64,000 bases of DNA from an uncultured Rhodospirillales bacterium (lineage in GTDB: Bacteria > Pseudomonadota > Alphaproteobacteria > ATCC43930 > CGMCC-115725): positions 1 through 64,000 of the forward strand of contig CAIJOA010000004.1 of assembly GCA_903822185.1 (NCBI GenBank). Direction: 5' to 3'. This document shows positions 1 through 64,000 of the stretch, piece by piece (within the stretch, counting starts at the first letter, position 1; each line of letters begins with the position of its first letter). The translations under genes were made by a program, and so were the position numbers. Below the pieces are notes generated by a model. The model had not been told where the DNA came from and did no database searches. It saw nothing but the letters and a program-made list of their open reading frames with translations.

Positions 1-67
1 ATGCCGGACCTAATCTGTCCTCATCCCGAGCGACGTCGAGGGACGCTGGATGCGAGCGCCACATGGT

Positions 68-2095
68 CTAAACCAATCCCGTCGCACCGCGCAGCGCCGG
101 CAGCCAATCGCCGATCAGCGATTGCGGCCAGGGCAGCGAGAAGACGCGATCGAACAAGATGTAAATGATGATCGTCGCCGTCGCCGTCGCGGCGATCGAA
201 TGCGTCCAGGGTTCGCGGAATTCGAGCAGCATCAACAGCAGCGTCAGCAGCGCCAGCGCCGGCAACAACCCGATCACCGCGCCAACTGCGAGGAACCCCA
301 GTATCCAAGCAAAGGCGCGCAGGCAGCGGCGTTTCAACAGCGGTGTCATCTCCTCGTGCGCTTCTTCGCTGGCGAGGCTGGGCGCTTCGGCGGGACCGGC
401 GAGACGTTGCGCCGGATCGCCGAACAATTCGGTGGCGAGATTGAGCACCGCGAAGAACAGGGCGATGATCGCCGCTGCCGTCGGCACGAAGCTCGCCGCC
501 GCCGGCCAGCCGCGCGAATACCACATCGCGACCAGCACCATCGCAATCATGGCGAGGCTGAAAGCGGCGTCACTGTGAAAGCGCAGCGCGCCGGTCTTGA
601 ATTGCCGGAAGCTCGAGATCGTCGCGCCGAGATGCGTTTTCAGCGGCGGCAACACGACCCACAACGCGCCGGCAAAAACGATCAGCACGATCGGGCGAAC
701 TGCCCAGGCTGCGCCGTAGATCTGACTGGAGATGAAGAAATACCGCTCGAAGATCGCGCCCAGCACGACGCCGAGGATCAGCGGCGGGCGGGGCCAGCCG
801 AGATGCTTCATCACCCAGCCGATCGCACCGAAGATGACCAGCGTGTAGAGATCGCCCCAACTTTGCGAGCCCTCGAACGCGCCAAGGAAGATCACCATCA
901 GCACCAGCGGCACCAGCAAGCCTGCACGCACTGTCGCCAGTCGCGCGAACAGCCCGCTGGCGAAGATGCAGATCACCGCGCCGATCACATGCGACAGCGT
1001 CAGCGTCCAGATGATCGCGTAGGTGACATCGAGATGCTTGGTCAGCATCTCGGGGCCAGGGACGAGGCCGTGGATCAGGAAGGCACTCAACAGCAGCGCC
1101 ATCGATGCGCCCGCCGGCACGCCGAAAGCGATCGTCGGCACCAGATGCCCGCCTTCCTTGGCGTTATCGGATGCGATGGCAGCGATGATGCCGCGCACGT
1201 CGCCCTTGCCGAAGGTCTCGGTGTTCTTCTCGGTGCGGACGGCATGGCCATAGGCGATCCAGTCGATCACCGCCGCGCCGAGACCCGGCACCGCGCCGAG
1301 AAACGCGCCCAGCGCCGAGCAGCGCAGCACCAGCCACCAATTCTTCAGCGCATCGTGCCAGCCCTGCAATTGACCCGACATGCCGCCGATGCTGCGGCCT
1401 TCCTTGACGTTGGCAATGGTGGTGCGGGCCGCAGCCATGTCGATCAGTTCGGGAATGGCGAAGATACCGAGCGTGAACGGCACCAGCGGCAGATGATCCC
1501 AGAGATACAGCGAACCGAAGGTCCAGCGCAGCGTGCCGGTCTGCGTGTCGCCACCAATCATCGCCAGCATCAACCCCATCCCGGCGGCGGTCAGGCCCTT
1601 GAGCGGCGCCTTGCCGCTGAGAACGCTGACCATCGACAGGCCGAAGATGCAGAAAGACAGTAGTTCGGGCGAGCCAAGATAGAGCACGATCGGCCGCAGC
1701 ACCGGGATCGCCAGCGCCAACAGCACCGCGCCGAACAAGCCGCCGATCAGCGACGCGCCATAACCGGCGCCGAAGGCACGGGCGGCCTCGCCGCGCTTGG
1801 CCATTGGATGACCGTCCAGCACCGTGGCCGCCGCGCCGACGGTGCCGGGCACGCCGAAGAGGACCGCGGGGATGAGATCGGAAATCGTCGTCACCGACGC
1901 CATGCCCAACAGCAGCGCGAAGGCTGAATAGGCGTCGAGGTGATAGGTGAAGGGAATGAGGATCGCGAGCCCGACGACCCCGCCAAGCCCGGGAATGACG
2001 CCGAGGGCAAGCCCCAACACGACGCCGCCTGTCATGATGAGAAGGCGCGTCGGCTCCAGAATGAGCATCAACGCCTGCAGCCCCGCTTCCAACAT
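68..2095 (-). CDS. Fused TctA-TctB permease of a tripartite tricarboxylate transporter
   Basis: 675 residues, clearly longer than a normal TctA (about 500). Residues 1 to about 495 are a TctA-type large permease: glycine- and proline-rich membrane segments with two repeats of a G-x-x-P-G-L-G motif (VIPGLGG near residue 34, AVPGLGA near 275). From about residue 505 a second unit with four hydrophobic segments and a short acidic linker (around 575-590) has the size and shape of the small subunit TctB. TTT systems import carboxylates with a periplasmic TctC protein; the only TctC in the window lies 51 kb away at 53867. A good ribosome binding site (GGGGAGGA) precedes the ATG at 2095. TctA identity is strong; the TctB assignment of the C-terminus rests on length, hydrophobicity and position. 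Confidence 0.88.
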   Translation of the reverse strand: MLEAGLQALMLILEPTRLLIMTGGVVLGLALGVIPGLGGVVGLAILIPFTYHLDAYSAFALLLGMASVTTISDLIPAVLFGVPGTVGAAATVLDGHPMAKRGEAARAFGAGYGASLIGGLFGAVLLALAIPVLRPIVLYLGSPELLSFCIFGLSMVSVLSGKAPLKGLTAAGMGLMLAMIGGDTQTGTLRWTFGSLYLWDHLPLVPFTLGIFAIPELIDMAAARTTIANVKEGRSIGGMSGQLQGWHDALKNWWLVLRCSALGAFLGAVPGLGAAVIDWIAYGHAVRTEKNTETFGKGDVRGIIAAIASDNAKEGGHLVPTIAFGVPAGASMALLLSAFLIHGLVPGPEMLTKHLDVTYAIIWTLTLSHVIGAVICIFASGLFARLATVRAGLLVPLVLMVIFLGAFEGSQSWGDLYTLVIFGAIGWVMKHLGWPRPPLILGVVLGAIFERYFFISSQIYGAAWAVRPIVLIVFAGALWVVLPPLKTHLGATISSFRQFKTGALRFHSDAAFSLAMIAMVLVAMWYSRGWPAAASFVPTAAAIIALFFAVLNLATELFGDPAQRLAGPAEAPSLASEEAHEEMTPLLKRRCLRAFAWILGFLAVGAVIGLLPALALLTLLLMLLEFREPWTHSIAATATATIIIYILFDRVFSLPWPQSLIGDWLPALRGATGLV

Positions 2096-2233
2096 CGCCC
2101 GCTGTTCCTCCCCGGTCTTCGGCTAATAAGCCCGCGATTGCCGCCGCGGTCAACGCGTGGGCGAAACGTTCAAGTTCTTTTCATCGCGTGGTTAAGCTTG
2201 GTTGCTGACCGATACATATTGGGTGTGATGCTA

Positions 2234-2302
2234 CCCCCTCACCCCAACCCTCTCCCCCAAGGGGGAGAGGGAGGGACCCGCGTTAGCGGGAGGGTGAGGG
2301 GG
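2234..2302. repeat. Palindromic intergenic repeat, family D (CCCTCACCC/GGGTGAGGG)
   Basis: A GC-rich imperfect palindrome: a CCCCTCACCCCAACCCTCTCC arm and its near complement GGGAGAGGGAGGG...GAGGGTGAGGGGG. The same family recurs at 5301, 35302, 51921 and 54939. It fills most of the gap between the permease gene and the small hypothetical gene. In RNA it would form a long hairpin and may act as a transcription or decay barrier, but that is inference. Confidence 0.85.
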
Positions 2303-2305
2303 CGT

Positions 2306-2854
2306 TCACGCACCGTCATTGGCTTTGGAATTGGCTTCGTTTTTCGCGTCGCCCGCTGATTCTTCACGCACAATTGGCTTTGTTTTGAATTTTTCGTTTT
2401 GCCGCCGCTCTGCCTGCAGCGTTTCGAGTTCCTGCATCGTCGCCGTCAGGGCGTTATCGAGGTGGACTTCGTGGCGGGCCATCGCGGCAAGGTCGCGCGG
2501 CGCTTTTTTAAATTCGTCGGTCAGCGGCGATTTCCGGAAGAAAGCCTCGCCGCGTTCCAACATGGCGAGCAAACCGTCCGCGCAACGGCTCGCCCGCTCG
2601 GCCTGCCAGTAGAACCACGCGAGTTGATGGACCAGGTTGGTCTCGACCTCCCCGACCGGTTCGAATGAGAGCCGCAATTTCTCCCGGACGACGTCGATAT
2701 CCTCCAGCGTCTCACGCGGCGGCGTGGCTTTGATCGCGGTCAGGCCGTGGGTGACGGCATTGCGCGCGACCGCGGCCTTGCCCCGGGCGGTGACGGGGCC
2801 GGTGCTTTTCCCGGCGTTGCGGCGGTTGGCGTCGATCTGTTTTTGGCTGGCCAT
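2306..2854 (-). CDS. Small conserved hypothetical protein with a KSTGPVT N-terminal motif
   Basis: 182 residues. The N-terminus (QIDANRRNAGKSTGPVTARG, then KAAVARNAVTHGL) matches a motif that I recognise in many uncharacterised alphaproteobacterial proteins; its function is not known to me. The middle is helical, and the C-terminus is charged and looks disordered (KTKPIVREESAGDAKNEANS). There is no signal peptide or membrane segment. The ATG at 2854 has a plausible site (TTGGAGC) upstream. Its promoter region carries three TACGTTT direct repeats, which may be an operator. DNA binding is possible but not shown. Confidence 0.7.
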   Translation of the reverse strand: MASQKQIDANRRNAGKSTGPVTARGKAAVARNAVTHGLTAIKATPPRETLEDIDVVREKLRLSFEPVGEVETNLVHQLAWFYWQAERASRCADGLLAMLERGEAFFRKSPLTDEFKKAPRDLAAMARHEVHLDNALTATMQELETLQAERRQNEKFKTKPIVREESAGDAKNEANSKANDGA

Positions 2855-2866
2855 TTACGCTCCAAG

Positions 2867-2893
2867 AAACGTAAAAAACGTACATTAAACGTA
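2867..2893 (-). promoter_or_regulatory. Three direct TACGTTT repeats upstream of the KSTGP protein gene
   Basis: On the minus strand the heptamer TACGTTT occurs three times, at 2893-2887, 2882-2876 and 2873-2867, with centre spacings of 11 and 9 bases, 13 bases upstream of the ATG at 2854. Closely spaced direct repeats in a promoter usually mark a regulator site. The regulator is unknown. Confidence 0.4.
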
Positions 2894-3003
2894 CGCTCAA
2901 GTCAAGGCTGATGGGCCATCGCGGCGACTCGTCCCCAGCCTTGATTTCGCGGAAAGCGCGGGTTAATCGCGAACCAGATCGAGTGAAAAAGGGACGGCCC
3001 GAC

Positions 3004-3693
3004 ATGAGCGGATTTTCGGATAAGAAAGACATTGCCTCGCTGACCGCGAAGATGCTGATCGAGGTCGAGGCGGTCCAGTTCATGAAGGACAAGCCGTATA
3101 TCTTCACCGCGGGCTGGGCGAGCCCGGTCTATACCGATTGCCGCAAGCTGATTTCCTTCCCGCATGTGCGCAAGGCGCTGATGCAGTTCGGCGTCACCAC
3201 GCTGCAGCGTGACGCGGGCTTCGAATGTTTCGATGTCGTTTCGGGCGGCGAGACCGCGGGCATTCCTTTCGCGGCCTGGATGGCCGACGAACTGCATCTG
3301 CCGATGCAATATGTCCGCAAGAAGCCCAAGGGCTTTGGCCGCAACGCTCAGATCGAAGGTTCCGTCGTCGAAGGCCAGCGTGCGTTGCTGGTCGAAGACA
3401 TGACCACCGACGGCGGCAGCAAGGTCAATTTCGTCAACGCCATGCGTGCCGCCGGCCAAACGGTCGAACATTGCTTCGTCGTTTTCTTCTACGACATCTT
3501 CCCCGGCAGTCGTGAATCGCTGAAGGCGCTGGGCGTCGATCTGCATTATCTCGCGACCTGGTGGGACGTGCTGGCTGCCGCCAAGGAAAGCGGCAAATAC
3601 GACAAGGGCCTCCTGGGCGAAATCGAAGCTTTCATGAAAGACCCGCCGGGCTGGTCGAAGGCCCATGGCGGCGTTTCCGAAGCGAAGAAATAA
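3004..3693 (+). CDS. pyrE: Orotate phosphoribosyltransferase
   Basis: 229 residues. Converts orotate and PRPP to orotidine 5'-phosphate in pyrimidine synthesis, in the cytoplasm. The PRPP-binding signature is clear near residues 123-136 ([14 protein letters not shown]), with the orotate/PRPP loop region ([17 protein letters not shown]) before it and the substrate segment [16 protein letters not shown] near residue 40. An open frame extends to 2911, but the ATG at 3004 has an AAAAGGGA site upstream and gives the usual N-terminus. It stands alone, with no other pyr gene nearby. Confidence 0.93.
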
Positions 3694-3702
3694 CCAAAAC
3701 GT

Positions 3703-3780
3703 CGTCATTGCGAGGAGCGTAGCGACGAAGCAATCCAGTCTGTGGACGCACTGGATTGCCGCGCTTCGCTCGCAATGACG
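3703..3780. repeat. Palindromic intergenic repeat, family A (GTCATTGCGAG)
   Basis: Inverted repeat with outer arms CGTCATTGCGAG and CTCGCAATGACG and inner arms GCAATCCAGT and ACTGGATTGC. Related copies lie at 43930-44008 and 56479-56557. It resembles the REP-like palindromes common in alphaproteobacterial genomes, and sits between pyrE and the LigB-like gene. Confidence 0.9.
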
Positions 3781-3880
3781 GGTTTAAGCTGTGGGCGGCG
3801 GTGGGTCAGCCGCCTGTTGCGGTGACCGGTTCGACCTTTAGAATGGTCGCTTAATTTCCAGCCCTTCCAAGGAACCTCGT

Positions 3881-4867
3881 ATGGCTCGTCTCGCTGCCGC
3901 TTTCGCTTCCTCGCACAGCGTCATGCTGACCTGCGAGTTGGAAGACTGGATTTCCAAGTTCGCCGACCGCGACGACCGGCTGCCGTTCTACGACAAGCTC
4001 GGCAATCGTATCCCCTACGCGCAGGTGCTTGCTGAAGCGCCGAAGAACGCCGCCGAGCTGATCACGCCCGAGGCGATCACCAAGCGTTATCACGACACGC
4101 ACGCCGCGATGGATCGCATGCGCGACGAGATCAAATCGGCGAAGCTCGACGCGCTGATCGTCTGCGGTGATGACCAGTATGAGTTGTTCCAAGACGACCA
4201 TATGCCGTCGATCGCGATCTATTACGGCAACGAGTTCGTCAACGCGCAGCGCCCGACCGAGCCCGAGAAAGATTGGTACAAGCGCGCGCAGCTGCGCCGC
4301 GCCGAGGAGAAATCGGCGATCTCCTATCCCTGCCATGGGCCGCTGGCGCTGCATATGATCAAATCGCTGGTCGGCAACAGCTTTGATATCTCGGCGCTCA
4401 AATCGATTCCGGCGACCGAGCATGAAGGTCACGCCTATTCTTTCATCCACTACCGTTATCTGCATGAATCGGTGGTCCCGATCATTCCGGTGTTTCTCAA
4501 CACCTACAACGACCCGAACCAGCCGACGCCGCGCCGCTGTGTCGAACTGGGCAAGGCGATGGCCGAAGCGATCAAGTCGTTCCCCGGCGACATGCGCGTC
4601 GGCATCATGGCGTCGGGCGGGATGAGCCATTTCCGCGTCGAGGAAGAGCTTGATCAATCGATCTTCGATGCGATCCGGCGCAAGGATCTCGACTTTCTCG
4701 GCAACCTGAAGCCCTATCGTCTGCTCGCCGGCAGCTCGGAAATCCGTAACTGGATCGTCGCGGCGGCAGCGGCCGAACATCTCGACGTGACCTGGTCGGA
4801 TTATATCCCCGGTTATCGCACACTGGCCTTGTCGGGTACGGGTCTCGGCTTCGCCCGCTGGTCGTAA
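3881..4867 (+). CDS. LigB-like class III extradiol dioxygenase family protein (altered metal site)
   Basis: 328 residues. The fold family of protocatechuate 4,5-dioxygenase beta subunit is shown by the N-terminal SSH motif (His12), the EHEGHAYSF segment near 180-187 (catalytic His region), GIMASGGMSH at 241-250 and the acidic VEEELD at 253-258. Where LigB proteins have an Asp-His pair that supplies the second iron ligand, this one reads GDDQYELF (Gln99). The same DDQ variant may define a subfamily, so the enzyme could use a different metal geometry or a different substrate. No LigA-like subunit is adjacent. A RidA gene follows 29 bases downstream and is probably co-transcribed. RBS: AAGGA upstream of the ATG. 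Confidence 0.82.
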   Translation: MARLAAAFASSHSVMLTCELEDWISKFADRDDRLPFYDKLGNRIPYAQVLAEAPKNAAELITPEAITKRYHDTHAAMDRMRDEIKSAKLDALIVCGDDQYELFQDDHMPSIAIYYGNEFVNAQRPTEPEKDWYKRAQLRRAEEKSAISYPCHGPLALHMIKSLVGNSFDISALKSIPATEHEGHAYSFIHYRYLHESVVPIIPVFLNTYNDPNQPTPRRCVELGKAMAEAIKSFPGDMRVGIMASGGMSHFRVEEELDQSIFDAIRRKDLDFLGNLKPYRLLAGSSEIRNWIVAAAAAEHLDVTWSDYIPGYRTLALSGTGLGFARWS

Positions 4868-4896
4868 GAAACTTCAATTCATCAACGGAGGAATCA

Positions 4897-5292
4897 ATGT
4901 CGGACGAACGTCGTCAAAAGAGCATCGAAGTCGAAGGCATGGGCCATGGCGCCCCCATTCCGATGGGCTGCCGCATCGGCCCCGTCCTGATGACCTCCGG
5001 CATCGGCGGCAAAGACACCAAGACCGGCAAGACCCCGGAAGATGCCGACGGCCAGGCGAAGAACGCGTTCGAGAATTTGAAGACGTTGCTGGCGAATGCC
5101 GGTATGGGGCTCGGCGATATCGTCAAGCTGACGGTCTATCTCACCGATGACAAATATCGCACCGAGATCAATAAATACTGGGAAGAATGCTGGCCCGATC
5201 CGCATAAGCGTCCCGCGCGCCATGCGCTGATCATGCCGCTGCGCGGTGTGTTGTTGCAGCTCGAAGCGTTCGCGATCGCCAAAGACGCCTGA
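4897..5292 (+). CDS. RidA/YjgF/YER057c/UK114 family protein
   Basis: 131 residues, the usual length. RidA proteins hydrolyse reactive enamine/imine intermediates; many relatives act in catabolic operons on specific unsaturated amino acids. The family motifs IVKLTVYLTD (about 77-86), the Arg-containing KRPARHALI (about 107-115) and the terminal QLEAFAIA are present. A strong site (GGAGGA) precedes the ATG. Its position just after the LigB-like gene suggests it handles an unstable product of that enzyme, which is inference. Confidence 0.88.
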   Translation: MSDERRQKSIEVEGMGHGAPIPMGCRIGPVLMTSGIGGKDTKTGKTPEDADGQAKNAFENLKTLLANAGMGLGDIVKLTVYLTDDKYRTEINKYWEECWPDPHKRPARHALIMPLRGVLLQLEAFAIAKDA

Positions 5293-5300
5293 CGTTAAAT

Positions 5301-5437
5301 CCCTCTCCGCGCTTGCGGGGAGAGGGAGGGGCCCGCGCATCGCGCGGGAGGGTGAGGTGTCTCTCAAAGGCACCATCTCACCCGCTCAACGACCCACCTC
5401 ACCCAACCCTCTCCCCCCGCACGCGGGCGGAGAGGGC
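5301..5437. repeat. Compound palindromic repeat, family D
   Basis: About 137 bases: a first hairpin CCCTCTCCGC...GCGGGGAGAGGG, then GGGAGGGTGAGGTG and its complement CACCTCACCCAACCCTCTCC some 50 bases on. The inner segment also matches the copy at 35302-35439, so these two are the same longer element. It lies in the gap between the RidA gene and the end of the convergent flavin-dependent oxidoreductase gene. Confidence 0.85.
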
Positions 5438-5453
5438 TCGATGGTGGCGCTTC

Positions 5454-6494
5454 CTACATATTCGTATTCATGTCCTTCAGCGCCGGCATCACCTGGCGCT
5501 GGAACAGCTCGACACCCTTGATCACTTCGGTGTCGGTCACATCGCCAAAGGCGAACTGTCCGACCAGGTAATTGACGCCGGCGATCTCGGCCTGGGCCTG
5601 CAGCTTGCGGGTGACGGTCTGCGGTGAGCCGTGGATGCCGCGCACGCCGCCGTTCTCGCCGCCGAACGCGGTTTCGAACTTGCCGGTCTTCTCGCCGCGC
5701 TCATGCACCAGTCCCGCCTTGCGGAACAAGTGATCGTAGCAGTCGTGCCATTTCGGATAGGCACGCTGCGCGATGGCTTCCGCTTCCGCGTCGGTGTCGC
5801 CGACGACGATGAAGCGCAGCAGGCCGATCTTCGGCAACGGCTTGCCACCTTGTGATTCTTTCCAGGCCGCGCGGAAACTGTCGGTATAAGGACGCGACGC
5901 CTCGGCCGTATCCTGTGTCACATAGTTCGCGCCCATGCGCGCGGTGCGCGCGGCGCCGTCGGTTGAATGACCGCCGATCCACACTGGCGGATAAGGCTGC
6001 TGCAGCGGCTTCAATTCCATCGGCACGTTCTTGTAGTGCAGCATCTCGCCGTCATGATTGAGGATCGCGGTCTCGGGCGACAGGCCCTTGAGAATGACCT
6101 CCAGCGTCTCGGCATAGACCTTGGGCGAGATGCTGTGATCGTGATTGAACATTGCCGCTTCGAGCGGCGAAGTGCCACGGCCGACACCCAACTGAAAACG
6201 TCCGTTGCTCATCTGATCCAGCATCGCGATCTCGTCGATGAGACGCAGTGGATTATACAGCGGCAGGATATAGACCAGAGGGCCGATCTTGATGCGCTTG
6301 GTGCGCTGGATTGCGGCGGCGAGCATCAGGCTGGGCGACGGAGCCATGCCCAGCGGCGTGCCGTGATGTTCGGCGACGTGATAGCAATAGAAACCGGCGC
6401 GGTCGTAAGCCTCGACCATTTTGAGGCGTGACTCGTAGAAGTCGCGCAGATCCTGTCCGCTATGGTCGATATGATCGAAGACGCCGAATTCCAT
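5454..6494 (-). CDS. Luciferase-like (LLM) flavin-dependent monooxygenase
   Basis: 346 residues, a single TIM-barrel domain of the bacterial luciferase family. It has the typical MEFGVFDHIDHSG start, YCYHVAEHHGTPLGMAPSP (about 56-74), the QLGVGRG segment (about 101-107) and PPVWIGGHS (about 169-177). Such enzymes use FMNH2 from a separate reductase to hydroxylate or cleave organic substrates. No flavin reductase gene is nearby. A GGGAG site precedes the ATG. It is divergent from the binding-protein gene at 6583, with an 88-base shared promoter region. Confidence 0.9.
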   Translation of the reverse strand: MEFGVFDHIDHSGQDLRDFYESRLKMVEAYDRAGFYCYHVAEHHGTPLGMAPSPSLMLAAAIQRTKRIKIGPLVYILPLYNPLRLIDEIAMLDQMSNGRFQLGVGRGTSPLEAAMFNHDHSISPKVYAETLEVILKGLSPETAILNHDGEMLHYKNVPMELKPLQQPYPPVWIGGHSTDGAARTARMGANYVTQDTAEASRPYTDSFRAAWKESQGGKPLPKIGLLRFIVVGDTDAEAEAIAQRAYPKWHDCYDHLFRKAGLVHERGEKTGKFETAFGGENGGVRGIHGSPQTVTRKLQAQAEIAGVNYLVGQFAFGDVTDTEVIKGVELFQRQVMPALKDMNTNM

Positions 6495-6582
6495 GCTGAG
6501 CTCCCAAACATTCTCTTACGTGCCTGTCGCTTGACAGGACCTCGCCTGTCGAACAGCATTCGATCAGGGAGGAAACAATAAT

Positions 6583-7626
6583 ATGCGCTTAAAGCAGATT
6601 CTTGCCGTCTCGGCCATGGTGCTTGGTTTCGCCGCAAATGCCGAAGCTCAGTCGCCCACAAAGATCACCATCGGTGTTGTCCCCAGCGTGCCCGCGGGCG
6701 CGACCTATATCGCCGTGGAAAAAGGCTATTTCCGCGACGCCGGCATTGATGTCGATTTGCAGAACATCGAATCATCGGCCACCGCGATGGCGCTGCTTGC
6801 CGGCAATCGCATGCAGGTCGTCGAAGGTGGTGTCGCGCCGAATTACTGGAACGCCCTCGGGTCGGGGCTTCCGGTGATCATGGCGTTGGAGCGTGCGTCA
6901 TCGCCGCTTTATCACGACGTGCTGATTCGTCCCGATCTCGTCGGCAAGCTGAAGACCCCGCTCGATCTCAAAGGCCGCTCGGTTGCCGAGGTCGCGCCGG
7001 GATCGTCAGCCCATTACGAGGTGGGCAAGGTGCTTGAATCCGTGGGCCTGTCGCTCAAGGACATCGACATCAAATACATCCCCTTCCCGCAGATGGGCAT
7101 CGCGCTGGCGAACGGCGCGGTCGATGTCGCGTTCGAGGTCCCGCCGTTCGGCGAACTGGTTTCGTCGCTGGGTCAGGGCGTCAAATGGATCGACCCCGAA
7201 AATTACATCAAAGTCCTGCCGTCGAGCTTCGTCGCCTATTTCGCCAATACCGATTGGATCAAAGAGAATCCGGAACTGGCGAAGAAGTTCTTCCTCGCAT
7301 TGGTGAGGGGCGGGCGTGATTTCTGTCAGGCCTATCATCACGGCCCGAACCGGGCCGAGGTCGTCGATATCATGTTCAAATACAAGATATCGACCAGCCG
7401 CGAGCAGATCGATCATATGTCGTGGCAGGCGCGCAATCCGAACGGGCGCTTCAACGCGGCCAGCATCATCGATTTGCAGGATTGGTTCTTCAAGGAAGAC
7501 ATCGTCAAAGCGAAGTTCCCGGTCGAGCGGCTGATCGATTCCGATTACGCCGACTACGCCGAGAAGTCCCTGCCGAAGTTCGAGGTCATCAATAAGGACA
7601 GCAAACTGAAAGGCTGCGGTCTTTAA
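6583..7626 (+). CDS. ABC transporter substrate-binding protein, NMT1/SsuA-like (orphan)
   Basis: 347 residues with a signal peptide (KQILAVSAMVLGFAANAEAQ, cleavage after AEA). The mature part has the NMT1/TauA-type two-lobe sequence: KITIGVVPSVPAGATYIAVEKGYF, then AVDVAFEVPPFG. These proteins bind taurine, sulfonates, pyrimidine precursors or aromatic acids in the periplasm. No permease or ATPase is adjacent; the only ABC membrane genes in the window are at 46-48 kb. Strong GGAGG site; a bidirectional terminator follows. Confidence 0.88.
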   Translation: MRLKQILAVSAMVLGFAANAEAQSPTKITIGVVPSVPAGATYIAVEKGYFRDAGIDVDLQNIESSATAMALLAGNRMQVVEGGVAPNYWNALGSGLPVIMALERASSPLYHDVLIRPDLVGKLKTPLDLKGRSVAEVAPGSSAHYEVGKVLESVGLSLKDIDIKYIPFPQMGIALANGAVDVAFEVPPFGELVSSLGQGVKWIDPENYIKVLPSSFVAYFANTDWIKENPELAKKFFLALVRGGRDFCQAYHHGPNRAEVVDIMFKYKISTSREQIDHMSWQARNPNGRFNAASIIDLQDWFFKEDIVKAKFPVERLIDSDYADYAEKSLPKFEVINKDSKLKGCGL

Positions 7627-7666
7627 AAAAAAAGCCCCTCACCCGGTGAAGGTGAGGGGCTTTTTA
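7624..7666. terminator. Bidirectional rho-independent terminator
   Basis: Perfect stem GCCCCTCACC / GGTGAGGGGC with a seven-base loop (CGGTGAA), flanked by a run of A on the left and T5 on the right. It serves both the binding-protein gene ending at 7626 and the convergent VOC gene ending at 7678. Confidence 0.92.
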
Positions 7667-7677
7667 CGTGGCGAAAC

Positions 7678-8892
7678 TTAGCCCCAGGGGCCGAGATAAG
7701 GTTCGCCGTTGAAGCTGTCGCTCAAAGCCTGAACCGTTTCCGGCCAGGCATTGTTGTCGATCTTGCGGCGCAGATTTTCCGGCTTCGGCTTACCGTCCCA
7801 ACCGATCTGCTCCATGTAGTAGTATATCTGGATCAGGTTGCCGTCGGGATCGGCGGCGAAGGCGGTGTAATCCATGCCGGGGAACAGCTCGGGCGGATAA
7901 TGAAGAATCCGCACGCCGTGCTTCTTCAGGAACGCAACCGAATCTTTCAACTGCTGGTAGTCATAGACCTTGATGCCGAACGAGAAGCAGGTCGTCTTGT
8001 GCGGCAGCTCGAGGTCGTTGCGGATCGACAGCGGATAGATCGAAACGCAATGATGATCGGTGTTGCAGCGCAGGAACAGGCAACGATGGCCTTTCCAGGT
8101 GACTTCCTCGGTCACGTCGAAGCCGAGCGTATCGCGATAGAACGCGGCGACCTTATCGACATTCTCGGCCATCAGGCGGATCGGGCCGATATTGGTGATC
8201 TTGAACGGACGGCCCAATGACGTGCCGCTGACCTGATAATCGAGCGGCATCTTTTCTTCATGCCGCACACCCGACAGAACATCGACGCCGGCCGCGACCG
8301 CATCATCGACTTCCTTGAATTCGGGAATCTGCGGCAGGGTGGCGGCTTCGGTGAAGCGGCGATTGTGCATCGGCTTCGGCTTCGACCGGCCGATCCAGCC
8401 GATCTGCTCCATGCCGTAATAAAGCTCGTTCCGGCTGCCTTCCGGATCGCGCATATAGGTGTGCCAGTTCGAGCCGGGCATGTCGCGGCCCGAGCGGTCG
8501 ATGACGATCTCGCGCTGCTGCATCCAGCTGCCGGCATCGACGACCTGCTTGAGGCTGCCGACCTGCCAGGTCATCTGGTTGATCGCATGTTCCGGCGGAA
8601 GGTTTGCCATCACTTCGAAGGCGCGGCGCGGGAACAGCACGAAGGCGTGATGGTCACCGTTGAAGCGGGTGAAATAACCGACGCTATCGACCTTGCCCTT
8701 ATGTTCGGGCGGCAGGCGATGGCCGAAATCCAACGGGTCCGAAATCTGAAAGCCCAAGAGGTCGGTATAGAACCGCAGGGATTCTCTCATATGGTTCGAA
8801 TAGTAGCCGAAATGCCCGAGACGCGAGATGCGGAAGGGCCGGTCGAGCATCACGCCGCCGACGTCGAACTTCCGGGTTGAAGAAGCTTCCAT
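7678..8892 (-). CDS. Two-domain VOC (glyoxalase/extradiol dioxygenase superfamily) protein with degenerate C-terminal metal site
   Basis: 404 residues, longer than type I extradiol dioxygenases (about 300). Two VOC modules are visible. The first (about residues 20-175) has RLGHFGYYS (His), NQMTWQV where His is usual, and RNELYYGMEQIGW (Glu). The second (about 228-385) begins KITNIGPIRL, with no His at the first ligand position, has CFSFGI at the second and IQIYYYMEQIGW with Gln in place of Glu. Both modules end in the same YGMEQIGW/YYMEQIGW motif, so they look like an internal duplication. In classic enzymes the C-terminal module holds the iron; here the N-terminal one is better preserved. 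Substrate unknown; RBS GGTGGAG. Confidence 0.82.
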   Translation of the reverse strand: MEASSTRKFDVGGVMLDRPFRISRLGHFGYYSNHMRESLRFYTDLLGFQISDPLDFGHRLPPEHKGKVDSVGYFTRFNGDHHAFVLFPRRAFEVMANLPPEHAINQMTWQVGSLKQVVDAGSWMQQREIVIDRSGRDMPGSNWHTYMRDPEGSRNELYYGMEQIGWIGRSKPKPMHNRRFTEAATLPQIPEFKEVDDAVAAGVDVLSGVRHEEKMPLDYQVSGTSLGRPFKITNIGPIRLMAENVDKVAAFYRDTLGFDVTEEVTWKGHRCLFLRCNTDHHCVSIYPLSIRNDLELPHKTTCFSFGIKVYDYQQLKDSVAFLKKHGVRILHYPPELFPGMDYTAFAADPDGNLIQIYYYMEQIGWDGKPKPENLRRKIDNNAWPETVQALSDSFNGEPYLGPWG

Positions 8893-8946
8893 CGCTCCAC
8901 CCTTCGCTGATGATGGTTGCGCCGGTATCCGGCGGTCGAGCCTATT

Positions 8947-10401
8947 TTAACAGGCTTTGCGGTCCGAGGCGAGGCGTGCGGCACGGCGCCGGGCGAAAGC
9001 CGGCCGGAGTCCCAGAAGCATCGCCGCGATGAAGATCACGACCTGGCTTGCCATCGACGCGCCGAGGGCATGGCCGTAATCGGCGGCGCTGGTGCCGTCG
9101 CCCAAAACCGCGAAGAACAGGCTGCCGATTAGGGCGACGCTGAGGGCGCCGCCCAGTTGGAGGGTCGACGTCATGATGCCTGCCGCGAGGCCGGTATGGG
9201 CGTGTGGCACATCACCCAGGATCGCGTTGATCATTTCGGGCATGGCGACGCCCTGGCCGAACCCGGCGGTGAAGAGGCCGAGAAAAAGCGGGATGCCGCC
9301 GGTTTGTGTCGCGGTGCAAAGCCCGACCGTGCCATAGCCGATGATTTCGAGCGTCATCCCAAGGCCGAAGAGATACGGCCGCAGACGCGCGGAGGCGCGG
9401 CTCGCCAGCATCGGCCCGATGAAATTGGCGATGCCATAGGGCAGGATGGCAAGGCCGGCACTGAGCGCGGCCTCACCCAGCCCCGCTTGCAGATAGAGCG
9501 AGAAGAACAGATAAAAGGGCGTCGTGAAGAAGAACAGCAGTGCGACGAGAAGCCCGCGGCGAAAGCTTTCGATCTCGAGCAAGCTTGCATCGAGTAGCGG
9601 CATGCCGCCGCGCCGCGTCAGGCGAAGCTCGTACCAGAAGAAGGCGGTCAGCAGGATCGGCGATGCGCCCAGCAAGGCGAAGACCCAGCCGGCCCAATGA
9701 TGCTCGCGGCCGATCGACAGGCTGACGACGAAGCTACCCAGCGCCGCCGATAGCAAAAGGACGCCGCCGATATCGAGCCGGGGCTTCTCCCGTCCGCCGC
9801 TTTCCGGCACCAGAAACGCGGCCGCCGCCATCGCGGCGAGACCGATCGGGACATTGATCAGGAAGGCGGTGCGCCAGCCCAGGCCCCAGGCATCGGTCGC
9901 CATCAGCACCCCGCCGAGGAACATCCCGCCGGCGACGGCCATACCGATGCCCGTCGCATAAATGTTCATCGCCCAGGCGATCTCTTCCGCGGCGAAGAGG
10001 GTACGTACGCCGGCGAGCACCGCCGGCGCCATCAATGCTGCCGCAATGCCCTGAAACACGCGCGCGACCACCAGCCATTCCGCATTCGGCGAGAGGCCGC
10101 AGATCAAGGACATCAGCGTGAAGCTGATCATGCCGATCTGAAACATCCGCTTGCGGCCGAACAAATCGCCGAGCCGCCCGCCGGTGATTAGCGTCACGCC
10201 GAAGGCCGAGGTATAGCCCGAGACGATCAGGCCGGTTTCCGACGACGAGGCATCGAGCCCCGCGCGAATGGCCGGCAGAGCGATCGTCACGATGAACATA
10301 TTGAGCGCCGGCAGCAACGCGCCCAGCAGCAGGACATAGAAGGCGATACGTCGCCGCGCGGGCGAAAGAGTCGTGATCAGCGCGCTGTCGGTCATTGTCA
10401 T
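8947..10401 (-). CDS. MFS transporter, DHA2 (14-TMS drug/H+ antiporter) type
   Basis: 484 residues with about 14 hydrophobic segments. Motif A is visible as GGRLGDLFGRKRMF (about 78-91) and the DHA2 N-terminal signature LNMFIVTIALPAI is near 34-46. Such proteins export drugs or small organic compounds across the inner membrane. It lies 54 bases downstream of the VOC gene in the same orientation, so it is transcribed first and could be co-transcribed with it. Substrate unknown. Confidence 0.88.
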   Translation of the reverse strand: MTMTDSALITTLSPARRRIAFYVLLLGALLPALNMFIVTIALPAIRAGLDASSSETGLIVSGYTSAFGVTLITGGRLGDLFGRKRMFQIGMISFTLMSLICGLSPNAEWLVVARVFQGIAAALMAPAVLAGVRTLFAAEEIAWAMNIYATGIGMAVAGGMFLGGVLMATDAWGLGWRTAFLINVPIGLAAMAAAAFLVPESGGREKPRLDIGGVLLLSAALGSFVVSLSIGREHHWAGWVFALLGASPILLTAFFWYELRLTRRGGMPLLDASLLEIESFRRGLLVALLFFFTTPFYLFFSLYLQAGLGEAALSAGLAILPYGIANFIGPMLASRASARLRPYLFGLGMTLEIIGYGTVGLCTATQTGGIPLFLGLFTAGFGQGVAMPEMINAILGDVPHAHTGLAAGIMTSTLQLGGALSVALIGSLFFAVLGDGTSAADYGHALGASMASQVVIFIAAMLLGLRPAFARRRAARLASDRKAC

Positions 10402-10591
10402 TATCGTTGGAACAGAAAGACCCGAAGAAGGGGAAGGCTTGCGCGAGGCGTTGCGGGCCGGATCATAGCGGCAAGAGAGCGCGAATGCGGCGCATAAATG
10501 TCAGGAGAGGAATGAATGCGGAACGGTGTGACGCGCGGATATCGAAGCGGCTCGATAAGCAATTATCGGATCGACGTGAGATCGGGCCAGC

Positions 10592-10980
10592 TTAAATCGG
10601 TTTGCACCCTGACGCAGCGACCGTTGCCGCCGCCGCCGCGTTTTTGTCGCGCATTGCCGCGGCATCGGCGAGAAAATTGCGATCGGTGATGAGCGCATGT
10701 CCGCCGTCGATGATCAGCACGGCGACGCCCGCAATCGCCGCCATCAGCTTGCGTTGCTGCGGCTGCACGCGAATCCATTGCGCGATCGCCGCGACGAGCA
10801 GGCAGTTGATCGCGACGGACGGCATCAAATAGTGCGCGGCATAGCGTTTATCGACGACCGCGATCTGGCCGGCGAGAATGATGGTCGACGCCAAAAAGAA
10901 GCGGTGCCCCGATGGCGATGGGCAACGAAAAAACCCGCTTCGCCGAGTGGCTGAACGACTTCCTGTTCGCGCGACCGCGT
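10592..10980 (-). pseudogene. Frameshifted remnant of a polytopic membrane protein
   Basis: In two minus-strand frames a continuous hydrophobic protein can be read. One frame gives SAKRVFSLPIAIGAPLLF, and after a one-base shift at the A5 run (10893-10897 on the plus strand) the other frame continues LASTIILAGQIAVVDKRY, then AHYLMPSVAINCLLVAAIAQ and a last segment LMAAIAGVAVLIIDGG. No start codon or complete domain remains. It looks like the C-terminal end of a multi-pass membrane enzyme, perhaps of the glycosyltransferase 39 or related type. The remaining sequence between 10402 and 11129 shows no convincing gene. Confidence 0.45.
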
Positions 10981-11129
10981 TGCCGCAAGCTCGGCAAGGA
11001 CGCGCAAGTCGTGCGCTGACCGCGCTCACGGATCACCCTCGGGCCGGTACGCGAGGGCCGCGGAAAATGCGGCTCGACCCGAGGCGATATTTGGGATAGG
11101 GCTTTCGTGTTCGCAGGGCGTCAGAAAAA

Positions 11130-11609
11130 ATGAGATCGAAAACCACGAATGCCATCGGGCTGATCGTTTTTCTCGGACTGTGCTATTTCCGTCTGAAGAT
11201 CGGTAGCGCGGTGACGGCGACCAGTGTCGGTACCTGGTATCAGGTCTTGAACAAGGCCTCCTTCAATCCGCCGGACGGTGTTTTTACGCCAGTCTGGATC
11301 GTGCTCTATTTTATGATGGCGATCGCGGGATGGCGTGTATGGCGGCACGGCAATTCCCGAAAAATCAGCCAAGCCTTGGCGCTGTTCGCGCTGCAACTCG
11401 GCTTGAATTTCTTCTGGTCGGTCCTGTTCTTTGGCTATCAGCGTGTCGCTCTCGCGCTGGCGGAAATGCTGGTGCTGTTTTTGACGGTGGTCGCGACGAC
11501 CGTGTTGTTCTGGCGTATCGATCGTCTCGCCGCCTGGCTGCTCGTGCCTTATCTTCTGTGGCTGGTCTTCGCGACAGTGCTGACCTATTTTGTCTGGGTG
11601 CTGAATTGA
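11130..11609 (+). CDS. tspO: TspO/MBR family tryptophan-rich sensory protein
   Basis: 159 residues with five hydrophobic segments. The family marks are GTWYQVLNKASFNPPDGVFT (about 36-55), PVWIVLYFMMAIAGWRVWR (about 56-74), LNFFWSVLFFG (about 95-105) and AAWLLVPYLLWLVFAT (about 134-149). TspO proteins are membrane proteins that bind tetrapyrroles and cholesterol-like ligands and modulate stress or pigment responses. The next gene converges 6 bases away. Confidence 0.92.
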   Translation: MRSKTTNAIGLIVFLGLCYFRLKIGSAVTATSVGTWYQVLNKASFNPPDGVFTPVWIVLYFMMAIAGWRVWRHGNSRKISQALALFALQLGLNFFWSVLFFGYQRVALALAEMLVLFLTVVATTVLFWRIDRLAAWLLVPYLLWLVFATVLTYFVWVLN

Positions 11610-11615
11610 CCGGGA

Positions 11616-13079
11616 TCAGCGCATCGTCTTCAGCTTGAAATAGGCAAACGACACCATGCGCAGCAGCAGCCAGCCATGACTGAAGCGCGAGATTTGGGTT
11701 TCGCCGTAAAGTCGTGCGGCATAAGGGATGGGTATCTCCACGATCTTCAAATTGAGCTTCGAGGCGCCGAAGATCAGGTCGAAATCGCCGAACGGATCGA
11801 AATCGCCGAAATAGGCGCGGTTGGCCTGGATTGAATCCCAGTGATGCCGCCGCAGGACCTTCGTTCCGCAAAGCGTATCGGTGAAGCGTTGGTTGAGCAG
11901 CCAGGAAAAGACGATCGAGAATCCATGATTGGCGATCAGGTTGAGGAGCCGCATCGCGTCTTCCTCGCGCGGATAGACGAGACGCGAACCGTTGACGAAT
12001 TCACCCTTGTCGGTGGCGACGGCTTGATAGAATTTCGGCAAGTCTTCGGGTGCAACGGTCATGTCGGCGTCGAGAATCATCAGAAGCTCGCCGCGCGCGG
12101 CCGTAAAGGCCTCATAGACGGCGTTGCCCTTGCCGCGCCCGGTTTGCCGCATCAGCTTGATGTCGCGATCGGGATAAAGCTTCGCGACACGCTCCATCTC
12201 TTCATAAGTCCCGTCGCTGCTATGGCCTTCGATGAAGACGATCTCGATATCGTCGCAGAATTTCGGCAGGCGCTGAACGATCGGTTCTACATTGCCGCGT
12301 TCGTTGCGGCACGGAATGATGACGCTGACCGATGCCGGTGGCTTCTCGCGCAGCCATAAGGGCCGCGCGACCAGGTAATTGCGAAGGCAAAATCGCCGGA
12401 TAAGCGGCAATGTGGCGACAAAACGGTTGATCAGCGACCCGAGGCCCAAAAGCCGCATGGGAATGAGCTGGCGCCAATCTTCGCGCACGACCTCGAAATC
12501 CACGAGCATAAGCAGGTTCGCGATATCGGCGGGCTTCAGCCAATTCGTCAGGGGCGAAGGCATGCGCAACCCGAGGAATTCGGTAAGCTTGAGCACCGGT
12601 TCCCACAGATAATTATAATAGCTGATAACGATCCGCGTTTCGGCGGTGCAGAGCTTACGCAAGCCGGCCAGCGTGTTCTGGCAGTCTTCCAGCAGGCCGA
12701 TCGTGTCGGATAGGACGATGACGTCGTAAGGACCGCCCAGCGCATCGACCGTCTCGGGTGTTTCGATATCGCCGATGATGAAATCCAGCGTCGGATTGTG
12801 GGCGCGGGCGATGCCGATCATCTCGGGCGAGATATCGACGCCGACGCCTTTGGCCGGCTTCAGCGCCGCCAGCAACTGCCCGGTGCCGCAACCGACCTCC
12901 AGGACCTTCAGCCCCTCCGGGATAAGGAACCGTAGATAACGATGATCCTGTTCGTGAAAGGCGCGGCCACGCTCGATGAAGTCGTTGCGCCGCAGCGCCC
13001 AGCGCGCAGCGAACTCCTTCAACGCAGCTTTGCGCGACGGGCGCGCCGTCGCCGGCGTGAGACTCGGGTCTTCGGACAT
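11616..13079 (-). CDS. Fusion of a class I SAM methyltransferase and a family 2 glycosyltransferase
   Basis: 487 residues. The N-terminal half has the SAM-binding motif LKVLEVGCGTGQLL (about 58-71) followed by GVGVDISPEMI and FIIGDIETPE. The C-terminal half starts near residue 248 with ASVSVIIPCRNERGN and has the DXD motif ILDADMTV (about 333-340) and TDTLCGTKVLRR. This arrangement suggests modification of a polysaccharide, lipid or surface glycan by one polypeptide. There is a weak hydrophobic stretch around 380-390 (GFSIVFSWLL) but no clear anchor. The ATG at 13079 is preferred over a TTG two codons upstream; neither has a strong RBS. Confidence 0.88.
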   Translation of the reverse strand: MSEDPSLTPATARPSRKAALKEFAARWALRRNDFIERGRAFHEQDHRYLRFLIPEGLKVLEVGCGTGQLLAALKPAKGVGVDISPEMIGIARAHNPTLDFIIGDIETPETVDALGGPYDVIVLSDTIGLLEDCQNTLAGLRKLCTAETRIVISYYNYLWEPVLKLTEFLGLRMPSPLTNWLKPADIANLLMLVDFEVVREDWRQLIPMRLLGLGSLINRFVATLPLIRRFCLRNYLVARPLWLREKPPASVSVIIPCRNERGNVEPIVQRLPKFCDDIEIVFIEGHSSDGTYEEMERVAKLYPDRDIKLMRQTGRGKGNAVYEAFTAARGELLMILDADMTVAPEDLPKFYQAVATDKGEFVNGSRLVYPREEDAMRLLNLIANHGFSIVFSWLLNQRFTDTLCGTKVLRRHHWDSIQANRAYFGDFDPFGDFDLIFGASKLNLKIVEIPIPYAARLYGETQISRFSHGWLLLRMVSFAYFKLKTMR

Positions 13080-13104
13080 CGACAAATGCTGCGTGAAAGA
13101 TAGT

Positions 13105-14118
13105 CTAAAGCGTCAGGAGGATTTTACCGATATGCGGGCCCGCCATATAGACGTGCGCCGCGGCGGCTTCGGTGAGGGGGAATGTCTTGTCGATCACCGG
13201 CTTGAAACGCCCGTCCTCGATCAGCGGCCACACCGCCTTATGGACGGCGGCGACCAGACGGCCTTTTTCAGCGATCGGACGCGGGCGCAGGCGCGAGCCG
13301 GTCAGGCGTGCGTCTTTTTCGGTGAAGGCCTGATAGTCGATTTCGACCTTGCTGCCTTTCTTGGCGGCAATCAGGACCAGCTTGCCGCCATGAGCCAGCA
13401 GCTTGGCGTTGCGCATGACGTAATCGCCGCCGACCATGTCGAGGATGACGTCCATGCTCGCTTTGCCGGCTTCGCGCTCGATCGCCGCGCCGAAATCCTC
13501 CTGGCTGTAATCGACCGCGAAGGTCGCGCCCAGTTCGGTGCAGCGGCGGCATTTCTCGGCCGAGCCCGCCGTTGCATAGGCGCGGGAACCGAAGGCGCGC
13601 GCCATTTGGATGGCGGTGGTGCCGATGCCGCTCGACCCACCATGCAGCAGCACATTCTCGCCGGGTTTTAGGGCACCTAACTCGAAGACATTGAGCCACA
13701 CCGTGATGACGCATTCGGGCAGTGCGGCAGCTTCGACGAGGGAGAGTTCTTTCGGCGCCGGCAGGCATTGTACCGCCGGCACATTCACATACTGCGCATA
13801 ACCGCCGCCGACCAGCAGCGCGCAGACTTTGTCGCCGACCTTCCAGGAGCGCACGCCGTCGCCGAGGGCGACGATTTCGCCCGAAGCTTCGAGCCCGAGG
13901 ATGTCGGTCGCGCCCGGCGGCACCGGATAGCGGCCGAGGGCCTGGCTGAGATCGGCGCCGTTGACGCCGGCGGCCGCGACTTTGATCAGGACTTCGCCAT
14001 GCGCCGGCTTCGGCACCGGACGTTCGATGACGTCGGGGCCGCTGCCGTCGGATTTGGCGACGACGGCTTTCATCGTCGCGGGAAGGGAAGAAGCGGAAAG
14101 GGCCGCGTCGGTTGTCAT
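13105..14118 (-). CDS. NAD(P)H:quinone oxidoreductase, MDR superfamily (PIG3-like)
   Basis: 337 residues. The GroES-like N-terminus (KPAHGEVLIKVAAAGVNGAD, about 37-56) and the Rossmann segment VLLHGGSSGIGTTAIQMARA (about 151-170) mark a zinc-free medium-chain oxidoreductase of the quinone oxidoreductase/PIG3 type, which reduces quinones or enones with NADPH. It starts 17 bases after the end of the ThDP enzyme gene, so the two are probably one transcript. RBS AAAGGG. Confidence 0.9.
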   Translation of the reverse strand: MTTDAALSASSLPATMKAVVAKSDGSGPDVIERPVPKPAHGEVLIKVAAAGVNGADLSQALGRYPVPPGATDILGLEASGEIVALGDGVRSWKVGDKVCALLVGGGYAQYVNVPAVQCLPAPKELSLVEAAALPECVITVWLNVFELGALKPGENVLLHGGSSGIGTTAIQMARAFGSRAYATAGSAEKCRRCTELGATFAVDYSQEDFGAAIEREAGKASMDVILDMVGGDYVMRNAKLLAHGGKLVLIAAKKGSKVEIDYQAFTEKDARLTGSRLRPRPIAEKGRLVAAVHKAVWPLIEDGRFKPVIDKTFPLTEAAAAHVYMAGPHIGKILLTL

Positions 14119-14135
14119 GGCGCGGCCCTTTGGGG

Positions 14136-15833
14136 TTAGCGGCTGAGGATGACGTTGATGATCGAGGTCTTGCCGTTCTTGATCGATTCCAGACCGGCCT
14201 TCAAGGCCCCGACCAGCTCTTCCGGCTTCTCGACACGCAGGCCGTGGAAACCGAACGGCTTGCCCAGGTCCGAATATTCCGGGCCGTCGATATGGACGCC
14301 ATGCCAGACATCGTGCTGCACCGCTGCGCCTTTCGGATAATAGTCGGTGTGGTTCTTCTGCATCGCCGAATATTTTTGATTGTTGCAGATGATGATCAGC
14401 AGCGGGAGGTTGTGCTGGCGCGATGCGCCCATCGCTTGGGTGATCGGGTTATAGAGGAACGCGCCATCGCCGATAAACAGCACGACCGGGCGCGGGCCTG
14501 CGGCCAGCTTCACGCCCAGCGACAGGCCGGTTCCCTGACCGAGGCCGCCGCCGCAGGTGAAGAAGCTTTGCGGATCGTTCCAGGGCAGGTGCTGCTTCAG
14601 AAGGCCGTTATGGACGATGGTCTCTTCGAGGAAGATCACGTCCTTGGGCATCACTTCGCGCACGGCGCCGCAAAGCCATAAGGGATCGATCGGACCCTTA
14701 TCCTTCGCCTTCTGCTCGGCCGCCAGCATGCTGCTGATCAGCGCGTCGTGTTCCGCCGTGATCGCCTTGCGCCGATCGTCATAGGTTGCTGCCGTCGCAC
14801 CGCCGGCCTTTGCCGCTGCGGTCAGAAGCTTGAGCGCGGCCGCGACGTCGCCTTCGAGATAAAGATCCGCCTGCAGGTTCTGATAGGGATATTGAACCTT
14901 CAGCGGATTTTCCGAAATCGCGACCACGGTGGCGCTTTGCGGCCGGTTGCTCGGCGGATACCAGGGCGCACGCGCCTTCACCAGCAAGGTGAAATCCGAT
15001 TCCTTGACCGCGCGGTCGATATTCCGGCCGAGCCACATCGGATTGTTGCGCGGGAAATTCGAATAACCCATGGCGCGGCCTTCGACGACCGGAATGGCCA
15101 TCAAGTCGCAAAGCTCGACCAGCGCATGGAAGGCCTCGGGCTCGCGTCCGACCGATTCCGTGACGACGATCGGCTTCCTCGCCTTCAGCATCAGGGCGGC
15201 GACTTTTTCGATGTCGGCATTCATCGCCTGCGTCTTCGGCACCGGCGGCACGGTGCGGAAATTCGGCGGCGGCGTCCATTCGGACAGCATGTGCTCCAGC
15301 GGCACGTTCATGTAGGTCGGGGCCTGCGGGATATGTTGCGCCATCTCGCCGGCGCGCACGGTTTGCTCATAGAGGGTGTGGACGCTGCCGGCCTGGGTCG
15401 CCCATTTGGTCACGGGCTCGACGATCCGGTGCGGGCCGCCGACGATGCCGAGGCTGCCGTACCATTGCTCGCCCGGCTCGACCGTCGGGTCTTCGCCATA
15501 GGTCACGGACTCGCCCGACATGACGACCATCGGGACTTCGTAATTGCGGGCGGTGTGGATGCCCATCTCGCCCTGCATCAGCCCGACGCCGGCATGCAAC
15601 AGCACGGCCTGCATCTTGCCGGTGTATTGGGTGAAGCCCATGGCCATGTTCACGGCCAGGGTCTCGTGCCAGCATTCGATGAAATCGGGGCCGGGGCGAT
15701 TGCCGGTCTTCTGCCGGGCGAGGGCTTCCCATACCGGCGACCATTCCGATCCTGGCGACGAGATGATGTGTTCGACGCCGAGGCTGCGGAACGCCTCCAA
15801 AATCGCTTCGCCGCCATCGTAATTGGTTGCCAT
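14136..15833 (-). CDS. Thiamine diphosphate-dependent enzyme, acetolactate synthase/benzoylformate decarboxylase family
   Basis: 565 residues, full length. The N-terminal PYR domain has ISSPGSEWSPVWEAL (about 25-39) and the ECWHETLAVNMAMG segment (about 53-66). The central domain and then the PP domain with the cofactor motif GDGAFLYNP ... ICNN (GDG to NN, about 461-491) are intact. Such enzymes decarboxylate or ligate 2-oxo acids. It is the first of three paralogues here (others at 29517 and 33531). A strong GGGAGGGG site precedes the ATG. Substrate cannot be read from sequence. Confidence 0.9.
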   Translation of the reverse strand: MATNYDGGEAILEAFRSLGVEHIISSPGSEWSPVWEALARQKTGNRPGPDFIECWHETLAVNMAMGFTQYTGKMQAVLLHAGVGLMQGEMGIHTARNYEVPMVVMSGESVTYGEDPTVEPGEQWYGSLGIVGGPHRIVEPVTKWATQAGSVHTLYEQTVRAGEMAQHIPQAPTYMNVPLEHMLSEWTPPPNFRTVPPVPKTQAMNADIEKVAALMLKARKPIVVTESVGREPEAFHALVELCDLMAIPVVEGRAMGYSNFPRNNPMWLGRNIDRAVKESDFTLLVKARAPWYPPSNRPQSATVVAISENPLKVQYPYQNLQADLYLEGDVAAALKLLTAAAKAGGATAATYDDRRKAITAEHDALISSMLAAEQKAKDKGPIDPLWLCGAVREVMPKDVIFLEETIVHNGLLKQHLPWNDPQSFFTCGGGLGQGTGLSLGVKLAAGPRPVVLFIGDGAFLYNPITQAMGASRQHNLPLLIIICNNQKYSAMQKNHTDYYPKGAAVQHDVWHGVHIDGPEYSDLGKPFGFHGLRVEKPEELVGALKAGLESIKNGKTSIINVILSR

Positions 15834-16055
15834 TCAGCCCCTCCCGTTTTTGCGTTTTGACGCGTCGCCACGCCTGCGGGCGCTATTATTCGGATTTCCA
15901 GCCCACCGACAATAGCTAACTCGGTCAAAAGCCCGCGCCGATCGGGTCCCGATGCGGCGGGGAATTTGCGTGGCAGGCCAAAGGGCCATCCGCTAAGGTC
16001 CGGCCCAGAAATTCGGGCCGCCGCGACGGGCGCCGGCCAATAAAGGGAGAAGACA

Positions 16056-16799
16056 TTGAGCAACGAAATTCTGACCCAGCAGGACGGCGCCGTTCTGCGC
16101 ATCACCATCAATCGGCCTGAACAGGGCAACGGCATGACCGATCCGATGGTGGTTGAACTGACCCAAATCATCCGCGAGGCACCGAAGACCTCGCAGGCGA
16201 TCGTCATTCGCGGCGCCGGCAACGAGTTCTGCATCGGCCGTGCCGGCATGGGCGGCGGTCCGCCGAAGGAAGTGCCACCGGCCTATACGCGCCGCAACGA
16301 AAGCGACATCGTGTTCGATGCCTACGGCATCATGCGCTCGGTTTCGATTCCGGTGATCGCCGTCGTTCAGGGCAAGGCGCTCGGCTTCGGCTGCGCCATC
16401 GCTGCGGCGTGCGACGTGACGCTGGCCAGCGACGCTGCGACCTTCCAGGTCCCGGAAATGGGCCACAACATCATGCCCGGCATGGTGATGTCGTCCTTCA
16501 TCGATCGCGTGCCGCGCAAGGCGCTGCAATATCTCGTCTGGTCGCAGAACCTCGTCTCGGCCGAACGCGCGCTCAGCTATGGCATCGTCAGCGATGTCTT
16601 CCCGGCCGCGAAGCTCGATGGGGCAGTGGATGCGTTCGTTGCCGGCATTTTGCAGGCGCCGGGCGTTGCGGTGCAAGGCGTGAAGGAATTCTCGCGCGTC
16701 GCTTACGACATGCCGATCGCCGGCGCGGTCGATTACGCGCGGAACCTCCACGCGCTGATCAACACGGCCAGCGAAATGAAGCGCAAGCCGCATCATTAA
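16056..16799 (+). CDS. Enoyl-CoA hydratase/isomerase family protein
   Basis: 247 residues, crotonase fold. The oxyanion-hole segments FCIGRAGMGGG (about 56-66) and VIAVVQGKALGFGCAIAAAC (about 100-119) and the PEMGHNIMPG segment (about 133-142) are present. The start is TTG at 16056 with a clear AAAGGGAGA site 6 to 14 bases upstream; no better ATG exists. It hydrates or isomerises unsaturated acyl-CoAs. It stands alone and converges with the E1-like gene. The 222 bases before it hold no other gene and must contain promoters for it and for the divergent ThDP gene. Confidence 0.88.
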   Translation: MSNEILTQQDGAVLRITINRPEQGNGMTDPMVVELTQIIREAPKTSQAIVIRGAGNEFCIGRAGMGGGPPKEVPPAYTRRNESDIVFDAYGIMRSVSIPVIAVVQGKALGFGCAIAAACDVTLASDAATFQVPEMGHNIMPGMVMSSFIDRVPRKALQYLVWSQNLVSAERALSYGIVSDVFPAAKLDGAVDAFVAGILQAPGVAVQGVKEFSRVAYDMPIAGAVDYARNLHALINTASEMKRKPHH

Positions 16800-16813
16800 T
16801 GTCTATCGGCGCG

Positions 16814-16837
16814 GCGGCGGATCATCCGATCCGCTGC
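16814..16837. terminator. Possible weak terminator hairpin
   Basis: A ten-base near-perfect stem (GCGGCGGATC / GATCCGCTGC) with a four-base loop between two convergent genes. There is no T run, so its activity is uncertain. Confidence 0.3.
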
Positions 16838-16853
16838 CGTCGTCATGTTCGAT

Positions 16854-19163
16854 TCAACGCACCAACGTGCGCTCGGCGGCTGCCTCGATCGCGTCGGCAT
16901 CGACGCCGTAAGCCGCATAGAGTTCCGGCAAATCGCCGGACTGACCGAATTTCCCAATCCCCAGCGGCGCAATGCGATGGCCGCGCACCGCACCGAGCCA
17001 AGACAGCATGGCTGGATGACCATCCATCACCGTGACCAGCGCCGCATCGCGCGCCAGCGGTTTCAACAACCCATCGATCGTCGAATGGCCCGCATCGTCG
17101 AGCCAGCCGCGATGCAGAAGATCGGCCGAGGTGATCGCCAACAAGCCGATGCGGGGATGACGCGCGCCAAGACGGCTGACCGCTTCGATCGCCTCGGGCG
17201 TTAGGGCGCCGGTGACGGCGATGGCCATGTCCGCGTTGGGACCGGGCTCGCGCAGCCAGTAGCCGCCCTGTGTCGCCAGGGCCGGGTCCAGTGTGCGGCG
17301 CGGCTGTTCCAGCGCGCGCGTCGAGAGCCGCAGATAGACCGAGCCGCCATCGGTGTCCTGCAGATGGGCGAAGGACCAGGCCATGATCGCCTGCAACTCA
17401 TCGAAAAAGGCGGGCTCGAACATGGTGAGGCCCGGCTGGCCGAGTCCGATCAGCGGCGTCACCACCGATTGATGCGCGCCGCCTTCTGGGGCGAGCGTGA
17501 TGCCCGACGGCGTCGCTACCAGCATGAACCGCGCATCCTGATAACAGGCGTAATTCAACGCATCGAGACCGCGTTCGATGAACGGGTCATAGACGGTGCC
17601 GACAGGGATAAGGCGTTGGCCGAAGACCGGTTCGGCGAGGCCCAGCGCGGCCATCATCAAAAACAGATTGTTCTCGGCGATGCCCAATTCGATATGACGG
17701 CCCTGCGGCGTCTGCGCCCAGCGTTGGGTCGAGGGCAGCTTGCGGTCGCGGAAGACGTCGCGATGGGCTTCGCGCGCGAACAACCCAACCTGATTGACCC
17801 AGCCACCGAGATTGGTCGAAACCGTGACGTCGGGTGAGGTCGTGACGATGCGTTGCGACAGTTCGCTGTTGGACTTGCCCAGCTCGAACATGACGCGGCC
17901 GAAGCCTTCCTGGGTGGAAAGCTTTTCGGATGCCGTCGGCGATAGGAGCGGCATTGCAATCGGTGCAGCACGTTCCGGTTTGCCACGGCGGCCGATCTTG
18001 TCCGGCAAGGCATCGACGAAACGTCCGAGCCGTTGTGCCGCGCCGATGTCGAGTCCGGCGAAGCGATCCCATTCGTGACCCGCCTCGATGCCCTGCGCGT
18101 TTTGAAACACCGCCATCTGCGCTTCGGTGATCAGGCCGGCGTGATTGTCTTTATGGCCGGCGAACGGCAAGCCGAAGCCTTTGATCGTGTAAGCGACGAA
18201 GCAGGTCGGCGCGTCGCTCTGTGCGGCTTTATCGAAGGCCTCGACAATGCTCTCCATGTCGTGACCGCCGAGATTGGTCATCAGGCGATGAAGCTGCGCA
18301 TCGTCATGCGCGGCGAGCAGTCGCTGGATGCCCGCGTCTTTGCCAAGCTCCGCTTCCATCTCGCGCCGGAAACCGGCGCCGCCTTCAAAGGTCAGCGCCG
18401 AATAGAGATCGTTCGGGCATGATTCGATCCAGGTGCGCAGCACGCCGCCACCATGCTCCTGGCCGACCGCTTCCAACCGCTTACCGAATTTCAGCGTGAC
18501 GACGGTCCAGCCAACAGTGGCGAAGAAGGATTGTATCTTTTGGAACAGGCGGTCCGACACGACGCCGTCGAGGCTGTGGCGGTTGTAATCGATCACCCAC
18601 CACAGATTGCGCACATCATGCTTCCAGCCTTCCAGCAAGGCCTCGAACACATTGCCTTCGTCCAGTTCGGCGTCGCCCATCAGCGCGATCATGCGTCCGG
18701 GTTTGCCCGCGAGCATGTCGTGCGCTTCGAGATAATCCTGCGCCAGACTGGCGAACAAGGTCATGCCGACGCCGAGCCCGACCGATCCGGTGGAGAAATC
18801 GACCGGTATCTTGTCCTTGGTGCGCGACGGATAGGATTGCGCGCCGCCGAGGGCGCGGAACCGCATCATCGCTTCCTGAGTCTGCTGTCCCATCAGATAC
18901 ATCAGCGAATGCAGCACCGGCGCGGCGTGCGGCTTTACCGCGATCCGGTCCTGTGGCCGCAGCGCGTGGCCGTACAGCGCCGCCAGAAGCGTCACCGCCG
19001 AGGCGCAGCTTGCTTGGTGACCTCCGACCTTCAACCCATCGCGGTTGGGCCGGATATGGTTGGCGTGATGGATCATCCAGGTCGAAAGCCACAAAGCGCG
19101 GCGCTCGAGGTCATCGAGGGTTTGAAGATGCTGGCTTGTCGGGGGCGGGCTAAGCGTGTCCAT
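16854..19163 (-). CDS. AceE-type (homodimeric) 2-oxo acid dehydrogenase E1-like protein
   Basis: 769 residues from the ATG at 19163 (the frame is open to a TTG at 19214 with no RBS). It has the transketolase/AceE layout: GGHQASCASAVTLLAALYG near 47-65, IPVDFSTGSVGLGVGMTLFA near 118-137, and the ThDP motif MALMGDAELDEGN ... NLWWVIDYNRHSLDG around 155-200. It is shorter than E. coli AceE (about 887). No E2 or E3 gene is nearby. With a divergent Lrp-type gene this arrangement recalls mdeB-mdeR of Pseudomonas, in which an E1 homologue processes 2-oxobutyrate. That analogy is inference. Confidence 0.82.
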   Translation of the reverse strand: MDTLSPPPTSQHLQTLDDLERRALWLSTWMIHHANHIRPNRDGLKVGGHQASCASAVTLLAALYGHALRPQDRIAVKPHAAPVLHSLMYLMGQQTQEAMMRFRALGGAQSYPSRTKDKIPVDFSTGSVGLGVGMTLFASLAQDYLEAHDMLAGKPGRMIALMGDAELDEGNVFEALLEGWKHDVRNLWWVIDYNRHSLDGVVSDRLFQKIQSFFATVGWTVVTLKFGKRLEAVGQEHGGGVLRTWIESCPNDLYSALTFEGGAGFRREMEAELGKDAGIQRLLAAHDDAQLHRLMTNLGGHDMESIVEAFDKAAQSDAPTCFVAYTIKGFGLPFAGHKDNHAGLITEAQMAVFQNAQGIEAGHEWDRFAGLDIGAAQRLGRFVDALPDKIGRRGKPERAAPIAMPLLSPTASEKLSTQEGFGRVMFELGKSNSELSQRIVTTSPDVTVSTNLGGWVNQVGLFAREAHRDVFRDRKLPSTQRWAQTPQGRHIELGIAENNLFLMMAALGLAEPVFGQRLIPVGTVYDPFIERGLDALNYACYQDARFMLVATPSGITLAPEGGAHQSVVTPLIGLGQPGLTMFEPAFFDELQAIMAWSFAHLQDTDGGSVYLRLSTRALEQPRRTLDPALATQGGYWLREPGPNADMAIAVTGALTPEAIEAVSRLGARHPRIGLLAITSADLLHRGWLDDAGHSTIDGLLKPLARDAALVTVMDGHPAMLSWLGAVRGHRIAPLGIGKFGQSGDLPELYAAYGVDADAIEAAAERTLVR

Positions 19164-19242
19164 GCAAGGACTATAGACTTGTACGGGCTTCGGCGAGCTG
19201 CGAAGATGGCGCAAATTCGATCCCTATTCGCGAGGAAATTGC

Positions 19243-19743
19243 GTGAATACTGATTCTATTTCACAAAAATTGCGCCAACCAGACTTAGACGCAATCGACC
19301 GCAAAATCATCGCGCAGCTTCAAAACGATGCGCGGATCGCCAATGTCGATCTCGCCGACGCCGTCGGGCTCAGTCCCGCGCCGTGTCTGCGCCGGGTCCG
19401 CGCGCTGGAGGAAAGCGGTGTTATCCGCAAGCATGTCTCGCTGGTCGATCCGGCGGCGGTCGGGCTCGCGGTCAGCGTCTTCGTCCATGTCTCGCTGGAA
19501 AAACAGGTCGAAAAGGCGCTGAAGAAATTCGAAGATGCGATCCGCACTCGGCCCGAGGTGATGGAATGTTATCTCATGACCGGCGATGCGGATTATCTGC
19601 TGCGCGTGGTCTGCGCCGATCTTGGCGCTTACGAACGGTTCCTGCTGGACCACCTGACGCAAGTGCCGGGCGTCGCGTCGATCCGTTCGTCGTTCGCGTT
19701 GAAGCAGGTAAAATATTCGACGGCATTGCCCGTAGCCGGCTAA
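19243..19743 (+). CDS. Lrp/AsnC family transcriptional regulator
   Basis: 166 residues. An N-terminal helix-turn-helix ([20 protein letters not shown], then [20 protein letters not shown], about 18-57) is followed by the ligand-binding RAM domain ([18 protein letters not shown], about 107-124). The start is GTG at 19243 with a GAGGAAAT site upstream. It is divergent from the E1-like gene with an 80-base intergenic region and probably controls it in response to an amino acid. The C-terminus lies just before a family B repeat. Confidence 0.92.
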
Positions 19744-19750
19744 CTCATTT

Positions 19751-19831
19751 TCGTCATTCCCGCGAAAGCGGGAATCCATTTCGACATCTGAGCGGTTGTG
19801 AGATGGACCCCCGCTTTCGCGGGGGTGACGA
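19751..19831. repeat. Palindromic intergenic repeat, family B (CCCGCGAAAGCGGG)
   Basis: Outer arms TCGTCATTCCCGCGAAAGCG and its partner CGCTTTCGCGGGGGTGACGA. Related copies lie at 31258-31337 and 35196-35290. It separates two convergent genes and could form a strong hairpin on either strand. Confidence 0.9.
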
Positions 19832-19842
19832 ATTAAGAGGGG

Positions 19843-20781
19843 CTATCGCCAGTCGTCCAGCGCGAAGACGCCCGGACGGTCATAGGCCTCGACGAAAGGC
19901 CGGTGCATCGCGACGCCATGCATCGCGGCGCGAAAGCCCATCTCGATCATCATGCGATAGGCTTCGATCCGGGCCGAGCTGACGCCGCCCGACATTTCGG
20001 TTGCGCCTTCGCGATGGGCGAAATCGTTGCAGCCGTCGATCAGCCGCGCGAAGCGATGCGCCGCCTCGCTGCCGGATCGGATGCAAGCGAATTTGATGTA
20101 AGCTTTGCCCGAGCCCGATTCTGTCCCCGTACCGGTATGGACGATGGCAAGGCCGACAATCTGCGAATCTTCAGTCAGGACCAGCGCGTCACTCTGCGGC
20201 TGTCCCAGCGCCAATTCGATTTCTTTGGTGAGATCGAGGTCTTCGAAGATTGACGCCGTGAGTGACGTGCATTGCCCGATCAGTGCGCCGCGTTCGTTGC
20301 CGCTGGCGCGCAATGAGACGATGTTCGCCACCGGCGACGGCGTCTTTACGGGCCGCACCATGATCGGCGTCAGATATCGCGGCCAGAATCCGACCGATTG
20401 ATAAAGCCGCACATGGGTCGCGCTGTGCGGAAAGGTGTAGAGGCCGGTCATGCGGCACCGCCAGCGATCGAAGATCGGCAACGTCGCGTCCAGCAACTGA
20501 CGCGCGACGCCCTTGCGCCAGTAATCGGGATGGATCGCGATCGGGCCGAAGACGCCGAGGCTCCCCCAGTGATTGGCCATCGCGACGCCGATCATCCGGC
20601 CGTCCTCCTCGGCGACCATGCCGCCATCGGGAAAGACCTTGGCGCGTGCCGGAAGAAGTGCGACATCGCCACGATAGGTCAGTGGGTCGGGCGCCCCCAA
20701 AAACGTGCCGAAGGCGAGCCGCCGCAAGCGCTCGGCGGTATCGAAGTCTTGTTCGGTCAGGCCGCGAATGGTGATGCTCAT
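19843..20781 (-). CDS. Tandem GNAT N-acetyltransferase
   Basis: 312 residues from the ATG at 20781; the open frame reaches 20904 but the N-terminus ITIRGLTEQDFDTAERLRRL is the typical GNAT start. The first domain (about 1-145) has the acetyl-CoA loop VFGPIAIHPDYWRKGVARQL (about 76-95) and HVRLYQSVGF. The second (about 150-312) has a weaker GNAT-like pattern (DSQIVGLAIVHTG, EAYRMMIEMGFRA) and may be a degenerate copy. Substrate unknown. It is divergent from the hemD-like gene with only 33 bases between starts. Confidence 0.82.
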   Translation of the reverse strand: MSITIRGLTEQDFDTAERLRRLAFGTFLGAPDPLTYRGDVALLPARAKVFPDGGMVAEEDGRMIGVAMANHWGSLGVFGPIAIHPDYWRKGVARQLLDATLPIFDRWRCRMTGLYTFPHSATHVRLYQSVGFWPRYLTPIMVRPVKTPSPVANIVSLRASGNERGALIGQCTSLTASIFEDLDLTKEIELALGQPQSDALVLTEDSQIVGLAIVHTGTGTESGSGKAYIKFACIRSGSEAAHRFARLIDGCNDFAHREGATEMSGGVSSARIEAYRMMIEMGFRAAMHGVAMHRPFVEAYDRPGVFALDDWR

Positions 20782-20814
20782 GATTGCCGCATCATAGCGT
20801 GGTAGGATCGCTGC

Positions 20815-21636
20815 ATGGAAGAAAACCGCTCCCTCACCGGTCGTTGCATCCTTGTGCCGGAAAGCCGCGAACTCGATCTTTTCGCGCGCATGCTGGAAAC
20901 CCAAGGCGCGACGACACTGCGTTGCCCGATGGTGACGATCCTCGATGCCGAGGACCCCGCGCCAATCGAGGCATGGCTGCGGCGCATGGCGGACGGCAAG
21001 CTCGATGATCTGATCGTGCTGACGGGGGAGGGGCTGCGGCGTCTGCTTGCTGTGGCGCAGCGGGTAGGCATCGAAGACGAAGTGGTGGCTGCGCTGACTC
21101 GCTTGCGCACGGTGACACGTGGTCCGAAACCGGCACGCGTCTTACGCGAGCGCGGGCTGACGCCGGGCATTGCCGCGGACGAGCCGACGACAGCCGGGGT
21201 CATTGCATCGCTGACGCGGGAAAATCTCGCAGGACGTCGCGTTGGTGTGCAGCTTTACCCGGGCAATCCGAACGATCTGCTCTTGGATTTTCTGCGCGGT
21301 GCCGGCGCGAATGCCGATCCGATCTTGCCCTATCGCTATGCCTCGGATGCCGATACGGCGCAGGTCGAAGTGGCAATCCGTGCGATGGATGAAGGAAAGG
21401 TCGATGCCGTCGCCTTCACCAGCACGCCGCAGGTCGAACGACTGAAGGCGGTTGCGAAGTCACGTGGCTTGGAAGAAGCGTTGGCGCGCGGCATTGCGCG
21501 CACCAAGATTGCCGCGGTCGGTCCCGTCGTGGCGGCGACGATCGAAGCGATGGGTGGCCATGTCGTCGCGATGCCCGAGACCAGCTTTCACTTGAAGCCG
21601 CTGGTCAACGCGCTGATCGCCGCGTTCGAGTCCTAG
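20815..21636 (+). CDS. hemD: Uroporphyrinogen-III synthase family protein
   Basis: 273 residues, the usual length. HemD converts hydroxymethylbilane to uroporphyrinogen III in heme synthesis. The N-terminal RCILVPESRELDLFARMLE, the central DDLIVLTGEGLRRL (about 62-75) and the C-terminal VDAVAFTSTPQVERL (about 198-212) and KIAAVGPVVAATIEAMGG (about 230-247) follow the two-lobed HemD pattern. No other heme gene is close, so it may be the housekeeping copy or a second paralogue. Its stop overlaps the convergent MDR gene by 4 bases. Confidence 0.85.
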   Translation: MEENRSLTGRCILVPESRELDLFARMLETQGATTLRCPMVTILDAEDPAPIEAWLRRMADGKLDDLIVLTGEGLRRLLAVAQRVGIEDEVVAALTRLRTVTRGPKPARVLRERGLTPGIAADEPTTAGVIASLTRENLAGRRVGVQLYPGNPNDLLLDFLRGAGANADPILPYRYASDADTAQVEVAIRAMDEGKVDAVAFTSTPQVERLKAVAKSRGLEEALARGIARTKIAAVGPVVAATIEAMGGHVVAMPETSFHLKPLVNALIAAFES

Positions 21637-22550
21637 TCGATACGGAAGACCGCTTTGCCTTGAACCTTGCGGTCGCGCAGGGCGGTCGTGACCTTGGCGA
21701 AATCGTGCCAGCTATAGTCTTCGATCTGCGGTTTCAATGCGCCATCGCCGACCAGCGTCGCCAGCAGCTTGAGGTCCGGTGCAAGCATCTCCTCCGGATC
21801 GGAGGCGTAAGAATGAAACGCCTGGATGCGCGAATTATTCGCCGCGCCGAAATCGCGGAAGCTCAGCGTCGTTTCCTCGCCCGATGAATTGCCGAAGATG
21901 ACGACGGTGCCTTTCGGCTCCAGCAGGCCAAGTGCCGCTTTGAGCGACGCGCCGCCGGCGGATTCCAGAACGAGGCGATATTTGCCTGAGGCCTGGGCGA
22001 TGTCGCCGACGACTTCTTGCGCACCCAATGCGGTGACGGCCTTGCCGCGTTCGCCCGATGCCACCGCGGTCACTTTCGCGCCGGCTTTCACCGCAAGCTG
22101 AACCGCGAGATTGCCGACGCCACCGGCCGCGCCCGTAATCAGGACGCGCTGCCCCAACAGCGGCCCGCCATGGCGCAACGTGCGCAACGCGGTCAGGCCG
22201 GCGATCGGCAGGGCGGCGGCCTCAGCAAAGCTGACCGAATCGGGGATGACGGCAAGGCGGGATACCGGAATGGCGGCACGTTCGGCCCAACCGTGCCATT
22301 CCAGCAGTGCGACGACGCGCGCGCCTTCTTTGGGACCACTGCCGTCCGCTGCCGCCTTTAAAACGATGCCCGCGACATCTTGTCCGGGCCGCCAGCCTTC
22401 CGGCCGGATTCGCATGAGTGTCAGCTCACCGCGATTGAGCGAGAAGGCTTTTACGCCAATAACGGCTTCATTCGGCGCGGGATTCGGTTCGGGAAGTTCG
22501 CCGATAGTGGCGGGGGCCGGGCCGTTGGGTGTGTTCGTTATGCCACGCAT
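21633..22550 (-). CDS. Zinc-free alcohol dehydrogenase/quinone oxidoreductase, MDR superfamily
   Basis: 305 residues. It has the MDR pattern: APNEAVIGVKAFSLNRGELT (about 26-45), then VLITGAAGGVGNLAVQLAVK (about 135-154) as the NADPH-binding Rossmann motif, and RVVALLEWHGWAERAAIPVS before it. It is the second of three quinone-oxidoreductase-like proteins in the window (13105, 56564). No zinc-binding cysteine cluster is seen. Substrate unknown. Confidence 0.88.
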   Translation of the reverse strand: MRGITNTPNGPAPATIGELPEPNPAPNEAVIGVKAFSLNRGELTLMRIRPEGWRPGQDVAGIVLKAAADGSGPKEGARVVALLEWHGWAERAAIPVSRLAVIPDSVSFAEAAALPIAGLTALRTLRHGGPLLGQRVLITGAAGGVGNLAVQLAVKAGAKVTAVASGERGKAVTALGAQEVVGDIAQASGKYRLVLESAGGASLKAALGLLEPKGTVVIFGNSSGEETTLSFRDFGAANNSRIQAFHSYASDPEEMLAPDLKLLATLVGDGALKPQIEDYSWHDFAKVTTALRDRKVQGKAVFRID

Positions 22551-22621
22551 CGGAGGCCGCCTTTGTTCTGCGTTTGCCGGGTCTTAATGCTGCCACAATA
22601 CTAGCCAAACTTCACGGTCCC

Positions 22622-23680
22622 ATGAAATGTAACCCTACGCTTTCCCTCCTCCGCGCGCTGTCCGTTAGCGCGTTTGTATTGGCATCCTTCCAGGTGGCGC
22701 ACGCCGCCCCGGTGTCGGCCACGCCCGTCGTCGATAACGATTGGCGCACCAGCATCGTCGAGGAAAACGATTCCCTCTATTTCAACAGCGATAAGCACTA
22801 CACCCAAGGCTTGCGCTTTTCGTTCCTGAGCCCGTCGCTCGGCGATAGCTGGACCAACTGGTTCTATGACGTCGCCGGCAACATCCCGACGGTGTTCGGC
22901 CCGACAGGTACGCGCCGCGTTGCGATCCTCGGCGGCCAGAGCATCTTCACCCCGAAGGATATTCAGGCCAAACCATCGGATCCGCGCGACCGGCCTTATG
23001 CCGGCTGGCTCTATGGCGGGTTGAGCTTTTTGCAGGAAACCAACGGCACAGCGCTTGAGAATTTGGAAATCGATCTTGGTGTCGTCGGTCCGGGTGCGCT
23101 CGGTCGTCAGGTGCAGAACGATTTCCATCAATTCATCAACGTCAAGCAGGCGCAGGGCTGGGGCAATCAGATCCAGCACGAAGTCGGCGGTGTCCTTACC
23201 TATGAACGCGCCTGGCACGTCGCGCTGCTGGGCGACACGCTCAATGGTGGTTTCGGTCTCGATGCCGTGCCGAGCATCGGCGCGACCGTCGGTAACGTGT
23301 TCGATTACGGCGCTGTCGGCGGCATGATCCGGCTGGGTAAGCATCTCGAAGCCGATTACGGCCCGATCCGCATTCGTCCGGCTTTGTCGGGCTCGGATTA
23401 TTTCAATCCGTCGAAGCTCGATCACGAATGGGGCTATTACATCTTCGCCGGCACGCAGGGCCGCGTCGTCGGACGTAATATCTTTCTCGACGGCAACTCG
23501 TTCCGCCACAGCCCGTCGGTTCAAAGCCAGCCGTTGGTCGCCGATTTTCAGGCCGGCGTTTCCGCTTTTGATGGTGCGGGGCTGCGCGTCGATTTCAGCG
23601 CCGTGCGCCGGACGCGTGAATTCGTCGGTCAGCAACATCCCGACGTGATCGGCACCGCCGCGATCGCCTTTTCCTGGTAA
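22622..23680 (+). CDS. LpxR-family outer membrane protein (DUF2219)
   Basis: 352 residues from the ATG at 22622, which gives a good signal peptide (SLLRALSVSAFVLASFQVAH, cleavage after AHA near residue 28). The family marks follow: VEENDSLYFNSDKHYTQGLR (about 45-65), RDRPYAGWLYGG (about 120-131) and a C-terminal aromatic residue (IAFSW) typical of outer membrane barrels. LpxR removes the 3'-acyloxyacyl chain of lipid A in the outer membrane; many relatives are uncharacterised. It ends before a strong terminator. Confidence 0.88.
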   Translation: MKCNPTLSLLRALSVSAFVLASFQVAHAAPVSATPVVDNDWRTSIVEENDSLYFNSDKHYTQGLRFSFLSPSLGDSWTNWFYDVAGNIPTVFGPTGTRRVAILGGQSIFTPKDIQAKPSDPRDRPYAGWLYGGLSFLQETNGTALENLEIDLGVVGPGALGRQVQNDFHQFINVKQAQGWGNQIQHEVGGVLTYERAWHVALLGDTLNGGFGLDAVPSIGATVGNVFDYGAVGGMIRLGKHLEADYGPIRIRPALSGSDYFNPSKLDHEWGYYIFAGTQGRVVGRNIFLDGNSFRHSPSVQSQPLVADFQAGVSAFDGAGLRVDFSAVRRTREFVGQQHPDVIGTAAIAFSW

Positions 23681-23694
23681 TGCGGCGTTAAAAG

Positions 23695-23731
23695 AAAACC
23701 GGCCGGTGCATTAAGCGCCGGCCGGTTTTTC
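23695..23731. terminator. Bidirectional rho-independent terminator
   Basis: Stem AACCGGCCGG / CCGGCCGGTT with A and T runs on both sides. It lies between the convergent LpxR-family and MFS genes and overlaps the stop codon of the latter. Confidence 0.9.
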
Positions 23732-25171
23732 TTTGTCTGCACGCGATAACGGCGCGGCGATATCTTCAAGCGACCGGCCTTCGGCGTCGATACCAAGCCA
23801 TCCTTCGGTCGCAGCGGCGATCAGCATCAGCGCCGAACCACCCAAATACCCCCACATCAAAGCCGTCCGCGATCCCGTCGCGATCAGAGCACCGAAAATC
23901 GTCGGTGCGAAGACGCCGCCGATCGCCGTGCCGCCGGCATAGAACAGCGCGATGACCAAGGCGCGCGCTTCAAGCGGGAAGCTTTCCCCGACCGTCAGAT
24001 AAGCCGAACTCGCCGCAGCGGAGGCGACGAAAAAGATTGCCGTCCAGGCGGCCGTCTGCTGCACGGCATCGAGCAAACCACGCTCGAACAGCACCGCCGT
24101 CACCGCCATCATCAATCCGGAAAGACCGTAGGTTGCCGCGATCATTCGCTTGCGGCCAATGCTGTCGAAGAAATGCCCGAGCAGCAGCGGCCCGAAGAAA
24201 TTGCCGATGGCGAAAGCGAAGATATAGAAGCCCACGGCGTTCGACGGGACTTGATAGAAGCGCGTCAGCACCAGCGCATAGGTGAAGAAGATCGCGTTAT
24301 AAAAAAACGCCTGCGCCGACATAAGAACGAGGCCGAGCACCAGGCGGCGCGGATAAAGCCGCGCGATGGTGACGCCGACCTGCCACAGGCCCATGGCGTG
24401 ATGAGCGTTCAGGCGAATGCGCGGCGCAGGCTCGCTCGATGTTGCGCCGACCCATCTCTCGATATCGGTAACGATGGCGTCTGCTTCGGTAACACGGCCA
24501 TGGGTCATCAGCCAACGGGGACTTTCCGGCACCCAGTGGCGCAGCAGCATGACCGCAAAGCCGAGGACGCCGCCGATACAGAACGCCGCGCGCCATCCAA
24601 TCGAAGGCGGAACGATCGCCGGATCGAGCACCAGCAGCGAGCTGCCCGCGCCGATCGCGGCGCCGATCCAAAAGCTGCCATTGATGGCCAGATCGGTCCA
24701 GCCGCGCCGCCGCGCCGGGATCAATTCATCGATCGCCGAATTGATCGCCGCATATTCGCCGCCGATGCCCATGCCGGTGATAAAGCGAAACACCGCGAAC
24801 GACAGGAAGTCCCACGAAAAGGCGGTCGCCAGCGTCGCCGCGGCATAGACCAGCACGGTTATGGTGAAGAGCTTCTTGCGGCCCAGCTTGTCGGTTAGGT
24901 GGCCGAACCCCAGCGCCCCGAAGATCGCACCGGCAAGATACGTACTGGCGGCGAAACCGACCTGCGCATCGCTGATGCCGACGGCATGGTCGCCGGCGAT
25001 CGCGCCCGACAGCGATCCGACCAGCGTGACCTCAAGCCCGTCGAGAATCCAGGTGATGCCCAGCGCGACGACGATCAGCCATTGAAAACTGCCCCATGGT
25101 AGGCGATCGAGACGGCAGGGAATGTCGGTCTCGAAGGAAGCAGCTTCGGCAATCGGTTCGCGGCTGGCCAT
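23711..25171 (-). CDS. MFS transporter of the sugar/aromatic-acid porter type
   Basis: 486 residues from the ATG at 25171 (a TTG three codons upstream is less likely). About 12 membrane segments. Marks include the first segment WLIVVALGITWILDGLEVTL, motif A FGHLTDKLGRKKLF (about 92-105), GMGIGGEYAAINSAIDELIP (about 136-155) and a second motif A-like FFDSIGRKRMI in the other half. This pattern fits the NiaP/metabolite:H+ symporter group that imports nicotinate, aromatic acids or sugars. Substrate unknown. Confidence 0.85.
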   Translation of the reverse strand: MASREPIAEAASFETDIPCRLDRLPWGSFQWLIVVALGITWILDGLEVTLVGSLSGAIAGDHAVGISDAQVGFAASTYLAGAIFGALGFGHLTDKLGRKKLFTITVLVYAAATLATAFSWDFLSFAVFRFITGMGIGGEYAAINSAIDELIPARRRGWTDLAINGSFWIGAAIGAGSSLLVLDPAIVPPSIGWRAAFCIGGVLGFAVMLLRHWVPESPRWLMTHGRVTEADAIVTDIERWVGATSSEPAPRIRLNAHHAMGLWQVGVTIARLYPRRLVLGLVLMSAQAFFYNAIFFTYALVLTRFYQVPSNAVGFYIFAFAIGNFFGPLLLGHFFDSIGRKRMIAATYGLSGLMMAVTAVLFERGLLDAVQQTAAWTAIFFVASAAASSAYLTVGESFPLEARALVIALFYAGGTAIGGVFAPTIFGALIATGSRTALMWGYLGGSALMLIAAATEGWLGIDAEGRSLEDIAAPLSRADKEKPAGA

Positions 25172-25267
25172 GCCGTTCAACCCGGCCGCTCACCGAATGG
25201 TTCAATCCGCCACAGTCTTTGCCAAATTTAGTCGCAGTGTTGTTTTAGCCTCCGCGTCGAGGCTGAG

Positions 25268-26666
25268 ATGCACAAATTGGCGAAGCATATTGTCGTTCGG
25301 TGGGCACACCTTCTGGGGCTGTTGCTAATGACCGGCTGTGCGTCGGTGCCGGCTGTGCATGAGGTCATCGATCAAGCGCCAACCGGACCGCAAAAGATCG
25401 TCGGGCCGCGCGGGCCACTCTCGTCGGCGCAAAGCAAGGCAGTCCTCGCCAAGCTAGACCAGCAATCGAAAGGCTCGGATATTCTCCAGCGCCATCTGGC
25501 TATCGAGCAATCATTGGCCGATGCCCCGCTGATCGCCGGCAACCGCACGACCATCTTGCGCGACGGGCCGGCGACGTTTCATGCCATGTTCGATGCGATC
25601 AAGAAGGCGAAGCACAGCGTCTATCTCGAATATTATACCTTCGAGAATGTCGAGAGCGACGACCTCAAGCTCGCCGATCTGCTATTGGCCGAACGGCAAG
25701 CCGGCATCGCCGTCGCTGTCCTGTATGACAGTTATGGCTCGATCGATACGCCCGTCGATTTTTTTCGATCGCTTACGTTTCGGCGGTGTCGCGGTGCTTG
25801 AATTTCACCCGCTAAACCCGCTCAAAGCCGCGACGGGTTATGCCCCTAACGATCGCGATCATCGTAAGATCCTGGCGGTCGATGGCGCCGTCGCGGTCGT
25901 CGGCGGGGTCAATCTCTACACCGCCTATCAGCGGCATCCGCATGCGCGCAGCGTCAAATCGGATGGCGGCGATCCCGAGACCTGGCACGACACCGATTTG
26001 AAGATTGAGGGCCCGGCAGCCAAGCCGCTGCAGCAGTTGTTCCTCGACCATTGGGCCGCGGAGGAAGGTCGGGCATTGCCGCCGCCTGTCGCGACGCCCG
26101 CGCTAGCTGGTGCCGGCAACGAGCTGGTTCGCATCATCGGCAGCGATCACGACGCGACGGTTCCGCGCTATTACGCGACAGTCCTATCGGCGATCCGCAA
26201 TGCCGAAAAATCGATCTGGCTGACGACCGCCTATTTCGTGCCGACTGATGACGAGGTCGATGATCTGATCGCGGCGGCGAAACGCGGCGTCGATGTCCGC
26301 CTGATGCTGCCCGGAATCAGCGATTCGGACATGGCGTTGCGCGTTGCGCATTCGAATTACGGACGCTTGCTGAAAGCCGGGATCAAAATCTACGAACTGC
26401 AGGACGGCGTGCTGCATTCGAAATCGGCGGTGATCGACGGGGTCTGGTCGGTCGTCGGCTCTTCGAATTTCGATCACCGCAGCATCCTCTTCAACGACGA
26501 GGTCGATGCGGTGGTACTGGGCCGCGACACGGCCAAGCAGCTTGAAGATTTATTTGTGAAAGACGAAACGGAATCGAGGCCGGTCACCCTTGCGGAATGG
26601 GAAGACCGGCCTCTCTCCGAAAAGCTGCGCGAGCTTTATGCGCGCAGCGTCGAAAGTTTTCTTTAG
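25268..26666 (+). pseudogene. Phospholipase D-family lipoprotein (cardiolipin synthase-like), interrupted by a frameshift
   Basis: Two overlapping frames together encode one protein of about 465 residues. The first (from 25268) has a lipoprotein signal with lipobox LMTGC at about residue 22 and ends at 25801; the second carries both HKD motifs, HRKILAVD (near 25860) and HSKSAVID (near 26415), to the stop at 26666. The break is at seven T, 25759-25765: with six T the frame reads on as VDFFDRLRFGGVAVLEF. PLD enzymes with two HKD motifs make cardiolipin or hydrolyse phosphodiesters. It is either a pseudogene, a sequencing or assembly error, or a slippage site. Ends 4 bases into the convergent FAH gene. 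Confidence 0.85.
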
Positions 26667-27607
26667 GTGCCTTGCGGACGGTTGCGTTTGACCGCGTCTA
26701 GATTGGTCGAATCGACACCCATATAGACGCCGCGTTCCCACTTGCGCTTCAGCGGGTCCTGCACTTTCACCGCCATCTTGCCCACGCCGGCGACTTCGAT
26801 CTCGCAGGTCTCGCCGTCCTGCATGAAGCCCAAGCCTTCATGGTTGGTGCCGCAGGCGATCACGTCGCCGGAATTCAGCGTCATGATCGTCGTGGACCAT
26901 TCGATCAACTCGGGAACACGATGCTCCATGTCGTCGGTGTTGTAGTTGTGGCGCAACTGACCGTCGTTCCAGAAGCGGACGATGACGTCGTTCGGCTCGG
27001 GAATTTCGTCGGCGGTCACGATGCAGGGGCCGATCGGCGCAAAAGTGTCGAACGACTTGCCGGTCCAGGCTGCCGGCGGACCCGAGGGCCAGGTGTGGCG
27101 GCCATTGCCGCGCGCCGACACGTCGATGATGCCGGTATAGCCGAAGACGGCGCTACGCCAGTTGTCGGCTTTCACCATCTTGGCCGGGCCTTTGATCACG
27201 ATCGCGAGTTCGGCTTCGTGCATGAAGGCATAGGGTTCGGTGAATTCGGGCAGCATCACCGTGTCGCCCGGTCCGATGACCGCATCGGGGTTTTTCAAAA
27301 ACATGCTGAGCTTGCGCGGTTCGCGCTGGGCATGTTCCCAGTAATTGGCGATGCAGGCGAGGATCTTGCCGGGGCGCGGCAGCGGTGCGCGCAATTGAAC
27401 CGATTCAAGCGGCTTGGCCTCGCCGCTTTTGGCGGCGCGTTCCAGCGCGGGCTTCAACTGTTCGTAATCGTCGATGATGCCGTTCATCGTGAGCTGCGGC
27501 GTGTAGCTCTTCTTCACGATGTCGGCGATGCTGACGACACCGCGGTCGGTCAAAAGGCCGGGCAGGGTTTCGCCCGTGCCGCCGACCTGGAAAAGAACCA
27601 GTTTCAT
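26663..27607 (-). CDS. Fumarylacetoacetate hydrolase family protein
   Basis: 314 residues. The FAH fold is shown by RPGKILACIANYWEHA (about 78-93), the metal-binding FMHEAELAIVIKGPA (about 127-141), VFGYTGIIDVSARG (about 153-166) and SGDVIACGTNHEGLGF (about 249-264). Members hydrolyse fumarylpyruvate or acylpyruvates or decarboxylate 4-oxalocrotonate after ring cleavage. It is first or last of a minus-strand run with an alpha/beta hydrolase and an SDR (spacings 25 and 8 bases), which suggests one operon 29260 to 26663. RBS GGGGAGG. Confidence 0.9.
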   Translation of the reverse strand: MKLVLFQVGGTGETLPGLLTDRGVVSIADIVKKSYTPQLTMNGIIDDYEQLKPALERAAKSGEAKPLESVQLRAPLPRPGKILACIANYWEHAQREPRKLSMFLKNPDAVIGPGDTVMLPEFTEPYAFMHEAELAIVIKGPAKMVKADNWRSAVFGYTGIIDVSARGNGRHTWPSGPPAAWTGKSFDTFAPIGPCIVTADEIPEPNDVIVRFWNDGQLRHNYNTDDMEHRVPELIEWSTTIMTLNSGDVIACGTNHEGLGFMQDGETCEIEVAGVGKMAVKVQDPLKRKWERGVYMGVDSTNLDAVKRNRPQGT

Positions 27608-27632
27608 TGTATTTGCGCCTCCCCTGGCGGTG

Positions 27633-28475
27633 TTATCGGTCGCGGCGTTGCGCCTCGACCGCCTCGATAAAGCTCATGACCAGCCGATTGTAAAGCGCGG
27701 GTTCCTCGATATTGACCAGGTGGCCGGTTGTCGGAACAACATCCAAACGCGCGCCTGGCAGGACTTCTTTGATGAAATGGCTCGGCTTGACGCAGGGCGC
27801 ATCTTCTTCGCCGAGAACGATCAACACCGGCACCGGCACCGTCATCGCCGCGATGGCGTCGCGATATTCATAAACGGAGCGGCGACGCGACTGCACGCCG
27901 CGCATCGTGTTGGTGATTCCTGTCACCGAACCGCCGATCAATTGCCCGATGAAGGTTTCGTAGCCGGCAGGATTTTTGTCCTTCACCCGAAAGCGCGTCG
28001 GCGATTTGGTGTAATGATCGGCGAGGGCCTGCATGCCCTGATCGAGGGCAAGCCGCGCGAGCTCCTCCATCGCGATGGAATATTCGCCGGGCTTCAGGTC
28101 GGCGCCGCTGCCGATGCTGGTCAGCGTTGCCGAGCGTACGCGGTCGGGATGACGCAGCGCATATTGCAGCACCGATGCAGCGCCCATCGACACGCCGATC
28201 AAATGCGCATCGGCAAGGCCGAGGCCGTCCATCACCGCGCCGATGTCGCTTGCGGCGATATCCTGCGAATAAGCATCGACGGACGGCGGCACGTCCGATG
28301 GCGGATATCCGCGTGCATTGAAAGTGACGCAGCGCCAATCGCTTTTCCACACGGCGACCTGTTCATCGAACGCACGACACGATCCGGCCAGTTCATGCAC
28401 GAAGACGAGCGGCACACCGTCGCCGTGGTTCTCGACATGAAGCGAAACGCCGTCCGTCGTCGTGACTTTGGCCAT
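27633..28475 (-). CDS. Alpha/beta hydrolase (meta-cleavage product hydrolase-like)
   Basis: 280 residues. Catalytic triad visible: Ser in GVSMGAAS (about 93-100), Asp in VLGEEDAP (about 224-231), His in TTGHLVNIEEP (about 251-261). The oxyanion segment reads VHELAGS, where HG is usual. Such hydrolases cleave C-C bonds of ring-opened aromatics or ester/lactone bonds. It sits between a FAH-family gene and an SDR gene, which supports a catabolic role. Substrate unknown. Confidence 0.88.
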   Translation of the reverse strand: MAKVTTTDGVSLHVENHGDGVPLVFVHELAGSCRAFDEQVAVWKSDWRCVTFNARGYPPSDVPPSVDAYSQDIAASDIGAVMDGLGLADAHLIGVSMGAASVLQYALRHPDRVRSATLTSIGSGADLKPGEYSIAMEELARLALDQGMQALADHYTKSPTRFRVKDKNPAGYETFIGQLIGGSVTGITNTMRGVQSRRRSVYEYRDAIAAMTVPVPVLIVLGEEDAPCVKPSHFIKEVLPGARLDVVPTTGHLVNIEEPALYNRLVMSFIEAVEAQRRDR

Positions 28476-28483
28476 GGCCGCCT

Positions 28484-29260
28484 CTAATGCGATTGGTTGC
28501 GGGCGATGGCGCCGCCATCGGCGCTGACAGTCGTGCCGCTGATATAGGCGAGGTCCGAGGCGAGAAACGCGACCAACGCACTGATCTGATCGGGCCGCTG
28601 CGGCCGGCCGAACGGCATGGTCGGAAAGCGTTCCTGCCAGCGATCTTCGACACCATAGAGCCGCATGGAACGCCGTTTGCCCTGTTCGGCAGTGCGTTCG
28701 GTCAAGACGGCACCCGGATTGACGCCGACGACGCGGATTTGGAAATCGGGACTGGTGCCGCCCAGCGCCTGGGTTATCGCCATCAAGGCGGCGTTGGCGG
28801 CCGATCCGCTGATGAAATTGTAATCGGGCCGCTCGCCCGCCGCGCCGATGATGTTGATGATCACGCCCGACTTCTTTTGCTTCATCCGTTCGAAATAGGC
28901 GCGGGTCAGGTCGATGAAGCCGAAGACTTTCAGCTCCCAGGTATCGCGCCAGGTCTTGTCGCTGATCTCGTCGATCGTGCCGCTAGGGATCGCACCGGCA
29001 TTGTTGACCAGAATATCGATATCGCCGCAGCGCTCGACTAGTTCGGCACGCTGTGCCGGGTCGGAAAGGTCGAGGCCGAACGCTTCGACATCCGCGCCCA
29101 CCGCCCGCAATGTCGCTTCGGCTTTGTCCAATCGCTCGCCGGGACGTGACGCGAGCCGCACGGCGACGCCCTCGGCCGCGAAACGCTCCGCCACCGCGAA
29201 GCCGATGCCGCGCGATGCGCCGGTGATGAGGGCCTTGCGGCCGGTGAGTTTCAAATCCAT
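28484..29260 (-). CDS. Short-chain dehydrogenase/reductase with atypical active site
   Basis: 258 residues from the ATG at 29260, which has a GGGAGA site; the open frame runs further upstream into repeat sequence. The NAD(P) motif is TGASRGIG (about 14-21) and NNAGAIPSG is near 87-95. At the catalytic position the protein reads YNFISGSAANAAL, so the canonical Tyr-x-x-x-Lys is not present. Relatives with a similar GAAGERPD segment exist, so this may be a subgroup feature. First gene of the probable three-gene operon with the hydrolase and FAH genes. Confidence 0.87.
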   Translation of the reverse strand: MDLKLTGRKALITGASRGIGFAVAERFAAEGVAVRLASRPGERLDKAEATLRAVGADVEAFGLDLSDPAQRAELVERCGDIDILVNNAGAIPSGTIDEISDKTWRDTWELKVFGFIDLTRAYFERMKQKKSGVIINIIGAAGERPDYNFISGSAANAALMAITQALGGTSPDFQIRVVGVNPGAVLTERTAEQGKRRSMRLYGVEDRWQERFPTMPFGRPQRPDQISALVAFLASDLAYISGTTVSADGGAIARNQSH

Positions 29261-29332
29261 CGCGAGGTTTCTCCCTTGAAGGGAATGTTGTCGCGCATCG
29301 TGTGTAACGGGGCAAGGCTGGCATAAGCAGTC

Positions 29333-29429
29333 CGAGCCCTTCGACAGGCTCAGGGTGAGGAAAAATAGTGCGCTGCATTGGTCATGCAATTTTCGATTTC
29401 ACCTCACCCTGAGCCTGTCGAAGGGCTCG
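29333..29429. repeat. Palindromic intergenic repeat, family C (CACCCTGAGCCTGTCGAAGG)
   Basis: Arms CGAGCCCTTCGACAGGCTCA and its exact complement about 60 bases on, with related spacer sequence. A second copy is at 55103-55199. It lies in the 256-base region between the divergent SDR and ThDP genes. Confidence 0.9.
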
Positions 29430-29516
29430 TGATGTTTGTGCAATGAACCTACCTCGCGTTGACCCATCCATCCCCCACGCCTAAAAATCCTGCATAAGTT
29501 CATAGGGAGACGGGCG

Positions 29517-31247
29517 TTGAGCAAGAAAACCATCGCGGTCGATAATGTCGCCGAGGCCTATCTCAACCTGATGGCGGAACGGGGCGTCGAATATTTCTTC
29601 GCCAATGGCGGCACCGATTTCGCGCCGATCATCGAGGCGCTGGCCGCGATCAACGCCAAGGGCACGACACCGCGGATGAAGGTCATCTCGGTCGGGCACG
29701 AGAATGTCGCGACTTCGATGGCGATGAGTTACTACCTCCATACCGGCAAGCCACAGCTCGTCATGTTCCATGTGAATGTCGGCACGGCGAACGGCATCAA
29801 CGCGCTGATCGACGCCGCACGCGACCGCGTGCCGATCATCTTCACTGCCGGCCGCACCCCGATCACCGAAAGCGGCATGAAAGGCTCGCGCGACACCGCG
29901 ATCCACTGGCAGCAGGAAATGTTCGACCAGGGCGGCATGGTGCGTGAATTCTGCAAATGGGATTACGAGCTGCGCAATGGTGAACAGCTTGAAGCGGTGA
30001 TCGACCGCGCGATCGAAATCGCGACGACCGAACCCTGCGGTCCGGTCTATCTGACGCTGCCGCGCGAAGTGATGGCGCAAGAACTCAAGAGCTTCACCTT
30101 CGAAGCAAATCCCCGCCGCGGCTTCGGCACCCAGCCAGGTCCGACGGCCGACCAGATCGAACTGGCGGCTGGCTTCCTCGCCAAGGCGCAGCGGCCGGTG
30201 ATCATTGCCCAGGGCGCGACCCGGCTGGCCGCCAGCGCCCCGGCTATTGCCGACTTCGCCGAAAAATATGCCGTGCCGGTGGTCGAGTTCCGCACCAACG
30301 TCAACGTGCTCTCGACCGATCATCCGATGCTGGCCGGCTTCGTGCCCGGTCCCTTCATCAAGGATGCCGACGCGATTCTCTGTATCGAAGCCGATACGCC
30401 CTGGATCCCGACACAGCACGGCAATCCGCCGGACGATTGCAAGGTCGTGCATCTCGGCGTCGATCCGCTGTTCCAGCGTATTCCGATCCGCAGTTTCCCT
30501 TGTGACGCGGCGATAATCGGAACGCCGGCCCTGGCTCTGCCGCTGCTCAGCAAGGCGATGGAGGCAAAGGCGGACAAAGCCGTCATCGAAGCCCGCCGCG
30601 CCCGCATTCTCGCAACGCGCGAAAAGGCCAAGATCGAAGTGAAGGCGAATGTCGAACGCGCCTCGAAAGACACGCCGATCAATCCGGTCTGGGCCGCGCA
30701 TTGCATCAGCGAGGCCAAAGGCGACGAATCCATCGTCGTCAATGAATACACGCTGATCCTGCGCTATGCGCAATTCAAGGAAGCACGCACCTGCTTCGGC
30801 CCGCCGGGCGCGGGTGGTCTTGGCGTCGGCGTCGGTTCTGCCATTGGCGCGAAGCTCGCCAACCCGGATAAGACGGTCATCGCTACGCTGGGTGACGGCT
30901 CCTACATGTTCGGCAATCCGACGGCGGGCCACTATGTGCTCAGCGCGCTCAAGCTGCCGGTGCTGTTCATCGTCTTCAACAACGGCATGTGGGAAGAAGT
31001 CGAAGGCTCGGCCCTGCGCGTCTTCCCCGACGGCCACGCTGCCCGCGCGAACCAGGTGCCGGTGGCGCAGCTCGGTCCCAATCCGAACTACGAACATCTA
31101 ATGGCGGTCTATGGCGGCTACGGCGAGCGGGTGGATCATCCGGATCAATTGCCGGGTGCGTTGCAGCGTGCGCTTCACGCGGTGCGCGTCGAGAAGAAAC
31201 AGGCGCTGATCAACCTGATCGTGGGACGCCGCGCCGCGGCACCTTAA
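29517..31247 (+). CDS. Thiamine diphosphate-dependent enzyme, acetolactate synthase-like
   Basis: 576 residues. TTG start at 29517 with a clear AGGGAGA site (29504-29510). PYR domain: FFANGGTDFAPIIEALAAIN (about 22-41) and VGHENVATSMAMSYY (about 60-74). PP domain: ATLGDGSYMFGNP ... FIVFNN, the ThDP/Mg motif (about 461-490). The N-terminal loop has GGTD where related enzymes have a P-G motif, so it differs from the copies at 14136 and 33531. Likely a 2-oxo acid decarboxylase or carboligase of a catabolic route. Confidence 0.9.
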   Translation: MSKKTIAVDNVAEAYLNLMAERGVEYFFANGGTDFAPIIEALAAINAKGTTPRMKVISVGHENVATSMAMSYYLHTGKPQLVMFHVNVGTANGINALIDAARDRVPIIFTAGRTPITESGMKGSRDTAIHWQQEMFDQGGMVREFCKWDYELRNGEQLEAVIDRAIEIATTEPCGPVYLTLPREVMAQELKSFTFEANPRRGFGTQPGPTADQIELAAGFLAKAQRPVIIAQGATRLAASAPAIADFAEKYAVPVVEFRTNVNVLSTDHPMLAGFVPGPFIKDADAILCIEADTPWIPTQHGNPPDDCKVVHLGVDPLFQRIPIRSFPCDAAIIGTPALALPLLSKAMEAKADKAVIEARRARILATREKAKIEVKANVERASKDTPINPVWAAHCISEAKGDESIVVNEYTLILRYAQFKEARTCFGPPGAGGLGVGVGSAIGAKLANPDKTVIATLGDGSYMFGNPTAGHYVLSALKLPVLFIVFNNGMWEEVEGSALRVFPDGHAARANQVPVAQLGPNPNYEHLMAVYGGYGERVDHPDQLPGALQRALHAVRVEKKQALINLIVGRRAAAP

Positions 31248-31257
31248 GCAAACTTGG

Positions 31258-31337
31258 TCGTCACCCCCGCGAAAGCGGGGGTCCATTTATCAGCGCGCTC
31301 GTTGTCACATGGATTCCCGCTTTCGCGGGAATGACGA
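31258..31337. repeat. Palindromic intergenic repeat, family B
   Basis: Arms TCGTCACCCCCGCGAAAGCG and CGCTTTCGCGGGAATGACGA around a 30-base spacer; close copy of the element at 19751 in inverted orientation. Confidence 0.9.
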
Positions 31338-31351
31338 GGTTTAAACGCGTC

Positions 31352-32545
31352 TTAAATCTTCACCATCTCGGGCCAGGGATTGCCGAGCCGCACCTGTCCA
31401 TAAGGCGCAGCGGTCACGTCCCAGACGATCGCGATGTGCTGCAGGATCGCATGCACGTCGCGCCAAGCGCGTTGCACAGGGTCCGTGGTGACGAGGCCAC
31501 GCCCGCCCAACAGCGGGAAGATCGTATCGACGCATTGCCCCAATAGTTCGGCGGCGAAACAGATATTGATGCGCCAGTTGGCGCGCTCCAGCAGCGGGAT
31601 GTCTTCGCCCGATCGATAGAGCCGGTTGATGTTCTGCGTCGTCTGCAACAGCAACGCCTCGGCGGCATTGGCGTTGGCTGAGGCGCGGGCGATGCGAAGC
31701 TGCACGCTCTGCTGCTCGGCGATCTTCACCTGGCTGATCGCTTTGCGGTCGGAGAGGCCGGCGACGACGAGATCGAGCGCACCCTGTGCCGCGCCCAAAG
31801 CCGCGCCGATGAGATTCATCGGAAACGCTGCGAACAATGATATCTGATAGATGTGCCCCGGATTGACCGCCGATCCGGGCGTCGGTCCGCCGCGCAATTT
31901 GCTGAATGACAGAATGCGGTGCGCCGGCACGAACACTTTATCGACGACGATGTCGTTGCTGCCGGTGCCGGCGAGGCCGGACACATGCCAAGTGTCTTCG
32001 ACCTTCGCCTTCACCCCGTCAAGCGGCAGGGTCACGAACACGGCGTCCGGCGGGCCTTTGCCGTTCGCCGGCGGCAACATGCCGAACAACTGCACCCACT
32101 GGCAAAGGTCGGAACCGCTCGAAAATTTCCAGCGGCCCGAGACGGTGACGCCGCCCTCGGCCGGTTCGAGCTTCATTTCCATCGGCGCGAAGGACGAGGA
32201 CATCAGCGTGCCGTGATCTTTGCCCCAGACATCTTTCTGGGCTTCGTCGGGATACATGCCGAGGATCCAGGCATGGCAACCGACGACGCTCGACACCCAG
32301 GCGCTCGAGGGGCAGCCGCGGCCCAGTTCGGCGGCGACGCGCATCTGCACGCCGTAATCCATTTCAAAGCCGCCATAGCGTTTCGGCTGCAGGATGCGGA
32401 AGAAGCCGGCGTCCTGAAACAGCTTGGCGGTTTCGGCGCTGACGCGGCGGTTCTGCTCGGTTTCGCGCGCCTTCTGCCGCAGGACGGGGGCCAAGTCCCG
32501 CGCCCGCGCAATAAGGGTTTCTACGGAGGGTATCGGGTCTGTCAT
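31352..32545 (-). CDS. Acyl-CoA dehydrogenase-fold flavin monooxygenase (HsaA-like)
   Basis: 397 residues from the ATG at 32545, which has a GAGGGA site; the frame is open 10 codons further. The fold is acyl-CoA dehydrogenase, but GCPSSAWVSSVVGCHAWILG (about 70-89), GRWKFSSGSDLCQWVQLFG (about 126-144) and GTGSNDIVVDKVFVP (about 186-200) are typical of the HsaA/two-component hydroxylase branch, which hydroxylates phenols with reduced flavin. The usual acyl-CoA dehydrogenase catalytic Glu context is not seen. It is divergent from a VOC dioxygenase gene, so hydroxylation followed by extradiol cleavage is a reasonable guess. Confidence 0.83.
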   Translation of the reverse strand: MTDPIPSVETLIARARDLAPVLRQKARETEQNRRVSAETAKLFQDAGFFRILQPKRYGGFEMDYGVQMRVAAELGRGCPSSAWVSSVVGCHAWILGMYPDEAQKDVWGKDHGTLMSSSFAPMEMKLEPAEGGVTVSGRWKFSSGSDLCQWVQLFGMLPPANGKGPPDAVFVTLPLDGVKAKVEDTWHVSGLAGTGSNDIVVDKVFVPAHRILSFSKLRGGPTPGSAVNPGHIYQISLFAAFPMNLIGAALGAAQGALDLVVAGLSDRKAISQVKIAEQQSVQLRIARASANANAAEALLLQTTQNINRLYRSGEDIPLLERANWRINICFAAELLGQCVDTIFPLLGGRGLVTTDPVQRAWRDVHAILQHIAIVWDVTAAPYGQVRLGNPWPEMVKI

Positions 32546-32657
32546 TGGGGCTCCCTCGATCTCATATAGCGGCATGCCGGCTTATCGCCGACTTGATTGC
32601 ATTAGACGGGGCGTTGAAAGTAAGGTCAACGCCATTCGCCAAGGGGAGGCACGGGCC

Positions 32658-33518
32658 ATGAAGATCACACGCATTGAATCATTGACGTTCGGTGTCGAAG
32701 ACGTCGCCGCCAGCGCACGCTATTACGACGATTGGGGTTTGACCGGCGTCGAGAAGGGCGCGACCGGCAAGGATTACGTCCTGCCCTCGGGTCAGACGGT
32801 AAAGCTTCGCAGCCTTAGCGATTCATCGCTGCCGGCGGCCATCGAAGGCGGCTCGACCCTGCGCGAATGCGTCTGGGGCGTCGATGGCAAAGCGACGATC
32901 GAAGAGATCGGCGCCGAACTCGGCAAGGACCAGAAGCTGACGCTCGACAGCAGCGGCGTCTTGCACGGCAAGGACCCCTGGGGCATGCCGATCGCCTTCC
33001 AGGTCGAAAATGCGCAAGACGTGAAGGCCGGTCCCGACCGGCTCAACCGCCCCTTCATGCCGGCCGAACGCGTGACGCCGACCCGCATGGGTCATGTCGT
33101 CTTCTTCGTGCCGAAAGACCGCGCGCGCGAGATTTCGGACTTCTATACCGACCGCCTGCAGTTCCGTTTGAGCGACCGTTCCGGCGGCCTCGGCGATTTC
33201 ATGCGTTGCGCCGGCGCCAAGGACCATCACAACCTGTTCCTCCTGGCGGCAAAGCCGGTCGGTGGCTTCAACCATGTCGCCTTCGAAGTGAACGGCTTCG
33301 ACGAAGTCCTTCAGGGTGGCAAGCATATGAAGGACAAGGGCTGGAAGCCGGCGACCAAGCTTGGCCGCCACATCCTCGGCTCGAACATCTTCTGGTATTT
33401 CGACAATCCGGCCGGCGGCAATACCGAATATTTCGCCGACATGGATCTGATGGACGACAATTGGGAACCGCGCGTCTGGGAAAAACATCCCGGCTGGGCC
33501 CATTGGGAAATGGACTGA
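32658..33518 (+). CDS. Type I extradiol dioxygenase (VOC), two-domain, intact metal site
   Basis: 286 residues from the ATG at 32658, with GGGGAGG upstream; the long open frame before it overlaps the divergent gene. The N-terminal module (1 to about 125) lacks ligands. The C-terminal module has His in RMGHVVFFV (about 144-152), His in GGFNHVAFEV (about 201-210) and Glu in GGNTEYFADM (about 254-263), the His-His-Glu iron site of catechol 2,3-dioxygenases. It should cleave a catechol-like ring. A ThDP gene follows 12 bases on, probably in one operon. Confidence 0.88.
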   Translation: MKITRIESLTFGVEDVAASARYYDDWGLTGVEKGATGKDYVLPSGQTVKLRSLSDSSLPAAIEGGSTLRECVWGVDGKATIEEIGAELGKDQKLTLDSSGVLHGKDPWGMPIAFQVENAQDVKAGPDRLNRPFMPAERVTPTRMGHVVFFVPKDRAREISDFYTDRLQFRLSDRSGGLGDFMRCAGAKDHHNLFLLAAKPVGGFNHVAFEVNGFDEVLQGGKHMKDKGWKPATKLGRHILGSNIFWYFDNPAGGNTEYFADMDLMDDNWEPRVWEKHPGWAHWEMD

Positions 33519-33530
33519 TCCTCACCCATC

Positions 33531-35186
33531 GTGAGCGATAACGACAATAAGAAGAGCATGACCACGGCGGATGCCGTGGTCGGCTCGCTCACGGCGAACG
33601 GCATCGACAAAATCTTCTGCCTGCCGGGCGTTCAGAACGATCAGTTGTTCGTCGCCCTACACGGCGCGCAGGACCGGATTCGGGCAATCCATACGAGACA
33701 CGAACAAGGCGCCGCCTATATGGCGCTGGGCGCGGCGATGGCGACCGGTAAGCCGCAGGCTTATGCCGTGGTGCCGGGGCCGGGCTTTCTCAATTCCACC
33801 GGCGCGCTCTGCACCGCTTATGCCTGCAACGCACCGGTTCTCGCGATCACCGGCCAGATTCCGCAAGCGCTGATCGGGCGCAATCTCGGCATGCTGCATG
33901 AATTGCCGGATCAGCTGGGCGTGATGCAGCGCCTCGCCAAATGGGCCGAGCGCATCCGCGCGCCGCACGAAGCGCCGCATATCATGAACGAGGCTTTCCG
34001 CCAGATGATCTCGGGCCGGCCGCGTCCGGTCGCGATCGAATGTCCGCTCGATGTCTGGGGCAAGTCCGCGATGCTGCCGCCACCGAACGTGATCGAGCCC
34101 GACGAACTGCCGGTCGATAGCGACGCGATCGAGGCGGCGGCCAAGCTGCTCGGCAACGCGCAGAACCCGCTGATCATCATCGGCGGCGGCGTCATGGAGG
34201 CCAGCGCCGAACTCGCCGAGATCGCCGAGATGCTGCAGGCTCCGGTCGGGGCGCATCGCTCGGGCATCGGCGCGCTCGACAGCCGCCATCCGCTCAGCGT
34301 CTCGGTTCAGCCGGCGATGCAGCTATGGGCCGACGCCGATGTCGTGCTCGCCGTCGGCACGCGCTTCCAGATGCAACTGATGCAATGGGGCACCGACGCT
34401 GGGATGAAGATCATCCGCATCGACGCCGATCCCGAAGAACCCGCGCGCTTCCGCCGTCCCGATGTCGGCATCGTTGCCGATGCGGCCGTGGCGTTGCGCG
34501 CGCTGATCGACGCGCTGCCGAAACACAACAAGCGGCGTCACTCGCGTCACGGCGAGATCGCGACGATGAAGGCGAAGTATTTTGCCGAATCGACCGAGGC
34601 CTTCGCGCCGCAGGCCGGCTTCATCGCCGCGATGCGCGAGGCCTTGCCCGAAAACGGCATCTTCGTCGATGAAGTGACCCAGGTCGGCCATGTCATCCGG
34701 CTGTTCTGGCAAGCCTATGCGCCGCGCAGCTTTTTGACCCCGGCCTATCAGGGCACGCTCGGCTGGGGCGTTGCCACCGCGCTCGGCGCCAAGGCGGCCT
34801 GTCCCGACCGGCCGGTGCTGTGCATCGCCGGCGACGGCGGCTTCATGTTCAACGTGCAGGAACTGGCGACGGCGGTACAGCATCGCCTGCCGGTCGTGTT
34901 CGTGCTTTTCAACGACAATGCCTACGGCAATGTCCGCCGCATGCAGGTCGAGGATTACGGCAACCGCGTCATCGCCAGCGACCTGCGCAATCCCGACTTC
35001 GTAAAACTCGGCGATGCTTACGGCTTGCGGTCGATGCGCGTCTCGACGCCGGATGCCCTGCGCGATGCGATCCACAAAGGCTTCGCCTCGGGCGAGCCGA
35101 CCCTGATCGAAGTCCCGGTCGGCGAAATGCCTAGCCCCTGGGGACTTCTGCGCTTCCAGAAGCCGATCAGGCCGAAAGCAAAGTAA
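33531..35186 (+). CDS. Thiamine diphosphate-dependent enzyme, acetolactate synthase-like
   Basis: 551 residues. IFCLPGVQNDQLFVALHG (about 24-41) and the THP-type AIHTRHEQGAAYMALGAAMA (about 46-65) mark the PYR domain; LCIAGDGGFMFNVQELA and VLFNDNAYGN (about 430-465) form the ThDP motif. The start is GTG at 33531; an ATG at 33558 is an alternative, and neither has a strong RBS. It follows the VOC dioxygenase gene by 12 bases. Third ThDP paralogue of the window; the RHE motif is the most acetolactate synthase-like of the three. Confidence 0.9.
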   Translation: MSDNDNKKSMTTADAVVGSLTANGIDKIFCLPGVQNDQLFVALHGAQDRIRAIHTRHEQGAAYMALGAAMATGKPQAYAVVPGPGFLNSTGALCTAYACNAPVLAITGQIPQALIGRNLGMLHELPDQLGVMQRLAKWAERIRAPHEAPHIMNEAFRQMISGRPRPVAIECPLDVWGKSAMLPPPNVIEPDELPVDSDAIEAAAKLLGNAQNPLIIIGGGVMEASAELAEIAEMLQAPVGAHRSGIGALDSRHPLSVSVQPAMQLWADADVVLAVGTRFQMQLMQWGTDAGMKIIRIDADPEEPARFRRPDVGIVADAAVALRALIDALPKHNKRRHSRHGEIATMKAKYFAESTEAFAPQAGFIAAMREALPENGIFVDEVTQVGHVIRLFWQAYAPRSFLTPAYQGTLGWGVATALGAKAACPDRPVLCIAGDGGFMFNVQELATAVQHRLPVVFVLFNDNAYGNVRRMQVEDYGNRVIASDLRNPDFVKLGDAYGLRSMRVSTPDALRDAIHKGFASGEPTLIEVPVGEMPSPWGLLRFQKPIRPKAK

Positions 35187-35195
35187 AAATACAGT

Positions 35196-35290
35196 TCGTC
35201 ACCCCCGCGAAAGCGGGGGCCATTTATCGGCGTATTTGTGGTGACATGAAGTCCCGCTCCTGAGTTTGTCGAAGGGCGCGGGAATGACGA
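35196..35290. repeat. Family B repeat with an inserted family C fragment
   Basis: Begins as family B (TCGTCACCCCCGCGAAAGCG) and ends GCGGGAATGACGA, but the right arm is interrupted by CCTGAGTTTGTCGAAGGGC, which resembles the arm of family C. It looks like a chimera of two repeat families. Confidence 0.7.
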
Positions 35291-35301
35291 TGTAGAAAAA
35301 A

Positions 35302-35439
35302 CCTCTCCGCGTTTATGGGGAGAGAGGGGTCCGTTGCGCAGCAATGGGAGGGTGAGGTGTGTGTCGAAGGCACGATCTCACTTGTTCAGCAACCCACCTC
35401 ATCCCAACCCTCTCCTCCCGCAAGCGGGCGGAGAGGGGG
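35302..35439. repeat. Compound palindromic repeat, family D
   Basis: Close to the element at 5301-5437 in order of parts and in the inner segment (GGGTGAGGTG ... CACCTCA). With the preceding repeat it fills the 283-base gap between the ThDP gene and the Rap1a/Tai-like gene; no gene is seen there. Confidence 0.85.
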
Positions 35440-35469
35440 TAACAACTAATTGGGACGGGCTAGACCAAT

Positions 35470-35838
35470 CTAATTCGCGGCAAGCGAGGCCTGTCCTGCC
35501 GGGCAATATTTTTCTGAAATTGCTGAATGGACTAGCGATGCGGCTCCATCTCGACTGGCTGGATGGCTTCTTAGATAATCGACCACAATATCGCGCAATA
35601 CCCCAAGATTAAGATGCTCAGGGCTACAAGCTGGGCGATGCAAAAGCTCACGCGCCAGCGATAATTCATCGAACACGCCTTGGATGAAACCTGCGCACAG
35701 AGCTGTGCCGCTTGCACCGTTAGCATTGGTACAGTCGTTGAGTAATTCATCCGGAAGCATAAAGCCAACTACGTCATCGCTCGCCCAGGATGTCCCTGTG
35801 GAACTAAGAATAATCAAAATCGTCAAAATCTTTCGCAT
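35470..35838 (-). CDS. Small secreted Rap1a/Tai-like protein
   Basis: 122 residues with a signal peptide (MRKILTILIILSSTGTSWAS, cleavage near residue 19). The mature part fits the Rap1a/Tai immunity-protein family: ELLNDCTNANGASGTALCAG and FIQGVFDEL (about 31-59), LGVLRDIVVDYLRSHPASRD (about 78-97) and a C-terminal EKYCPAG, with conserved cysteines. Known members protect against type VI amidase effectors, but many alphaproteobacterial relatives are not linked to a toxin. Base composition is lower in GC than the neighbours, and no effector gene is visible beside it. RBS GGGGGAT. Confidence 0.72.
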   Translation of the reverse strand: MRKILTILIILSSTGTSWASDDVVGFMLPDELLNDCTNANGASGTALCAGFIQGVFDELSLARELLHRPACSPEHLNLGVLRDIVVDYLRSHPASRDGAASLVHSAISEKYCPAGQASLAAN

Positions 35839-35918
35839 GTTATCCCCCGAAAGACTGTTTCCATGAAAGGGCCTACTTTGCGCAAACCACTTTTATGCGC
35901 AGTGGGATTTGAAATCCC

Positions 35919-36917
35919 TCACCCCCGCGGCGGCAACGTCACCCAGGCGCTGCCTTTGTCCGACGAGGCGATCAGCGATTCCATGATCGCGACGTTGTGC
36001 AGCGCTTCGTTGGCGCGCACGGGGAAGGGCGTGCCTTTGCTGCAGCTTTCGGCGAAGGCGCGCAGTTCCTGTTGCACGGTGTCGTCGATCTCGTAGCGTT
36101 CGTGGATCGTCGGTTGTGCGGCATTGACCGGCGTGACGATCAGCTCTTTGAAGTTGTCGCGCGCCTCGATGATGCATTTGGTGCCGAAAAGTTTCAGCGT
36201 CGCGTTCATCGCCGTGGCGAAGATCGAGGCGAGCGAGCCGGTCGCGCCGCTTTCCAGCTCGAACATCGCCGTCGCCGTATCGTCCAGCGGTACCTTCTCG
36301 ACCGCCTGACGCTTGGAGATACCCGAGAGTCGTTTCACCCCGCCCAGAATCCAGGTGAAGGTATCGACGACGTGCAGCGACATCGGGGCGAGGCCGCCGC
36401 CGGGGCATTCCTCGCGCTTGGCGCGCCACATGCCGGGCACGTAATTCAGCCCGCCCGCGCTCGAATAATTCGCTTCGACATGGAGGATCTTGCCGCATTC
36501 GCCGCTCTCGACCATCGCCTTCATCCGGCGCGCGACTTGGGAGTAACGCCGGTTGTGGCCGATGCCGAGGGTCAGGCCAGCGGCCTGGATGGCGTTGACG
36601 GCCTGGGTCCCGGTCTCGAAGGTAAGGGCCAGCGGCTTTTCGACAAAGACATGCTTTTTCACCTTGGATGCGGCGATGATCTGCGTCCAATGGGTCGAAT
36701 GCGGCGTCGCCAGCAGCACGGCATCGACCGCCGGGTCGGCCAAGACCTCTTCATAGGTCTTGTAGAATTTGCCGCCGAAATTGGCCTGGAAAGTCGCGGC
36801 TTCTTTTTCCGACAGGGTGCAGCAGCCGGCGATCTCGATCATGTCTTTGAGCGGCACGGAGTTCTTGGCCAGTTCCATACCCCACCAGCCCGTGCCGACA
36901 TAAACGAAACGCAGCAT
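35919..36917 (-). CDS. Gfo/Idh/MocA family oxidoreductase
   Basis: 332 residues from the ATG at 36917 with GGGGAG upstream. The N-terminal Rossmann motif is FVYVGTGWWGMELAKN (about 4-19), and the family EKP motif is in KKHVFVEKPLALTFETG (about 87-103). These enzymes oxidise or reduce sugars, inositols or related substrates with NAD(P). It is divergent from the SDR gene at 37062. Substrate unknown. Confidence 0.9.
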   Translation of the reverse strand: MLRFVYVGTGWWGMELAKNSVPLKDMIEIAGCCTLSEKEAATFQANFGGKFYKTYEEVLADPAVDAVLLATPHSTHWTQIIAASKVKKHVFVEKPLALTFETGTQAVNAIQAAGLTLGIGHNRRYSQVARRMKAMVESGECGKILHVEANYSSAGGLNYVPGMWRAKREECPGGGLAPMSLHVVDTFTWILGGVKRLSGISKRQAVEKVPLDDTATAMFELESGATGSLASIFATAMNATLKLFGTKCIIEARDNFKELIVTPVNAAQPTIHERYEIDDTVQQELRAFAESCSKGTPFPVRANEALHNVAIMESLIASSDKGSAWVTLPPRG

Positions 36918-37061
36918 TCTTTCGCTCCCCGAAGGTGTTTTGATTTGTGCGCCCACTTTAGGTGCAACGCGGCAAAAGCGTCAAATCGGGCGCGGCCTGC
37001 GGGCTTGTATCGGCGCGAACAATCTCGATAAGATGCGGGCTATCAAGGGAGAAGACGTCAG

Positions 37062-37838
37062 ATGGATCTCGGAATCAAAGGCCGGAAGGCGCTCATCGCC
37101 GCCTCGTCGAAGGGATTGGGCAAGGCCTGTGCAATGTCGCTGGCGCGTGAAGGCGTTGCCGTCTGGATCAATGGCCGCAACGATGCGGCGCTCGCTGAAG
37201 CAGCAGCGGAAATTCGCGCCATCGGCGGTCAGGTGACGACGGTCAAAGCCGACATCAATACCGACGCCGGCCGCAAGACGCTGCTCGCCGCCTGTCCCGA
37301 TCCGGATATCCTCGTCAACAACAACGAAGGCCCGCCGCCGGGCAAGCTCGCCGACTGGGATCATGATTCCTGGATTGCCGCGTTCGAGGCGAACATGCTG
37401 CCCGCCGTCTTGCTGATCCGTGCGGTGCTGCCGGGCATGCAGGCGCGCAAGTTCGGTCGCATCGTCAACATCACCTCGGCGATGGTGAAGTCGCCGCGCT
37501 CGCATATGGGTCTCTCGACGGCGGCGCGCGCGGCGCTGACGGCCTTCTGCAAGTCGCAGGTGTCGGTCGTCGCGCCGGATAACGTGACGATCAATAATCT
37601 GCTGCCCGAACGCATCGATACCGGCCGCCAGGAATTCATGGCGCAGCGGATGATGAAGGCCGACGGCATCACGCGTGACGAAGCGCGCACGCGCATCGCC
37701 TCGACGATTGCGGCGAAGCGTCTGGGCAAGCCCGAGGAATTCGGCGATGCTTGCGCTTATGTCTGCAGCGCGCAGGCTGGCTTCATGTCGGGCCAGAACA
37801 TCCAGCTTGATGGCGGCTCTTACGAAGGGCTGATCTGA
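37062..37838 (+). CDS. SDR family oxidoreductase, FabG-like subgroup with altered catalytic motif
   Basis: 258 residues. The cofactor motif is modified (AASSKGLGKA, about 13-22, in place of TGASRGIG). The catalytic region reads HMGLSTAARAALTAF, so Tyr and Lys of the usual motif are replaced. The C-terminal part (NVTINNLLPERIDTGRQEF, GITRDEARTRIAS, RLGKPEEFGDACAYVCS) matches the beta-ketoacyl reductase-like subgroup that lacks a perfect tetrad. RBS AGGGAGA. The VOC gene starts 4 bases after its stop, so they are co-translated. Confidence 0.88.
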   Translation: MDLGIKGRKALIAASSKGLGKACAMSLAREGVAVWINGRNDAALAEAAAEIRAIGGQVTTVKADINTDAGRKTLLAACPDPDILVNNNEGPPPGKLADWDHDSWIAAFEANMLPAVLLIRAVLPGMQARKFGRIVNITSAMVKSPRSHMGLSTAARAALTAFCKSQVSVVAPDNVTINNLLPERIDTGRQEFMAQRMMKADGITRDEARTRIASTIAAKRLGKPEEFGDACAYVCSAQAGFMSGQNIQLDGGSYEGLI

Positions 37839-37842
37839 CGCC

Positions 37843-38790
37843 ATGCCCGTCGCGAAGGTCACCGATATCGCCTTCGGACGGCTTCAGGCACCGGATCTCG
37901 ATCAGGCCGAAGAATTTCTCTTGGATTTCGGCATGGTGCGCGCGGCCCGCACCGCCGATACGCTCTATATGCGCGGCACCGATCCTGCCGCCTATCTGCA
38001 TGTGACCCATCTCGGCCCAGCGAAATTCATCGGCATGGCTTATTACGCCAGCAGCGCCGATGAACTGGACCGGTTGAGCAAGCTCGATGGTGCGTCAGGC
38101 GTCGAAGACATCGATGCGCCGGGCGGCGGCAAGCGTGTACGGCTGCGCGATCCGCACGGTTTTCAGATCGAGGTCGTGCATGGCATCGCGCCGTCCGATC
38201 CGCTGCCGGTGCGCCATGCCGTGCTGAATACCGGCGCGGAAAAATACCGCCGTGTCGGCGAATTCATGCGGGTCGCGCCGGGACCGTCGCAGGTGAAACG
38301 CATCGGCCATGGCGTGATTGCCACGACCGATTTGAAGAAGACGCTGGGCTGGTATCGCGAGACGCTGGGGTTTCTCTGTTCGGACGATGTCTGGGCCGGT
38401 ACGCCCGACAATGTCGTGTCGTCCTTCAACCGCTGCGATCGTGGGGACGATTATGTCGATCATCACGCGTTTTTCACGATGACCGGACCCGAAGCAGGGC
38501 TCAATCATTTCTCGTTCGAGGTTCGCGATATCGACGACGTGATGGTTGGGCACGAATATCTGCGCGGCAAGGACAAGTACCGCCATATGTGGGGCATCGG
38601 CCGCCACCGGCTCGGCAGCCAGGTCTATGATTACTGGTGCGATCCTTGGGGCCGTGTCCACGAACACTGGACCGACAGCGACGTCCTCAACGCCTCGACC
38701 CCTCCGGGGTCGGCCCAAGCCGGGGTCGGCACCTTCGCCCAATGGGGCGAATCCATGCCCGCGCGCTTTCAGACTTATGCGGTGAAATAG
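37843..38790 (+). CDS. Type I extradiol dioxygenase (VOC), two-domain, intact metal site
   Basis: 315 residues. The C-terminal module has His in KRIGHGVIATTDL (about 147-159), His in AGLNHFSFEVRDI (about 219-231) and Glu in RVHEHWTDS (about 269-277), so the His-His-Glu iron site is complete. The N-terminal module (DIAFGRLQAPDLDQAEEFLL) has no ligands. It is likely to open a catecholic or related ring, and is coupled to the SDR gene before it. The GntR regulator follows 85 bases later. Confidence 0.87.
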   Translation: MPVAKVTDIAFGRLQAPDLDQAEEFLLDFGMVRAARTADTLYMRGTDPAAYLHVTHLGPAKFIGMAYYASSADELDRLSKLDGASGVEDIDAPGGGKRVRLRDPHGFQIEVVHGIAPSDPLPVRHAVLNTGAEKYRRVGEFMRVAPGPSQVKRIGHGVIATTDLKKTLGWYRETLGFLCSDDVWAGTPDNVVSSFNRCDRGDDYVDHHAFFTMTGPEAGLNHFSFEVRDIDDVMVGHEYLRGKDKYRHMWGIGRHRLGSQVYDYWCDPWGRVHEHWTDSDVLNASTPPGSAQAGVGTFAQWGESMPARFQTYAVK

Positions 38791-38832
38791 ACCGTTTTTC
38801 CGGTCGTGCCGAAGTCCAGTTGCGCTCCGCGA

Positions 38833-38842
38833 TTGTATACCA
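38833..38842. promoter_or_regulatory. Possible GntR/FCD operator TTGTATACCA
   Basis: A ten-base near-palindrome around a perfect GTATAC core, 33 bases upstream of the GntR-family ATG. FCD-type GntR regulators often bind such T-G/T-GTATAC-A sites. Autoregulation is inferred; the site could instead serve the hyu genes only if transcription starts here. Confidence 0.45.
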
Positions 38843-38875
38843 TAAAAATACATTTCGGGAGGACGACGGGCCGGA

Positions 38876-39718
38876 ATGACCCAAACCACCAGCGATATGC
38901 CGGGCAAGGCGCCACGCCGCCAGCCTGCGGAAAAGCCAGCGCGTGCGCGGCCGAAAGGCAGCCAACGCGTCTATGACGCGCTGCGCTACGACATCATTTC
39001 GCTGACGATTGCCCCCGGTTCGATCCTCGAGGAAACCGCGCTTTGCCGTCAGTACAAGGTTTCGCGGACGCCGGTGCGCGAGGCGCTGATCCGGTTGTCG
39101 TCCGAAGGGCTGGTCGATCTGGAACCCAACCGCGGCGCCAGCGTCGCGACGCTGCAATTCATCGACGTCGTCGATCATTACGAGGCGATGGAAATCTTCC
39201 AGCCCGTCACCTGCCATTTTGCGGCGGTTCGGTCATCGCCCGCCGACATCAAGACGATCAAGGCGACGCTCGCCAAATTCTGCACGGCGGTCGAACGCAG
39301 CGATCACGAAGGCATCATCCGCTTCAATTACGATTTCCATTCGGCGATCGCGACCGCCAGCCATAATGGCTGTATCGAGCGCGGCTATCGCCAGATGCTG
39401 GTCGATAAATTGCGCATCGCGCAGCACGGCCTGCCTAGCGTGACCCGCCATCGCGCGACGGCGCTGGCCGACCGTTTCGCCGGTACGATGCGGATATCGG
39501 TTCGGCTCGTCGATGCCATCGAGCAGGGCGATGCGTCCGCCGCCGAAGAAATCGCCCGCGAACTCAATGAATATGTCCGCGCCCAAGTCGTGTCGCGCTT
39601 CTCGGTCGGGCTCGGCCATCAGGTGCAATTGCCGACGGCGCAGCGCCGCACTGACGGCGAAACGCGCGGTCAGGTCGTCAAGCTTCCTGCCCGGACGCGG
39701 CAGCGGAGCGGCGCATGA
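38876..39718 (+). CDS. GntR family transcriptional regulator with FCD ligand-binding domain
   Basis: 280 residues. The winged helix lies at about residues 30-95 (QRVYDALRYDIISLTIAPGS, then CRQYKVSRTPVREALIRLSS), followed by an all-helical FCD domain (FQPVTCHFAAVRSSPADIKT, then FNYDFHSAIATASHNGC with metal-type His residues). N- and C-terminal tails are basic and probably flexible. A strong GGGAGGA site precedes the ATG. It lies directly upstream of hyuA-hyuB and downstream of the SDR-VOC pair, so it probably controls one or both in response to a small organic acid. Confidence 0.92.
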   Translation: MTQTTSDMPGKAPRRQPAEKPARARPKGSQRVYDALRYDIISLTIAPGSILEETALCRQYKVSRTPVREALIRLSSEGLVDLEPNRGASVATLQFIDVVDHYEAMEIFQPVTCHFAAVRSSPADIKTIKATLAKFCTAVERSDHEGIIRFNYDFHSAIATASHNGCIERGYRQMLVDKLRIAQHGLPSVTRHRATALADRFAGTMRISVRLVDAIEQGDASAAEEIARELNEYVRAQVVSRFSVGLGHQVQLPTAQRRTDGETRGQVVKLPARTRQRSGA

Positions 39719-39773
39719 AGATTCTTTCGTCTCTCGTCACGGATTTCCGTTCTTTCTCCCTTGAGGTTCAACC

Positions 39774-41843
39774 ATGAGCGATCAATCGAAACTGAGGCTT
39801 GCTTCCGATATCGGCGGCACCTTCACCGACGTTGCCGTCTTCGACGAAGCCAGCGGCAAGCTGACCTTCGGCAAGGCGCTATCGACGCCGCAACGCCTCG
39901 TCGAAGGCATCAATAACGGCGTCGCCAAGACCGGCGCCGATTACAAGGATGCGGGCCTGTTCCTGCATGGCTCGACGATCGCCATCAACACGATCCTCGA
40001 GCGTAAGGGCGCCAAGACCGCGCTGATCATCACCAAGGGCTTCCGCGACATCTACGAAATCGGCCGCATCAATCGGCCTGACTCGTACAATCTGTTCTTC
40101 CAGAAGCATGAACCGCTGGTCGAGCGTGCGCTGCGCTTTGAAGTGAACGAGCGCGTCCTGGCCGACGGCGAAGTCGAAAAGCCGCTGGACGACAAGGAGA
40201 TCGAAGCGCTGGGCGATCATCTCTCCAGCATCGGTATGGAAGCGGTCGCGATCCTGTTCCTCCACTGCTATCGCAATGCCGATCACGAGAAGCGCGCCAA
40301 AGAGATTCTGCAAAAGAAACATCCGAACCTCTTCGTCTCGGCCAGCCACGAACTGTCGCAGGAATATCGCGAGTTCGAACGCTGCTCGACGGCGGTGGCC
40401 AACGCTTATGTCGGCCCGAAGGTCGATCGCTATATCGGCGAAATCGACGAGCATCTGCGCGGCGCGGGCTTCAAGGGCTCGTTCCTGATCGTGCAATCGA
40501 CCGGCGGTCTCTATGCCGCCGATCAGGCGCGGCAATATTGCATCCGCATGCTGGAATCAGGCCCGGCGGCCGGCGTCATCGGTACGCGCACGCTGTGCCA
40601 CACGCTGGGTCTCAAGAACGCCATCGCCTTCGACATGGGCGGCACCACGGCGAAGGCCGGCGTCATTCATGACGGCGAGCCGCTGACCACCGGTTCGGCG
40701 CTACTTGGCGGTTATGAAAAGGCGCTGCCGGTTCAGATCGCCATGATGGACATCTTCGAAGTCGGCACCGGCGGCGGTTCGATCGCCAAGGTCGAAGACG
40801 GCATGCTGCGTGTCGGCCCGCAAAGCGCCGGCGCGTCACCGGGCCCCGTCTGCTACGGCCTCGGCGGCACCGAGCCGACCGTGACCGATGCCAATCTCGT
40901 CCTCGGTCGCCTGAGCGCCGACCGCTTCCTCGGCGGCGAAATGAAGCTCGATGTCGAAGGCGCGAAGAAGGCCCTCCTCAAGAACATCGGCACGCCGCTG
41001 GGCATGGACGCGATCGCTTCGGCGGACGGCATCCTGCGCATCGCCATCACCGCCATGTCCTATGCGGTGAAGGGCGTCACGACCGAACGCGGTCTCGATG
41101 TCGGTGACTATGTGCTGGCCGCTTACGGTGGCGCGGGTCCGCTGCATGCGGTCGAAGTCGCGCGCGAACTCGGTATGCGCCGGGTCATTATCCCGACCGC
41201 GCCGGGCGTGTTCTCGGCCTACGGCATGCTGTTCTCGGATCTGCGGTACGACTTCGTCCGCACCTGGTTCACGCGCCTCGACGATGCGTCGTTCGATGCG
41301 ATCGAGGCCGTCTATAAGGAACTGGAAGACGAAGGCCGCGCCGCCATCGACGCCGCGAAGGTGAAGCCGGAAGAAATCGCGATCCGCCGCGCCGTCGATA
41401 TGCGTTATGTCGGTCAGGAACATGCCGTCACCGTCGATGTGCCGATGGAGGTCTTCCAATCGAAAGACCGCACCGCGATGAAGAAGCATTTCGACGAACA
41501 GCACGAAATCCGTTACGGCACCAACGCCCCGGCTGAACGCGCCGAAATTGTCAGCCTGCGCACCGCGGTCAGCGGCATCATGCTGAAGCCGCCGCAGGAA
41601 AAGATCGCCGCCGGCGGCGCCGATCCGAAAGCCGCCTTCAACGGCAACCGCTCGGTCTATTACGAGGCCGTCGGCTTCGTCGAAACCCCGACCTATACCC
41701 GCGATAAATTGCTCGCGGGCAATAAGGTCACCGGCCCGGCGCTGATCGAGGAACATGCCTCGACCACCGTTCTCGCGCCGGACGATCAGCTTACCGTCAA
41801 TGCTTACGGCCATCTCGAGATCGCCGTCGCAGGGAGAAAATAA
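39774..41843 (+). CDS. Hydantoinase/oxoprolinase subunit A (HyuA-like)
   Basis: 689 residues. N-terminal ATP-binding segment LASDIGGTFTDVAVFDEASG (about 9-28) and the second nucleotide motif IAFDMGGTTAKAGV (about 284-297) are the ASKHA-type marks of HyuA and acetone carboxylase beta subunits. These ATP-dependent enzymes open lactam or hydantoin rings or carboxylate ketones. Translation of hyuB starts 2 bases after its stop, so the two subunits are made together. Codon use matches the neighbours. The exact substrate (N-methylhydantoin, oxoproline, acetone or other) is not readable. Confidence 0.92.
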   Translation: MSDQSKLRLASDIGGTFTDVAVFDEASGKLTFGKALSTPQRLVEGINNGVAKTGADYKDAGLFLHGSTIAINTILERKGAKTALIITKGFRDIYEIGRINRPDSYNLFFQKHEPLVERALRFEVNERVLADGEVEKPLDDKEIEALGDHLSSIGMEAVAILFLHCYRNADHEKRAKEILQKKHPNLFVSASHELSQEYREFERCSTAVANAYVGPKVDRYIGEIDEHLRGAGFKGSFLIVQSTGGLYAADQARQYCIRMLESGPAAGVIGTRTLCHTLGLKNAIAFDMGGTTAKAGVIHDGEPLTTGSALLGGYEKALPVQIAMMDIFEVGTGGGSIAKVEDGMLRVGPQSAGASPGPVCYGLGGTEPTVTDANLVLGRLSADRFLGGEMKLDVEGAKKALLKNIGTPLGMDAIASADGILRIAITAMSYAVKGVTTERGLDVGDYVLAAYGGAGPLHAVEVARELGMRRVIIPTAPGVFSAYGMLFSDLRYDFVRTWFTRLDDASFDAIEAVYKELEDEGRAAIDAAKVKPEEIAIRRAVDMRYVGQEHAVTVDVPMEVFQSKDRTAMKKHFDEQHEIRYGTNAPAERAEIVSLRTAVSGIMLKPPQEKIAAGGADPKAAFNGNRSVYYEAVGFVETPTYTRDKLLAGNKVTGPALIEEHASTTVLAPDDQLTVNAYGHLEIAVAGRK

Positions 41844-41845
41844 CG

Positions 41846-43618
41846 ATGGCCACCAGCACCACCGCCCCTAAGAAGAAGGCCGATCCGGTCGTCACCGAGA
41901 TCATCCGCAACGGCGTCATCGCCGTGACGGAAGAGATGAAGACGAACCTGATGCGGACCGCCTACAATACGATCATCTATGAAGCGCTCGACTTCACGAC
42001 GGGTCTTTTCACCGCCGAAGGCGAGACGATCTCGATCGGTATCGGTCTGCCGATGTTCATCCGCGGCATGTCGGAAACGGTGAAGTCGAAGATCCGTCAT
42101 TTCGGCATCGACAACATCGTCGCCGGCGACATCCTCATCACCAACGATTCCTATACGACCGGCAGCCATCTCAACCACGTCACGCTGACCATGCCGATCT
42201 TCCATGAGGGCACGCTGGCGGCGTTCTCGTGCTGCATGGCGCATTGGATCGATATCGGCGGTGTCCTCGGCGGCGTCACCACCGACATCTATTCCGAAGG
42301 CTTGCAGATTCCATTCCTGAAGCTGCACCGCGCCGGCGTGGTCAATCAGGACCTGGTCGATTTCATCCGCATGAACGTGCGCGTCCCTACCCGTGCCTTG
42401 GGCGATCTGCGCGCCCAGGTGACGGCGGTGAAGACGGGCGAGCGCCGCTTCTTCCAGTTGTTGGAACGCTATGGCCGCGAGCCGGTTCTGGCCGCCGTTG
42501 AAGCGATCATGAATCACTCGGAAGTCGGCGCCCGCGCCCGCACGCTGACGATCCCCGATGGCGTCTATGAAGCCGAAAGCTTCATGGATGACGACGGTAT
42601 CTCGATCGGCAAGCGCGTACCGATCCGCGTCAAGGTAACGGTGAAGGGCGAAGAGATGACGGTCGATCTGACCGACGTCTCGAACCAGGTTCAAGGCTTC
42701 TACAACTCGGGCATCACCACGGGCTATGCCTGCGCCCAGGTCGCGTATAAGTGCCTGACCTCGCCGACCGATTATCCGATCAATGACGGCTCGTTCCGCA
42801 GCCTCAACGTCATCGTGCCGTCGGGCCGCGTCATCAGCGCCGTCCGTCCCGCGCCGATGCGCTGGTGGATGACCTTCCCGATGACCATCGTCGATACGAT
42901 CTTCAAGGCGATGGCGAAGGCCATTCCCGATCGCACGATCGCCGGCCATCATGCCGATCTGATCGCGGCCGGTTTCCATGGCGTCAATCCGAAGACCAAG
43001 GAATTCTACTTCGGCAACTTCGGTCCGCTGGGCGGCGGCTGGGGTGCGAAGATGACCGAGGACGGCGTCTCGGCCACGGTCTGCATCAATGACGGCGACA
43101 CCCACAACAGCGCCAGCGAAATGACCGAGGTGAAGACGCCCTGCGTCGTCGAATCGCTGCGCCTCGTCGAGGACAGCGGCGGCGCCGGCCAGTATCGCGG
43201 CGGCCTGGGGGTGGAGCGTATCGTGCGCGCGCGTGCCCCGTGCGTCTTCTCCAGCCAAATCGAGCGCGCCCATTGCAAGCCGTGGGGCCTCGAAGGCGGC
43301 GACGAAGCGACCGGCAATTCCATCGCGCTGCGCGTCGATGGCAAATGGAAGGCCGACTTCCCAAACGCCAAGATGGTGATGGCGACGCTCAAAGTCGGCG
43401 ACGCCTATCTGCTGCGCTCGGGCGGCGGCGGCGGTTACGGTCCCGCGTGGGAACGGCCGGCGGAAAAGGTCGCCGAGGACGTGCGTCAGGGTTACGTCAC
43501 GCCGGAAGCGGCGGCGGACTCTTATGGAGTTGTGATCGATCCGAAGAGCTTCGCGGTCGATAAGGCCGCGACCGACAAGAAGCGGGCGGCGCTCAAAGCG
43601 GCGCGCGCCACGGCTTAA
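41846..43618 (+). CDS. Hydantoinase/oxoprolinase subunit B (HyuB-like)
   Basis: 590 residues. Family marks: MKTNLMRTAYNTIIYEALDF near 32-51, the conserved DILITNDSYTTGSHLNHVTL near 94-113 and the Gly-rich LGGGWGAKMTEDG (about 394-406). The C-terminus is rich in Gly (RSGGGGGYGPAWERP) before a helical tail. It has an AGGGAGA site inside the end of hyuA. Forms the second subunit with HyuA. Confidence 0.92.
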   Translation: MATSTTAPKKKADPVVTEIIRNGVIAVTEEMKTNLMRTAYNTIIYEALDFTTGLFTAEGETISIGIGLPMFIRGMSETVKSKIRHFGIDNIVAGDILITNDSYTTGSHLNHVTLTMPIFHEGTLAAFSCCMAHWIDIGGVLGGVTTDIYSEGLQIPFLKLHRAGVVNQDLVDFIRMNVRVPTRALGDLRAQVTAVKTGERRFFQLLERYGREPVLAAVEAIMNHSEVGARARTLTIPDGVYEAESFMDDDGISIGKRVPIRVKVTVKGEEMTVDLTDVSNQVQGFYNSGITTGYACAQVAYKCLTSPTDYPINDGSFRSLNVIVPSGRVISAVRPAPMRWWMTFPMTIVDTIFKAMAKAIPDRTIAGHHADLIAAGFHGVNPKTKEFYFGNFGPLGGGWGAKMTEDGVSATVCINDGDTHNSASEMTEVKTPCVVESLRLVEDSGGAGQYRGGLGVERIVRARAPCVFSSQIERAHCKPWGLEGGDEATGNSIALRVDGKWKADFPNAKMVMATLKVGDAYLLRSGGGGGYGPAWERPAEKVAEDVRQGYVTPEAAADSYGVVIDPKSFAVDKAATDKKRAALKAARATA

Positions 43619-43637
43619 GCGGGATTAGGAAAGGCGG

Positions 43638-43832
43638 CTAATCTCTCAGCTTGATGCTGAGGGAGACGCCGCCGGACCCGCAGCACGGGCACGACATCGA
43701 CACGAGAATCTGCTGTTTCTCTTCGTCGGTCAGGTCAGAATTTTCAAGCATTTCAGCGACTTGCTTGCGCATGACGTCGTGCATCGATTCGTCGCTGGTG
43801 AAGACTTGAATGGGGCTATCTTGTTCGCTCAT
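43638..43832 (-). CDS. Small hypothetical protein with a CPCC motif
   Basis: 64 residues. An acidic helical N-terminal part (MHDVMRKQVAEMLENSDLTD) is followed by MSCPCCGSGGVSLSIKLRD, a CxCC-type cluster that could bind zinc or another metal. I do not recognise the family. It converges with hyuB and ends before a family A repeat. No strong RBS is visible; the ATG at 43832 gives a coherent protein. Confidence 0.6.
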   Translation of the reverse strand: MSEQDSPIQVFTSDESMHDVMRKQVAEMLENSDLTDEEKQQILVSMSCPCCGSGGVSLSIKLRD

Positions 43833-43929
43833 GCGGATAATATGGCAAGCGCGCCGGGCGCTCGCAACCCGAACTATCCACCAACGAAAATGGCCGGGAC
43901 ATGCCCGGCCATTCCGTCGAAAAGCAAAT

Positions 43930-44008
43930 CGTCATTGCGAGCGGAGCGAAGCAATCCAGTGCGTCCGCAGACTGGATTGCTTCGTCGCTGACGCTCCTCG
44001 CAATGACG
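43930..44008. repeat. Palindromic intergenic repeat, family A
   Basis: CGTCATTGCGAG ... GCAATCCAGT / ACTGGATTGC ... CGCAATGACG, close to the copy at 56479. It fills much of the gap between the small CPCC gene and the end of the amidohydrolase gene. Confidence 0.9.
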
Positions 44009-44018
44009 CGAGGGGGAC

Positions 44019-45023
44019 TTAAACCAGCTTCAGCTTCTTCAAACGCGGGAACAGCTTCAGTGCGTTCATCGTGTCGATCTCGGCGCGGATGGCGCGGGGC
44101 AGTTTGACCGCGCCCATCTTCTGCGCCGCGATGACGGTCGGCAGGAAAGGATAATCGCTGCCGAACATGACCTGGCTCGACGGGACGATTTCGAGCAGAG
44201 CGCCGATCGCGCCGTTGTTCCAGCCGCTGGCCGTGTCGAAATACATTTTCTGCAATTCGCGATGCATGCCGCGCGGGAAGTTCTTGCCGATCGGCTTGTG
44301 ATCCATCTCCTCGATGCGGCCGATGATCATCGGCGCCGTGCCGCCGTTATGGGCGAAGATGAAGCGGATCTTCGGGAACTTCGTCGTCGTGCCGCTGGTG
44401 ATCAGGCTGACGATCGTGCGGGTCGTCTCGAACGGAAATTCAAGCGTCTGCATGGAGAGGCCCGGCACGGTGTTGGTGCAGCAGGGCGTGAAGGTCGGAT
44501 GGACATAGACGATTGCCTTGCGGCGGTTCAGCTCTTCCATCACCGGATGGAAAGACTCATCGCCTAGCCATTTGCCGTCGTAATTGGACAGAAGCCCGAT
44601 GCCGTCCGTCTTGAGGTTATCGAGCGCGTTCTCGATCAGCTTGAGGCTGCCTTTGGTGTCGGGCAGGGGAATCGGGGCGAAGACGCCGAACCGGGTCGGG
44701 AAGGCTTGGACCGCCTCCATTGCCGAGTCCGTCCATTCCTGCGCGAGTTTGCGGCCCAATTCGACATCGCCGTACCAGACGCCGGGAGTCGAGGTCGAGG
44801 CGAAGGCAAAGGCGATATTCGCCTTGTCCATCTCCTGAATCGACAATTCCGGCGTCCAGCCCAGCATGTTGGTGTTGCCGTGCATGACGGACGTCCGCTT
44901 CATCTCGCCTTCCATGAAAGCGCGGGGCAGGAAGTGATGATGCAGATCGATGCGCAACGGGAAGGACGGCTTCTTCGCCGCCGTCTTGCCCTTGGCTGTT
45001 ACGCTTTTCTTTTTCGCCGCCAT
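44019..45023 (-). CDS. Amidohydrolase 2/ACMSD-like metal-dependent hydrolase, cytoplasmic paralogue
   Basis: 334 residues. Metal motifs: IDLHHHFLP (about 24-32), VYVHPTF (about 173-179), FIFAHNGG (about 220-227) and GSDYPF (about 285-290). Members of this family hydrolyse or decarboxylate aromatic and related acids. Unlike its neighbour at 45058 it has no signal peptide but a lysine-rich N-terminus (KKKSVTAKGKTAAKKP). The two proteins are clear paralogues, alike in most segments (for example STSTPGVW, TSGTTTKFPKIRFIFAH). Last gene of the operon from 49721. RBS CGGAGA. Confidence 0.9.
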   Translation of the reverse strand: MAAKKKSVTAKGKTAAKKPSFPLRIDLHHHFLPRAFMEGEMKRTSVMHGNTNMLGWTPELSIQEMDKANIAFAFASTSTPGVWYGDVELGRKLAQEWTDSAMEAVQAFPTRFGVFAPIPLPDTKGSLKLIENALDNLKTDGIGLLSNYDGKWLGDESFHPVMEELNRRKAIVYVHPTFTPCCTNTVPGLSMQTLEFPFETTRTIVSLITSGTTTKFPKIRFIFAHNGGTAPMIIGRIEEMDHKPIGKNFPRGMHRELQKMYFDTASGWNNGAIGALLEIVPSSQVMFGSDYPFLPTVIAAQKMGAVKLPRAIRAEIDTMNALKLFPRLKKLKLV

Positions 45024-45057
45024 GTCAGTCTCCGGATGTGCTGTGTCTCGCCCTCTT

Positions 45058-46158
45058 TTAGAGCTTTGCGATACGCGGCAGCAACCGGATAGCGTTGTCG
45101 CGTTCGATCGCGGCTTTCACTTTGGCCGACGGATGGCCGGCCTCGAACTCGGCGACGGCTTTCTGAACCATGACATTGGTCGGCGGCGGGCCGGCCAAGG
45201 GATAGTCGCTACCAAGCAAAACTTGCGACAGCGGGACGATCTTCAACAGCGCCGGCACCGTCACTTCGCCGTTCATGCTGGCGGTGTCGTAATAGAGCTT
45301 CGACAGTTCCGCGTGCATACCGCCGGGGAACTTGTCCTTGAACACCGGCATCCGGTTCATGCCCTCGATGCGGCCATAGATCGCCGACAGCGCGCCGCCG
45401 CCATGGGCGAAGATGAAGCGGATGTTGGGGAAACGGGTCGTCGTGCCGCTGGTGATCAGGCTGACGATGGTGCGCGTGGTGTCGAACGGGAATTCGAGGT
45501 TCGGCGCGACCAGGCCCGTCACCATGTTGGTGGTGCAGCAGGGCGAGAAGGTCGGGTGGACATAAACGATCGCGTTGCGGCGATTGAGCTCTTCCATCAC
45601 CGGGGTGAAGGCCGGATCGCCCAGCCACTTGCCCTGATAGTTCGAGAGGAAATTGATGCCGTCGGCCTTCAGCGTGCCGATGGCATAGTCGATTTCCTTG
45701 AGCGAACCTTCGGTGTCCGGCAGTGGGATCGGCGCGAAGAAACCAAAGCGCGTCGGGTGGTCATGGACGGTCTGTCCGGCGGCTTCGTTCCATTGCCGGG
45801 CGAGCTTGCGGCTCTGTTCGACATCGCCGGTCCAAACGCCCGGGGTCGAGATCGAGGCGACGGCGAAATCGACGCCAGCCTTGTCGCAGGCTTCGATGTC
45901 GCCTTCGGCTGTCCAGGAGAACATCGCCGAATTGCCGTGGTCCGAATGCTGCCGCTCGTACTCGTCTTTCATGTATTGCTGCGGCAGGAAATGATGATGC
46001 ATGTCGATGCGGCGCAGCTTGCGTACCGCGGCCTTTGTCGCCGCCGCGACCGGCGTGATCAGGCCGGTCGAGAAGGTGGCCGCGCCGGCTGCCGCTGCGA
46101 CACCGACGATGAAATCACGGCGCGAGGACGCGCCAATGCTGAGATCGTTCTTCTTCAC
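45058..46158 (-). CDS. Amidohydrolase 2/ACMSD-like hydrolase with Tat signal
   Basis: 366 residues from the GTG at 46158, which has a GGGGAGA site 8 bases upstream; an ATG at 46182 lacks one and is less likely. A twin-arginine signal SSRRDFIVGVAAAAGAA (about 11-27) predicts folded export to the periplasm. Catalytic motifs: IDMHHHFLP, VYVHPTF, FIFAHGGG and GSDYPL. It lies 51 bases after the ATPase gene. The pairing of an exported and a cytoplasmic paralogue suggests one acts before uptake and one after. Confidence 0.9.
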   Translation of the reverse strand: MKKNDLSIGASSRRDFIVGVAAAAGAATFSTGLITPVAAATKAAVRKLRRIDMHHHFLPQQYMKDEYERQHSDHGNSAMFSWTAEGDIEACDKAGVDFAVASISTPGVWTGDVEQSRKLARQWNEAAGQTVHDHPTRFGFFAPIPLPDTEGSLKEIDYAIGTLKADGINFLSNYQGKWLGDPAFTPVMEELNRRNAIVYVHPTFSPCCTTNMVTGLVAPNLEFPFDTTRTIVSLITSGTTTRFPNIRFIFAHGGGALSAIYGRIEGMNRMPVFKDKFPGGMHAELSKLYYDTASMNGEVTVPALLKIVPLSQVLLGSDYPLAGPPPTNVMVQKAVAEFEAGHPSAKVKAAIERDNAIRLLPRIAKL

Positions 46159-46209
46159 GTGCTTTCTCCCCTTAAGCGGCATCCCCCGGATGCCGGTATT
46201 TGTTTTGCG

Positions 46210-46995
46210 TTAGGCGGCGGGCATCTGGTGAAGTTGCTGCTTCAGCATTTTCCAGATGTCGTTGCGGTACTGAACGAATTGCGGGCTCGTCTTGATCGCC
46301 TCGTCGTCCTGCCAGCGCGGACGCGGCAGGTCGATCTTCAGATCGGCGATGATCCGGCCCGGCGAGGTGCCGAACATGATGATGCGATCCGACAGGAACA
46401 CGGCTTCATCGACGCTGTGGGTGACGAAGACGACGGTCTTGCGGTCGTTGTCCCACAGTTTCATCAGCTCGACCTGCATCACTTCACGGATTTGCGGGTC
46501 GAGCGCGCCGAACGGCTCGTCCATGAACAGATAGGACGGGCCGACAGCAAGCGCGCGGGCGAGGCCGACGCGTTGCTTCATGCCGCCCGACAATTGATGC
46601 GGAAAGAAATCGCCGAAGCGGTCGAGCCCGACCTGCGTCAGCGCGCGATTGGCGGTCTTGGTGCGCTCGGCGCTGGGAACGCCCTGGCATTCCAGCGGGA
46701 ACTCCACATTGGCCCGCGTCGTGCGCCAGGGCAGCAGGTTGAATTCCTGGAACACCATCGCGCGATCGGGGGCGGGGCCGGTGACTTTCTTGCCGTCGAT
46801 GCGGATCTCGCCACCGGTGGGTATGACCAGCCCGTTGATGATGCGCAGCAGGGTCGTCTTGCCACAGCCCGACGGCCCGAGGAACGAGACGAAAGTACCG
46901 CTCTCGATCGTCAGATTGACGTCGGACAAAGCGCGGAAAAACGTCGTGCCGTCGCGGCCGGGATAACCATGCGAGACATTGGAAACTTCGATCAT
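46210..46995 (-). CDS. ABC transporter ATPase, SsuB/TauB/NrtD type
   Basis: 261 residues. Walker A GPSGCGKTTLL (about 40-50), signature LSGGMKQRVGLARALA (about 138-153), Walker B YLFMDEPFGALD (about 158-169) and the H-loop VFVTHSVDEAVFLSDR (about 191-206) are intact. It belongs to the importer group for nitrate, sulfonates and aromatic acids. Gap to the permease gene is 10 bases. RBS GAGGA. Confidence 0.94.
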   Translation of the reverse strand: MIEVSNVSHGYPGRDGTTFFRALSDVNLTIESGTFVSFLGPSGCGKTTLLRIINGLVIPTGGEIRIDGKKVTGPAPDRAMVFQEFNLLPWRTTRANVEFPLECQGVPSAERTKTANRALTQVGLDRFGDFFPHQLSGGMKQRVGLARALAVGPSYLFMDEPFGALDPQIREVMQVELMKLWDNDRKTVVFVTHSVDEAVFLSDRIIMFGTSPGRIIADLKIDLPRPRWQDDEAIKTSPQFVQYRNDIWKMLKQQLHQMPAA

Positions 46996-47005
46996 CGTCT
47001 CGTCC

Positions 47006-47851
47006 TCACGAACCTTGTACGTGTTGCCAGGGCGCCAGCTTCTTTTCGAGCCAGCGCAGGAAGGCGTTCAGGATCACGCCCGCCGCCGCCAGCACGACGA
47101 CGCCGACGAAGACCTGCGCGGTGTCGTAAAGACCGCCTGCCTGGAAGATGAGATAGCCGAGGCCCTTGGTCGCGGCATAAATCTCGGCGACGACGACCAT
47201 CACGAGGGTGCGGCCGACGGCGAGGCGCATGCCGGCGATGATGTAGGGAAGGGCCGAGGGCAGCACGATCTTCATCATGATCTGCCGTTCGTTCGCCATG
47301 AACGAACGCGCGGTTTCGATCAGCTTACGATCGACCTGCGACACGCCGGCTTCGGTATTCACCACCATGATGATGAACGAGCCGAGGAAGACGAGCGCGA
47401 CCTTCGAGGAAATGCCGATGCCCAGCCAGATGATCAGCAGCGGCAGGAACGCGACCTGCGGCGCCGCATTGAGCGCGGTGACGAACGGTTCCAATGTCGC
47501 GCGGATAGTCAGCGACCGACCCATCAGGAGGCCCATCGGCACGCCGACGATGACCGACAGCGCAAAGCCGATGCCCGCGATGTTGGCGCTGGCGGCGACA
47601 TGCGGCCAGATGCTGCCGTCGCGGATCATGTCGAACAGCTTTTCGATGATCAGCGAGGGGCTGGATGCGAACAGCGGATCGAGATAGCCGAGCCGGGACG
47701 AAATTTCCCAAGCGGCCAGGAAGACCGTCAGCCCGCTGATACGCAGCAGATTGACGAAGCCGGATTTAAGCCACCAGCGCTCGAACGCGCTTGGGCCTTG
47801 AGGCGCCAGAGGATCTTTCAGTGGCAGCGACGATGCGGTGCGGTCACTCAC
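47006..47851 (-). CDS. ABC transporter permease, SsuC/TauC type
   Basis: 281 residues from a GTG at 47851 that overlaps the stop of the binding-protein gene (GTGA); a TTG at 47866 is an alternative. About six membrane segments with the binding-protein-dependent transport signature EPFVTALNAAPQVAFLPLLI (about 128-147). It couples with the ATPase at 46210 and the binding protein at 47848. Confidence 0.92.
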   Translation of the reverse strand: MSDRTASSLPLKDPLAPQGPSAFERWWLKSGFVNLLRISGLTVFLAAWEISSRLGYLDPLFASSPSLIIEKLFDMIRDGSIWPHVAASANIAGIGFALSVIVGVPMGLLMGRSLTIRATLEPFVTALNAAPQVAFLPLLIIWLGIGISSKVALVFLGSFIIMVVNTEAGVSQVDRKLIETARSFMANERQIMMKIVLPSALPYIIAGMRLAVGRTLVMVVVAEIYAATKGLGYLIFQAGGLYDTAQVFVGVVVLAAAGVILNAFLRWLEKKLAPWQHVQGS

Positions 47852-48852
47852 GGGTTTGGTTTCCAACCTTTGGCTGCGAGTTCAGTGTTCACTTTTTCAG
47901 CAAAGCTGAAATCGAAGACGCCTGCCGGCGCCATGATCTTGTCCTTCGGCATATCCATCATCGCACCGCGCAAGGTCACTTCGTTTATCTGCACGTCGTG
48001 GGCGATCGTGCCGTTGACGGCCATCAGGCTGCGCAGGATATCATATTCGCCGCCGACTTCTTCCGGCTTCGCCTTCATATAAGCGGCATAACGCTCGATC
48101 GATTCTTCGCGGTTGTTGCGGGCGAAGATCATGCCCTTGCGCGTGGCGCGGACGAAACGCTCGACCTCGTCGGGATGGTTTTTGATCAGATCGTCCGAGG
48201 TGGCGAGGCCGTTGAAGGTCGAACGGACTTCCTGGCGCAGATCGGTCAGCAGCTTGCCCTTATCGAGCCCGCCGGCATTGCGCAGGATTTCGACATCGCC
48301 CGGATGCAGCAAGGCGGCCGGCAGCGCGCCGCTTTTGACCATCGCCATACGCGAACCGATGGCCGAGCCCATCGGGGTGAAGGCGACATAATCGGACGGC
48401 AGATTGTGCTTCAGGAGGTAATAGCGGATACCGATTTCGCCGGTATCGCCGCGGCTGACGACACCGATCTGCTGGCCTTTAAGGTCGTCGAACGTCTTGA
48501 TCTCGGGCTTGGTGGACCAGACCTGCCAATCGGGCCGGTCCTCGCCGACGAGCAACACCTTCAGCTTCGCGCCTTTGATGATCGCGCTGATGGCCGAAGA
48601 GCCCGAGGTGCTGAATTGCAGATCGCCCGAGACGAGCGCTGCGGTGGCCGGGCCGCCGCCGGTCTCGATGACTTCCATGTCGAAGCCTTCGTCTTTGTAG
48701 TAGCCCTTCTGGATCGCGGTGAAGAAATAGATGTAGGAGCCGTTGAGGTTGGGATAGCTGACTTTGACGTGCTCGGCGCGGGCTGGCGCTGCCGGTGAAA
48801 GAACCGTGGCCAAGGCTGCCGCGGCGACGGCTGCACGGAAAAATGTCTTCAT
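47848..48852 (-). CDS. ABC transporter substrate-binding protein, NMT1/SsuA-like
   Basis: 334 residues from the ATG at 48852, which overlaps the stop of the hydrolase gene (ATGA) and has GAGGGTGG upstream. Signal peptide TFFRAAVAAAALATVLSPAA, cleavage after ARA near residue 26. Mature pattern: HVKVSYPNLNGSYIYFFTAI, then FDMEVIETGGGPATAALVSG and LQFSTSGSSAISAII, as in the NMT1/sulfonate/aromatic-acid group. Its ligand is probably the substrate or product of the hydrolases in the same operon. Confidence 0.92.
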   Translation of the reverse strand: MKTFFRAAVAAAALATVLSPAAPARAEHVKVSYPNLNGSYIYFFTAIQKGYYKDEGFDMEVIETGGGPATAALVSGDLQFSTSGSSAISAIIKGAKLKVLLVGEDRPDWQVWSTKPEIKTFDDLKGQQIGVVSRGDTGEIGIRYYLLKHNLPSDYVAFTPMGSAIGSRMAMVKSGALPAALLHPGDVEILRNAGGLDKGKLLTDLRQEVRSTFNGLATSDDLIKNHPDEVERFVRATRKGMIFARNNREESIERYAAYMKAKPEEVGGEYDILRSLMAVNGTIAHDVQINEVTLRGAMMDMPKDKIMAPAGVFDFSFAEKVNTELAAKGWKPNP

Positions 48853-49721
48853 GATCCACCCTCGATAAATTTTCTGAGCCGCGCTTCGAAGGGAGCGGCC
48901 TGCTCCCATTGGACCCAGTGACCGGCGTCCGGGACGATGTCGCAATAAGTAGCCGGTCGGATGGTGCGAAGCACGCCGAATTTCTGCTCGATATAAGGAG
49001 CGCAGGTGCTGTCCTTCTCGCCCCAGATCGCCCCCAGCCGGGCCGTCACCTTGGGCAGAACCTCGATCAGCGTCTCGGTAAAGGCGATCGGGCGGCTGTC
49101 GAGGCGGGAGCGGCGGGTATTCTCGTTCTGGAGGAAGACTGCCAGGTCATCGACCCGGCCGGCATCGCCGAACATCAGCGTGACGAGGTTCTGTCGCTGG
49201 ATTCCGGCGATTTGCGTGGGTGTCATGCCCGGTTCGACCCGCGCCAGGGTCAGGCTCGGCCGCGGCTGGCCCAGTCCGGCGGCGCCGATGGTCAGGAAAC
49301 AGTCGATTCGGTCGCCCATTTGCGCGGCGACATGGCCGCCGAGGGCCGATCCGAACGAAAAACCGGCCAAGGCGATCCGCGCGGGTGGTGGGGCGACCTG
49401 ATTGAGGCCCTGGACCAGGATCGCGGCCAGCGCTTCGGCGGTTTTCGGTTCCGGCGGGGTCGCGGAATCGCCGCATCCCGGCAAATCCGGCACGATGACC
49501 ATATAGTCGGCCGACAGAGATTGGACGTTGCGCAGCCAATGAGTCCAGGAACCATAGCCGCCATGCAGCAAAACCAGCGGCTTGCCGGCGCCCCAAACGC
49601 GCCAAACCATCTGCCCGTCGCCGCACGGCGTCTCGATTCGGCGGGACAGCCGTTCGATTTGGGCGACGATGTCGGCGAGCGCCGTCGTTTCCGACGGGCT
49701 GGATGCCTGATCGGACGGCAT
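48849..49721 (-). CDS. Alpha/beta hydrolase, first gene of the ABC-amidohydrolase operon
   Basis: 290 residues from the ATG at 49721 (an upstream TTG at 49733 is possible). Oxyanion segment LLHGGYGSWTHW, nucleophile GFSFGSALGG, acid GEKDSTCAPY and His in PDAGHWVQWEQA are all in place. There is no signal peptide. The stop overlaps the start of the binding-protein gene, so the hydrolase is translationally coupled to an importer, which suggests it acts on the imported compound (an ester, lactone or ring-cleavage product). Confidence 0.9.
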   Translation of the reverse strand: MPSDQASSPSETTALADIVAQIERLSRRIETPCGDGQMVWRVWGAGKPLVLLHGGYGSWTHWLRNVQSLSADYMVIVPDLPGCGDSATPPEPKTAEALAAILVQGLNQVAPPPARIALAGFSFGSALGGHVAAQMGDRIDCFLTIGAAGLGQPRPSLTLARVEPGMTPTQIAGIQRQNLVTLMFGDAGRVDDLAVFLQNENTRRSRLDSRPIAFTETLIEVLPKVTARLGAIWGEKDSTCAPYIEQKFGVLRTIRPATYCDIVPDAGHWVQWEQAAPFEARLRKFIEGGS

Positions 49722-49845
49722 TCCTAGGCTCAATCCTTCCCGGTCACGAAATTTCTGACGCTGTTTGGCGCGGCGCTATATGAGCCTTTGCCTTTGCAGA
49801 CTGTCAACCGCGTGCCCTACTCGCGGGAAATTCCCGTGAATGGTG

Positions 49846-50376
49846 TTAAAGCCGGGTGGAAAGCCAAATCGCGAGGCGGGAACCGGCTTTGATCGCCGCG
49901 GTCATCAGCGGCGGGGCGTTGTCGCCGCCTTGGGCGAGGGCGGTGTCGCGATGCTCGATCTCGTTGTCGCGGAATTCGATCAGGGCGGCTTTCAATTCGG
50001 GCTCGGTGTCGCCCAACGCCTCGATCTGCGCGCGGTAATGCTCGTCGATGACTTCCTCGACCGCGACGGTGCAGGCCATCGCGGCTTTCGGCCCCAGCAT
50101 TGCCGTTGCCGCGCCGAGGGCAAACCCGGCCAAATGCCAGACCGGCGACAGGGCGGTGGGCCGCACGCCGCGATCCCGCACCATCTGGTCGAAGACGTCG
50201 AGATGCCGCTGTTCCTGGTCGGCCATGTGCCGAATTTCTTTGGCTGCGGGCGCTTTGCCCAAAACCGCGAGCTGCCCCTCGTAGATCCGCTTGGCCCCGT
50301 ATTCGCCGGCGTGATCGACGCGGATCATGCGCGCGACCTGGGTCTTGGCCGACGGATCGCCGGGCAGGCGCTTCAT
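49846..50376 (-). CDS. coq7: Demethoxyubiquinone hydroxylase, COQ7 type
   Basis: 176 residues from the ATG at 50376; the longer frame upstream is a shadow of dsbB. COQ7 hydroxylates 2-polyprenyl-3-methyl-6-methoxybenzoquinol at C5 in ubiquinone synthesis, on the inner membrane. Di-iron ligands are visible: Glu25 in VDHAGEYGA, Glu55 and His58 in QEQRH, Glu107 in AVEEVIDEHY, and Glu139/His142 in NEIEH. The ATG overlaps the stop of dsbB (ATGA). Last gene of a run with MaoC, DedA and DsbB. Confidence 0.93.
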   Translation of the reverse strand: MKRLPGDPSAKTQVARMIRVDHAGEYGAKRIYEGQLAVLGKAPAAKEIRHMADQEQRHLDVFDQMVRDRGVRPTALSPVWHLAGFALGAATAMLGPKAAMACTVAVEEVIDEHYRAQIEALGDTEPELKAALIEFRDNEIEHRDTALAQGGDNAPPLMTAAIKAGSRLAIWLSTRL

Positions 50377-50840
50377 CGCCGCTTCACCGACCGGAAAGCA
50401 AAGACGGCGAGGACCGCCGAGGCGATCATGTTCAGCCCGGCAAGGGTGATGCCCATGAACGACCATTGCGGCGCGTCGCATTGTACCGGCTGCTTTTCCA
50501 TCAGCGCTTTCAACAACGCCTCGGGCGACGATGCCTTGAGGCCGCCGGTGCAGGCGGTCGGACCTTCGATCCAATGATGCTCGATGGCGACGTGATAGAG
50601 GCCCAATCCCGTGCTTGCGATGAACAACAGCACCATCAGCCACAGTACGGCCTTGTACGATGACGGCGGCATCAGTGTCGCGCCGAGGCCCGCAATCACG
50701 ATCGCGGCGTAATAGGGCCAGCGTTCGAATAGACAAATCTCGCAGGGCTCGAGCCCGCCGATATATTGCGAGGCGAGGGCCGTGCCGACGATGACGGCGC
50801 TGGCAAGGGCGAGCAGGAAAAGGCTGCTGCGCAAGGACAT
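50373..50840 (-). CDS. dsbB: Disulfide bond formation protein B
   Basis: 155 residues from the ATG at 50840, 1 base from the DedA gene; a start at 50864 would overlap it by 23 bases. Four membrane segments. First cysteine pair Cys33-x-x-Cys36 in EPCEICLFERWPY, second pair Cys96 and Cys120 in the periplasmic loop. DsbB reoxidises DsbA and passes electrons to quinone in the inner membrane. Neighbouring coq7 fits a quinone link. Confidence 0.92.
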   Translation of the reverse strand: MSLRSSLFLLALASAVIVGTALASQYIGGLEPCEICLFERWPYYAAIVIAGLGATLMPPSSYKAVLWLMVLLFIASTGLGLYHVAIEHHWIEGPTACTGGLKASSPEALLKALMEKQPVQCDAPQWSFMGITLAGLNMIASAVLAVFAFRSVKRR

Positions 50841-50841
50841 C

Positions 50842-51420
50842 TTAGATGTATCGTAAGGCGACAAAGCCGCCGATCAGCAACACGACGAACAAGGTCGTCA
50901 CGAGCGTCAGCCGCTTCTCGATGAAAATCCGCACCGGCTCGCCGAACCACCACAACAGCGCCGCGACGAGGAAGAACCGGATCGAACGCGAGATCAGCGA
51001 GGCGATGGCGAAGGTTGCGAGATTAAAATGCAGCGCGCCGCTGGTGATGGTGATCAGCTTGTAGGGGATCGGCGTCATGCCCTTGAGGACGATGATCCAG
51101 GCGCCCCATTCGTCGAACGACGTTTTCAGCGCCTCGTACTTGTCCATCGCGTGATAGAAATTGAGAATCGGTTCGCCGATATAACCGAAGGCGTAATAGC
51201 CGATGGCGTAACCGAGGAACCCGCCGACCACCGACGACACGGTGGCGATGATCGCCAGCTTCCACGCATCGCGCCGCGCGGCGAGGATCATCGGGATCAA
51301 CAGCACGTCGGGCGGGATCGGAAAGAACGAGCTTTCGACGAAGGCGACGGCGACCAGCCACCATATCGCGTTGGGGCTCGCGGCCAGACGCATCATCCAG
51401 TCGTATAATCTTTGTAGCAT
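50842..51420 (-). CDS. DedA/YqaA family inner membrane protein
   Basis: 192 residues. Membrane protein of the SNARE-associated (VTT) family: FVESSFFPIPPDVLLIPMIL (about 27-46), GGFLGYAIGYYAFGYIG (about 66-82), and ILNFYHAMDKYEAL... KGMTPIPYKLITITSG (about 113-128). DedA-type proteins act in lipid scrambling or membrane homeostasis. Nine bases after the MaoC gene. Confidence 0.92.
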   Translation of the reverse strand: MLQRLYDWMMRLAASPNAIWWLVAVAFVESSFFPIPPDVLLIPMILAARRDAWKLAIIATVSSVVGGFLGYAIGYYAFGYIGEPILNFYHAMDKYEALKTSFDEWGAWIIVLKGMTPIPYKLITITSGALHFNLATFAIASLISRSIRFFLVAALLWWFGEPVRIFIEKRLTLVTTLFVVLLIGGFVALRYI

Positions 51421-51429
51421 CGGAACTCT

Positions 51430-51882
51430 CTAGCGGGCGGGGCGTCGCGCGAAAAGGGCAAGGGTACGCAGCGTCATCACCGTCTCGCCGCGCTGGTTGG
51501 TGACGGTGCAGTCATGTTTGACGAGGCCGCGGTCGGGCTTGGTGTGGGACGGCATCACCTCGGCGACGGTGGCGGTCGCGCTCAAAACGTCGCCCGGCCG
51601 CAGCGGCTTTTTCCACCGCAGTTCGTCCACACCGGGCGAAGCCAGCGCGCTCGACTCGCGCAGCATCCCATCGACGAAAATCCGCATGAACACCGCCGAG
51701 ATATGCCAGCCGCTGGCGACGAGCCCGCCAAACGCGGATTCCTGTGCCCGAACCGGGTCGGTGTGAAACCATTGCGGGTCATAGGATTGGGCGAAGGCAA
51801 TGATCTCGGCCTCCCCGACCGCCCGGCTGCCCAGCGCGACGGTCTCCCCCGGCACAAAGTCCTCGAAATAACGAAACGCCAT
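51430..51882 (-). CDS. MaoC-like (hotdog) hydratase
   Basis: 150 residues. Hydratase-2 motif: FAQSYDPQWFHTDPVRAQES (about 30-49), with the Asp35 and His40 dyad, followed by GGLVASGWH (about 52-60). Members hydrate enoyl-CoA or related acyl thioesters. Start at 51882 has no strong RBS. First gene of the MaoC-DedA-DsbB-COQ7 run. Confidence 0.9.
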   Translation of the reverse strand: MAFRYFEDFVPGETVALGSRAVGEAEIIAFAQSYDPQWFHTDPVRAQESAFGGLVASGWHISAVFMRIFVDGMLRESSALASPGVDELRWKKPLRPGDVLSATATVAEVMPSHTKPDRGLVKHDCTVTNQRGETVMTLRTLALFARRPAR

Positions 51883-51920
51883 GCCGGGTGCTTAGGGGGA
51901 GAGCCGGGGGGCTGCAAGCT

Positions 51921-51982
51921 TAAGCCCTCGCCCAACCCCAAGAGCCCTCGCCCCTTTGGGGGAGAGGGTTGGGTGAGGGGGA
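51921..51982. repeat. Palindromic intergenic repeat, family D
   Basis: Short copy: AAGCCCTCGCCCAACCCCAA and GAGGGTTGGGTGAGGG arms around GAGCCCTCGCCCC. It lies between the MaoC gene and tRNA-Leu. Confidence 0.75.
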
Positions 51983-52012
51983 ACCTCACACGCCGACTCC
52001 CTAGCTACCCCG

Positions 52013-52041
52013 TTGAGGTCGCGCCCCAAATCGCCTAGAAA
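52013..52041 (+). promoter_or_regulatory. Candidate promoter of tRNA-Leu
   Basis: TTGAGG at 52013-52018, 17-base spacer, TAGAAA at 52036-52041, 41 bases upstream of the tRNA. The -35 box is a good match and the -10 a fair one. Confidence 0.4.
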
Positions 52042-52082
52042 GACGCCAGCCGCCGCCGAGCGGCATTCGTCACGACGACTGT

Positions 52083-52167
52083 GCGGGCGTGGTGGAACTG
52101 GTAGACGCGCCGGACTCAAAATCCGGTTCCGCAAGGAGTGTCGGTTCGATTCCGACCGCCCGCACCA
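52083..52167 (+). tRNA. tRNA-Leu(CAA)
   Basis: 85 bases with encoded CCA. Acceptor stem GCGGGCG / CGCCCGC pairs completely. The anticodon arm is CCGGA-CTCAAAA-TCCGG with anticodon CAA, which reads UUG. A variable arm (GTTCCGCAAGGAGTGT region) and the T arm (GGTTCGATTCC) are clear. An AT-rich, foreign-looking patch begins shortly after it, and tRNA 3' ends are common integration sites. Confidence 0.95.
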
Positions 52168-52279
52168 ATTTTCCTTTTACTTGAATTTTAGCTTGCCGTC
52201 ATACGCGAGGCGTAGCGAAGACTAGGCTAGTAACGCTAGCGCCTAAGAACCGCGTCAACGGCCGCATAGGGAGATAAAG

Positions 52280-53638
52280 TTGTCTTACGATTTTCCCAGC
52301 GATTTTTTCGAGCCTCCAAAAGTACGCCCCGCCGAATGGCCGGACCATCCGGATGTGCGTAGAGCGGTTGAATGGTTCCGCTCGTTCATGAGCAAGCAAC
52401 AGTGGGAACTGCGCAGGGAGGCTGCCGCAAGGAGATTGTACGACGCTTCGCTGGCACGGGTAGGGCCTGATGACAAAGGGCGTCTCTTCGACGAGACAGA
52501 TACTTTTGGTTGGTACTTGTTTCTAGCTGAGGCGTTCGTTGATCATATCGGCAACTACGAGCCGACGTTTGGCTCACGCGTTGTGCCAGTATTTGCTGCG
52601 ATTGGGCGCAATCTAGCCTTACTCAAGACTATTGCCGGGGTGGCTGAACGGATGCAGCGTATGATCGATCAGGATCGTTTACAACCCAATGGAGCCTTAT
52701 TCGAGGCGCTCGTTGCAATTTGTTATGCACGTCAGGGCGGGCAAGTAAAATTTGTACCCGCTGAACCAGGGCGTGCTCGAACCCACGATATGGACGTTAC
52801 CATAAATGGGCTCGACTATGCCGTTGAGTGCAAACGCATGGAGACTGGCGACTATGGAGAAGGTGAGCGCCGCCGCATGAGAGAGCTTTGGCGGCCCTGT
52901 TCGGCAGAGCTTTGTAGGATTGAGCGAAGTACGTTTGGTAATGTCGACTTCGCAGTGCCTCTTAACGAAATTCCTGAAGATTATATGATTCAGAAGGTGG
53001 GTGCCTGGCTGCGCTCAGGTAAAAAACATTTTAGCTGGAATGAAAAAGAGAGTTCAGGATGGATCAGAGATTTAGATCTCCGTCCCCTACAAGCCGAACT
53101 CGAAAATAGTTGTGTGATGCATGGCTCGTCTCGATTGGTAGAACTTTTGACGGGAGAATACATCAAGAATAGGAGCTTTCTTCAGTCGCTCAGAATGAAG
53201 TTATGGGATAATCCAAGATATATGTATGAATGTGATCTTGCGGTCATTTTTCGCTGGCAGTCTTTATCAGACCGCGCCACGAGCGCTAAGGCTCGTGACG
53301 TTTTTCATAAATTGGTTGAAGCAAATGACCAACTTCCGGAAGACAGGCGTTCGATTATTCATATTGGCTTCGAGGCGGTCGAGGGCGATGAAGTGGAAAA
53401 GGTGCGATATGCCAAGATTGTAGCTACCACAGAGAAGTTTGACCCTAAGGGAAAGCGACTAGAATACGTGTACTGTCACTATTTTGTGCCCGAAAGTCCG
53501 CCGGAACAAAGTTGGGCATTCGATGAAACCACGCAAATGAGGGATATAAGACCCGAGGGGCCACCGCCGCTCGCGGCGCAGTTTTTGGTATCTCCTGATG
53601 ATGTGGAAGAGCGGCAAGGTCCACACTGGGGTCCGTGA
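52280..53638 (+). CDS. PD-(D/E)XK nuclease-like hypothetical protein in an AT-rich patch
   Basis: 452 residues, no family recognised by name. The TTG start at 52280 has AGGGAGA upstream. A nuclease-like core is suggested at about 140-187: Glu142 (FEALVAICYARQGG), Asp172 (THDMDVTINGLDY) and Glu183-Cys-Lys185 (YAVECKRM), the D...ExK pattern of PD-(D/E)XK folds. The rest is rich in helices and aromatic residues. Base composition and codon use are clearly lower in GC than the neighbours, a sign of recent transfer. It lies 112 bases after tRNA-Leu. No methyltransferase, second subunit or integrase is seen. A stand-alone defence or restriction-type nuclease is possible, not shown. Confidence 0.7.
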   Translation: MSYDFPSDFFEPPKVRPAEWPDHPDVRRAVEWFRSFMSKQQWELRREAAARRLYDASLARVGPDDKGRLFDETDTFGWYLFLAEAFVDHIGNYEPTFGSRVVPVFAAIGRNLALLKTIAGVAERMQRMIDQDRLQPNGALFEALVAICYARQGGQVKFVPAEPGRARTHDMDVTINGLDYAVECKRMETGDYGEGERRRMRELWRPCSAELCRIERSTFGNVDFAVPLNEIPEDYMIQKVGAWLRSGKKHFSWNEKESSGWIRDLDLRPLQAELENSCVMHGSSRLVELLTGEYIKNRSFLQSLRMKLWDNPRYMYECDLAVIFRWQSLSDRATSAKARDVFHKLVEANDQLPEDRRSIIHIGFEAVEGDEVEKVRYAKIVATTEKFDPKGKRLEYVYCHYFVPESPPEQSWAFDETTQMRDIRPEGPPPLAAQFLVSPDDVEERQGPHWGP

Positions 53639-53866
53639 ACGAATCTTTTTCTGTTCGGCTTTATCAACTTTTAAACGGTCACTCAAGCGCATGGATACTT
53701 ACCAAGATACAGATTTGCGTTGAGATTATAGTTGGTCGAGTTGTGTAGAAAATATTGCAAACGTCAATTAACTCTAATAACAGTTGGAATGCTAAGCTTT
53801 CAAAATTGATATAAAGCACTCGCTGAAAAATGTGACGAAGAAGTAGGTGTTATGGGAGGGGATGGA

Positions 53867-54919
53867 GTGGTAAAGCCGAAACCAATTTATGTTTTGCTCT
53901 GCGGATTCGTGGTCATATTGTTGGCCATCGCCACTTCTGCCCATGCGCAGGACGCCGTCGAGAAATTCTACAAAGGCCGTGACCTCAAGCTCTCGATCGG
54001 CTCGACGCCGGGCGGCGGCTATGACGGGTATGGGCGGCTTGTCGCGCGCTATATGACGAAATACATCCCCGGCAATCCGAATATCGTGCCGGTGAATATG
54101 GCCGGGGCGGGCAGCAATCGGTTGGCGACTTATATCTATTCGGTCGCGCCGAAGGATGGGACCGAGTTTGCGATCGTCTTTCCCGGCGCCATTCTCGATC
54201 CGCTGATCGGGACCGAGCATCTCCAGCACGATCCCAGCAAGCTGATCTATATGGGTAGCGCGAATGTCGAGGTGTTCACCTGCTTCGTGCGCTCGGACGC
54301 GCCGGTGCAAAGCTATATGGACATCACCAAGACGCAAATCCTCGTCGCCTCGACGGCGGCGGGTGGTTCGACGCGCGATATTCCGGCGCTCGAGAATCAT
54401 CTGCTCGGCACCAAGTTCAAAGTGGTCGCCGGTTATCCCGGCTCGCGCGAGATCAATCTCGCGATCGAGCAGGGCGAGGTGCAGGGTGCCTGCGGCCTCG
54501 GCTGGTCCAGCATCAAGACGCAGAGTTCGGCGCTGCTCAACAGCGGCAAGATCAAGCTCTTGGCGCAGGAAAGCAACAAGGGCGATCCCGAACTCGACGC
54601 TAAGGGCGTGCCGCTGACCTACAGCTTCGCCAAGACCGACGAGGCGCGCGAAATCATGGAACTGGTCTTCAGCCAGGAAATCTTCGGCCGGCCCTTCATT
54701 ATGCCGCCGGGCGTACCCGACGATCGCGTCGCCGCGCTACGAAAGGCCTTCATGGATACGATGAAGGACAAGGACTTCCTCGCCGACGCCAAGACCCAGG
54801 GTCTCGACATCGATCCGATCTCGGGTGAGGAGGTTCAGGCACTAGTGAAGAAGGTCTATGCCTTCCCGAAGGATATCGTCGAGAAGGCGAAGAAGGCGAT
54901 CGTTTATGAAGCGCCTTGA
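53867..54919 (+). CDS. Tripartite tricarboxylate transporter substrate-binding protein (TctC/Bug family)
   Basis: 350 residues from the GTG at 53867, which has GGAGGG 6 bases upstream; the ATG at 53852 has a weaker site. Signal peptide YVLLCGFVVILLAIATSAHA with cleavage after AHA. The Bug pattern is seen in LKLSIGSTPGGGYDGYGRLV, PGNPNIVPVNMAGAGS and DPSKLIYMGSANVEVFTCFV. No TctA/TctB is adjacent; the fused permease is at the other end of the window. The 228 bases before it are AT-rich, show no gene and probably hold its promoter. Confidence 0.9.
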   Translation: MVKPKPIYVLLCGFVVILLAIATSAHAQDAVEKFYKGRDLKLSIGSTPGGGYDGYGRLVARYMTKYIPGNPNIVPVNMAGAGSNRLATYIYSVAPKDGTEFAIVFPGAILDPLIGTEHLQHDPSKLIYMGSANVEVFTCFVRSDAPVQSYMDITKTQILVASTAAGGSTRDIPALENHLLGTKFKVVAGYPGSREINLAIEQGEVQGACGLGWSSIKTQSSALLNSGKIKLLAQESNKGDPELDAKGVPLTYSFAKTDEAREIMELVFSQEIFGRPFIMPPGVPDDRVAALRKAFMDTMKDKDFLADAKTQGLDIDPISGEEVQALVKKVYAFPKDIVEKAKKAIVYEAP

Positions 54920-54938
54920 TGGTTGCAGTCTGAGATAA

Positions 54939-55049
54939 CCCCCTCACCCCAACCCTCTCCCCCAAGGGGGCGAGGGAGTATCCGCATCGTACCCCTCGCC
55001 CCTTTAAGGGGAGAGGGAGGGGCCCGCGTGAGCGGGAGGGTGAGGGGGA
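54939..55049. repeat. Palindromic intergenic repeat, family D
   Basis: Two hairpins in series: CCCCCTCACCCCAACCCTCTC / ...GGGCGAGGGAG and CCCCTCGCCCC ... GGGGAGAGGGAGGGGCCCGCG, then GAGGGTGAGGGGG. With the family C copy at 55103 it fills most of the 354-base gap before the MFS gene; no gene is visible there. Confidence 0.85.
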
Positions 55050-55102
55050 TTTCTCAGCAAAGAAAATCGTTACGAGGGCCAAAGCGGCGCGCAGGAACAG
55101 CA

Positions 55103-55199
55103 CGAGCCCTTCGACAAGCTCAGGGTGAGGTGAGATTTTGCGTTGCACTGAGGATGCAGAATTCCGAGTCTCCTCACCCTGAGCCTGTCGAAGGGCTCG
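55103..55199. repeat. Palindromic intergenic repeat, family C
   Basis: Arms CGAGCCCTTCGACAAGCTCA and TGAGCCTGTCGAAGGGCTCG, one mismatch, with a spacer related to the copy at 29333. Confidence 0.9.
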
Positions 55200-55273
55200 G
55201 ATCGCTCATGCCAGCTATCTCCCGCCGTCCCGGTTATTGACGCTGAGCCCCCGCCGGGCGCACCATCGCCGCC

Positions 55274-56470
55274 ATGATTTCCCGTGATACCCGCGTCAAT
55301 ATTCTGATCGGCAATGGGCATTTTCTGTCCCATTTCTATCAGCTCAGCCTGCCGCCGCTGTTCCTGATCTGGCAGAAGGAATTCGACGTCACCTATGCGC
55401 AGCTCGGCCTCGCGCCGGTGGTGATGGCGATCATGGCGGCGCTGATGCAGACGCCCTATGGCTTCCTGGTCGATCGCTTCGGCGCGCGCCGGTTTCTGAT
55501 CATCAATACGATGGTGATGTCGCTGGCCATCGCGGCGATGGCCTTTGCCACCAGCTTCTGGCAGATCGTCGCGCTGGCCGCCGTGTCGGGCATGGCCAAC
55601 GCGGTTTATCACCCGGCGGATTACAGCATCCTCGCCGCCTCGATCCATCACGACAAGATGGGCCGCGCCTTCGCCATCCATACCTTCACCGGGAATATCG
55701 GCTTCGCCCTGGCGCCGCCGGTGGTCGCGGTGATGGCGGCGTTCTTCGGCTGGCGCGAGGCGCTGCTGATCCTCGGCCTCGTCGGTGTGCCGGTGGCGCT
55801 CGCGATCCTCTGGCAAAGCGGCATCCTTCAGGAACAGGCGCATGCCGACAGGAAGCGCAGCACCATGACCGCGCGCGACTTGCTGCTCGATCGCACGCTG
55901 CTGTTGTTCTTCGGTTTTTATCTGTTGGGCTCGATGGCGGGCAGCGGCGTGCAGGCATGGCTCATCACCGTCCTGCATTACAAAGGCATCGAGGTCGCGC
56001 TCGCCTCGGCGGCGCTGACGGCTTACATGGTCGGAACCAGCGCCGGCGTGCTGATCGGCGGCTGGATCGTCGATCGTTTGAAGGCTTATGTCGGCATCAT
56101 GGTCGCGGGCCTCACCGGCCTGTCATCGGTGCTGGTGTTTCTCGTGGGCGTGCTGCCGGTGACGGCTCTGGTCGCCATCGTCGCGATGTTCGTCGCCGGC
56201 GCGGCGCTGGGCGGCAGCCGCACGCCGCGCGACATCATGCTGAAAGACGCCGCACCGCCGGGCGAAATCGGCAAGGTGTTCGGCTTCGTCAGCTCGGGCG
56301 CGCCGCTGGGCAGCGCCTTAACGCCGGTGCCGCTGGGCTATCTCATCGATCACGGCTTTACCGACTGGGTGCTGGTGATCACCGCGGTGATTCTCATTGC
56401 GAGCATTCTGTGCATGGGGACGGCGCGGGCTTCGGCCAAGAGTGACGCGGCGGTTGCCGCAGCGGAATAA
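55274..56470 (+). CDS. MFS transporter
   Basis: 398 residues, 12 membrane segments. Motif A-like YGFLVDRFGARRFL (about 64-77) and a second-half copy GGWIVDRLKAYVGI (about 257-270). NGHFLSHFYQLSLPPLFLIW near residue 14 and a long hydrophobic pattern resemble the FSR/OFA-like porters. The upstream RBS is weak. Substrate unknown. Confidence 0.87.
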   Translation: MISRDTRVNILIGNGHFLSHFYQLSLPPLFLIWQKEFDVTYAQLGLAPVVMAIMAALMQTPYGFLVDRFGARRFLIINTMVMSLAIAAMAFATSFWQIVALAAVSGMANAVYHPADYSILAASIHHDKMGRAFAIHTFTGNIGFALAPPVVAVMAAFFGWREALLILGLVGVPVALAILWQSGILQEQAHADRKRSTMTARDLLLDRTLLLFFGFYLLGSMAGSGVQAWLITVLHYKGIEVALASAALTAYMVGTSAGVLIGGWIVDRLKAYVGIMVAGLTGLSSVLVFLVGVLPVTALVAIVAMFVAGAALGGSRTPRDIMLKDAAPPGEIGKVFGFVSSGAPLGSALTPVPLGYLIDHGFTDWVLVITAVILIASILCMGTARASAKSDAAVAAAE

Positions 56471-56478
56471 CGCCTTTA

Positions 56479-56557
56479 CGTCATTGCGAGCGCAGCGAAG
56501 CAATCCAGTGCGCGGAAAGACTGGATTGCTTCGTCGCTGACGCTTCTCGCAATGACG
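56479..56557. repeat. Palindromic intergenic repeat, family A
   Basis: CGTCATTGCGAGCGCAGCGA ... TCCAGT / ACTGGATTGC ... CGCAATGACG between two convergent genes. Confidence 0.9.
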
Positions 56558-56563
56558 CGGAAA

Positions 56564-57529
56564 TTATTGGACGAGAACGAGCTTCCCGAAATGCCGATTG
56601 GCGCGCATCATCGCCTGCGCCGCTTCGGCATCATCGAGCTTGAAGATTTGGTCGATCGGCAGGGCCAGCTTTCCGGCCGTCACCGCGTCCCATAAATCCT
56701 CGCGCATCACCTCGACCTCGCGGCGCAACTCGGCGAGTGAGCGGGTGCGATGGGTGACGCCGATATAGCTGATGCGGTTTTGCGCGTGGATGTTGAAGTC
56801 GAACTCGCCGCGTCCACCGCCCAGGCGGCCGACATTGACGATGCGGCCCAGCACCGCCGTCGCCTTCATGTTCTGATTGACGGTCGGGCCGGACACCATG
56901 TCGATGATGACGTTGACGCCCTTGCCGTCGGTTGCTTTCAGAACATCCTCGGACCAATCGGGCTTCTTCGGATCGATGGCGATGTCCGCACCGAATTCCT
57001 TGAGCCGCGCGCGCCGCGCCTCGTTGGTCGAGGTGCCGAAGACCAACCGCGCGCCTTTCAGCTTGGCGATCTGCATCCCCATGAGGCCGACGCCCGAGCT
57101 TGCGCCCTGGATCAGGATCGTCTCGCCCGGCTGCAGCCTGCCGTTGGTGATGATCGCGTCGTGCATGGTGCCGAGCGAGGTCGGTATGGTCGCCGCCTGT
57201 TCCCAGCTCATGTTGTTGGCGGGGATGTGCGTCGTGCGGCCCCAGTCGGACACCGCATATTCGGCATAACCGCCCGCGCCGGTGCAGGCAACGCGATCGC
57301 CCGGCTTGAAGCCTTTCACCTCGGCGCCGCATTCGACCACTTCGCCCGACCATTCGAGGCCGGGGATGACGCCTTCCTTATGGCTGTGGCCCGAACCGTA
57401 GGAGCCGGGCAGGTCGGCGCGGTTGAGTCCGGTTGCGTGGACTTTGACCAGGACCTCGCTGGGTTTCGGCTTCGGCTGCGGGACGTCGCGAATTTCGAGG
57501 GTGCTGGCGCCGACGACGGCTGCTTTCAT
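56564..57529 (-). CDS. NADPH:quinone oxidoreductase, MDR superfamily
   Basis: 321 residues. GroES-like PSEVLVKVHATGLNRADLPG (about 23-42) and Rossmann ILIQGASSGVGLMGMQIAKL (about 138-157) mark the quinone oxidoreductase/PIG3 group. A strong GGGAGGA site precedes the ATG. It is divergent from the LigA gene, with an 84-base shared region, so regulation could be joint. Third MDR protein of this type in the window. Confidence 0.91.
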   Translation of the reverse strand: MKAAVVGASTLEIRDVPQPKPKPSEVLVKVHATGLNRADLPGSYGSGHSHKEGVIPGLEWSGEVVECGAEVKGFKPGDRVACTGAGGYAEYAVSDWGRTTHIPANNMSWEQAATIPTSLGTMHDAIITNGRLQPGETILIQGASSGVGLMGMQIAKLKGARLVFGTSTNEARRARLKEFGADIAIDPKKPDWSEDVLKATDGKGVNVIIDMVSGPTVNQNMKATAVLGRIVNVGRLGGGRGEFDFNIHAQNRISYIGVTHRTRSLAELRREVEVMREDLWDAVTAGKLALPIDQIFKLDDAEAAQAMMRANRHFGKLVLVQ

Positions 57530-57613
57530 GAAGTCCTCCCGGAGTTATTATCATCACCGCTACCACAATCATCGGACTCGCGGTAGCGGCCTTCCACGGT
57601 GTAGAACGACGCC

Positions 57614-57880
57614 ATGACCGATTACTGGCTAAGCAAACTTTTCTTCGACCTTCAGGCTCCCGCTGCCGGCGCCGAATATCGCGCCGAGCGTGCCAAGGTT
57701 CTTGCCCGCTATACGCTGGCGCCCGAGGTATTGAAGGCGATTGCCGATGACGATGTCGGCTTCCTCGCGCAACGGGTGAATCCCTATCTGCTGCGGTATT
57801 ATTTCGGCGTCGCCGGCATGACCGATGATGTCTTCCGCGCGAAGCTCAAGGAATCGGGTTCGGAGATGGTCGATGGCTGA
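57614..57880 (+). CDS. LigA-like alpha subunit of an extradiol dioxygenase
   Basis: 88 residues, the size of a LigA-type helical subunit. YWLSKLFFDLQ at the start, then ERAKVLARYTLAPEVLKAIA and NPYLLRYYFGVAGM match the LigA pattern of protocatechuate 4,5-dioxygenase. Its stop overlaps the start of the LigB gene by 8 bases (57873-57880), which fits a stoichiometric heterodimer. The RBS is weak. Confidence 0.87.
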   Translation: MTDYWLSKLFFDLQAPAAGAEYRAERAKVLARYTLAPEVLKAIADDDVGFLAQRVNPYLLRYYFGVAGMTDDVFRAKLKESGSEMVDG

Positions 57881-58700
57881 ATTCGTTGGTTCTTTCGCGG
57901 CGAGCCATGCGCCGCTGATCGCACGCGATTGGGACAAGCTGCCCGAGGCGCGGCGTCAGGAAATCACCGCCGCCTTTCAGGAACTGGGCAAGCGCGTTAC
58001 GGCGGCAGAGCCCGATGTGCTGATCGTGCTGTCGCCCGACCATTGGGTGAATTTCTTTTTGAACAATCTGCCCAGCGTCTGCATCGGCGTCGGCGAGACC
58101 CATGGCGGTCCGCCCGAACCTTTCATGAAATCCTTCACCCCCAGCCCGATCCCGGGTCATGCTGCGTTGGGGGCGCACATCGCGAAGACCGCGCTCGGCA
58201 ATGATTTCGAGCCGTCTATCTCGCATCAGATGACGCTCGATCACGGTTTCTGCATCCCGATGTGGCGGATGGAGTTGGCGAAAATTCCGCTGATCGTGCC
58301 GATCGTCATCAACGACATCGAGCCGCCGATGCTCAGCATGAGCCGCTGCATCGCCTGGGGAAAATTATTGGCCAAGGCGATCGCATCGTTCCCCGATAAG
58401 AACCTTCGTGTTGGCGTTCTGGCGACCGGCGGGCTCAGCCATTCGATCGGCGCGCCGGACATGGGCCGCATCGACGAGCCGTTCGATCGCGAATGTATCC
58501 GCCTGTTCGAGAAAGGCCCGGAAGGTGCGCTGGTCGATTTTCTCGAGGCCCATACCGAAGCCGCCGGTAACGGCGCGCATGAAGTGCGTAACTGGGTGAT
58601 CGCCCATGCGGCGGCCGGCGGGCGCGGTTTCGATCTGATCGATTATCGCGTGACGCCCGAGGTTTATGTCGGGTGCGGCTGGGCCTCTTGGCGCGGTTGA
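57873..58700 (+). CDS. LigB-like class III extradiol dioxygenase beta subunit
   Basis: 275 residues from the ATG at 57873 inside the LigA end. Metal and catalytic residues: His12 (AASHAP), His57 (SPDHWVNFF), His124 (LDHGFCIPM), His190 (GGLSHS) and acidic Glu202 (IDEPFDRE). With LigA at 57614 it should open a catecholic ring next to a hydroxyl (protocatechuate 4,5-, gallate or similar). This one keeps the Asp-His ligand pair that the protein at 3881 lacks. The substrate cannot be read. Confidence 0.9.
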   Translation: MAEFVGSFAASHAPLIARDWDKLPEARRQEITAAFQELGKRVTAAEPDVLIVLSPDHWVNFFLNNLPSVCIGVGETHGGPPEPFMKSFTPSPIPGHAALGAHIAKTALGNDFEPSISHQMTLDHGFCIPMWRMELAKIPLIVPIVINDIEPPMLSMSRCIAWGKLLAKAIASFPDKNLRVGVLATGGLSHSIGAPDMGRIDEPFDRECIRLFEKGPEGALVDFLEAHTEAAGNGAHEVRNWVIAHAAAGGRGFDLIDYRVTPEVYVGCGWASWRG

Positions 58701-58710
58701 ACGGGCGGGG

Positions 58711-60243
58711 TTAAGCCGCCTGCTTCGGTTCCGGCGATCGTCCACGCGACGGTCCCAATCCTTTTGGCAGGAAGAATCCTGCGACCAGGATCACCACGAC
58801 CAGAATGCCGGACACGATATAGACGTTGTGTACCGCATCGGCGACTGCGTTCATGACGGGGCCGATCTCGGTTGGTGACAGTTTATGGCGCAGATCAGGG
58901 TCCATCATGCGATTGACCGCATCGCCGCCGAGCATCCCCGCCAAGCTGAAATTGACCACGCCGCCATAAAGCGCTGCGCCGACCGTCTGTCCCAACATGC
59001 GGGTGAAGGCGATCATCGAGGTCGCGCTGCCGCGCTGACTCCAATCGACGCCGCTTTGCGCCGCGACCATGTAAGTGTTCTGGTTGAGTCCCATGCCGAT
59101 GCCGACGAGGCCGGTGCCGGTCGCAGCCCAGATCGGTCCGCGTTCGGGATCGAGCGCGATCAGCATCGCCGTGCCGCAGACGAGGAACACCCCGCCGATG
59201 CAGACGGCGGCGCGATAAGAACTGCGCAGCATAATACGCCCGCCCGACCACGAGCCACCGATCCAGGTGACCGAGCTGATGGCGAGGGCATAGCCGGCGA
59301 CGATCGGGCTATAGCCCATCACGCCCTGAATATACGCGGGGAGGAAGGACGAGCTGGCCATGACGACGCAGCCGATGCCGAAACAACCGATATTGCCGCA
59401 CAAGAGAACACGGTTGCGCAGCAGGTCGATCGGCAGGATCGGCTCGGCGGCGCGGCGTTCGTGGATGACGAAGAGAATGATCGTCGCGATCGAGATGCCC
59501 AGCAGGATGAGGAAGTTCTGTAGTCCGAGCGTGCTCGCCTGGATGAAGGTGTACATCAACAGGCCGATACCGACCGCCATGACGAGCGCGCCGAGATAAT
59601 CGATCTGATGTTGGCGCGGCTGGATGTTCTCGTGCAGTGCGAAGGCAAGGATGATGAAGCCCAGGACGCCGATCGGCACGCTGATCCAGAAGATCCAGGG
59701 CCAGCCGGCATGGGCGATGACGAAAGCGCCTAGCACCGGGCCAATGAGGGCGGCGATGCCCCAAATGCTCGAGAAGAACCCGGCCATCTTGGCGCGCTGC
59801 GCCGGCGGATAGATATCGCCGATCAATGTCTGGTTGATCGGCTGCACCGCTCCGGCGCCGATGCCCTGAATGACGCGGAAGATCACAAGGACAAACATAT
59901 TGTGCGCGAAGCCGCACAGCACCGAACCGAGAATGAAAAGCGTGAGGCCGAAAAACAGCACGCGCTTGCGGCCGAACAGATCGGCCAGCCGGCCATAGAT
60001 CGGAATGGTGACGCCCTGGGCGAGGAAATAGGCGCTGAAGACCCAGCTATAAAGCTCGAACCCACCCAGTTGGCTGACGATGGTCGGCATCGCCGTCGCG
60101 ACGACAGTGCCTTCCATACCGCTCATGAAGATCAGCACGACGCAGGCGCTGAGAATCCACAACCGTCCCGCCGGCGTGACGGCAAGCGCGCTTTCGTGGC
60201 CGGTCGCTGGGGGTACTGGTTTTCGTTGAGCGGCGCCGTTCAA
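58711..60243 (-). CDS. MFS transporter, DHA2 (EmrB/QacA) type
   Basis: 510 residues with 14 hydrophobic segments. MEGTVVATAMPTIVSQLGGF (about 43-62), motif A YGRLADLFGRKRVLFFG (about 83-99) and VIQGIGAGAVQPINQTLIGD (about 128-147) are typical. The start is a TTG at 60243 that overlaps the stop of the SDR gene (TTGA). It probably exports drugs or organic acids and is co-transcribed with the SDR and cold-shock-like genes. Confidence 0.88.
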   Translation of the reverse strand: MNGAAQRKPVPPATGHESALAVTPAGRLWILSACVVLIFMSGMEGTVVATAMPTIVSQLGGFELYSWVFSAYFLAQGVTIPIYGRLADLFGRKRVLFFGLTLFILGSVLCGFAHNMFVLVIFRVIQGIGAGAVQPINQTLIGDIYPPAQRAKMAGFFSSIWGIAALIGPVLGAFVIAHAGWPWIFWISVPIGVLGFIILAFALHENIQPRQHQIDYLGALVMAVGIGLLMYTFIQASTLGLQNFLILLGISIATIILFVIHERRAAEPILPIDLLRNRVLLCGNIGCFGIGCVVMASSSFLPAYIQGVMGYSPIVAGYALAISSVTWIGGSWSGGRIMLRSSYRAAVCIGGVFLVCGTAMLIALDPERGPIWAATGTGLVGIGMGLNQNTYMVAAQSGVDWSQRGSATSMIAFTRMLGQTVGAALYGGVVNFSLAGMLGGDAVNRMMDPDLRHKLSPTEIGPVMNAVADAVHNVYIVSGILVVVILVAGFFLPKGLGPSRGRSPEPKQAA

Positions 60244-60932
60244 TAGGATTCAACCCAGGGCCGGATTTCCATCTCGGCGGTCCAGGCGCTGCGCTGCTGG
60301 CGGTGTATATGCAGATAGGATTGTGCGATCGCGTCGGGTTCCAGCAGCCCATCGGGACCGCGTTGATTGCCGCGCGCATCATTGGGCTGGCGGATGCCGC
60401 CATCGATGACGAAATGCGCGACGTGGATATTCTGCGGCGCCAACTCGCGCGCCATGCTTTGCGCGAGGCCGCGCAGGCCGAACTTGCCCATCGCGAAGGA
60501 GGACGACTTGGCGAAGCCTTTGACGCTGGCCGACGCGCCGGTGAAAAGGATCGTGCCGTGCCCGGCTTTGAGCATCGACCGCGCCGCCTGCTGCCCGACG
60601 AGAAAGCCGCCGAAGCAGGTGACGGTAATCGCTTTCATCACTTCGGCAGGATCGAGATCGGCGATGCCGCCGCGCGCGCGATAGCTGGGATTATAGACGA
60701 CAAGGTCGGGAGGGCCGATTTCGTCGCTGACCGATTGGAACAGCGTCGCGACTTCTTCGGCAATGCTCGCATCGCAGCTATAGCTATTGGCGTCGGTTTC
60801 GCTGACCAGCGCCGCGATATTTTCCGGCCGCCGCGACGCCAGGGCGATGCGCATGCCTTCTTTATGAAAGAGCCGTGCGAGAGAGGCACTGAGGCCGCCG
60901 CCGGTACCGACGATGAGCGCGGTCTCGGCCAT
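60240..60932 (-). CDS. SDR family oxidoreductase with Phe at the catalytic Tyr position
   Basis: 230 residues. The N-terminal motif LIVGTGGGLSASLARLF (about 6-22) is a diverged Rossmann motif. TILFTGASASVKGFAKSSSF and FAMGKFGLRGLAQSMAREL (about 145-163) show FxxxK where YxxxK is usual. It follows the cold-shock-like gene after 5 bases and overlaps the MFS gene start. Substrate unknown. Confidence 0.87.
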   Translation of the reverse strand: MAETALIVGTGGGLSASLARLFHKEGMRIALASRRPENIAALVSETDANSYSCDASIAEEVATLFQSVSDEIGPPDLVVYNPSYRARGGIADLDPAEVMKAITVTCFGGFLVGQQAARSMLKAGHGTILFTGASASVKGFAKSSSFAMGKFGLRGLAQSMARELAPQNIHVAHFVIDGGIRQPNDARGNQRGPDGLLEPDAIAQSYLHIHRQQRSAWTAEMEIRPWVESY

Positions 60933-60937
60933 GACGG

Positions 60938-61708
60938 CTACTGACGAACGCGCGTCGGCATCACCAGTTCCGCCGCATCGCGCGCCGCGGAACGGCTATG
61001 GCCTTGCTTCAATTCGACGACGACCTGTTTGGCGTGACGGTCGCGCACCATGCCGCCCATCAGCGGCGATGCCGCGGGCGCATTGGTCAGGCGCAAGGCG
61101 GTAATCTTGGTCGCTTCGCCGGACCCATCGAGCATCGCTTCGATTTCCTGGCCTTTGAACAGCCGCGAAATACCAAAACCGCCGAGCGTCTCGGCTTCGA
61201 CGGGAATGTCGTTGCTCAACCCCTGGAGTCGCAGCGTGCCGCGTCCGGTCCGTGTATCGAACCACTGCACGACGCCATGGACGAAATTGCCTTGAGCCGG
61301 GGTCGAGAAAAGTTCAGCGGCTGTGATCGGCGCAACGTGAATGACTTCGGCGCGCCGTATCAAGGTCGGTAGCACCGGCTTCACTTCGACGACGACTTCT
61401 TCGGCGATGGGTTCCGCAATGGGCGATGCCGTTATCGTTACGGCCTCGTCGGACTCGCTCGCTTCGGATTCGATCGGCTGCGCAACGCGTTTAAGGCGCG
61501 TGCGGCGGGGCTTTTCGGCCGGCGTCCTATCATCGGCCACATCTTTGACGCGCCGTGCGATCTTGCGCACGGATTCAACGTCGATCTTGCCGAGATTGGC
61601 AAGCGCGCGTTCGACATGTTCGAAAAGGCCGGGGATTTCTTCAATCGACGTACGGCGGTTCGCAAGGAGCTTCGCAACGACCTGCGCAGCTTCGAACTTT
61701 TTTGACAT
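60938..61708 (-). CDS. Protein with a cold-shock-domain-like C-terminus and MucR-like N-terminus
   Basis: 256 residues from the ATG at 61708 (a GTG at 61720 is possible). The N-terminus (AAQVVAKLLANRRTSIEEIP) recalls the helical start of Ros/MucR proteins. A long Glu/Pro/Ala-rich linker (about 70-120) is followed by HGVVQWFDTRTGRGTLRLQG (about 142-161) and LFKGQEIEAMLDGSGEATKI, the five-stranded cold-shock-type fold pattern. The aromatic pattern is weaker than in CspA. Probably binds nucleic acid. First gene of a run with the SDR and MFS genes. Confidence 0.72.
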   Translation of the reverse strand: MSKKFEAAQVVAKLLANRRTSIEEIPGLFEHVERALANLGKIDVESVRKIARRVKDVADDRTPAEKPRRTRLKRVAQPIESEASESDEAVTITASPIAEPIAEEVVVEVKPVLPTLIRRAEVIHVAPITAAELFSTPAQGNFVHGVVQWFDTRTGRGTLRLQGLSNDIPVEAETLGGFGISRLFKGQEIEAMLDGSGEATKITALRLTNAPAASPLMGGMVRDRHAKQVVVELKQGHSRSAARDAAELVMPTRVRQ

Positions 61709-61936
61709 TTTGAGAGTCACTACTGTTGCCCGAGGGAAAACTCATATCAGGTTCCGGCGCTTTGGCAAGGGCATCGCAATTGACCCTGGTCGGGGTGGGC
61801 GATAGTTTTGCGGGTGCGCTGACGTTTCGTCTGATGGCGATCCAATGAACATGTCGTCTTTCTATGGCTTATTTGGGGCGTAAGCCCCGCGTTGCGATCT
61901 TCGCGGCGTGAATCTTTTGCATTGCGGGAGAATAGA

Positions 61937-62932
61937 ATGTCTTCGTTCAAGCGAATGGTTTCAGCTTTTGCGCTTTTGGCCTGCGGTATCGGGGTAAGCG
62001 GTGTCGCTCATGCCCAGGACAAGGCTGGTGACAAGGCAGGGCAGCCTCTCGCGATCAATTACAATTTCACCAACGCGATCTGGCTCGATATCGATGTCGC
62101 GATCGATAAAGGTTTCCTCAAGGACGAAGGTTTCGCACCGGAAACCATCGCGTTCCAGAACTCGCCGCAAGCGGTGCAGTTGCTGGTGACGAAATCGACG
62201 CAGGTCGCGGTGATGCAGCCCGAAGCGGTACTCGATGCCGATCTCAAAGGCGCGGGACTTGTCGCGCTGATTCAGCCGGAAACGCGTCCCGATTGGATTC
62301 TCGTCGCGCCGGCGAATGCCGACTGGAAAGACATCAAAGGCAAGACGGTCGGTTTCAGCTCACTGAAGGTCAACGAAGTTTGGCTGACGGAAAAGCTGCT
62401 CAAGGCGCATGGTCTCGGCCGCGATGATTGGACGGGTCTGCAAGTTGGTATCACCCCGGCGAAGGTTGCGGCTTTGACCAAAGGTGCGATTGCCGCGTCA
62501 CCGTTGTTTCAGCCCGGCGCGCAACAGGCCCTGAAATCGGGCCTCAAGGCGATTGCGCGTTATGACGAACTCGGCGATTGCCCGCCGAGCCTCGTCGTCG
62601 TCAGCAAGGCCTGGGCAACCGAGAATCAGAACGGCGTGCGTTTGATCCGCGCGCTGCAGAAATCGCATCATTGGCTCTACGACGCGGCCAACCGGGCCGA
62701 GACCGAAGAGATCATGCGCAAATACACCAAGGTCGATGCCGACATCGCGCATGATGTCTATGAGATGCTGTTCGTCACCGACAAGGTCTATTCGCGCGAC
62801 GGCTCGATCGACTTGAAGGGTTTGAAGAACGCATTCCAACTCATCACCGATGCCGGTGAAGTCGCCGCCGGCAAGATTCCGGCGCCGGAAACGATCATCC
62901 TGGCGAAAGAGCTCGGCGGCGTGATGCACTAA
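61937..62932 (+). CDS. ABC transporter substrate-binding protein, NMT1/SsuA-like (orphan)
   Basis: 331 residues from the ATG at 61937 with GGGAG upstream. Signal peptide MVSAFALLACGIGVSGVAHA with cleavage after AHA. The mature part starts with AINYNFTNAIWLDIDVAIDK, then FAPETIAFQNSPQAVQLLVT and QVAVMQPEAVLDADL, an NMT1-like two-lobe pattern. No permease or ATPase is adjacent; it might use those at 46-48 kb. The 228 bases upstream hold only a short hairpin (GGGGCGTAAGCCCC near 61875). Confidence 0.88.
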   Translation: MSSFKRMVSAFALLACGIGVSGVAHAQDKAGDKAGQPLAINYNFTNAIWLDIDVAIDKGFLKDEGFAPETIAFQNSPQAVQLLVTKSTQVAVMQPEAVLDADLKGAGLVALIQPETRPDWILVAPANADWKDIKGKTVGFSSLKVNEVWLTEKLLKAHGLGRDDWTGLQVGITPAKVAALTKGAIAASPLFQPGAQQALKSGLKAIARYDELGDCPPSLVVVSKAWATENQNGVRLIRALQKSHHWLYDAANRAETEEIMRKYTKVDADIAHDVYEMLFVTDKVYSRDGSIDLKGLKNAFQLITDAGEVAAGKIPAPETIILAKELGGVMH

Positions 62933-63050
62933 CTAAATGGCCTGCCGCTCGGCGCGTTCCCGTGCATTTGAAGCATGGGCGTGCCCAGCGGCTCAGGGCG
63001 AGCAAGGTAGGAACTGCATGGCAGTCCCGCGTCGTATTTGCGGGGTTTCG

Positions 63051-63079
63051 TTGACAGCCACGCGGCAGGGGTGTTAACG
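63051..63079 (+). promoter_or_regulatory. Possible promoter of the hydrolase gene at 63116
   Basis: TTGACA at 63051-63056, 17-base spacer, then TTAACG. The -35 box is exact and the -10 is poor. Confidence 0.35.
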
Positions 63080-63115
63080 ACCGGGCTGTTTTATTAGGCG
63101 AAATGGCCAGTCGTC

Positions 63116-63952
63116 ATGCCGCGTATCTCCATCGGTGATTGTCAGCTCTATTACGAGCGCCAAGGTGCAGGGTTTCCGGTGATCTTCGTCTCCGGGCTCT
63201 CGGGCTATGGCAGCTTTTGGCGTGACCAATTGCCCGCCTTCGCGCGCAACTTCGATTGCATCGCCTATGACCATCGCGGCGTCGGGCAAAGCGACCCGAA
63301 GGGCTCGATCACCCTGATCGAAAAATTGGCCGAGGACACCATCGGCCTGATGGACGCGCTGGGCATCGAGAAGGCGCATATCATCGGTCATTCGGCGGGC
63401 GGCGCGGTGGCGCAGGTCATGGCGATCGATCATCCGACCCGGTTGGCCAGCGCGGTGATCGCCGCCGGTTGGACCAAGCCCGATGCCTATTTCCGCCGTT
63501 TCTTCGCCCTGCGTAAGGAACTGCTCTCGCGGCTTGGCCCGTCTTCCTACATCCAAGCCAACACCTTGTTTCTCTATCCGGCGGCTTATATCGCCGCCAA
63601 TAATGAGAAATTACGCCAGATCGAGGCGCAGATTCTGGCGAATTTTCCGGCGCCCGACACTATCTCCAGCCGCATCGATGCGATCATGGCGTTCGATCGG
63701 ACCGAGGATCTTAACCGTATCAAGACCCCGACCCTGGTGCTGGCGGCGCAGGACGACATGATCGCGCCGGCCTATTTTTCCGAGGATTTGGCGCGCCGTA
63801 TCCCCGGCGCCGAGGCGAAGTTCTTCCCGCAAGGCGGGCATGATTTCCCTCAAGTCGTGCCGCGGGAATTTAACCAAGCGGTGACACCGTTCCTGCTGGC
63901 GCATACCCCGGCGCAGGCGCCGACCCAAGCGCCGCAACGCAGCCGGGCTTAA
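63116..63952 (+). CDS. Alpha/beta hydrolase (3-oxoadipate enol-lactonase-like)
   Basis: 278 residues. Oxyanion loop VSGLSGYGSFW, YDHRGVGQSDP, nucleophile IIGHSAGGAVAQVM (about 91-104), acid LAAQDDMIAP and His in PQGGHDFPQVVP (about 239-250) are in place. Such hydrolases act on lactones, esters or C-C bonds in aromatic catabolism. The C-terminal tail (PAQAPTQAPQRSRA) is Pro/Ala/Gln-rich. RBS is weak. Confidence 0.88.
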   Translation: MPRISIGDCQLYYERQGAGFPVIFVSGLSGYGSFWRDQLPAFARNFDCIAYDHRGVGQSDPKGSITLIEKLAEDTIGLMDALGIEKAHIIGHSAGGAVAQVMAIDHPTRLASAVIAAGWTKPDAYFRRFFALRKELLSRLGPSSYIQANTLFLYPAAYIAANNEKLRQIEAQILANFPAPDTISSRIDAIMAFDRTEDLNRIKTPTLVLAAQDDMIAPAYFSEDLARRIPGAEAKFFPQGGHDFPQVVPREFNQAVTPFLLAHTPAQAPTQAPQRSRA

Positions 63953-64000
63953 GCACTCGTAAAGCCTTCAAACGCTACTGTTCGGGGTCGTCCAAAGATC

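Follow-up and report, generated by a model that had tools for sequence, protein, structure and literature searches.

LigY and LigJ, a C-C hydrolase and a hydratase of lignin catabolism, are PF04909 proteins, and the ACMSD-type enzymes are cytoplasmic in the known cases. ACMSD itself is described as a dimer in which zinc is held by His9, His11, His177, and Asp294, and in which His228, Arg51, and Arg239 are important in catalysis; Arg51 is essential for ACMS binding, and Arg239 is supplied by the neighbouring subunit (PMC11650718). AibH1H2 consists of two PF04909 proteins working together, and oxygenases of this type are described as having a dinuclear site, made of three carboxylates and three His, in one subunit and a small Rieske partner encoded nearby (PMC10811679, PMC10401708). 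A Tat-dependent protein described in PMC4899797 belongs to amidohydrolase_3, a different Pfam family.

The locus described here lies in the window (the whole 64,000-nucleotide stretch of DNA that was analysed) and combines two PF04909 amidohydrolases, AH1 and AH2, with an ABC importer and an alpha/beta hydrolase. All the components are of known families, and the six-gene set was seen in one genus only in the scans made. We propose, with a probability of about 45%, that the six genes form a catabolic operon whose duplicated ACMSD-type metal enzyme is now divided between the two sides of the inner membrane. The initial annotation knew of no named system with this set; none was found in the literature searched for such an operon, which is weak evidence of absence.

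Operon layout, importer, and hydrolase

The operon runs on the minus strand from about 49721 to 44019. Its first gene encodes the alpha/beta hydrolase (48849..49721; Pfam Abhydrolase_6, 68 bits), followed by an NMT1-type periplasmic binding protein (47848..48852; PF09084, 75 bits), an ABC permease with a GTG start (47006..47851; BPD_transp_1, PF00528, 102 bits), an ABC ATPase (46210..46995; ABC_tran, PF00005, 110 bits), the Tat-signalled Amidohydro_2 enzyme AH1 (45058..46158; PF04909, 109 bits; TIGR01409 above cut-off), and its unsignalled paralogue AH2, with a Lys-rich N-terminus (44019..45023; PF04909, 88 bits). The six minus-strand genes, their overlaps, and their short gaps, as first annotated, were borne out when the sequence was read. 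The TGA of the hydrolase and the ATG of the binding protein overlap in an ATGA at 48852-48849, the GTG of the permease (47851-47849) lies over the binding-protein TGA (47850-47848) as a GTGA, and gaps of 10 nt and 34 nt separate permease from ATPase and AH1 from AH2, respectively. The six genes would be co-transcribed.

The start of AH1, previously placed at ATG 46182, was corrected by comparison with its orthologue in the other genome of the genus examined (G016). GTG 46158 is probably the start, since the ribosome-binding-like AAGGGGAG precedes it, much as AGGGGAAGCACC stands immediately ahead of the ATG in the orthologue. The Tat signal is complete with either start, and residue numbers for AH1 (H62, D326, and so on) are counted from ATG 46182. 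A regulatory hairpin in the spacer between the ATPase and AH1 genes (46177-46195) was considered and dropped, as its folding z was 0.56 and it was absent by eye from the G016 spacer. A scan for sigma-70 promoters found 0, with 1.2 expected by chance. A COQ7 gene lies upstream of the operon, and its convergent neighbours are hydantoinase A (PF01968/PF05378) and hydantoinase B (PF02538) genes with a GntR/FCD regulator ahead of them.

The PF09084, PF00528, and PF00005 matches together confirm that the importer is of the NMT1 type. It has the binding protein, permease, and ATPase of SsuABC, TauABC, and ThiXYZ, and the AlphaFold model of its binding protein (pLDDT 90) had 3qsl as its best PDB fold (Z 26.4), with ThiY (Z 24.6) and SsuA (Z 23.4) within Z 23-25. 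The predicted thiamine-precursor/sulfonate-binding fold leaves the ligand unfixed. Unlike those named importers, the ATPase and permease score too low for an equivalog assignment by their best models: SaoA gives 263 bits where 360 are required, and TauC 161 where 342 are.

The hydrolase has a putative Ser-Asp-His triad, read by eye. BphD, HsaD, and PcaD were rejected as identities, with 42.4, 46.8, and 42.5 bits against NCBIfam cut-offs of 462, 400, and 256, and by these models the protein is classed as a generic alpha/beta hydrolase only, with no named meta-cleavage enzyme assigned. In 19 other loci with hydrolase homologues (L103-L121), no common neighbourhood was recognisable by the reference set drawn from the window's genes. 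Unlike these, genome G042 did show a recognisable shared neighbourhood around its hydrolase homologue: a hydantoinase-B-like ORF, a Tat-signalled amidohydrolase (ORF end 2107), and the homologue itself (match from 2113).

Tat signal, metal site, and active-site loop of the two paralogues

AH1 scored 20.7 bits with the Tat model TIGR01409 (cut-off 16.7), and AH2 gave no match to this model. The N-terminus of AH2 is MAAKKKSVTAKGKTAAKK, and that of its G016 orthologue is MAAKKKKATPKAKKKAVRAK. In G016, AH1 likewise has a Tat signal (TRREFV) and AH2 is Lys-rich, so the initial description of a signal limited to the upstream paralogue, with the other Lys-rich, holds in both species. TatC is present in the window's genome (E 5e-72) and in G016, and we infer that AH1 is exported via Tat. 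A Tat-type signal was found in 22 of the 66 rows of our amidohydrolase family alignment, a set made without amidohydrolase ORFs under 300 bits and without one duplicate locus (L102 = L053); G016 contributes 26 rows from fetched loci to this set, compared to 31 matches in the genome search.

The two paralogues are 60% identical over their shared domain (56% in another alignment) and match PF04909 with 109.4 and 87.6 bits (AH1 and AH2, respectively), against a gathering score of 26.4. H62, H64, H209, R271, and D326 are invariant in the family alignment (66/66), and H260 is found in 61/66 rows. Both paralogues have residues aligned with the zinc ligands of ACMSD, with Arg239 (R271), and with His228 (H260), and would be expected to bind a metal. 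C215, a cysteine six residues past the third metal histidine, H209, occurs in 65/66 rows and is absent from the ACMSD, LigW, and 2f6k alignments. The structure model of AH1 (pLDDT 84) had 2f6k as its closest fold (Z 39.2, rmsd 2.2, 303 aligned), followed by human and bacterial ACMSD (Z 35-37) and the 5-carboxyvanillate, gamma-resorcylate, and iso-orotate decarboxylases (Z 34-35). LigY and LigJ share the superfamily and fold, with a lower structural score than ACMSD (Z 29-31, about 30).

The initial annotation had called the two enzymes ACMSD-like. That description stands for the ACMSD-type metal site, which both proteins keep along with the catalytic histidine, the aligned arginine, and a fold at Z 34-37 for the ACMSD and PF04909 decarboxylase group. 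Assignment as ACMSD was dropped, however, because AH1 is only about 23-24% identical to ACMSD and because Arg51 sits in a 22-residue ACMSD insert with no counterpart in the profile alignment; AH1 also differs by its Tat signal. Arginine occurs in at most 15 of the 66 rows for any column between H64 and W90. R77 is present in all six rows of an alignment of AH1, AH2, L039 (an AH1 orthologue), and L050 (a Tat protein), and may be a stand-in for Arg51. Compared with AibH1H2, in which one subunit has a dinuclear site, AH1 and AH2 both keep the complete mononuclear ACMSD set, and no Rieske family was found among the Pfam matches of the six genes.

The active sites of the paralogues differ in one loop. 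The loop that follows D326 is 12 residues long in AH1, in its G016 orthologue, and in L039, where 5 are usual; the 7 extra residues are LAGPPPT. This length was found in 2/66 rows, both AH1, in addition to L039; five other rows have an 8-residue loop (a 3-residue extension), and the AH2 loop is of the common 5-residue length. The three proteins with the 12-residue loop also read HGGGAL where most rows have HxGGTxP. A loop specific to AH1 with the usual one in AH2 suggests that the paralogues probably differ in substrate, and divergence in both compartment signal and active site favours two different steps for them.

Another possible explanation of a single signal is that AH1 and AH2 form a heteromer that is co-exported, with the Tat signal of AH1 carrying AH2 as a hitchhiker into the periplasm. 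HybOC and PaoABC are documented cases of hitchhiker export (PMC4273604), the described ACMSD dimer takes Arg239 from its other subunit (PMC11650718) and the aligned arginine is found in both paralogues, and the PF04909 pair AibH1H2, on the fold list of AH1 at Z 29, is described as a heterotetramer (PMC10401708). Against co-export, a search with AH1 showed no AH2-like copy in the genome of L039, which suggests that an AH1-type enzyme can exist alone, an unsignalled pair at L061 lies without a recognised Tat partner in that locus, and the Lys-rich start of AH2 is kept in both species. We consider co-export of the pair less likely than the split across the membrane, but a serious alternative.

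Conservation and history of the gene set

In G016, all six genes, their order, their flanks, and both overlaps are kept, the overlaps both being ATGA there. Identity to the G016 orthologues is 72% for AH1, 68% for AH2, 78% for the binding protein, and 73% for the hydrolase. Among 43 genomes of the order, the binding protein was found at E 1e-50 or better in 2, both of this genus, AH1 at 1e-40 in 12, and hydrolase homologues at 1e-15 in 30. Wider scans, in which only about 4-5 candidates were scored per genome, covered 385 genomes of the class, where AH1 (1e-70) and the binding protein (1e-45) were each found in 2, one of the two always being the window's genome, and 398 genomes of the phylum, where AH1 at 1e-60 was found in 9, own genome included. 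The six-gene order was not seen outside the genus in these 43, 385, and 398 genomes and the loci examined. Thus, the order is kept elsewhere only in part: it is present in both genomes of the genus that were examined and was not seen beyond it in the scans made. Locus L199 (G420), with relatives of the binding protein, had no amidohydrolase. The context survey left out L069 (G049), and gaps in the locus comparisons are rough, since stop-to-stop ORFs were used.

The relationship of the paralogues was examined with a quick tree of 75 rows and a careful tree of 25 rows. On the 25-row tree of the mature domain, AH2 from the two species was sister to AH1 plus L039 (support 100/97), the next neighbour of this group was the Tat protein L050 (98/96), and the rows around were mostly Tat. 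A tree grouping AH1, L039, and L050 without AH2 was rejected by the AU test (p 0.009), for a group chosen after the tree was seen. The 75-row tree has 10 changes between Tat and non-Tat, whereas 1000 shuffles averaged 23.7 and never gave fewer than 16. Since AH2 lies inside a Tat-bearing clade, loss of the Tat signal in AH2 is the simplest reading, with a direction that the tree leaves unproven. L039 comes from a MAG with the title Candidatus Eremiobacterota, where a search with AH1 found no AH2-like copy (the next amidohydrolase had 48% identity) and no match to the binding protein exceeded 34%. AH1 therefore seems able to exist without both. A tentative history, which we hold with less confidence than the split across the membrane itself, is that a tandem duplication divided one metal enzyme between two compartments in a complementary manner: AH1 retained the Tat signal while acquiring a new active-site loop, and AH2 retained the common loop while swapping its Tat signal for a Lys-rich tail. 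The two would then serve one importer in a two-step pathway whose intermediate crosses the membrane.

Other tandem amidohydrolase pairs are either both signalled (L062, L149, L150) or both unsignalled (L057, L061, L139, L140), which suggests that a Tat split is not the rule; L151 is a second mixed array, in which one copy carries a Tat signal and two do not. In L062 and L150, the two Tat genes are followed by an NMT1 binding protein. In L139 (G016), two amidohydrolases, an NMT1 binding protein, an ATPase, and two permeases follow one another on one strand, and neither amidohydrolase has a Tat signal; L057 and L140 have two unsignalled copies with the NMT1 binding protein divergent. At these Tat-less pairs, import followed by cytoplasmic amidohydrolase action suffices. 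They are consistent with a reading in which the importer feeds AH2 and the hydrolase, and periplasmic AH1 has a subsidiary role, either the removal of an analogue or the same reaction carried out there, with no sequential pathway. We find this improbable, since the AH1-specific insert, together with the altered HxGG region, suggests a separate function that has been maintained and since Tat amidohydrolases beside NMT1 importers recur in another genus, g275.

Outside the window's genome, the phylum scan matched nine loci in eight genomes. Five of the loci are in g275, and each of the five has a Tat-like start. Of these, L190, L191, and L194 have a Tat amidohydrolase and an FAA-hydrolase-like gene, with an NMT1 binding protein, ATPase, and permeases divergent; the set was not seen in L192 and L193 (g275) or in L195-L198 (other genera). 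This evidence comes from Pfam for L191 and the binding protein of L190, and from HMMs built in this analysis for L194. Pfam confirmed the parts of L191 and added a GntR/FCD regulator and a Cyclase gene. Three of 249 plasmid records were inspected, from Bosea, Paraburkholderia, and Agrobacterium; in these, relatives with 35-44% identity lie beside VOC, FAA-hydrolase, aldehyde dehydrogenase, acyl-CoA dehydrogenase, or isochorismatase genes. Such neighbours suggest that small organic acids, perhaps aromatic ones, are broken down.

Genome setting and proposed pathway

The window's genome (4.27 Mb) has 58 PF04909 matches, 57 above cut-off. Its NMT1 matches number at least 53, since every one of the 53 scored, out of 252 candidates, was a match. 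At first look, two NMT1 candidate counts stood out, 252 in this genome and 281, with G042 next at 121. The crowding of the genome with both families is striking in its own right. At least 30 PF04909 matches were found in 14 of 39 genomes of the taxonomic family, with about 46 candidates scored per genome, so PF04909 richness is not special to the genus.

Because of this crowding, a bare neighbourhood is weak evidence, and the six genes could be chance neighbours, with AH2 a drifting duplicate and no single pathway. The 58 PF04909 and at least 53 NMT1 matches would favour such a reading, but two species share the overlapping order, with AH1, AH2, the binding protein, and the hydrolase 68-78% identical between them. 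In addition, across the fetched loci, a gene for an ABC component (ATPase, permease, or NMT1 binding protein, the ATPase label not being NMT1-specific) lay within 400 bp on the same strand for 16/81 amidohydrolases, compared to 5/93 members of ten other families (Fisher p 0.005), in a control biased by loci centred on amidohydrolases and by pairs counted twice. Chance is the least probable of the explanations considered.

The split of the duplicated enzyme across the inner membrane remains our preferred reading. AH1 would fold and take up its metal in the cytoplasm and would then be exported via Tat. In the periplasm, it may act on a small organic acid by means of a metal-bound water and the conserved arginine (inter-subunit in ACMSD), in a decarboxylation, a hydration, or a C-C or ester hydrolysis. 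The NMT1-type importer would bring in the AH1 product, or an acid close to it, and the alpha/beta hydrolase and AH2 would process the imported compound inside. In favour of the compartmentalised pathway of the initial annotation stand the operon layout, the importer type, a Tat signal that AH1 has and AH2 lacks in both species, and the presence of TatC in the two genomes; the direction of flow and the cytoplasmic location of AH2 are its more tentative parts.

If true, this would be a clear case of a paralogue pair changing compartment after duplication. It would also draw attention to ACMSD-type enzymes that are often Tat-tagged here (22/66 rows), and would offer a way into the biology of a lineage that is represented here solely by genomes and that has such enzymes and NMT1 importers by the dozen.

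Surroundings of the operon

A hydantoinase A/B pair (39774-43618) is convergent with the six-gene operon, and hydantoinase-like genes were also present in six of the other amidohydrolase loci that were fetched (L066, L159, L102, L148, L162, and L171). A nested palindromic repeat element was found just after the unsignalled amidohydrolase gene, AH2, at 43930-44008, and again near 3726-3763 and 56496-56533. Its repeat arm, CGAAGCAATCCAGT, had seven matches in the window at up to two mismatches (five of them exact), compared to the 0.59 expected. Two open reading frames, at 52280-53638 (452 aa) and 53852-54919 (355 aa), gave no match in a Pfam search at 0.001. The 355-aa product may be a tripartite-tricarboxylate binding protein.

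Active-site motifs of other amidohydrolases

In five Tat-signalled amidohydrolases from loci L062, L150, and L134, Tyr replaces the catalytic His at the position of H260 in AH1, the Tat-signalled enzyme of the operon, which aligns with His228 of ACMSD. In ACMSD, the H228Y substitution eliminates tautomerase activity (PMC11650718). Another locus, L145, contains four consecutive minus-strand amidohydrolase genes (4692-9813), two of which were confirmed as PF04909. A pattern search did not find the N-terminal HxH motif in any of the four, and these proteins are possibly oxygenase-type relatives.

Family richness and related loci in other genomes

The 4.27 Mb source genome, G000, has 58 matches to Amidohydro_2. 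Of its 252 candidate NMT1 binding proteins, at least 53, all of those scored, match the family; 281 NMT1 candidates were counted in G016, a genome of the same genus. Six genes for NMT1-type binding proteins lie in tandem in G000 (L200, C11:660000-675000), and G016 has a tandem array of five (L201, C7:648000-665000); Pfam was applied to one of the two arrays. Neither a permease nor an ATPase was recognised within the fetched stretches of these arrays. G016 also carries a second row of two amidohydrolases and an NMT1 importer, without Tat signals (L139, C2:134000-153000).

An AH1 orthologue with 69-70% identity (L039) was found in a metagenome-assembled genome titled Candidatus Eremiobacterota, a different phylum, in which amidohydrolase and NMT1 genes are also numerous. 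Its presence there may reflect either transfer or mis-binning.
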